DNA of 24,166 nucleotides from a virus, in IMG/VR virus record IMGVR_UViG_3300043219_000219, positions 1 to 24,166 of that record, one strand, 5' to 3'. Position numbers and translations under genes: made by a program. How positions within the stretch are numbered: the stretch's first letter is position 1; the number at the start of each line of letters is the position of its first letter. The notes beneath the pieces were generated by a model. It searched no databases. It was not told the DNA's origin and was given only the letters and a program-made list of their open reading frames with translations. Below are positions 1 through 24,166 of the stretch, piece by piece.

Positions 1-61
1 GTCCCATCAATTTACACCACTTTGAAAATCTGTTTCCGGTCTTTATCGCTTCCGATCTCAT
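1..61 (-). CDS. Partial CDS, N-terminus only, cut by window edge
   Basis: An open frame starts with ATG at 61-59 and runs off the left edge after 20 residues (begins MRSEAIKTG) without a stop. The ATG shares a 4-bp ATGA overlap with the stop codon of the gene before it, the same coupling used at other junctions in this window. Too little is present to assign a function. The position suggests a further virion or head gene. The start rests only on the overlap and the absence of stops. Confidence 0.5.
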   Translation of the reverse strand, partial: MRSEAIKTGNRFSKWCKLMG

Positions 62-954
62 GAGCCATACTTCTCCATATAATCCCTATAACCCTTTGAA
101 TGTTCCATCCTAAAGATGAAATTATTTCGGGTCCTTTTACTCGCTATCTGATTCAATAGAAATGCTTTAGCAAAAGTATAAGGAATCTCGATATCAGCTT
201 TAGCTGTTGCCCGTGTACGTTCCTTCTTTTTCACAATCTGTTTAACATGAATTACAAGACCGTCACCTTTATATTTCAGTTCCATATCATCGCCCTTTTT
301 AGGGAGAATCCATTTCCGCTTCCCGTTAGGTGTTCCTGATATTATCTTCGCAGCGTTAGTTTTCAGCATAGCACGGATATGAATTGTAGATAATGCCCCG
401 GTTACAGACCATCCGCCCATTTTCTTTTTATCTGTCTTCACGCGGGAGGCTTTCATAACAGGAAGAGACATACCGTGCTTTCCTTCCTCATAACCTCTGT
501 ATTCCTTACCCTGTTTAGATGTCTTAGTAATCGTCAATTTGACCTTTGGTTTTGTGGAATACAATTCCTTCAGTTGAATTAAAGATCTTCCGAACAGATC
601 CACTATAGCTTTTTTATCTCCGACAGGCGCTTTGATTGCTTTAACCCTGTCAACTACTTCTTTATATATTTTATGGGCTGTATCTGCCGGACCCTCTTTA
701 ATGGAGTTAATCAAACCCTCATAATCAATCAGATTTCGGGAAAGCATAACATCTTCAATTATATTGCCCAGATTCGTGGTCATGGCATAATTGTAAAAGT
801 CTTTAGCCCGTTTCTCAGCACCCCCGATTACTTTAGCTTTTTTACCTTCGGATACTATTACCCATTTCTTACCGACTTTCTCACGAGTTTTCCCATCTTT
901 CCATGTTCGGGTTTCCCCTTGTGCTGCGGCTTTAGCCTTTAATATCAGGATCAT
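58..954 (-). CDS. Basic virion-region protein of unknown function with N-terminal linker-like module
   Basis: This 298-residue, Lys-rich protein is not one I recognise. It begins MILILKAKAAA and continues with a basic stretch containing TREKVGKKWVIVSEGKK (about residues 23-39). That stretch resembles modules at the start of the topoisomerase IB and ADP-ribosyltransferase genes and inside the giant polyvalent protein. Residues about 45-130 look mostly helical. Residues about 160-250 alternate Lys with hydrophobic and Gly residues, as in beta strands. No catalytic motif was seen. The ATG overlaps the upstream stop by 4 bp (ATGA), so translation is probably coupled to the ADP-ribosyltransferase gene. 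Location and module suggest a protein made with the virion genes and possibly packaged, but this is inference. Confidence 0.7.
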   Translation of the reverse strand: MILILKAKAAAQGETRTWKDGKTREKVGKKWVIVSEGKKAKVIGGAEKRAKDFYNYAMTTNLGNIIEDVMLSRNLIDYEGLINSIKEGPADTAHKIYKEVVDRVKAIKAPVGDKKAIVDLFGRSLIQLKELYSTKPKVKLTITKTSKQGKEYRGYEEGKHGMSLPVMKASRVKTDKKKMGGWSVTGALSTIHIRAMLKTNAAKIISGTPNGKRKWILPKKGDDMELKYKGDGLVIHVKQIVKKKERTRATAKADIEIPYTFAKAFLLNQIASKRTRNNFIFRMEHSKGYRDYMEKYGS

Positions 955-2708
955 GTTTTCTCCCTATGTAAAGGTTCATCGAAAGTAGCTTCCATTCTAG
1001 CAATTCTATCTGCATCATCAGAAAATAGCATTTGCATGGATTTCAATAAATCCATTTCATGAACTTCAGCATATACAATATGATAACCACCCACCTTGTT
1101 ATCAAGTTTAGTAATTTTAATTGAAGGTGATCTTACTATAAACTCATGTTCATCTTGATGTTGACTAATTCCACTATCTGAAACAGCCTTATCACTTTCG
1201 TCAACTACATCCTCAATCAACTGATCCAGATCAATACCTTGAATTCTTTTACTCGTATCATCACCATCTATACTATTTTTCAATATAATTAAAGTTCCAC
1301 CACCGGACGCAAACCCCTCTGCCGGAACCTTCTTATTAGAAAAAGACGCCATACCTAAAGGCATAATATCTCCAATCTGAGCTTCTTTCCATGCATCGTT
1401 AGAGGTTCCGCGATATAACTCATCATATTCCGCATATATCATATGTGATATTACAGTTTCACCTATGTTATTATATGCAACCGATTCAGGACCAAGCCCA
1501 GCACGTCTATTAGTATCCTCTTCTTTTACAAGTTTTCTAGCTCCTTTAACCACAGATCCGTCAACCCATTCCCCAATATATTTTAAAGCTTCACCAGTCC
1601 ATTCTATATCATTACGATCCGTCATTTCAAAATCATCAATATCAGTCTCCCCTGATTCTTCTTCATACCCCTCTAATTTTTCCTGTACCCATTCTTCAGT
1701 TTCTTTTATACTTAAAGAATAATGAACCATTTCATATAAAGCTTCACCCTCTTCTACTTCGCCATAATCATTAGAATCACCAAAGTTCCATACCTCAGTT
1801 TCTCTCAGTTCAGGTTTATCTTGTTTCTCCCACCATTTCTTGATATCATCGTAAGATATTGAATAATCTTCAGGTGTAATATTTTCTTCAATATAAACCA
1901 ATGCTCTAAGCGTTTCAGTCGCTTTGATCATATCCATTTCACCCGCTAAAGCAATACGAAATTCTTCCTCATTATTATTAGATGTATCGTTAATAAAAAT
2001 TTCAATATCCTCATTAGTTTCCAAATGTTCCTTAATCCAATCTACACTCATTTGTCGGATACCAGCATCATCATCATCCATGATAACCTTCATTATATGA
2101 TCAGTAGCTAATTTGATATCTGCTTTGGAGATGGGAGTTGTCATATAAAAATCATCAGTATCTTCAATAACATGTTTAGCGGCCATAACTGAATCTTTAG
2201 AAGAAATTACTGATTTTACTTTTTCTTCACCAATAGCTTCCAATTTAGTTATAGCATCTTTTTTAAAAGCTTCGGGAGTAATATCAAACGCCTCGCTACT
2301 CATCAATTGTTTACCCGAGCGTACCTCTGTAATTGACATCTTATAGGATGATATTTTATTACTCTGATTGATCTGTTTATGAAGTACAAATGACTGACCA
2401 TATTTCTCAAAAGTCCCTAGAATAGCTTTCTCAGGGAGTCGTACTGCTTCAGTCTCTGCAATTCCATGTTTATCAAACTCACCTTCTTTAGGTCGAGAAA
2501 TATAAAATCGATTATCACCTCTAGGACCTTTCATAGCCGGAGCTGGCAATGCAGGTAAATCCAGATGATGAATTGCACTAGGTTTCTTTGGAGCCTGATC
2601 AGGGCGAACGTAGAATGTCTGCATAAACGGTTTCCCTTTTCGAGATACCATTTTCTTTACTGGAACAAGTCCATTTCTACTCATTGTCGCCTTGATAAAT
2701 AGTCTCAT
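951..2708 (-). CDS. ADP-ribosyltransferase (R-S-ExE type), probable virion-delivered effector
   Basis: A 585-residue acidic protein with a C-terminal mono-ADP-ribosyltransferase domain (about 400-540). The three family signatures are visible in order: Arg433 in ELYRG, the Ser-Phe-Ser at 455-457 (ASFSN), and Glu520-His-Glu522 in QDEHEFIV. The ExE form is typical of enzymes that transfer ADP-ribose from NAD+ to arginine. The N-terminus starts with a short hydrophobic-KA segment and a basic module (VSRKGKPFMQTFYVRP, about 21-36), followed by a Pro-rich stretch (about 40-63). Residues about 90-400 are acidic and unrecognised. A GGGAG ribosome site precedes the ATG. Phage ARTs such as T4 Alt enter with the DNA and modify host proteins. 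A similar role here is inferred from gene position and the shared N-terminal module. The target is unknown. Confidence 0.8.
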   Translation of the reverse strand: MRLFIKATMSRNGLVPVKKMVSRKGKPFMQTFYVRPDQAPKKPSAIHHLDLPALPAPAMKGPRGDNRFYISRPKEGEFDKHGIAETEAVRLPEKAILGTFEKYGQSFVLHKQINQSNKISSYKMSITEVRSGKQLMSSEAFDITPEAFKKDAITKLEAIGEEKVKSVISSKDSVMAAKHVIEDTDDFYMTTPISKADIKLATDHIMKVIMDDDDAGIRQMSVDWIKEHLETNEDIEIFINDTSNNNEEEFRIALAGEMDMIKATETLRALVYIEENITPEDYSISYDDIKKWWEKQDKPELRETEVWNFGDSNDYGEVEEGEALYEMVHYSLSIKETEEWVQEKLEGYEEESGETDIDDFEMTDRNDIEWTGEALKYIGEWVDGSVVKGARKLVKEEDTNRRAGLGPESVAYNNIGETVISHMIYAEYDELYRGTSNDAWKEAQIGDIMPLGMASFSNKKVPAEGFASGGGTLIILKNSIDGDDTSKRIQGIDLDQLIEDVVDESDKAVSDSGISQHQDEHEFIVRSPSIKITKLDNKVGGYHIVYAEVHEMDLLKSMQMLFSDDADRIARMEATFDEPLHREKT

Positions 2709-2711
2709 TAC

Positions 2712-3080
2712 TTAACTCCCGATATATGTCATGACTACCAAAGCTATCATACACGAAGCTGTAAATAAGGATAGCAGTTCAACCCTATGAGTTTTAAACC
2801 ACTGCTTATCCTGCTTTTCATCTGAAATATGCGCTTCCAGTTTTCGACAGATCATATTCTCAACTTGATTTTGATCTATACCGCCCATAGCTTCTAATCG
2901 TCGAATTGATTCAATGATTTCAAATACCTTATCATTTGTATTTGTAATTTTAATATCGTAACCATCAAACAGTTTTTCTCGAACCTCGCTAACCTTATCA
3001 TCAATTTTTTCCAGTCGGCTATGCATATCCATAATTATTACTTCATGTTGTGCTACCTTAGTCTCCACATCATCTTTCAT
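2712..3080 (-). CDS. XhlA-like coiled-coil protein with C-terminal membrane anchor
   Basis: The chosen start is ATG at 3080 (MKDDVETKV), 122 residues. It lies one base after the previous gene's stop, with AGGAGT about ten bases upstream. In-frame codons reach back to 3119, but that would bury the start inside the preceding gene. The protein has a long amphipathic helix or coiled coil (about 1-75), a charged WFKTHRVE segment, then one strongly hydrophobic segment near the C-terminus (LLSLFTASCMIALVVMTYIG). This layout matches XhlA-type haemolysin/holin-associated phage proteins, which sit in the membrane near lysis genes. No lysin was seen here, so a role in head or injection cannot be excluded. 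The family call is moderate. Confidence 0.65.
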   Translation of the reverse strand: MKDDVETKVAQHEVIIMDMHSRLEKIDDKVSEVREKLFDGYDIKITNTNDKVFEIIESIRRLEAMGGIDQNQVENMICRKLEAHISDEKQDKQWFKTHRVELLSLFTASCMIALVVMTYIGS

Positions 3081-3081
3081 C

Positions 3082-3420
3082 TTAGTACGTACTCCTATCG
3101 AACTCCCCCGGAATAACATATAGTTTCGCGGCGGATATAGATTCCTCGGACATGGTGCGGGCTTTCTGCAAGGATTCCCGCTCCCCCAACTTATTTACAT
3201 ATCGATCTTTCAGATCATAATATGCTTCGTCGTAAGGTCCTTCTTTTTTCTGATCAAGACGCACACGTATAGCCTTCATATCAGAGTTTAATCGGTCAAT
3301 GCCTTTGTTGGCCGCTTCTATAACCTGTTCTTGTTCTCGAACAATTACCATTGATTTCATGTCCAGTTTTTCCCGGACTTTATCGAGTTGGTCAGCACTC
3401 TTCTCTGATTGATTAAGCAC
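3082..3420 (-). CDS. Small coiled-coil protein, virion region
   Basis: A 112-residue, highly charged and helical protein with long heptad-like runs (KSADQLDKVREKLD, VIEAANKGIDRLNSDM). It is probably a coiled coil for most of its length, with no catalytic motif. The start is taken as GTG at 3420 because a perfect AGGAGG lies six bases upstream. An ATG at 3438 in the same frame would add six residues but has no good ribosome site. The start overlaps the end of the giant polyvalent gene by a few bases, and the stop is one base from the next gene's ATG, so the three are likely co-translated. It could be a scaffold-like or structural accessory protein. Function unknown. Confidence 0.65.
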   Translation of the reverse strand: MLNQSEKSADQLDKVREKLDMKSMVIVREQEQVIEAANKGIDRLNSDMKAIRVRLDQKKEGPYDEAYYDLKDRYVNKLGERESLQKARTMSEESISAAKLYVIPGEFDRSTY

Positions 3421-6400
3421 TTCGTGCCTCCTCTTCATACTTATTCAGCATACCGAGAAATCCTTCATCATCCAACGCTGTTACTGATCTTGGATTTCCA
3501 ATAATATTCATTTCTTTACGTTTAGTTGCCATTAAATCTTCAGATCGCATATCCATAGGGTTCACACCCGAAAGAACATAAGTTGAAGTGTCCTTATCCT
3601 GACCTTTTCGAAACACCCTCGCATTTCTCTGATCAAAAGCCGCTGCACTTTCCGGTATATCCAGATGAAAAGTAACTGACCCACCTGCTTGTAGGTTATG
3701 ACCTGATTCAAGACTCTTGGTGCCTATAATAAACCGAAGAGGATTCCCCGGATCATTAAATGCCGCTTTAATCTTTGTCAGTTCTCCGGGAGATGTCCCC
3801 CCGTGAATAGTACCTACAGATCCCTTACCAAACTCTTTAACAAGTCTTTCATGAGTTGTCTTCATAGCTTTCAATACGGGTTTACCCGGCTGGGATACAT
3901 GAATTACTGCTTTCTCTCCGGGATGAGATTTCTTCATTGTATCTATAATGGTATCTACTTTCTTATTCTCACTCGTAAACCCATTCGATAAAATAGAATA
4001 GTTTCTGGAATCCCTTCTCGCTGACGCACCGGGTAATTTATTATCCCGCTCTTCTCTATATTGTCGCTCACTGGCTGCATAAGCTGATCGCTGCTCAGTA
4101 GACATCGGCACTCTAAGCGTATTGATTTTATTTTCAACAGGTAACTGATTTTTCTGAGTATAAACCCAGTCCCCGAGTTCTTTCCTGAATGCGTCGTTAG
4201 CGGCATCCTGAAAAATACCCGTACCCTGATTAAGCCCTTTATATCGTTTCTCAAAATCCGCCATTGAACCTAAACCGTGTTCAGGATCAATAAAATTGAT
4301 TTTCCTGTAAAGCTCTTTCTTAGCTGTTTTAATATTGGTTCCAGACATCGCCATTTTCAAAGGGACATCGGCAAGCTGATCCATAGCTTTATATCTTCCG
4401 GCAGCACCGGACCCCGCAGTCATTTCATGAATCTCATCCACGACTACCATATCATATCCGGCCTCCTTCAAAATTGAAGCATCCTGTCTAAGAGCATCCT
4501 GTGATATAATGTGAATCCCATCCTGTTCAAGATGTCGTCTATGCCGTTCAGTTTTTGAAGTATTAGCGGTAGACTGCCTTACAAGTTTTTGCATTTCAGG
4601 TTCTAAAAATACTTCTCTCTGTTTATGAAAATCTCCACGTGTAGCAGATGGTGTAACCACTAAAATCTTTTTAGCACCTTTATTCGCCATGGCATCCATG
4701 ATCCCCGCATAGGCAATACCAGTTTTTCCAATACCCGCTTCAAAATCCAATAACACACGACCTTTCTCATTAAAGAAACGTAATCCAGCTTCCTGTGCCG
4801 CGTCAAACTTGATATTCGCTTTAATTCCCGGTGGCTTATACCCTGTATTGGCTTTATGAGCCTTAATATCCGTTAATTTATCTCTAGTAGCAGAATATTC
4901 AGCCGCACCTTGAAAAAAACTGTTTAGCGACTCTTTAGGAATTTCCATTACCAGCCGCTTACCCCTACCGCGCTTAACCGTTCGTATAGAGTAGGTACCT
5001 TTAGCCAATCCGGCGCTTTTAGCCCGTTCTCGCGCTCTGGCAAGGTCTTTACCCATATCAACCTGAACAACATCAGCTATCGGGTCCTCAAGAGCATTGA
5101 TCATATGTGCAGCTGCCCGAAGTGATCCGACGGCAGTTCCCAATGCCCTCTGTGCTGCGGTGATTTGTTTCAGGGCATGACCGTTAGCAGAGGCCATAGA
5201 TAAAATCGCTTCCGCATCATCTTTGTCTCTCGCCAGTTCCCGAAGATTATCCGCATTACTTAATCTGTGTTTGGTTTCTTTTAACGCACGATCAACCACT
5301 TTCCCACGCTCTGAAGCCACATACTCTTCAAGAGCTTTTCGAACCACTTCCCCTTTACCATCCTGTTGGATCTTCGCAGTAACCGCTCGGGCTACAGCTT
5401 CAATACCCAGTTCCTTCACGGTATCTGTTGTAAAAGTAGCACCGGCCCCATATACATCACCAATCAAACCGTTAAGAGCAGATATAGCACCTTGATCGAT
5501 ATGCGTGTTAATTGCCTGACTCTGGGCATTAAGCATATCATACAATTGAATATTCTTAGCTGTTTCCACCTGATCCTTGACCTGCTTCTGAATCTCATCC
5601 ATTTCACTGGTAGTAACCGAAGCAAATACCGCTCCGACTTTCAGGTCTGTTGGAGTATCTGCTGATTCGGCACCAATGGCCTTGATCGCTTTTCGAAATT
5701 GTTTTCTGGCTGACAGTATTTCAAGAGCTTTATCCTTATCAAGTAAAGACTTCAATTCCGGTGCGGCGTTAGGATCTTCAGGCATATAATCTTTCATCAG
5801 AGTATTGAGTGCTTCACGTTCTACATTCTTAATCTGTTTAATAACAGCTTTTGCAAGTTCTTTTTCAGATTGCTTTTCAACTTCCTGTTCAACCGTCTTT
5901 TTATCCATGGTCTTAGTTGCTTTACGCGCTTCAACCATGCTGCGTGCTTTATCTTCCAGTTCCTTCATCTGCGCAGCGGTTATATTATCCCGGATCTCAT
6001 CGGGAGTAACACCGAGAATAGTTGTAACTGATTCAGTATACATAACTCGAGCTGTTTTTCGGGCAGCATATTGGACCTTTCGTTTCTGAGCAGCTTCAGC
6101 AATTTCTTCCTTAGTGAGTTTCTGAGTTTCTTCTTTTTGTTTACTCTCAATACGTTTACGTTTAGCCACATAATCCTCGCGGCTCAGAATATTATCAATT
6201 TTCAGGTGACTCAATTTACCACCGGCACCGCCGACAACAACATACCCGCCACCAGCAAGGCCCTGTAAAAGAACTCTTGCACCACGAATAGTAACCCAAC
6301 GCATTCCACGAGCTTTCACTTCATCGGCTGAATAGTATTTCTTACCGTTACCATTCGATTTTCGAAGTTCACCCAGCCAGTAAAACTTAATCGGTTTACC

Positions 6401-8764
6401 TTTCTCAAGAAGATACCATTGTCCAGTGGTTTTACTCTTAACCATACTACCGTCCGGGATAGATTTCCGTACTCCAAACCTGTCTACCAGATTTGTGATT
6501 CTTTGTTCCATAATTCGCCTCAGTTTCGGGTCTTCAATACCCGCCAAAATAACACCTTTCTTAGCTAATACGTTTGTCAGTTGATCTTGAATATCAACAT
6601 CTGTTACGAGACCGAACACCGAGGAAGCCGAGCGAGAGGGATCACGTAGACTCTCTACCTCCGTAACGTCGCTGTTAAATGCGGCACCTTTTGGTTTCCC
6701 CTGTGCGCGGTATCTCAATGATCCACCATTATCTATTCGCCATATCTTTGAACCATCCCATATCACATTATCATTATCCATACCGAGTACATCCCAGTTA
6801 CTTACCAACGCATCGGCTACAAATCCATCTCGAATCTGGTCTCTTGCTTCAGCCTGTTCATCGCCATGAAGTTCTGATAATGGAACACCCTCAATAAAAT
6901 CGGCAACCTGTACAAGCTTCCCTTCTTTATCATGAGAGAGCTGAACATCAGGCACATTGATACCTAATATTTTATAGATTCTATTTGCTGTATATTCATC
7001 CTTAAGATGGCCTTCACTTGTGGATCGCTTCAAAACTTTTTCTTCACCGTTGACGAATCTAACTTTAATTGCTCCGCCAGTGGTCCCGCCCAGATTCTTA
7101 AGGCTGGCATATGATCCCATACTTTTCGGGCGTTTGCTCCCATTCTGGGGATAGATATAATTCCAGCGACCATTCTTAAAATACTTTTTAACATATTTTT
7201 TACCTACTGCTTTCTGTAGATTGGAAGACATAGATTCTTTGACTTCATCAGATCCAAATAAGTACATAGCATATTTCAATGAAAGTTTTGTGAAAGCCTC
7301 GTTTGTATTATTGGAAGATTTACTCTTCTGAATCAAAGAAACATTCAATTTCATAAAATTGATATTAGGCCGTCCGTGAGTTTCATAATCCCAATTATCA
7401 GGAGCATACTGATCATCCCATTTAATAGATTCAGTTATTTCAAAGCCATACTTAGAATATATCTTCGGCAGAACATCACCGAAACAATCCAATTTCTTTG
7501 CACCATTTTTAATCGATGTCTTCATAATTAAAGAACCTTCACGGGCACCCGGTTCAGAGAAAACAGAGATAAGATCTCCATCCCCTGTAATAACAAAACC
7601 GCTCTTACCGGTAGCGGATACAAATGTCTTAGCTCCTTTCTTTTCATAATCTTCTGCACTATACGCTGTAACAAAGGCTTCAAACTCTTTGGGAGTCTTC
7701 GCGTTTCTGATAGGTATAAACTCAGCCAGTGGAACAGAAGAATAATCCACGACCGGCGGTGCTGCTTTCTTCGCTGTGAACTCAGCTATAGGTTTCTTTT
7801 TAATCTGTTTAGGGTCACGGATATCAACCCATTTACCTTCCGAGACTTTTCTACGACCACGGGAAACTGTACCAATCGGCATACGTTTAGCTTTCTGCAT
7901 ATTTGCTTTATCCCATAATTCGGTTATATATTTTCTATCTGTAAAATCAAGTTGAGTTCCAAATAAAACGCTAATATACTTAGCACCCTTTTGTTTTAGA
8001 TTAAAATACCTATGATTACCATCTTCAATATTTATATTTCCTTTATAATCAACACTCACCCTTATCGGTTCATTGGGATTTCTAGGTTTATGTTTACCTA
8101 TCGTAGTTTCTTTAGTATGCCCTTTTGTAGGCTGTATTTCAGATATTAAGAGTCGCATTGGTTTTCTATTATTCATAAAATCAGAAGCACTAGTGTATGC
8201 TTTCGCTTCTTCGTTAATAGAATGTCCTTTTAAAGAATGCTTAAAATCAGTATACGTATATACTGGCTTCCCATTAACTATTTTTTTAGAGATATACTTA
8301 TGACTTAAAGCTTTTTTCAGCTTCATACCACGCTTTTCCTTCAGCATGATTTTAAAAGTCGCCATGTCCACAATGGTCATGTCCTGATAAAACTTAGGAT
8401 TATCGTACTGATTGATATACGCGGTTTTCGCTTCAACAGCGCTGTTAAATCCTAAAAGAACCTTATCTTCATCATAAGCGCCTGTCTCCGGGACCTGTTG
8501 ATGAATGATGAATACTTTATCACTGAACTTATTATTTCCCAGATACACATCGACATGATCACCATCTGTACCTTCTGTAGCCCGCACGTAGCCGTATTGG
8601 AAATGCATGAAATTCCGCCATGGTATCCCGGTTAACGGATTCATACCCTGACGATAACTACCTCTCTCATTTTCTATAGAGATAGGAAGACCCTGAAACT
8701 TACATTTTCCTTGTAGTTTATGACTGCGCCAGTCGACTGCATTAGTGATTATACCGCGTTTCAC
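3413..8764 (-). CDS. Giant multi-domain phage polyvalent protein (InPase-, ParB-, GNAT-, kinase-like domains plus SF2 helicase)
   Basis: A 1783-residue protein starting with GTG. Domains in order: an InPase-like polyvalent domain (about 15-140; TEGTDGDHVDVYLG at 63-76); a ParB/sulfiredoxin-like fold (about 195-285; EDGNHR 247-252); a possible GNAT-like domain (about 345-475; KLDCFG, LPKIYSKYGF); a HipA/lipid-kinase-like domain (about 553-790; LGGTTGGAIKV, SNWDVLGMDND, IWRIDNGGS near 680); a RWVTIRGARVLL segment (about 820); a long helical region (about 860-1270); and a C-terminal SNF2/SF2 helicase (about 1320-1740). The helicase has a Walker A variant EAGIGKTG near 1345, DEIHE near 1443, MSGT, and motif VI QRNARVFRKGQ near 1716. 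Basic linkers separate the domains (150-172, 290-315, 517-540). Such proteins are known from phages and conjugative elements and are thought to enter the host with the DNA. Individual activities are inferred; the acetyltransferase call is the weakest. Confidence 0.85.
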   Translation of the reverse strand: MKRGIITNAVDWRSHKLQGKCKFQGLPISIENERGSYRQGMNPLTGIPWRNFMHFQYGYVRATEGTDGDHVDVYLGNNKFSDKVFIIHQQVPETGAYDEDKVLLGFNSAVEAKTAYINQYDNPKFYQDMTIVDMATFKIMLKEKRGMKLKKALSHKYISKKIVNGKPVYTYTDFKHSLKGHSINEEAKAYTSASDFMNNRKPMRLLISEIQPTKGHTKETTIGKHKPRNPNEPIRVSVDYKGNINIEDGNHRYFNLKQKGAKYISVLFGTQLDFTDRKYITELWDKANMQKAKRMPIGTVSRGRRKVSEGKWVDIRDPKQIKKKPIAEFTAKKAAPPVVDYSSVPLAEFIPIRNAKTPKEFEAFVTAYSAEDYEKKGAKTFVSATGKSGFVITGDGDLISVFSEPGAREGSLIMKTSIKNGAKKLDCFGDVLPKIYSKYGFEITESIKWDDQYAPDNWDYETHGRPNINFMKLNVSLIQKSKSSNNTNEAFTKLSLKYAMYLFGSDEVKESMSSNLQKAVGKKYVKKYFKNGRWNYIYPQNGSKRPKSMGSYASLKNLGGTTGGAIKVRFVNGEEKVLKRSTSEGHLKDEYTANRIYKILGINVPDVQLSHDKEGKLVQVADFIEGVPLSELHGDEQAEARDQIRDGFVADALVSNWDVLGMDNDNVIWDGSKIWRIDNGGSLRYRAQGKPKGAAFNSDVTEVESLRDPSRSASSVFGLVTDVDIQDQLTNVLAKKGVILAGIEDPKLRRIMEQRITNLVDRFGVRKSIPDGSMVKSKTTGQWYLLEKGKPIKFYWLGELRKSNGNGKKYYSADEVKARGMRWVTIRGARVLLQGLAGGGYVVVGGAGGKLSHLKIDNILSREDYVAKRKRIESKQKEETQKLTKEEIAEAAQKRKVQYAARKTARVMYTESVTTILGVTPDEIRDNITAAQMKELEDKARSMVEARKATKTMDKKTVEQEVEKQSEKELAKAVIKQIKNVEREALNTLMKDYMPEDPNAAPELKSLLDKDKALEILSARKQFRKAIKAIGAESADTPTDLKVGAVFASVTTSEMDEIQKQVKDQVETAKNIQLYDMLNAQSQAINTHIDQGAISALNGLIGDVYGAGATFTTDTVKELGIEAVARAVTAKIQQDGKGEVVRKALEEYVASERGKVVDRALKETKHRLSNADNLRELARDKDDAEAILSMASANGHALKQITAAQRALGTAVGSLRAAAHMINALEDPIADVVQVDMGKDLARARERAKSAGLAKGTYSIRTVKRGRGKRLVMEIPKESLNSFFQGAAEYSATRDKLTDIKAHKANTGYKPPGIKANIKFDAAQEAGLRFFNEKGRVLLDFEAGIGKTGIAYAGIMDAMANKGAKKILVVTPSATRGDFHKQREVFLEPEMQKLVRQSTANTSKTERHRRHLEQDGIHIISQDALRQDASILKEAGYDMVVVDEIHEMTAGSGAAGRYKAMDQLADVPLKMAMSGTNIKTAKKELYRKINFIDPEHGLGSMADFEKRYKGLNQGTGIFQDAANDAFRKELGDWVYTQKNQLPVENKINTLRVPMSTEQRSAYAASERQYREERDNKLPGASARRDSRNYSILSNGFTSENKKVDTIIDTMKKSHPGEKAVIHVSQPGKPVLKAMKTTHERLVKEFGKGSVGTIHGGTSPGELTKIKAAFNDPGNPLRFIIGTKSLESGHNLQAGGSVTFHLDIPESAAAFDQRNARVFRKGQDKDTSTYVLSGVNPMDMRSEDLMATKRKEMNIIGNPRSVTALDDEGFLGMLNKYEEEARSA

Positions 8765-9256
8765 TTACGATCTCACTTTATGTTTAACTTTTGAAAGATC
8801 TACTTTACTAATATGTGCACCACCACCCTTAATAGCTACCTTAAAACCACCAATGGGCGTTTTAAAATACATGCTATGCCGATCTTCACCGGTACCTAGA
8901 AATACCATGTGAGATTTATCCCCTTTATTACGTATAATATCTGCCAAACGAAGCATAGTATTTCGATCTGTCGGTTGACCGCCAGCATTCTTTAACGCCA
9001 AGGATACCACTCTCTGTATACCTTTCGGTAGACTAGTCATAAACTTATCCCCATCACCCGACGATACTGTATTATCAGAATCTTTTTTTGCATATATCTT
9101 TTCAGGTTCTATTTTCTTCGCGATACGCTTTTGACCACCTTTGGGACCGTATTCATACTTATAGTTCCCCGGCGATCCAGTCCGTTTGGTATATCGCGCT
9201 TTACGAAGTTCCTGAGCATACTCTCTAGCACTAAAAATTATAATTTCTCGTTCCAT
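8765..9256 (-). CDS. Small virion-region protein with linker-like N-terminus, function unknown
   Basis: 163 residues from ATG at 9256 (MEREIIIFS). That start is chosen because AAGGA lies about six bases upstream and it follows the previous stop directly. An in-frame ATG at 9355 would lie deep inside the preceding gene. The N-terminal third is basic and contains RTGSPGNYKYEYG, a Gly/Tyr-rich string of the kind seen as inter-domain linkers in phage polyvalent proteins. The C-terminal part (about 70-163) mixes a helical stretch (SLPKGIQRVVSLALKNAG) with a Gly-rich beta-like stretch (PIGGFKVAIKGGG). It ends exactly one base before the GTG of the giant polyvalent gene. No known fold was recognised. 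It may be a small cargo or adaptor made with that protein. Confidence 0.65.
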   Translation of the reverse strand: MEREIIIFSAREYAQELRKARYTKRTGSPGNYKYEYGPKGGQKRIAKKIEPEKIYAKKDSDNTVSSGDGDKFMTSLPKGIQRVVSLALKNAGGQPTDRNTMLRLADIIRNKGDKSHMVFLGTGEDRHSMYFKTPIGGFKVAIKGGGAHISKVDLSKVKHKVRS

Positions 9257-9257
9257 A

Positions 9258-9488
9258 TCATTCCTTCTTTTTAAATGCGGGGCATTCGAATATAGCTGAC
9301 GAAGTACCATACTTAAGATTAAATGCCAGTAATTCCGTAGCGATATGACATCCATAGATACCCTTCATCATATAAAACTTACAATCAGGACAGAGCATAT
9401 GATCGTGATAATCCCACCCGTCATTTTTCTTAACAGCTTCATAGCCGTGTCCGTGAACAGATTTTATTTTACCATTATTTGTACCCAT
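9258..9488 (-). CDS. Small Cys/His-rich protein, probable metal site
   Basis: A 76-residue protein with CPDC at 33-36, further cysteines at about 47 and 69, and a His-rich stretch before them (HGHGYEAV, DYHDHML). The spacing suggests one structural zinc or iron-sulfur site rather than a classic zinc ribbon. The ATG follows the previous stop by four bases and has only a weak ribosome site, so translation may depend on readthrough coupling. Its stop is two bases before the chosen start of the next gene. It sits within the run of virion genes. No family was recognised. Confidence 0.6.
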   Translation of the reverse strand: MGTNNGKIKSVHGHGYEAVKKNDGWDYHDHMLCPDCKFYMMKGIYGCHIATELLAFNLKYGTSSAIFECPAFKKKE

Positions 9489-9494
9489 GGGGAC

Positions 9495-10133
9495 CTACTT
9501 TTTAGGAGTACGTACCTTCGGAGGTTGATGTTTACTTGCGCTCTCAGGTGCACTTGATCCAATTTCTTCAGGACGTACAATAATGGTCCTTCGACCAAAA
9601 TTGTTATATGCTTGACTACCAGAACCAGAAACAGAAGTAGAATAATTTGTATAGGGTTTCTTTTCCCCCTTTACTCTACCCTTTCCATCCACGCGTTTAT
9701 TATCCACATGATCCCCTTCATCTTCAGGAATACTTGAGCCGATCATTCTTTTAGTGGCCATCTGAGCAAACTTAATTCTCTCAGCGTGACCCTCGTAAGG
9801 AATCTTGCTTTTTATCTTACCCCCCGGAGCCGATAAGCTCGCCGGATGCTGCGCTTTTTCCAGAGGTTCAATTTCTCCGGGAATTATAATCAATGCAAAT
9901 CTTGTTTTCATATCACCCTCCACAAGCGATTTTTCCACCTTTGAAAGATGGGTATAATATTTTGAATCTTCATGCAAGTGATCCAGCGCAATCTCCCGCG
10001 CTACAGACTTACTTGAAGTATGTTCCATTTCCACTTTAATTCCACGGGCTAATTCTTTAGGATCTACATTCATTGAATGACCTTCCTTATGAAGACCTTC
10101 TTTTTTTAAATGAGCCACAGCGGCTTTACTCAT
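9495..10133 (-). CDS. DUF5661-like small phage protein with disordered C-terminus
   Basis: 212 residues from ATG at 10133 (MSKAAVAHL), chosen because GGAGGA lies nine bases upstream. The extension to 10163 lacks a ribosome site. Residues about 20-70 contain GIKVEMEHTSSKSVAREIA, then DHLHEDSKYYTHLSKVEKS. This EHT...A..IA..HL.E...YYT.L pattern is typical of the DUF5661 family found in phages. After that comes a second segment starting MKTRFALIIIPGEIEPLEKA, which repeats the 'hydrophobic then KA' feature of neighbouring N-termini. The last 90 residues are rich in Ser, Pro, Lys and Gly and look disordered. It may be a fusion of a DUF5661 domain with a tail. The function of the family is unknown. 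Confidence 0.65.
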   Translation of the reverse strand: MSKAAVAHLKKEGLHKEGHSMNVDPKELARGIKVEMEHTSSKSVAREIALDHLHEDSKYYTHLSKVEKSLVEGDMKTRFALIIIPGEIEPLEKAQHPASLSAPGGKIKSKIPYEGHAERIKFAQMATKRMIGSSIPEDEGDHVDNKRVDGKGRVKGEKKPYTNYSTSVSGSGSQAYNNFGRRTIIVRPEEIGSSAPESASKHQPPKVRTPKK

Positions 10134-10275
10134 TATTATTATCCTCCGCCGGATCAAATCCAAGTATCTGTATAACGGCTTTCGGGGTTGATTCTAACTT
10201 ATCATTATCAGAATCAGTATCAGATATCCATTTAATCTCATCGGCTGTACCAATATACACATCAGGGTCTTTCAA
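10126..10275 (-). CDS. 49-residue acidic small protein, TTG start
   Basis: The gap between the topoisomerase IB gene and the DUF5661-like gene is filled by an open frame of 49 codons. It starts with TTG at 10275-10273, preceded by GGAGG seven bases upstream, and ends TAA at 10128-10126 inside the next gene's first codons (ATGAGTAA overlap). The product (MKDPDVYIGT...) is acidic, Asp-rich in the middle and ends AEDNNNE. Overlaps of 14 bp and 8 bp with its neighbours fit the style of this operon. A GTG five codons downstream is an alternative start. No family was recognised. Confidence 0.5.
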   Translation of the reverse strand: MKDPDVYIGTADEIKWISDTDSDNDKLESTPKAVIQILGFDPAEDNNNE

Positions 10276-11152
10276 TCTTCCGCCTCCACTTCTCAAAAAT
10301 AGCAGGGTTTACATAACTACCCAGAGCTACTGCCCTTGTATTACCCAGTTGATGTGCTACAGCGTCCCCAACTGCCTTAACCCGCTTTTTATATTCAGCC
10401 ATAGTTGCTGGGGTTTTTCCCCTCATGGCTTTCATAGCCACTTCCGTTCCAAGATGTGTTCGGAAATCTTTACTTTGAAATCCGGCATTATTATCTAATC
10501 TATGGGTATATCTTAAAAGACCATCTCCGGTAACTCCGAATAACCGCCTATTTTTTCCAGCTTTACTCTTTCGCTTCAATAACATCTTAGCTACATCCGC
10601 ATCCTTTACAGGAATCTCAAGATCAACTCCTTTTTTTCCGATGAACTTGAGGGATACACCTGACTCGGTTCGCATCACGTGTCTGCCTTCCAGCGTTGTG
10701 GCTCCGAATGCGTCCACGCTGCCTCTGGTATTCTTTTCGCTTCCCGGTCTTATCCCCGTACTCATTATCAGCCATAACACCGTAGCGGCCTCGTTTTTTC
10801 CCTTTACGTCGGCTGCCACTTCCCTGCTGATTTCCTCGAACACCTTGTTCAGGGATTTGATCCTCGCAAACTTCTCTTTGCTCGCAGCGTCTACATGTGC
10901 CGGATTGTAAATGTATTGCACACGCCCTTTCGCGTCTTCGCCTTTCACCCACAGCTTCGATTTCGGATCGTTGAAGTACTGAAGATTCTTCCATGCAGGC
11001 GGAACTTTGAACTTGTTCTGTATACGAGCCGGTAGTTCTCTCCGATGCTTCACCGGTACCCACCTGCCCTCTGCTACTTTCACGTACTTTCCGCTCTTGC
11101 TCTTCGCACCTATAGCTACGCGTTTCGCTTTGGTAAAAATAACCAGTACCAT
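10262..11152 (-). CDS. Type IB DNA topoisomerase (poxvirus/bacterial type)
   Basis: A 296-residue enzyme that relaxes supercoiled DNA by nicking one strand through a 3'-phosphotyrosine. All active-site positions line up with the poxvirus enzyme: Arg135 in TGIRPGSE, Lys173/174 in IGKKGV, Arg231 in SKDFRTHLGT, Asn271 in LGNT (where bacterial members replace the poxvirus His), and the nucleophile Tyr280 in SYVNP. The N-terminal DNA-binding part is present (PPAWKNLQYF, DAKGRVQYIYNP). The length matches the compact family. The first 34 residues are extra and basic (KAKRVAIG...AEGRWVPV) and resemble a linker inside the giant polyvalent protein. The gene lies directly after the portal gene, an unusual place for a topoisomerase. 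This suggests packaging in the head, but that is inference. Confidence 0.93.
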   Translation of the reverse strand: MVLVIFTKAKRVAIGAKSKSGKYVKVAEGRWVPVKHRRELPARIQNKFKVPPAWKNLQYFNDPKSKLWVKGEDAKGRVQYIYNPAHVDAASKEKFARIKSLNKVFEEISREVAADVKGKNEAATVLWLIMSTGIRPGSEKNTRGSVDAFGATTLEGRHVMRTESGVSLKFIGKKGVDLEIPVKDADVAKMLLKRKSKAGKNRRLFGVTGDGLLRYTHRLDNNAGFQSKDFRTHLGTEVAMKAMRGKTPATMAEYKKRVKAVGDAVAHQLGNTRAVALGSYVNPAIFEKWRRKIERP

Positions 11153-11155
11153 TTA

Positions 11156-12727
11156 TCATTCCACCACTATCCGCAACGTTCGCTCTTTTGATTTAGTCAA
11201 AGAACGTAACTCTTTTAAAGACTTTTCAGCCCTAACTTCATCTTTTTCCGTTCTAGTAGAATTGACCTCTTTTTCACCCGCATCTTCCTCATCGGCATTT
11301 GATGATTCAGAATACTGGCCCTCTCCGAGATCACCATAATCACCCATACCCTGTTCTTGCATAGCTGCTTGTTGTTCCTGAGCTTTACCTGCGAGGAATA
11401 TCTGTACAGCCTGAGCATTCATAGGCATCTTTGACCAGTCTTCATTATACGGTTCATCCCCATCTTCAACACGAACTTCATCAATAGACCGCCATCCCAT
11501 AATTTGTTTATTACGGACTTCAGCTTTCTTCTGTTCATCCTCACGCTCAAGACCAACAAACTTAAATCTATATTTTTTGGTTACTTTTCTAATAACTTTA
11601 TTAACATGCTGTTCAGCAAATCCCAGCATGGAAGCAAGTCCCCTATCTTTAGAAGACTGAATTCTCGGTTCCGCATTCTCACTTATAATTGATGTACTAT
11701 CGTCTGTTTTAATTCCCAGCTCGGCAAGATCCATTGAGAAAACAGCACCAACAAGAGAGGATATAAACATCATTGTCTTATGATATTCCATATCTTTATT
11801 GTTTGATGATAAGTTTTTGAAATCGATCCCCACACCATCTTTACCACTCGGGAGAATTGGAATATTAAATTGAGCACCTGCACCTGTCATAGCTGCATAC
11901 CAATAATTTCTAATACTATCGAGCTGAGGTTTTGCCACATCACCCATAACTGATATAAAACCTTTCGGCACACGATCCTTGATCAACTGATCTCTGATAT
12001 AATTGTAACCGAATAAAAGTGTGGTTATGATATTGATACACATTTCAACAGGACTGTATCCATAACCTCTATATTTAACGTCAGATCTTTTAAATTTATA
12101 ATCAAATATAAGATTTTCACTCTTATACTCTTCATAAATCTTATCATCAATTTTCTGAACAAATCGAATATCCTTACCCCACCGCTTTTCATCAGTAACA
12201 CGTGATATAGTTGCGCCGTCTAATGCCCAGAATGCCACCGGCTCGCCCATTCTATTGTATTGAATCTCCGTAGCAATCTGATCAATTTCATAAGTGTCCC
12301 TAACAAGCATGGATATATAATCCATAAAGTCATCCTCACGTTCCCCGTCAAATACAAAACCGGTCTGTTCTATGAAATTAGTTAATTGGATTATTTCACT
12401 TTCATTTTCCTTTTCACCCCTGAACTCTTCTGTCCGATTTTCAATCTCAAAACGAAAACCACGGTCATTCTGTTCCGTGGCATATTTTAAAAAGGGGAGA
12501 ATCTGATCCTGTCGAGTATTGATAATCCCATTGATTAACGGCAACTGACCAACAGAGCGTCTGAGTGTTTCAAAATTAAGCTGAAGAATACGTTCACGTA
12601 CTCCCTGCGCCCCGCCCCATAACCAATTTTGGACTCTTGGATCTACGAGCTGACTAGTTAATTTTTTAATCGTGGCATCTTCATTAAAGCTGACTGCTGT
12701 GTTATTATTTTTCTTTCTTCTTGCCAT
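11156..12727 (-). CDS. Phage portal protein
   Basis: 523 residues from ATG at 12727 (MARRKKNN). A GTG at 12745 is in frame, but it would lie only a few bases from the predicted transcript start and has no ribosome site; GAGGT lies about eleven bases before the ATG. The portal is the dodecameric ring at one head vertex through which DNA is packaged and ejected. Visible support includes the N-terminal pattern of a portal, YRGYGYSPVEMCINIITTLL (about residues 220-240 from this start), the following DRVPKGFISVMGD, and an acidic low-complexity C-terminus (EGQYSESSNADEEDAGEKE), as many portals have. It is the first gene after an extended -10 promoter and leads the virion operon. No terminase gene precedes it here, so that must lie elsewhere. 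Confidence 0.85.
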   Translation of the reverse strand: MARRKKNNNTAVSFNEDATIKKLTSQLVDPRVQNWLWGGAQGVRERILQLNFETLRRSVGQLPLINGIINTRQDQILPFLKYATEQNDRGFRFEIENRTEEFRGEKENESEIIQLTNFIEQTGFVFDGEREDDFMDYISMLVRDTYEIDQIATEIQYNRMGEPVAFWALDGATISRVTDEKRWGKDIRFVQKIDDKIYEEYKSENLIFDYKFKRSDVKYRGYGYSPVEMCINIITTLLFGYNYIRDQLIKDRVPKGFISVMGDVAKPQLDSIRNYWYAAMTGAGAQFNIPILPSGKDGVGIDFKNLSSNNKDMEYHKTMMFISSLVGAVFSMDLAELGIKTDDSTSIISENAEPRIQSSKDRGLASMLGFAEQHVNKVIRKVTKKYRFKFVGLEREDEQKKAEVRNKQIMGWRSIDEVRVEDGDEPYNEDWSKMPMNAQAVQIFLAGKAQEQQAAMQEQGMGDYGDLGEGQYSESSNADEEDAGEKEVNSTRTEKDEVRAEKSLKELRSLTKSKERTLRIVVE

Positions 12728-12755
12728 GGATATCTGGTACCTCACTATTAAGTTG

Positions 12756-12790
12756 ATTATACCACGCTATAGTGGAATGAAGAAAGAGCC
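12756..12790 (-). promoter_or_regulatory. Extended -10 promoter of virion operon, with overlapping dyad
   Basis: On the minus strand TGGTATAAT gives a perfect extended -10 (TATAAT at 12761-12756), with transcription expected to start near 12749, about 20 bases before the portal ATG. The -35 region is weak (TTCTTC-like). Between them lies the dyad CCAC-TATAGC-GTGG (12762-12775), which overlaps the promoter and could bind a regulator. It lies just downstream of a strong terminator, so it would start a separate transcription unit. The regulator is unknown. Confidence 0.6.
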
Positions 12791-12827
12791 AAAAAAAAGG
12801 AAACACGCGGTATTCATGCTCCCTTTT
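12791..12827 (-). terminator. Rho-independent terminator ending the GLW block
   Basis: The minus-strand RNA can form a 13-bp stem, AAAAGGGAGCAUG with CGUGUUUCCUUUU (arms 12815-12827 and 12795-12807, three G-U pairs, 7-base loop), followed by a run of eight U in total. It separates the small-gene block from the virion promoter just downstream. Confidence 0.8.
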
Positions 12828-13042
12828 GGATTTAACATATAAGTTATTTCAAGCAGACTTATAAGCCTACTATTATATTTTTGTTTGTCCCTTTTAATAA
12901 TCTCCGTAGTATTAGATCAGGGTTTGCCCATACAGGACCTTAAACAGGATACTTCAATTTCATCACTCCTCCCTTCAACACAACCGAGACATTTTCGGCT
13001 ATTGATACGTTATACATCCTTCTGCCTTTCTTGCGTGATTTT
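12828..13042 (-). other. Intergenic leader region with second TATAAT and hairpin; possible short RNA
   Basis: About 215 bases without a convincing gene. On the minus strand TATAAT (12877-12872) stands 17 bases after TTATTA, a plausible promoter. Downstream are the inverted repeat TATAAGT/ACTTATA (12857-12863 and 12838-12844) and then the terminator at 12827-12791. A transcript from here would be about 75 bases with two hairpins, which could be a small RNA or an attenuated leader. A 25-codon frame (13017-12940) and a 7-codon frame after a strong GGGAGGAG site also exist, but neither is convincing as a gene. Confidence 0.35.
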
Positions 13043-13312
13043 TCATTTATTCTTAAAATCACGTATCCGTATTTGTCCTTTAAAAATATATACATCATAC
13101 TTACTTGTTTGCAAAATCTCTCTAACAAATAATATTGGTTTATCTTTCGGTAGTATAGGTTTAAGCATTTTAACTTGATTACAATCACCCTTTAATACCT
13201 GACCGTACGAACTATAAACATTTATCTTCGAAGGATACGCAGTATGCCATGCACTATCAAACAACCTGATTAAAACTCCATTATCATCCGCCCATAATCC
13301 ATCAAGTATCAT
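13043..13312 (-). CDS. GLW-family small protein (paralogue G)
   Basis: An 89-residue protein of the unrecognised family that recurs in this window. It has the family pattern in order: GLWADD (residues 5-10), LIRLFD, a central QVLKGD, then LKPILPKDKP followed by a beta-like stretch (FVREI...VYIFKG). It belongs with E and F in the group that has RL[FY]D and lacks the long C-terminal tail. The ATG overlaps the end of paralogue F by 11 bp, so the two are probably co-translated. It is the last gene before the terminator at 12827. The alternating hydrophobic pattern suggests a small beta-sandwich or barrel. Nothing indicates an enzyme. Function unknown. Confidence 0.65.
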   Translation of the reverse strand: MILDGLWADDNGVLIRLFDSAWHTAYPSKINVYSSYGQVLKGDCNQVKMLKPILPKDKPILFVREILQTSKYDVYIFKGQIRIRDFKNK

Positions 13313-13628
13313 TAAACATAATCCCCTCTATAATAACTGAATCCTCAGATAACAATTCTAAATGTATAATTGTTAAAGAAGATCTATTCTTCTTTGGAAA
13401 TACAGGATCAAGCATACTTGAATAATTGGCATTTCCCTTTAAAAGTACACCTTTAACTTTAAATCTAAGTCTACCCCGCCAAAGCTGATTATTGAATCCC
13501 CTGTAATTACTAAAAGTAGCATCGAATAATCTAACTAAAAATTGATTTTCAGTATCTTTCCATAAACCATCAAGACTCTTACTTGCATCATAAATGATTG
13601 TGCATTTGATATCCTGTATATTTGTCAT
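13302..13628 (-). CDS. GLW-family small protein (paralogue F)
   Basis: A 108-residue member of the same family, with about 18 extra residues ahead of the LDGLWKD motif. It then shows FLVRLFDATF, a basic strand-like region, VLLKGNANYSSML, DPVFPKKN and a final hydrophobic stretch. At DNA level the start of the core (GATGGTTTATGG) is nearly the same as in paralogues D, E and G. The ATG at 13628 has only a weak ribosome site but lies six bases after the previous stop. Its end overlaps the ATG of paralogue G. The N-terminal extension is either real or a sign that the true start is a non-standard codon further in; I saw no better one. Confidence 0.6.
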   Translation of the reverse strand: MTNIQDIKCTIIYDASKSLDGLWKDTENQFLVRLFDATFSNYRGFNNQLWRGRLRFKVKGVLLKGNANYSSMLDPVFPKKNRSSLTIIHLELLSEDSVIIEGIMFNDT

Positions 13629-13634
13629 AAATGA

Positions 13635-13895
13635 TCACTCGGGTGAACATTTGAGCTTTATTAAAACAGCACAATCAGGATCACCGGGGCACTTCTCAGG
13701 ATTATTTCCTGAACAGCCGATCAGATTACATATATCTTTAAGTGATTTCTTATCCTTTCTTAATACAGTACCACACCATGGACATATTCTGAAGACCGGC
13801 GCAGTATACGGATACCCGTGTAATTTTGCAATCTCCTGAGCTGCTGATATCTGCTCTATACTCAGTTTCCATTCTTCACAATCACATATCAGCAT
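13635..13895 (-). CDS. Small Cys-rich zinc-binding-like protein
   Basis: 86 residues with CDC near the N-terminus (4-6), a CPWCG knuckle in the middle, and several later cysteines (IGCSGN, EKCPGD, PDCAVL, KLKCSPE). The knuckle and spacing suggest one or two structural metal sites. A helical stretch (SIEQISAAQEIAKLHG) lies between the first cysteines and the knuckle. AAGGAG lies eight bases before the ATG, and the stop of the previous gene overlaps it by one base. It lies between GLW paralogues E and F. It may bind nucleic acid or protein, but no specific family was recognised. Confidence 0.6.
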   Translation of the reverse strand: MLICDCEEWKLSIEQISAAQEIAKLHGYPYTAPVFRICPWCGTVLRKDKKSLKDICNLIGCSGNNPEKCPGDPDCAVLIKLKCSPE

Positions 13896-14182
13896 CAGAC
13901 AATCTCCTTAACTGTAACGTATTCACTTAATTTGATCATTTTAAAAATCTCTCTTGACATACCAACACTATACCCGCACTCTTCACAGAAATGATCTCGC
14001 TCATCGTCATTAAGTTTTTTAAAGAATGAAATATTGTTCAAAACAAATAACTGGAAATGAATCATTGTGGTATTATCTCGTCTCGCAGTCCGGCGTATAT
14101 GTTTTAATTCCTCAACCATAGGCTGTACATCAGCATCAGGTATATCATAATGGAATCCTGTAAAGCTTCTAAATCCACTCAT
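13895..14182 (-). CDS. Small phage protein, unknown function
   Basis: 95 residues from ATG at 14182 (MSGFRSFTGFHYD). An excellent AAGGAGG lies six bases upstream, which decides the start over an in-frame ATG at 14221 inside the previous gene. The middle and C-terminal parts look helical (VQPMVEELKHIRR; REIFKMIKLSEYV). One CEEC pair at about 75-78 could form half a metal site or a redox pair. It sits between paralogue E and the Cys-rich protein. No family was recognised. Confidence 0.6.
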   Translation of the reverse strand: MSGFRSFTGFHYDIPDADVQPMVEELKHIRRTARRDNTTMIHFQLFVLNNISFFKKLNDDERDHFCEECGYSVGMSREIFKMIKLSEYVTVKEIV

Positions 14183-14192
14183 GATTGCCTCC

Positions 14193-14534
14193 TTATATTC
14201 TTTTAAAATTACCCGTATCATTTAAGTCTAAATCAAACAAATAACGACTCGTAATTGAATATCCTGTAAAAATATATATGTTAGATACCTTTGTAGATGA
14301 TAACCGCTTAATATATAAATTCGGTCTATTCTTTGGCATAATTGGTTTAATTGTAGTAAATTGTGCCCAAAGTGAATATGCACTAAACTCAATTAAGTTT
14401 AATATATCACCATATGCACTGAAATTAAACATATCAGTATTCATACTAGTAATAAAGGAATGCTCACCGAATGTGCAATCATACAATCTAACCAAACCGC
14501 CCTTGTCACTACCCCACAAACCATCAATCGTCAT
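14193..14534 (-). CDS. GLW-family small protein (paralogue E)
   Basis: A 113-residue member of the repeated small-protein family: IDGLWGSD at the N-terminus, GLVRLYDCTF, a longer middle than other members, then IKPIMPKNRP and LYIKRL followed by a beta-like tail. It groups with F and G by the RL[FY]D and K-P-[IL]-[ML]-P-K-[ND] elements. Its ATG overlaps the stop of the radical-SAM gene by 4 bp (ATGA), so the two are translated together. This coupling raises the possibility of functional linkage, for example a peptide substrate next to a modifying enzyme, but no leader-peptide feature is visible. Function unknown. Confidence 0.65.
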   Translation of the reverse strand: MTIDGLWGSDKGGLVRLYDCTFGEHSFITSMNTDMFNFSAYGDILNLIEFSAYSLWAQFTTIKPIMPKNRPNLYIKRLSSTKVSNIYIFTGYSITSRYLFDLDLNDTGNFKRI

Positions 14535-15043
14535 AACGTCCTGAAATCCTCACCCACCGGCAGCGGACAATTCTTAAGCCAGTGAATCTCTTTTTTATCC
14601 CAGTTACACACGGGAACATAATCCATATCAAAATGATCAAACTTATTCAACCTTAATGACAACGGCTTTTTCCTGTATTGGGTCTCTATGGCAATCAGTC
14701 TATCGAGTCTTTGAAACTCATGAATATGCTGCGGCTCATGTATCGTAAATGTGATACCTGATAATTTGTAATCACAGATCAAAGATGACCAGTTAGACAT
14801 ATCCCTGATAGTACAAGCTGAACTATAAATAAATACATTGACTTTCATCTCAGTAAAGAAAGCAGTCAATGCTTTTACAGTCATAATTTCCATCATCGGT
14901 TCACCGCCTGTCAGATACACTTCCCTATATTTAAAGGCAGTCCTGAAATCAAACTTCTGGACATCGGGAAAATCTTTATTACAGCATCCCGAACAATTTC
15001 TCTGACATATATCGGTTATCTTTAATCGTAATCTATCGTTCAT
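14531..15043 (-). CDS. Short radical-SAM protein
   Basis: About 170 residues. The N-terminal CQRNCSGC (Cys14, 18, 21, counting from the first of two adjacent ATGs) is the CX3CX2C motif that holds the 4Fe-4S cluster of radical S-adenosylmethionine enzymes. It is followed by YLTGGEPM (residues 44-51), the glycine-rich SAM-binding motif. The rest is short for the superfamily and resembles activase-like members or those that pair with a partner. Two further cysteines in VCNWD and NCPLP near the C-terminus could support an extra cluster or metal. The start is taken at the second ATG (15043), five bases after AAGGAG; the first, at 15046, is too close to the ribosome site. No ribonucleotide reductase partner is visible. 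The substrate is unknown. Confidence 0.85.
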   Translation of the reverse strand: MNDRLRLKITDICQRNCSGCCNKDFPDVQKFDFRTAFKYREVYLTGGEPMMEIMTVKALTAFFTEMKVNVFIYSSACTIRDMSNWSSLICDYKLSGITFTIHEPQHIHEFQRLDRLIAIETQYRKKPLSLRLNKFDHFDMDYVPVCNWDKKEIHWLKNCPLPVGEDFRTL

Positions 15044-15324
15044 CATGACTCCTTGAACTTAGTCAGTCTATTTATTATATGAGTTACTGCTTTATCTATA
15101 GCGTCGGGTAATTGATCTTTAATTGCTTTACGTACTTTCAAAGATTGTGATATTTCAATCTGCATAAGCTTTTCAATTCGTCCCACGGTAACATAGCTTA
15201 ATAAAGTATCATGAACCAAGCCTGTGATATCCTCTTTTACTATCTGACTAATCTGTTCGTGAATCATCTCTCTAATTTCATCCCGTAGCTCTTTATCCTG
15301 TTTAATATCTATCGTCAGATTCAT
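15043..15324 (-). CDS. Helical small protein, unknown function
   Basis: A 93-residue, strongly helical protein with heptad-like hydrophobic spacing (IREMIHEQISQIVKED; AIDKAVTHIINRLTKF). No Cys or catalytic motif was seen. It lies directly before the radical-SAM gene, whose ribosome site AAGGAG is formed by its last Lys-Glu codons, so the two are coupled. It could be an oligomerising or nucleic-acid-binding accessory. Function unknown. Confidence 0.6.
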   Translation of the reverse strand: MNLTIDIKQDKELRDEIREMIHEQISQIVKEDITGLVHDTLLSYVTVGRIEKLMQIEISQSLKVRKAIKDQLPDAIDKAVTHIINRLTKFKES

Positions 15325-15367
15325 TATACCCTCTTATTGTATAAGTATCGTAATAACTTGAATAACC

Positions 15368-15868
15368 TTACTTAGTATCTATGATCTGTTTAGTGAGTTT
15401 TTCCTGAAGACTAATAAAGTTTTTGATATTTCGTTTATCGGTTAAATACCATGATTTATCTGATTTCCGAATCATCTTTATATATAGTTTTAATCTCTGA
15501 TTTACTTTTTTCAAAGCGGCTAATTCACTCTTAGACCATTCGTCAATATTATTTACTTCTATTTTTACATTAGTTTTATAATGACTGGCATTATTAAAAT
15601 TTCCTATAGGTTCCCGCCAATTTTTAAGATTTACAGCATTGTAATGTTTAATTCGCTTGTCTTTTGACCATGATTTATCCCAATAGGATTTTTTTGTAAT
15701 TGTAACTTTAGTTAAAACTAATTTTTTAGATTGCATAAGACATTTTTTATAATTGATACAATCATTACCATGTTCATCTTTACAGTTTAAATTATCGTTA
15801 CAATAATCCTTATCCGATCTATCCTTCCAATCGTATCTATATAAAATATCAGCCTTTTTAACTATCAT
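15368..15868 (-). CDS. Basic protein with Cys cluster, unknown function
   Basis: 166 residues from ATG at 15868 (MIVKKADILYRYDW). GTGAGGT lies five to six bases upstream and the previous stop is seven bases away. The longer frame to 15931 would start inside the preceding gene. The N-terminal quarter contains four cysteines within about 21 residues (YCNDNLNC, DCINYKKC), likely a metal-binding knot. The rest is Lys/Asn/Trp-rich (KKSYWDKSWSKDKR) and then helical. Amino-acid use is more Lys/Asn-rich than in neighbouring genes, suggesting a separate origin. No family was recognised. It may bind nucleic acid. Confidence 0.55.
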   Translation of the reverse strand: MIVKKADILYRYDWKDRSDKDYCNDNLNCKDEHGNDCINYKKCLMQSKKLVLTKVTITKKSYWDKSWSKDKRIKHYNAVNLKNWREPIGNFNNASHYKTNVKIEVNNIDEWSKSELAALKKVNQRLKLYIKMIRKSDKSWYLTDKRNIKNFISLQEKLTKQIIDTK

Positions 15869-15875
15869 TAGTACC

Positions 15876-16772
15876 TCACAAATTATCAGCAATGTTCTGA
15901 AGTGTCTGTTTCGAAGCAGCTTCCAAATCAACAGCTTTATCCCACAGCGCGTGATCTACATGAGCTTCCACTGCGTCATCAACCACTTGCTCAAGCACTG
16001 AAGGCTGCAAGGCATCTAGTTCCCATGAAGCATCTCCGTACTGATCGGCATAAACTTCAAATCTTGAGTCAGTCTGTTTAGCGGGATTCTCCGGGGGATT
16101 GTATAATTTGATCTGAGGCATATTAAGAGCTATACGATCCACTACAATCGGAATATCCTCTTCAGCCTCTTCCCGGTATCCAAGGAACAAGTTCATCCTG
16201 TCTTCAACATCTCGTGTCATATCCATCCCAGACGGATCGTGGTCTCCCAAATAAATCAGATGTAAATACTTCCCTTCGAAATGTGCTGCCTCAAATCTCT
16301 TCCCGGCTTCGTACAATGCACTCTGACTTGAATATCCACGATTAGCCATAAAGATTACATCCCACTTCGAACAGACCGGCTGAATGATATTTGATACGGC
16401 GTCTTTTTCACACCACACCTCAACATATTCATTTTGATACTTCCAGCGACTTTCATAATATCCATTGACTGCTGCATCAAGAATATGTTTCGGATTTCTC
16501 CAATGAGTATTCTCTTTAGGATTTCTCACCCTGTCCTCAATCATATTCCAGTCAATGAATCCGGCCAACCTGCCCTTATTCACAACATTCCCGATCTTCT
16601 TATATTCCCTTTGATTATTCGGGATATGATCTCCCGCTACCAACTGATAATACAATTGTCTCAATGTCAGTTTATATCCTTGACTTCTATAATCCTCAAG
16701 GATATCATTTATGATATCAATCAATTCCATAGATCTAGCAGACGGTCGCCATGGTGTAAACTCTTCTTTCAT
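15876..16772 (-). CDS. Stand-alone Spo11/TopoVI-A-like protein with Toprim domain
   Basis: A 298-residue protein with two parts. The N-terminal winged-helix-like part contains LTLRQLYYQLV (Tyr41/Tyr42), which matches the R..YY context of the catalytic tyrosine in Spo11 and TopoVI-A. The second part is a Toprim fold with Glu122 in VEVWCEKDA and the Asp pair in LGDHDPSGMD (Asp177, Asp179), which bind Mg2+. A SWELDAL segment follows (250-255). This matches the stand-alone A-subunit-like proteins reported in mobile elements (Mini-A type), which lack a TopoVI-B ATPase; none is seen here. It may cut or nick DNA, but activity is unproven. The ATG overlaps the stop of GLW paralogue D by 4 bp (ATGA), so the gene belongs to the GLW operon. 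Confidence 0.8.
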   Translation of the reverse strand: MKEEFTPWRPSARSMELIDIINDILEDYRSQGYKLTLRQLYYQLVAGDHIPNNQREYKKIGNVVNKGRLAGFIDWNMIEDRVRNPKENTHWRNPKHILDAAVNGYYESRWKYQNEYVEVWCEKDAVSNIIQPVCSKWDVIFMANRGYSSQSALYEAGKRFEAAHFEGKYLHLIYLGDHDPSGMDMTRDVEDRMNLFLGYREEAEEDIPIVVDRIALNMPQIKLYNPPENPAKQTDSRFEVYADQYGDASWELDALQPSVLEQVVDDAVEAHVDHALWDKAVDLEAASKQTLQNIADNL

Positions 16773-17170
16773 ATTAACCCCTTCATAAAACGTTCCTTAT
16801 ATTTCACTTGAGCAGCTTTAATTTCTTCTATAGTAACACCAGAAGGTCTATACATCTCAAGTTGTTGATCAGACATACCTATTGACGCTGGAATAGACAT
16901 ACCTGCATAAAAGGGTGGATTATATTGATACGCTATCTTGGGAATAATAAGCACATCAGCTACAGATGTAAGTGGAGTAACCGACGACTCATTTTGTAAT
17001 TGAATAATAAACGTCTGCTTAGGTATTACAGAATATAACTTTATCCCGCTAAGACAGCCTGTAAAATTGCCTTTAAGTATTTTAATAGAACAACTGAGGT
17101 TTGCTGTTCCGCGATTATGCAGTCTAAATAACATCGTACTATCGTTATCCCGCCATAAACCATCTAACAT
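16769..17170 (-). CDS. GLW-family small protein (paralogue D) with YRPSGVT tail
   Basis: 133 residues. The core is typical of the first GLW group: LDGLWRDND, MLFRLHNRG, IKILKGN, IKLYSVIPKQTFIIQLQ, then SVADVLIIPK. A tail of about 50 residues follows, containing GMSDQQLEMYRPSGVT and a charged helix. The same tail occurs in paralogue B (GMSDKELDRYRPAGVT), showing exchange or common descent of this module. AGAGGG lies upstream of the ATG. The gene ends in a 4-bp overlap with the Spo11-like gene. No signal peptide or enzyme motif was seen. Function unknown. Confidence 0.7.
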   Translation of the reverse strand: MLDGLWRDNDSTMLFRLHNRGTANLSCSIKILKGNFTGCLSGIKLYSVIPKQTFIIQLQNESSVTPLTSVADVLIIPKIAYQYNPPFYAGMSIPASIGMSDQQLEMYRPSGVTIEEIKAAQVKYKERFMKGLI

Positions 17171-17189
17171 ATTATCCCTCTACTTACAA

Positions 17190-17609
17190 TTATCGTACAG
17201 CATCCACACTTCTAACCCCATTCCATATCAGAAGACGTGGCGGTGTACTTATATAATGAATATTCGCATACTCGGCTATTAACTCTTTTCGTTTTATAGC
17301 GTTCCACGCATGATAACGTAAGCCGATAGCTTCCTTGTTATACCGGTTTACGTAAAGCTTAACGGCATCGGGTACTATCAATTCAGCATCTGGATAACAA
17401 CCTACATGTATTTTTTCTGAGATCCAACCCATATACGTCGTCCTAACATAATAATCGCCTTTCTGAACTTGAAAATATAACTTGGTACCTATGACCGGTC
17501 GTTTAAATATTATACTATTACAGCTCCTAATCTCAACCAGACATGGAGCTGTTAAAAATGATGTTGGAAATATGAGGGATAACAGTCCCTCTCTAGGTTT
17601 TTGGTTCAT
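17190..17609 (-). CDS. Small protein related at its C-terminus to GLW paralogue C
   Basis: 139 residues. It lacks the GLW core, but its C-terminal third (VKLYVNRY...GLRYHAWN) resembles that of paralogue C (VELFKTRR...WYRTWN). This suggests a shared module or a decayed or re-paired family member. The N-terminal part has a beta-like pattern (YFQVQKGDYYVRTTYMGW). It begins inside the end of paralogue C with a 17-bp overlap and only a weak ribosome site. A hairpin (GAGGGA/TCCCTC) lies just after the ATG. It sits within the tandem GLW series and is probably co-transcribed with it. Confidence 0.6.
   Translation of the reverse strand: MNQKPREGLLSLIFPTSFLTAPCLVEIRSCNSIIFKRPVIGTKLYFQVQKGDYYVRTTYMGWISEKIHVGCYPDAELIVPDAVKLYVNRYNKEAIGLRYHAWNAIKRKELIAEYANIHYISTPPRLLIWNGVRSVDAVR
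17574..17591 (-). promoter_or_regulatory. GC-rich hairpin at a gene junction
   Basis: A perfect 6-bp inverted repeat, GAGGGA-CTGTTA-TCCCTC, lies directly after the stop of paralogue C and just inside the next gene. It has no U-run, so it is not a typical terminator. It may slow ribosomes or stabilise RNA. Chance occurrence is possible. Confidence 0.3.
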
Positions 17610-18075
17610 TTATATCCCACGCTTTTATTGGAAATAGAAGATTCCATGTCCTATACCATATACTGCCTCTTGCAGTTCTTCTAGTTTTAAATAACTCAAC
17701 AGACATCGGTTCAGGTACAAGCGGTGTAGGATGTTTAAGGTCCAATAATAATTCGTTAGCTAGATCTTGACGCCAATCCGTATAAGGTATTCCCATGAAA
17801 TTTTTATTAAAATCAGGTATAACAATCGGTGGCAGTAATATAATAACCTTAGCTACTGATGTCTTCTGAGTCAGGGGAAACCATTCCTGTAATTTAATAT
17901 CATAATCCTTTCTCGGCATTACTGAGTATAATTTCAACCCATCAGTATACAGATCAATACTGCCTTTAAGTATCGTAAGATGACTCCTAGTTTCTGACTC
18001 ACTTATCGGCGCAACCTCACGAATCCGAACAAGCAGCGTCTTATCCTCATTGCGCCATAACCCGGCTACTGACAT
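17593..18075 (-). CDS. GLW-family small protein (paralogue C)
   Basis: 160 residues, the longest family member. The core shows VAGLWRNED, LLVRIREV, LTILKGS, LKLYSVMPRKDYDIKLQEW, and TSVAKVIILLPP. A C-terminal extension of about 75 residues contains WYRTWN, a module also seen in the following gene (17190-17609) but not in the other GLW members. Its start lies in the junction ATGTCAGTAG, which also contains the stop of paralogue B. The same ten bases form the A/B junction, so the units probably arose by tandem duplication. Function unknown. Confidence 0.7.
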   Translation of the reverse strand: MSVAGLWRNEDKTLLVRIREVAPISESETRSHLTILKGSIDLYTDGLKLYSVMPRKDYDIKLQEWFPLTQKTSVAKVIILLPPIVIPDFNKNFMGIPYTDWRQDLANELLLDLKHPTPLVPEPMSVELFKTRRTARGSIWYRTWNLLFPIKAWDINEPKT

Positions 18076-18488
18076 TCCATAGCTCCTTTAAACTCTTCCA
18101 TAGCTCCTTTAAACTTTTCCATAGTAACTCCCGCGGGTCTATACCTATCAAGCTCTTTATCAGACATACCAACCATAAGCGCCTGTGTTAACATTGGTGA
18201 ATACCTTGGATTTACGAACTTCGACTCTGGTATTTCAACTACCTGTAATAAGAACTCGCGTCCCATAGACTTAAAAGTTTTTACTGTAATCTTAAAATCC
18301 CTCTTAGGTATTACTGATATTAGTATAGGTATTCGATAGGATATATTAAGATCACGCGAATCACCTTTAAGTACATCAGCATGGCAACCATATACAGGAA
18401 ATAATCCTTTATCATTCAATTGCACACCGGCATGAATCCTGATAAGTAAATCCTCTGTTTCATCGCGCCATAATCCTTCTACTGACAT
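18066..18488 (-). CDS. GLW-family small protein (paralogue B) with YRPAGVT tail
   Basis: 140 residues. The core has VEGLWRDET, LLIRIHAG, ADVLKGDSR, ISVIPKRDFKITVK and a hydrophobic strand ending VVEIP. The tail GMSDKELDRYRPAGVT is shared with paralogue D. Near the C-terminus the heptapeptide KGAMEKF/KGAMEEF is repeated in tandem. This results from a 21-bp direct repeat in the DNA (about 18076-18121), a recent slippage or duplication. Start and stop both lie in identical ATGTCAGTAG overlaps with paralogues A and C. Function unknown. Confidence 0.7.
   Translation of the reverse strand: MSVEGLWRDETEDLLIRIHAGVQLNDKGLFPVYGCHADVLKGDSRDLNISYRIPILISVIPKRDFKITVKTFKSMGREFLLQVVEIPESKFVNPRYSPMLTQALMVGMSDKELDRYRPAGVTMEKFKGAMEEFKGAMECQ
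18076..18121 (-). repeat. 21-bp tandem repeat inside paralogue B
   Basis: On the plus strand CCATAGCTCCTTTAAACTCTT is followed by a second copy differing by one base, then by the first bases of a third. Frame is kept, adding seven residues (KGAMEEF type) to the C-terminal helix. The number of units could vary between isolates. Confidence 0.8.
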
Positions 18489-18778
18489 TGCACACCAGCC
18501 TTATATGCATTAGGATCATAACGCCAATTAACCCAATCATCCACAATAGGAACAATAAGTACTTCAGCTACAGATGAGAATCTACCGACGAGAAACCAAT
18601 TTTGTAATCGGATATTAAAATCCTTCTTAGGCATTACAGGGTATAATTTCAAATTATCAAGATTCGGATGAGCATCTGTACTCTTAAGTATTTTAATAAC
18701 ACAGTTAGATGTAGAACCCATATCCCGCAGCCTGACAAGTATGGTACTCTCTTCATTGCGCCATAAACCGTTCATCAC
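18479..18778 (-). CDS. GLW-family small protein (paralogue A), minimal form
   Basis: 99 residues, close to the bare family core: NGLWRNEEST, ILVRLRDMG, IKILKST, LKLYPVMPKKDFNIRLQNW, SSVAEVLIVP, then a short tail ending VQCQ. It is the first gene of the small-protein operon after the terminator at 18845. It starts with GTG-ATG (18778/18775); GAGGGG lies nine bases before the GTG. Its last codons overlap the next start in ATGTCAGTAG. The core looks beta-rich and small enough for a single-domain binding protein. It has no signal peptide. Function unknown. Confidence 0.7.
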   Translation of the reverse strand: MMNGLWRNEESTILVRLRDMGSTSNCVIKILKSTDAHPNLDNLKLYPVMPKKDFNIRLQNWFLVGRFSSVAEVLIVPIVDDWVNWRYDPNAYKAGVQCQ

Positions 18779-18844
18779 TTACTTCATCCCCTCATATATA
18801 TATATATAATCGTACAAAGACCCGAAAACCTAACAGATAAATAA
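18779..18844 (-). promoter_or_regulatory. Putative promoter region with (TA)n tract before the GLW operon
   Basis: Between the terminator and paralogue A lies a very AT-rich leader with an uninterrupted TATATATA tract (about 18794-18809). Some -10-like hexamers can be read in it, but no convincing -35. A promoter is expected here because transcription from the right is stopped by the terminator. The exact site cannot be fixed by eye. Confidence 0.3.
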
Positions 18845-18871
18845 AAAGCCCCCATCATCGTAGAGGGCTTT
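18840..18871 (-). terminator. Rho-independent terminator after the secreted-protein gene
   Basis: The minus-strand RNA forms AAAGCCCUC with GGGGGCUUU (arms 18863-18871 and 18845-18853, one G-U pair, 9-base loop), followed by UUUUUAUUUA. It lies 45 bases after the stop of the 101-residue secreted protein and ends the right-hand transcription unit. Confidence 0.85.
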
Positions 18872-18916
18872 AATATAATACAAATAGTCTTTATATAATT
18901 TACGATTTCAATATGG

Positions 18917-19222
18917 TCAATGTCTGCCGGATTCAATCCGACTGCCACCTCCTACATAATTTGTATTTGATCGTCGTGAATGATCTACATTATGAGTGCC
19001 ATTCACAGGTACATAAGTATATTTAAATTGGTAAGTTTCTTTCGCACCAACAGCAAGAACAGCGATATTACTATCAAACAATTCTTGCTGTGAAAAAGTT
19101 ACCCCCTGTCTATTTATAGTACCTCTTCTTAGAAAATATGTACCGGCGTCAACCTGTACAGATGCTGCCATTAGCGGAATGGTAAAAACTAAGATCAACA
19201 TCATCATTAAAAATATCTGCAT
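18917..19222 (-). CDS. Small secreted protein with signal peptide
   Basis: 101 residues. The N-terminus MQIFLMMMLILVFTIPLMAAS is a clear signal-peptide-like segment with an AxA/AAS-type cleavage site near residue 20. The mature part is about 80 residues, Gly/Ser/Tyr-rich and partly beta-like (IAVLAVGAKETYQFKYTYV), with a basic, disordered C-terminus (HSRRSNTNYVGGGS). GAAGGGG lies about six bases before the ATG. It follows the lipoprotein gene after a 187-bp gap and is the last gene before the terminator. A cell-surface or periplasmic role, such as superinfection exclusion or envelope modification, is possible. There is no direct evidence for it. Confidence 0.65.
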   Translation of the reverse strand: MQIFLMMMLILVFTIPLMAASVQVDAGTYFLRRGTINRQGVTFSQQELFDSNIAVLAVGAKETYQFKYTYVPVNGTHNVDHSRRSNTNYVGGGSRIESGRH

Positions 19223-19409
19223 ACGATCCCCTTCACTATATAATAATCGGACATAAGGGAAAAACCTTACAATGGCGCCCCCTTAAGTTAATGCTTCTTA
19301 TCTTCGGTCGGTCACCAAATGACTGTGACGATTACACATCTTTAAATCCTTTCCCGCGAGTATGAATAGATTATGTAATTACAGGTAACAAAAAGCATTA
19401 ACAATATAC
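19223..19409 (-). other. 187-bp non-coding gap with long-range inverted repeat
   Basis: No gene was seen. GTTAATGCTT (about 19278) and its exact reverse complement AAGCATTAAC (about 19392) flank about 100 bases. Inside is a smaller stem (GTCAC...GTGAC, near 19310-19332). The leader could fold into a multi-arm structure before the secreted-protein gene, or contain a promoter (CATAAT near 19373 on the minus strand). No riboswitch class was recognised. Confidence 0.3.
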
Positions 19410-20033
19410 TCATGCCCCTGTCCCTAGTTGAAGTTTCAGAGACAATTTTATCTGATTTATTATCCGTATGTTTTTAATCCCCCGGTACACTGAGTTCAAC
19501 ATCGGTATCTTTTCTATATTAAATACTTTATCTTTAAATACCGCTTTAAATCTATATAAATATAAAGGCTGTAGGGGAAAATAATACCTTGTGTCGTACA
19601 CGTTATATACTACCTCATTATAGGAAACCATTGCATGATATTTATATCCGTTCGCACCTAAATATACACTGGTATCAATTATTGCTAAATCTAATTCTAC
19701 ATCAAATACCACTTTAGCAATATTCATAAACATTATAGGAAAATCGTTTCTTGTCCCAGATTTATTTTTATATATCGTCTCTGGATCATTGAAATCAGTT
19801 CCCGGTATAATAGTCATATGGGTTAATATCAGCGCTGATATTTCCTGTATATTCGACACCTCAAAATCACCATAATATAAATCAAAACCTAATTGAGGCT
19901 CTGTAAAAATTTCTTCCGGTAGTTTCAATTCATCTACCTCCGCTGTTTGAACAATGTCAACTGTTGCACATCCGACTATTAGAGATGTTACAAGCAGTGT
20001 TAAGAACATTAGCATTAAAATTAACCATTTCAT
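19410..20033 (-). CDS. Predicted phage lipoprotein, function unknown
   Basis: 207 residues from ATG at 20033 (MKWLILMLMF). The start is fixed by a strong GGAGGGGAG three bases upstream; an in-frame ATG at 20072 has no such site. The first 22 residues form a lipoprotein signal peptide ending in the lipobox IVGC, so Cys22 would be lipidated and the protein anchored to a membrane. The mature part has no Cys-rich or enzyme motif that I recognise. It contains many aromatic and acidic residues (PQLGFDLYYGDFEV; YKYHAMVSYNEVVYNVYDTRYYF). Phage lipoproteins often act in superinfection exclusion or lysis, but neither is shown here. The gene start overlaps a possible small gene in another frame. Confidence 0.7.
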   Translation of the reverse strand: MKWLILMLMFLTLLVTSLIVGCATVDIVQTAEVDELKLPEEIFTEPQLGFDLYYGDFEVSNIQEISALILTHMTIIPGTDFNDPETIYKNKSGTRNDFPIMFMNIAKVVFDVELDLAIIDTSVYLGANGYKYHAMVSYNEVVYNVYDTRYYFPLQPLYLYRFKAVFKDKVFNIEKIPMLNSVYRGIKNIRIINQIKLSLKLQLGTGA

Positions 20034-20190
20034 ATTCTCCCCTCCACGGTTTACATTTCTTATAGTATACACCCGTATATTGCTTTACTAATACATCCCA
20101 CCCCGCAATAATATCCAACAATGGTTTTAAGATACCCGACTCTACATCCACGCCACTGTTATACAATTCCGGCTTTCTGATGAGCAACAT
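19957..20190 (-). CDS. Possible small protein overlapping the lipoprotein gene
   Basis: An open frame of 77 codons (start ATG 20190) fills the 126-bp gap between two genes and overlaps the lipoprotein gene out of frame by 77 bp. A GTG twelve codons in would give a sensible start (MDVESGILKPLLDII). The N-terminal half looks protein-like (GILKPLLDIIAGWDVLVKQY). The overlapping C-terminal half does not and may be chance. Ribosome sites for both starts are weak. Either a real short gene or an untranslated gap. Confidence 0.35.
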   Translation of the reverse strand: MLLIRKPELYNSGVDVESGILKPLLDIIAGWDVLVKQYTGVYYKKCKPWRGEYEMVNFNANVLNTACNISNSRMCNS

Positions 20191-20464
20191 CTATTATGAT
20201 CTGCTTTAATTCAGTTATCTGTTTAAGATCATTAACTCTGTCTCGAAGTGCATCACCCACATCCGATTGTCGCAGCCTTAGATCTTTCAGACACTTAAAA
20301 TACCCTTTCACGTATTCATGATAGGCCACCGTCATCATAACATAAACCTGACCATTTTTATCTGTATATCTATCTCTCTGAAAATCATAATTATATCCAG
20401 ATGGAAGCGTATATTGCCTTTCAAATCCATCTCGAATCTTTAATTTCAGTTTACTATCGTCCAT
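20159..20464 (-). CDS. Small phage protein, unknown function
   Basis: 101 residues: a Tyr/Arg-rich N-terminal half (SGYNYDFQRDRYTDKNGQVYVMM), then two helices (YHEYVKGYFKCLKDLRLRQ; DRVNDLKQITELKQIIID). There is no Cys pair or catalytic motif. It overlaps the upstream gene's end by 19 bp, with GGGGGC close before the ATG. Part of the right-hand operon. No family was recognised. Confidence 0.6.
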   Translation of the reverse strand: MDDSKLKLKIRDGFERQYTLPSGYNYDFQRDRYTDKNGQVYVMMTVAYHEYVKGYFKCLKDLRLRQSDVGDALRDRVNDLKQITELKQIIIDVAHQKAGIV

Positions 20465-20889
20465 AACGCCCCCAGTCTATTAGCATAATATATTTTGAAC
20501 ATTGTCTCACATTCTTCAATAGTGCCGAAAGGACCATTCCAATCAAAAGTTTCATCCATAAAATACCAACCTGCATAAAGTTTGGGATTATTTTCCATTA
20601 CACATCTGATATGTGGGTGAACAGTTCCATCTGCGTCAATATAATCACCCATCGGATTTTCCTTTTTATCCCGATCCGATTTTATACGTATAATTAACTC
20701 TGTAAGGTCGAGCGCTAATTTAGAATTATCAACCTTTACGAAATCTATATACGTCTCAATTGCTTTTAAAGCATGCGGGTCCTTATCCAATCGCAATACA
20801 AAAAACTTAGCTTCAGAATCTATTGGTTTTCCACTCTTCTTAGTTATACGATATTTCTCATCGAATCCACCGTGCTTGTAATTACTCAT
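20446..20889 (-). CDS. Phage protein of unknown function (two-part)
   Basis: 147 residues from ATG at 20889 (MSNYKHGGFDEKY), with AAAGGAAG upstream. An earlier GTG/ATG at 20922/20919 in the same frame has an identical ribosome-site context because the segment is duplicated, so either could be used. The first half (KKSGKPIDSEAKFFVLRLD, then DPHALKAIETYID) resembles a small conserved phage family of unknown role that seems to start 'K-R-I-x-K...GKPxD'. The second half contains YAGWYFMDETFDWNGPFGTIEEC, quoted only in part as GWYFMDETFDWNGPF, and looks like a separate module. Function unknown. Confidence 0.65.
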   Translation of the reverse strand: MSNYKHGGFDEKYRITKKSGKPIDSEAKFFVLRLDKDPHALKAIETYIDFVKVDNSKLALDLTELIIRIKSDRDKKENPMGDYIDADGTVHPHIRCVMENNPKLYAGWYFMDETFDWNGPFGTIEECETMFKIYYANRLGALWTIVN

Positions 20890-20930
20890 CACTGCTTCCT
20901 TTACTTTATATTTTAACATCACTGCTTCCT
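20887..20930 (-). repeat. Duplicated ribosome-site/start segment
   Basis: AGGAAGCAGTGATG occurs twice on the minus strand, at 20930-20917 and 20900-20887, 30 bases apart and in the same reading frame. Each copy has a Shine-Dalgarno followed by GTG and ATG codons. This gives the gene two tandem starts twelve or fewer codons apart, and probably arose by a small duplication. Confidence 0.75.
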
Positions 20931-21065
20931 AGCACAAAACCACTCGCGACCATCAAATAAATATTTGATACCCTTGATTAGGACTACATCCTCATTAATG
21001 AAAATAACCTCATCAAAACTTATTGTCACTTCTGTAACCTTACGCCTTTTCTTTTTCCATTTCAT
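20919..21065 (-). CDS. 48-residue basic small protein with GxxYLFDGREW motif
   Basis: The gap between ThyX and the 147-residue gene holds an open frame of 49 codons (ATG 21065 to TGA 20921-20919). It starts MKWKKKRRKV and ends YLFDGREWFCARKQ. The C-terminal pattern G-x-x-Y-L-[FY]-[DN]-G-R-[DE]-W also ends the 73-residue membrane protein at 23335-23556, so it is probably a real small domain. The ribosome site is weak (ATAGGT). The ATG is nine bases after the ThyX stop and the gene ends at the next gene's upstream start. Function unknown. Confidence 0.5.
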   Translation of the reverse strand: MKWKKKRRKVTEVTISFDEVIFINEDVVLIKGIKYLFDGREWFCARKQ

Positions 21066-21074
21066 ACCTATAAA

Positions 21075-22040
21075 TTATCGACGTACTCGCGTATTACTTA
21101 CATCATCTATTATATCTGAAAACAACGCAGGAAGAATCTGTTTTAACTCAGCCAATAAAGTCAACATCAATTCCTGAATCTGTGGATGGGCTGCTTTTGC
21201 TGTTCTCAACTTAAATATATAACGCCACTCTCTAATATTTACAGTAACAACAATTTCAGCTTTCAAACTATTGGGAAGAACGGATCTTGCTTCCTGAGCT
21301 GAACAACCTTGCTCTCTCAATAACTTATAACTCATTTCAGCCTCATGCATTGCAATAGACCACAATCTAAACTTTGTAGTAGAACCTGCTGATAAATTAC
21401 GTGCCCAGTCAAAAACAGGTCGAATAAACTCGGTATCACCATCATATTTCACATAACGGGTTGACTCCTGAGCAAATGAAGCAGGTCTATGTCTAACGAG
21501 TTCATGAGTAACACCGCGATCTGTAATAAATCGTACAGAAATCCGTTGATGAATAACCCTTTCTTCTGAAGTGAGATCTTCATTGTTTAATACTTTAAAG
21601 ATATCACTGTTTTGATATACAGATTTACAATTTAAATCAAAAAACAAATCATTTAAAAAACGATTGAAGTAAGCAATAACACTTCTTATATTTGTTGATA
21701 TTAAAGTTGCTTTTTGTAAATCTCTCCATGCCCTAACGCTCCCTGATAGTATATACCTTGATTTATAGGATGTCATTTCTAAATACTTTGTAGTATTATG
21801 TTGTAAATTAAATATTTCATCATAAAATCTGGAAGATACTTCAAGAATAATATTGGAATGCTCAATCATAGCGTCATGACCACATTTAATAAGCCTTCTA
21901 CAAAAATCATTTGCAGAATCATCTGTAATTTTATCCTCAGACTTGTAACAGGTTCTCCCCGCAATCTCAATCATCTTTGGAATCGTCACAAGTTCGAATG
22001 TACTCGTAAGTATCTTATGACTTTGATTTATAACTATCAT
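21075..22040 (-). CDS. thyX: Flavin-dependent thymidylate synthase ThyX
   Basis: A 321-residue enzyme that makes dTMP from dUMP using FAD, NADPH and methylene-tetrahydrofolate. The diagnostic RHR(x)7S motif is present (Arg183-His-Arg185...Ser193, in ELVRHRPASFAQEST). Downstream motifs are also intact: ARSVLPNSLK (251-260), EWRYIFKLRT (271-280) and AHPQIQEL. It is longer than a minimal ThyX (about 220-250 residues). An insert between about 95 and 160 carries a helical segment. AAGGAG lies six bases before the ATG, and the stop of the AAA+ gene is three bases upstream. Phages carry thyX to raise dTMP for replication. Confidence 0.95.
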   Translation of the reverse strand: MIVINQSHKILTSTFELVTIPKMIEIAGRTCYKSEDKITDDSANDFCRRLIKCGHDAMIEHSNIILEVSSRFYDEIFNLQHNTTKYLEMTSYKSRYILSGSVRAWRDLQKATLISTNIRSVIAYFNRFLNDLFFDLNCKSVYQNSDIFKVLNNEDLTSEERVIHQRISVRFITDRGVTHELVRHRPASFAQESTRYVKYDGDTEFIRPVFDWARNLSAGSTTKFRLWSIAMHEAEMSYKLLREQGCSAQEARSVLPNSLKAEIVVTVNIREWRYIFKLRTAKAAHPQIQELMLTLLAELKQILPALFSDIIDDVSNTRVRR

Positions 22041-22043
22041 CCT

Positions 22044-23318
22044 TCACTCCTTATCTTTAAATAATAAATCTGTATACCGTGCCGGATCACCTTTCGATCC
22101 AAGAAGAGCACTGTTTAAATTACACCCTATAGTATCTGTAAATATTATACCGTCAAAACTATACTCTGGAAATATATATTCAGAATACTCCTTTACAGCA
22201 ACAGCTGGAATATCTCTAAACTCTATTATATGATCAACACGTCCCTTTCGATAAAGAGCAGGGTCAATCTTATCGAGATGATTCGTTGTCAGAAATATTA
22301 TCACATTATGTATATTTTCTATCCCGTCCAACCCGTTTAATAAGCCGGATAAAGTTGTAAAGGTAAAGTCACACTCTTCTATTTTTGATAACGGATGTTT
22401 ATCACCATTAGAATCTTCAGATCTCTCTGTTCTTCTTTTCCTTGCGGCCTTAGTAGAATCAAAATCCTCTATAACCACAAAGGAGTTGGGAGGTGTTTGA
22501 GATAAAGCTCTCTGAAAAGAAGTATCTGAAACAGATCCGATATTCAATATACATAAGTTTTTATCATAATAAGATGCAAGAGTTTTTATAGTGCTGGTCT
22601 TCCCTGTACCGGGTATTCCATGAAGAATATACGTAAGCTTATACGGCAGGCCTTTTGATACAAACCAGTCTTCATTTGAATTAAAATGTTTTATATCATT
22701 CAATAACCGCTGTTTTATTTCGTAATCAAGAGCCAATGACTCAATCGGACGTTTTTTCATAGGTGCATTTTTTCGCCAACTATCGTTGTAATGATATGAG
22801 AATATTTCATTCTTTTTCTCTTTCGGAGCAAACTCTTTTATGAAGCTATCTAATATCGATTTATTTCTACCGAAATACTTTAATAATATTGATCGTTTTT
22901 GAAGCTCTGATCCAGATGATTCAATAGCCGATAAAACCATCCACATAATTTTACCTTTGTATATAAACCAGTGTGTTCCATATCCGGGACCTAATATAAC
23001 GCTTTCTATCTCCCGCTTTAAGTCATCGTCCCACCCCTCATAGGTATAAATAGAAAGAAATCTTGAGAACCTTAAAAATCCTTTATTTTCAGACAACCAC
23101 TGCATACACGAATAATAAATCTTTTGATGGTAATATCCCTGCGCGTTATCAAACTCAAGGGAAGTAATCAACTGAGTTTTTATCTTTGAAAATATTTTTG
23201 CAGGAATAGTTCTTATCAGAAATGTTATTACAGTTAAACCCCATAAAGATATAACCCCGGCAAGTATAGGTGACGTCGATGCAAGTTCCGTTAATCTTAA
23301 ATATATATCCGTTAACAT
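22044..23318 (-). CDS. BCS1-like AAA+ ATPase with N-terminal membrane segment
   Basis: 424 residues, close to the length of mitochondrial BCS1. A hydrophobic segment (about 17-37) anchors the N-terminus. A BCS1_N-like part follows (FLRFSRF; GPGYGTHWFIYKGK, 110-123), then the AAA+ core: Walker A GIPGTGKTS (234-242), Walker B FVVIEDFD (280-287), sensor-1 LTTNHLDKIDPAL (343-355), and the arginine-finger region YRKGRVDH (356-363). BCS1 moves a folded iron-sulfur protein across the inner mitochondrial membrane. Bacterial and phage relatives exist with largely unknown roles, some in conflict-system contexts. Here it may remodel a membrane-associated complex. The ribosome site is GGGGA before the ATG. 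The gene is coupled to thyX downstream, though no shared pathway is obvious. Confidence 0.85.
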   Translation of the reverse strand: MLTDIYLRLTELASTSPILAGVISLWGLTVITFLIRTIPAKIFSKIKTQLITSLEFDNAQGYYHQKIYYSCMQWLSENKGFLRFSRFLSIYTYEGWDDDLKREIESVILGPGYGTHWFIYKGKIMWMVLSAIESSGSELQKRSILLKYFGRNKSILDSFIKEFAPKEKKNEIFSYHYNDSWRKNAPMKKRPIESLALDYEIKQRLLNDIKHFNSNEDWFVSKGLPYKLTYILHGIPGTGKTSTIKTLASYYDKNLCILNIGSVSDTSFQRALSQTPPNSFVVIEDFDSTKAARKRRTERSEDSNGDKHPLSKIEECDFTFTTLSGLLNGLDGIENIHNVIIFLTTNHLDKIDPALYRKGRVDHIIEFRDIPAVAVKEYSEYIFPEYSFDGIIFTDTIGCNLNSALLGSKGDPARYTDLLFKDKE

Positions 23319-23334
23319 ATTAAAATCCCCGCCT

Positions 23335-23556
23335 TTAAATCGCGTCCTTTCTTATCCAATCACGTCCATTATATAAATAGATCGTACCATCCACAATAAT
23401 CTTACAGTTACTCACCCATTTTACATGTGACTCGGGCTTGTCGGTTTTCACCCTCCGAACAGCTTTTAATATCATACCAAATAATATAACTTGAATCTGT
23501 AAAGATACCATAATCGCAGTACCAAATAAAATAATTATTAAATCTATATCACTCAT
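23335..23556 (-). CDS. Small membrane protein with GxxYLYNGRDW tail
   Basis: 73 residues. One transmembrane segment near the N-terminus (IDLIIILFGTAIMVSLQIQV, continuing into ILFGMIL), then a basic soluble part ending YLYNGRDWIRKDAI. The tail motif is shared with the 48-residue protein at 20919-21065. AAGGGGG lies about six bases before the ATG. It precedes the membrane-anchored BCS1-like ATPase by 16 bp, so the two may act at the membrane together, which is only an inference. Function unknown. Confidence 0.6.
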   Translation of the reverse strand: MSDIDLIIILFGTAIMVSLQIQVILFGMILKAVRRVKTDKPESHVKWVSNCKIIVDGTIYLYNGRDWIRKDAI

Positions 23557-23637
23557 AAAATCCCCCTTTTCCCCTACCGTCTAAATCGGGTCGATCATCG
23601 GCATTTTTCATATTTACCATCCCGTTTTCAGGATATA

Positions 23638-23943
23638 CTAGGACTCAGTCTCACTGAGTACCTTAAGGAACTGATCATTCATAAGATAAAGCGCCTCGGC
23701 CTCATCTTTATGCTCCATATCTACCTCACCCGGTAACCATAAATCTTTAATTCTCAAAGCACCTTTAATTGCTTCTCTCAGCGCCGTCACCTTAGCTTCG
23801 ACCTTAGACTCTAACCTATTCCATTTTTGAGTTGCATTATTAAAAATATTATTACAACCCCTACAATTAAAAATACTATTTCCCGAATAATCAGAATACA
23901 CACTTCCGCACACAGGGCACGGATTAGCATTACTTAATCCCAT
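23638..23943 (-). CDS. Small zinc-ribbon protein
   Basis: 101 residues. The N-terminal ribbon has two knuckles: CPVCG (9-13) and CRGC (27-30), typical of a four-cysteine zinc site such as in restriction-alleviation (Lar-like) or other phage zinc-ribbon proteins. The rest is a charged helix (LESKVEAKVTALREAIKGALR) and an acidic C-terminus. GAGGGAG lies before the ATG. No specific role can be given. Similar small ribbons often bind nucleic acid or protein partners. Confidence 0.65.
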   Translation of the reverse strand: MGLSNANPCPVCGSVYSDYSGNSIFNCRGCNNIFNNATQKWNRLESKVEAKVTALREAIKGALRIKDLWLPGEVDMEHKDEAEALYLMNDQFLKVLSETES

Positions 23944-23961
23944 AATAGTTCTCCCTCTATA

Positions 23962-24166
23962 TCACAGTCCCACAAGCCGCCTAGCACAACTACCAGAACA
24001 AACCGAATAATTCCCCATCAGTATCATATCGTCTTCAGATACTGTCTTCCCGCATTCCTCACACTCGACCGTCCCGTCAAACTCCCTGTAGAACTCTTTC
24101 ACACCACCACTGGGGAACTGCTTTACCGTCGGATCATGAATATTCCCGTCATCATCCACACACCAC
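23962..24166 (-). CDS. Small Cys-pair protein, 5' end probably cut by window edge
   Basis: At least 65 residues. The frame is still open at the window edge (upstream codons read Trp-Cys-Val before DDDGN), so the GTG at 24159 may be internal and the true start may lie outside. The C-terminal half has CEEC and CSGSC pairs, together a likely four-cysteine zinc finger (TVECEECGKTV; YSVCSGSCARR). The gene ends 18 bases before the next one. No family was recognised beyond the zinc-site pattern. Confidence 0.55.
   Translation of the reverse strand, partial: WCVDDDGNIHDPTVKQFPSGGVKEFYREFDGTVECEECGKTVSEDDMILMGNYSVCSGSCARRLVGL

Follow-up and report, generated by a model that had tools for sequence, protein, structure and literature searches.

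What are the seven small genes crowded upstream of a phage portal gene, and why are there so many of them? The window analysed here is an entire IMG/VR record, IMGVR_UViG_3300043219_000219 (24,166 bases), and is probably a genome fragment of a bacteriophage. Its minus strand carries all the main genes; beyond those in Table 1 these encode a TopoIB-like protein, an InPase/helicase polyprotein, ThyX and a BCS1-like AAA protein. Seven open, tightly packed minus-strand frames, which we call GLW genes after a motif present in all seven, lie between positions 13,043 and 18,778 and encode products of 89-160 residues; we lettered the copies A-G by rising coordinate.

Table 1. Positions of the GLW genes, their neighbours and associated sequence features; coordinates refer to the window except where another record is named.
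Feature	Position	Strand	Remarks
Portal gene	11156-12745	-	distantly like portals of Staphylococcus and other large phages
Intrinsic terminator	12795..12827	-	between A and portal; 13-pair stem; -17.5 kcal/mol, z -3.77 (about -3.8)
GLW copy A	13043..13312	-	89 aa; last gene of the block; leave-one-out profile and AlphaFold model
GLW copy B	13302..13628	-	108 aa; 11-nt overlap with A; leave-one-out profile
GLW copy C	14193..14534	-	113 aa; leave-one-out profile
Short radical-SAM-like protein	14531..15046	-	phrog_31524, 2e-14; within the GLW block
Spo11/TopoVI-A-like protein	15876..16772	-	phrog_6247, 3e-107; within the GLW block, outside the GLW family
GLW copy D	16769..17170	-	133 aa; core and C-terminal helical tail; leave-one-out profile and AlphaFold model
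Tail module of D	16811..16879	-	GMSD..L..YRP.GVT.E; 78% DNA identity to F tail
139-aa protein	17190..17609	-	ortholog of L005 9572-9982; syntenic anchor
GLW copy E	17593..18075	-	160 aa; core and its own C-terminal extension; leave-one-out profile
F/E junction	18047..18090	-	77% identical over 44 nt to G/F junction
GLW copy F	18066..18488	-	140 aa; core and D-type tail; 10-nt overlap with E; leave-one-out profile
Tail module of F	18102..18170	-	partner of D tail
G/F junction	18460..18503	-	partner of F/E junction
GLW copy G	18479..18778	-	99 aa; first gene of the block; 10-nt overlap with F; leave-one-out profile
Intrinsic terminator	18849..18866	-	71 nt upstream of G, block start; AAAGCCCUC...GGGGGCUUUUU; -13.2 kcal/mol, z -3.55
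GLW homolog of IMG/VR 3300033155_000965	L005 11001-11288		31.9 bits with seven-copy window profile
GLW homolog of IMG/VR 3300036943_000184	L060 668-1018		13.9 bits with seven-copy window profile

Membership and subgroups of the GLW family

A first-pass annotation of this locus had described an ordered series of motifs running through all seven products. The order held throughout, but two elements proved less uniform than claimed: GLW itself, [LI][VIF]R[LI] and [PS]-[VI]-[MILF]-P-[KR], the last followed by a hydrophobic strand, occur in every copy, whereas the basic residue plus N/D after GLW is found in five of the seven (A has GLWAD and C has GLWGS) and an exact LKG also in five (G has LKS and C has LNL). 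Across an alignment of nine sequences the motif order reads G[LI]W - [LIM].R[LI] - LK[GS] - [PS][VI].P[KR], in which G, W and P are invariant and the remaining positions are kept in most members.

Leave-one-out profile HMMs recovered each of the seven genes from the other six, at 46.2, 30.9, 28.8, 46.5, 49.9, 38.8 and 53.0 bits for A-G, respectively; the maxima among 1,500 shuffles per test were 4.9-9.2 bits, and no other open reading frame in the window exceeded 5.8 bits. The description of a divergent, multi-copy family was thus borne out, and by sequence comparison the seven genes are a single real protein family of common ancestry. An eighth copy, considered at the 139-residue neighbour of D and E, was rejected, that protein being no member of the family.

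The family divides as had been proposed, into three genes at 13.0-14.5 kb (starting at 13043, 13302 and 14193) and four at 16.8-18.8 kb (16769, 17593, 18066 and 18479), and the Spo11-like and radical-SAM-like genes do lie interleaved within the block. The three-gene clade had a support of 97/97, and of the two groups it alone was strongly supported in the tree. A profile of these three detected all four others at 9.3-12.8 bits, above 3,000 shuffles; in the reverse direction the four-gene profile missed only the gene at 14193, at 5.0 bits. Judged by these profiles, the link across the two groups is weaker than in the within-family tests, but real.

The claim that the proteins belong to no known family also stood. 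Searches of Pfam, PHROGs, NCBIfam and PADLOC gave no consistent match for any copy, and neither did PDB sequences; matches to Phage_TAC_9, DNA polymerase III psi and astrovirus capsid involved one member each and were taken as chance. Comparison of G, D and A with GenBank phages by tblastn yielded chance matches only (E 6-10), no relative emerged from viral contig scans with GLW queries from the window or from a genome contig scan, and literature searches on expanded small-protein families in phages turned up nothing relevant. The family is therefore new to the libraries searched, while lineage-specific accessory protein families of phages are already known as a kind; what is unusual about this one is its seven copies and their mosaic tails.

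Duplication and copy number among related phages

Relatives were sought through neighbouring genes, the Spo11-like gene leading to 51 phage loci and the portal gene to ten viral and two genome loci. Within about 1.2 Mb of related phage DNA (some loci overlap), GLW genes were found only in L005 with its twin L006, whose portal is 86% identical to that of the window, and L060, whose portal is 67-69% identical. With a profile made from the window copies only, both homologs scored above all shuffles (Table 1); their E-values of 3e-23 and 7e-24, for L005 and L060, come from a profile that already contained those sequences. Viral contig scans with these two copies returned only themselves and the L006 twin. 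Both resemble the window copies in motif order (G[LI]W, [LIM].[RN]I, SV[IL]P[KR]) and in setting: a homologous portal gene lies downstream of each, and a terminator-like hairpin stands in the gap.

They differ in number. The comparison of copy number that the first-pass annotation had proposed gave seven in the window against one clear and one doubtful copy in L005, and one in L060; there was one clear copy per record in the whole 53-kb, 80.8-kb and 29.5-kb records, which may themselves be incomplete. The doubtful second member of L005 (6156-6593) is supported by its N-terminal motif only and scored 9.6-10.5 bits, above 3,000 shuffles. The portal, TopoIB-like and Spo11-like neighbours stay in place while GLW copy number varies between close relatives. 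Because the only relatives found, portal-sharing IMG/VR phages, have one clear copy each, the sequences point to the seven copies being a lineage-specific expansion.

L005 and the window are syntenic for the 139-residue protein, the Spo11-like protein, a 93-residue protein, a Zn-ribbon-like protein, the portal and the TopoIB-like protein. The single clear GLW gene of L005 has the 93-residue homolog on one side and the Zn-ribbon-like gene on the other. Of the window copies, G, F and E lie upstream of the 139-residue gene, D between that gene and the Spo11-like gene, and B and A after the Zn-ribbon-like gene; C adjoins the radical-SAM-like gene, which was not found in the syntenic L005 segment. 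A functional link with the Spo11-like gene was rejected as obligatory: most phages that carry this gene show no GLW gene, and L060 is the reverse case, having GLW with no Spo11-like gene detectable in the L060 DNA examined. GLW genes therefore need neither the Spo11-like nor the radical-SAM-like neighbour.

Repeats of 44-78 nt recur at matching offsets in the DNA of D, E, F and G, and they include the G/F and F/E gene borders. On this nucleotide evidence tandem duplication occurred among these four, and the duplicated junctions indicate that the duplicated unit took in the gene border. The C-terminal tails have a different history: those of D and F match closely over 69 nt, whereas their cores are 45% identical, and the D core is nearer to G and E (38-47% amino-acid identity), so tails were exchanged or differentially retained. 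The idea that the D/F tail is a widespread phage module was rejected, as matches in the related loci searched did not rise above chance.

All 21 copy pairs have dN < dS, and dS, often saturated, reaches at least about 0.9 in each of them. Together with seven intact frames out of seven this indicates that the copies have been kept, and by these measures they are old genes that remain intact and under constraint. Positive selection left no signal among the 21 pairs, although near-saturated synonymous sites could hide one.

Terminators around the GLW block

Predicted intrinsic terminators flank the GLW block on both sides (Table 1), and a scan of the coding strand inside the block found none. Total terminator counts were little above those of shuffles, and our argument is made from the individual hairpins and their shared position: in L005 a hairpin with a T-run (12343-12363, -20.7 kcal/mol, z -2.66) occupies the corresponding spot ahead of the portal, as does a ten-pair hairpin (7077-7100) in L060. 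From this arrangement the block is most likely a separate transcription unit with G as its first gene and A as its last. Since the pre-portal terminator is found in both relatives as well, the GLW genes probably lie outside the virion operon. After the window's 12827-12795 terminator, just before the portal gene, we noticed by eye the sequence TGGTATAAT, which is likely an extended -10 element.

Predicted fold and possible functions

We obtained AlphaFold models of one copy from each group, A and D, from nine-sequence alignments. Copy A was modelled with six strands (pLDDT 92, pTM 0.81) and copy D with six strands and an added helical tail (pLDDT 79.5, pTM 0.57), the strands falling at the same alignment columns in both. 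A fold shared by the two groups, a point on which the first-pass annotation had hung its proposal, is thus borne out by the models, although the agreement is partly built in because both used the same nine sequences and the inputs are not fully independent. Conserved positions in the alignment are hydrophobics together with G, L, W, R, P and K, whereas neither a Cys/His/Asp/Glu set nor any catalytic residues are conserved; this pattern suggests a binding scaffold, and the proteins are likely non-enzymatic. No signal peptide or membrane segment was seen by eye in any copy. On the strength of the models we tentatively describe the products as small, soluble beta proteins with six strands, which make up an orphan phage family restricted to this lineage.

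Foldseek found no significant match for either model (best E 0.035 for D and 0.2 for A against PDB, and 0.013 for A against BFVD). The look-alikes of A were often phage neck or tail barrels (TM <=0.50 in PDB and <=0.56 in BFVD, E >0.01); those of D were different and meaningless.

The explanation we favour, provisionally and with some reserve, is that GLW proteins work in the cytosol as small binders directed at host functions or defences, and that duplication diversified them. The block would be transcribed as an accessory operon, presumably early or middle; the conserved GLW / L.RL / LKG / P.P[KR] positions would hold the fold, while variable loops and C-terminal tails would make contacts. 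Each copy could then bind its own host or defence component, or the copies could take variants of a single one, with the target blocked or redirected; the whole would amount to a small scaffold that binds without catalysis and owes its diversity to duplication. A more specific version, in which a new beta scaffold was amplified into seven target-specific inhibitors that serve anti-defence or host takeover, recombine their C-terminal tails and share one transcription unit, is somewhat doubtful. Defence-related models did not match GLW proteins, and the libraries may hold few counter-defence proteins. Two observations run against the favoured explanation: the selection analysis gave no positive signal, and the structure matches, none of them significant, lean to phage neck and tail barrels.

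That leaning raises the alternative that these are virion or morphogenesis proteins, namely small beta-barrels that belong to the neck or tail or decorate the capsid, with the copies assembling into a hetero-oligomer or serving as alternative fittings. Copy A resembles the lambda portal-vertex chain 8xow_f (prob 0.80, TM 0.49), the tail-associated lysin 9m7n (0.69) and a phage Chi neck chain (0.38), in BFVD it matches head-tail adaptors as well as a minor tail protein (prob 1.0, TM 0.56), and the genes lie directly upstream of the portal gene; neck, head-tail adaptor and tail-hub barrels of the lambda gpFII type are, like the GLW models, small and all-beta, and their Foldseek similarity to GLW is weak. 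However, no structural match had E <0.01, and a barrel theme would be expected for any small beta protein, tail barrels probably being abundant in BFVD; the matches of D were of another kind and meaningless. Instead of the position of a head-tail adaptor gene, downstream of portal or capsid in a late operon, the GLW genes lie upstream of the portal in their own predicted unit, a strong terminator parts the two in three phages, and copy number ranges from 1 to 7 among close relatives though their portals are 86% identical. We consider a virion role unlikely. It is similarly improbable that the proteins are nucleic-acid-binding or replication accessories working with the nearby Spo11/TopoVI-A-like, TopoIB-like and AAA proteins. 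Five of the seven copies have a pI >8.5, the neighbours suggest DNA metabolism, and D shares 4 nt with the start of the topoisomerase-like gene; yet C has a pI of 7.8 and those of F and the L005 copy are close to neutral, no significant match to a nucleic-acid-binding fold was obtained, and GLW and Spo11-like genes occur apart, in L060 and in dozens of Spo11-like phages with no detectable GLW gene nearby.

Small barrels might instead act as ligand or second-messenger sponges with nucleotides bound inside, which we hold to be distinctly improbable. Calycins such as lipocalin and avidin carry GxW in the strand that opens their series of beta-strands, and the N-terminal GxW of GLW proteins, also in strand 1, recalls them as a lead; small size fits, several copies would permit different ligands, and the top PDB match of A, though not significant (E 0.2), is the cGAMP nuclease poxin. 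Against this, six strands are predicted rather than the eight or ten of an up-and-down barrel, there is no sequence or fold match to calycins, no polar pocket set is conserved, and no described family matched by sequence in Pfam, PHROGs, NCBIfam or PADLOC, which may or may not include sponges such as Tad1, Tad2, Acb2 and Acb4. Acb4 of SPO1, a nucleotide sponge, is likewise a soluble phage protein of about 100 residues, but has three strands flanked by helices (PMC11722364), whereas GLW has six predicted strands, an all-beta core and several copies. Very unlikely is a neutral or selfish expansion of recombination duplicates that have no separate functions: the copies are highly divergent and their insertion sites scattered, but all frames are intact, dN is below dS in every pair and the conserved motif set is retained. 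Useless duplicates are usually purged from phage genomes.

Seven divergent, intact copies in about 6 kb of phage DNA suggest selection for a repertoire. If, as in our preferred reading as binding proteins, the host or defence partners differ from copy to copy, the family would supply new inhibitors in compact form and a natural variant set from which to read how a binding scaffold diversifies; if the proteins are structural, they would represent an unusual paralog expansion of a virion part.

Small proteins and the portal start

In the related phage locus L005, the homolog of the 93-aa protein retains its two ends alone, starting with LTIDIKQD and finishing with NRL.KF; this appears to reflect an internal deletion. 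The 139-aa protein of the window, for which we found no known family, shares a GVRS..AVR motif at its C-terminal end with its L005 counterpart. Comparison with L005 (MARKRKKSN) also suggests that the portal starts at the ATG six codons inside the listed frame. By eye, small secreted or lipoprotein-like genes occupy a matching location upstream of the GLW block, a gene cluster that includes the paralogous small proteins, in the window and L005 alike.

Features of the window and of L005
Feature	Window	Strand	L005	Basis or remark
Polyprotein, 1783 aa	3413-8764	-		profile matches
TopoIB catalytic core	10262-11152	-		PF01028, 2.6e-21
TGGTATAAT	12745-12795	-		directly upstream of portal gene
93-aa protein	15043-15324	-	~10897-11001	homolog in L005
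139-aa protein	17190-17609	-	9572-9982	counterpart in L005
Small secreted or lipoprotein-like gene(s)	18917-19222, 19410-20072	-	8693-9264	by eye
BCS1-like AAA ATPase	22044-23318	-		BCS1_N 2e-14 + AAA; phrog_7485 1e-108

Topoisomerase-like, ATPase and polyprotein genes

The TopoIB gene immediately follows the portal gene, and this one fragment carries both a TopoIB core gene and a Spo11/TopoVI-A-like gene. The BCS1-like AAA ATPase is phage-borne; the best-known role of BCS1 is that of mitochondrial Rieske-protein translocase. In the polyprotein, profile matches indicate an InPase-like N-terminal domain and a SNF2/DEAD helicase C-terminal part, and DarB-like and minor-head profiles match it as well.
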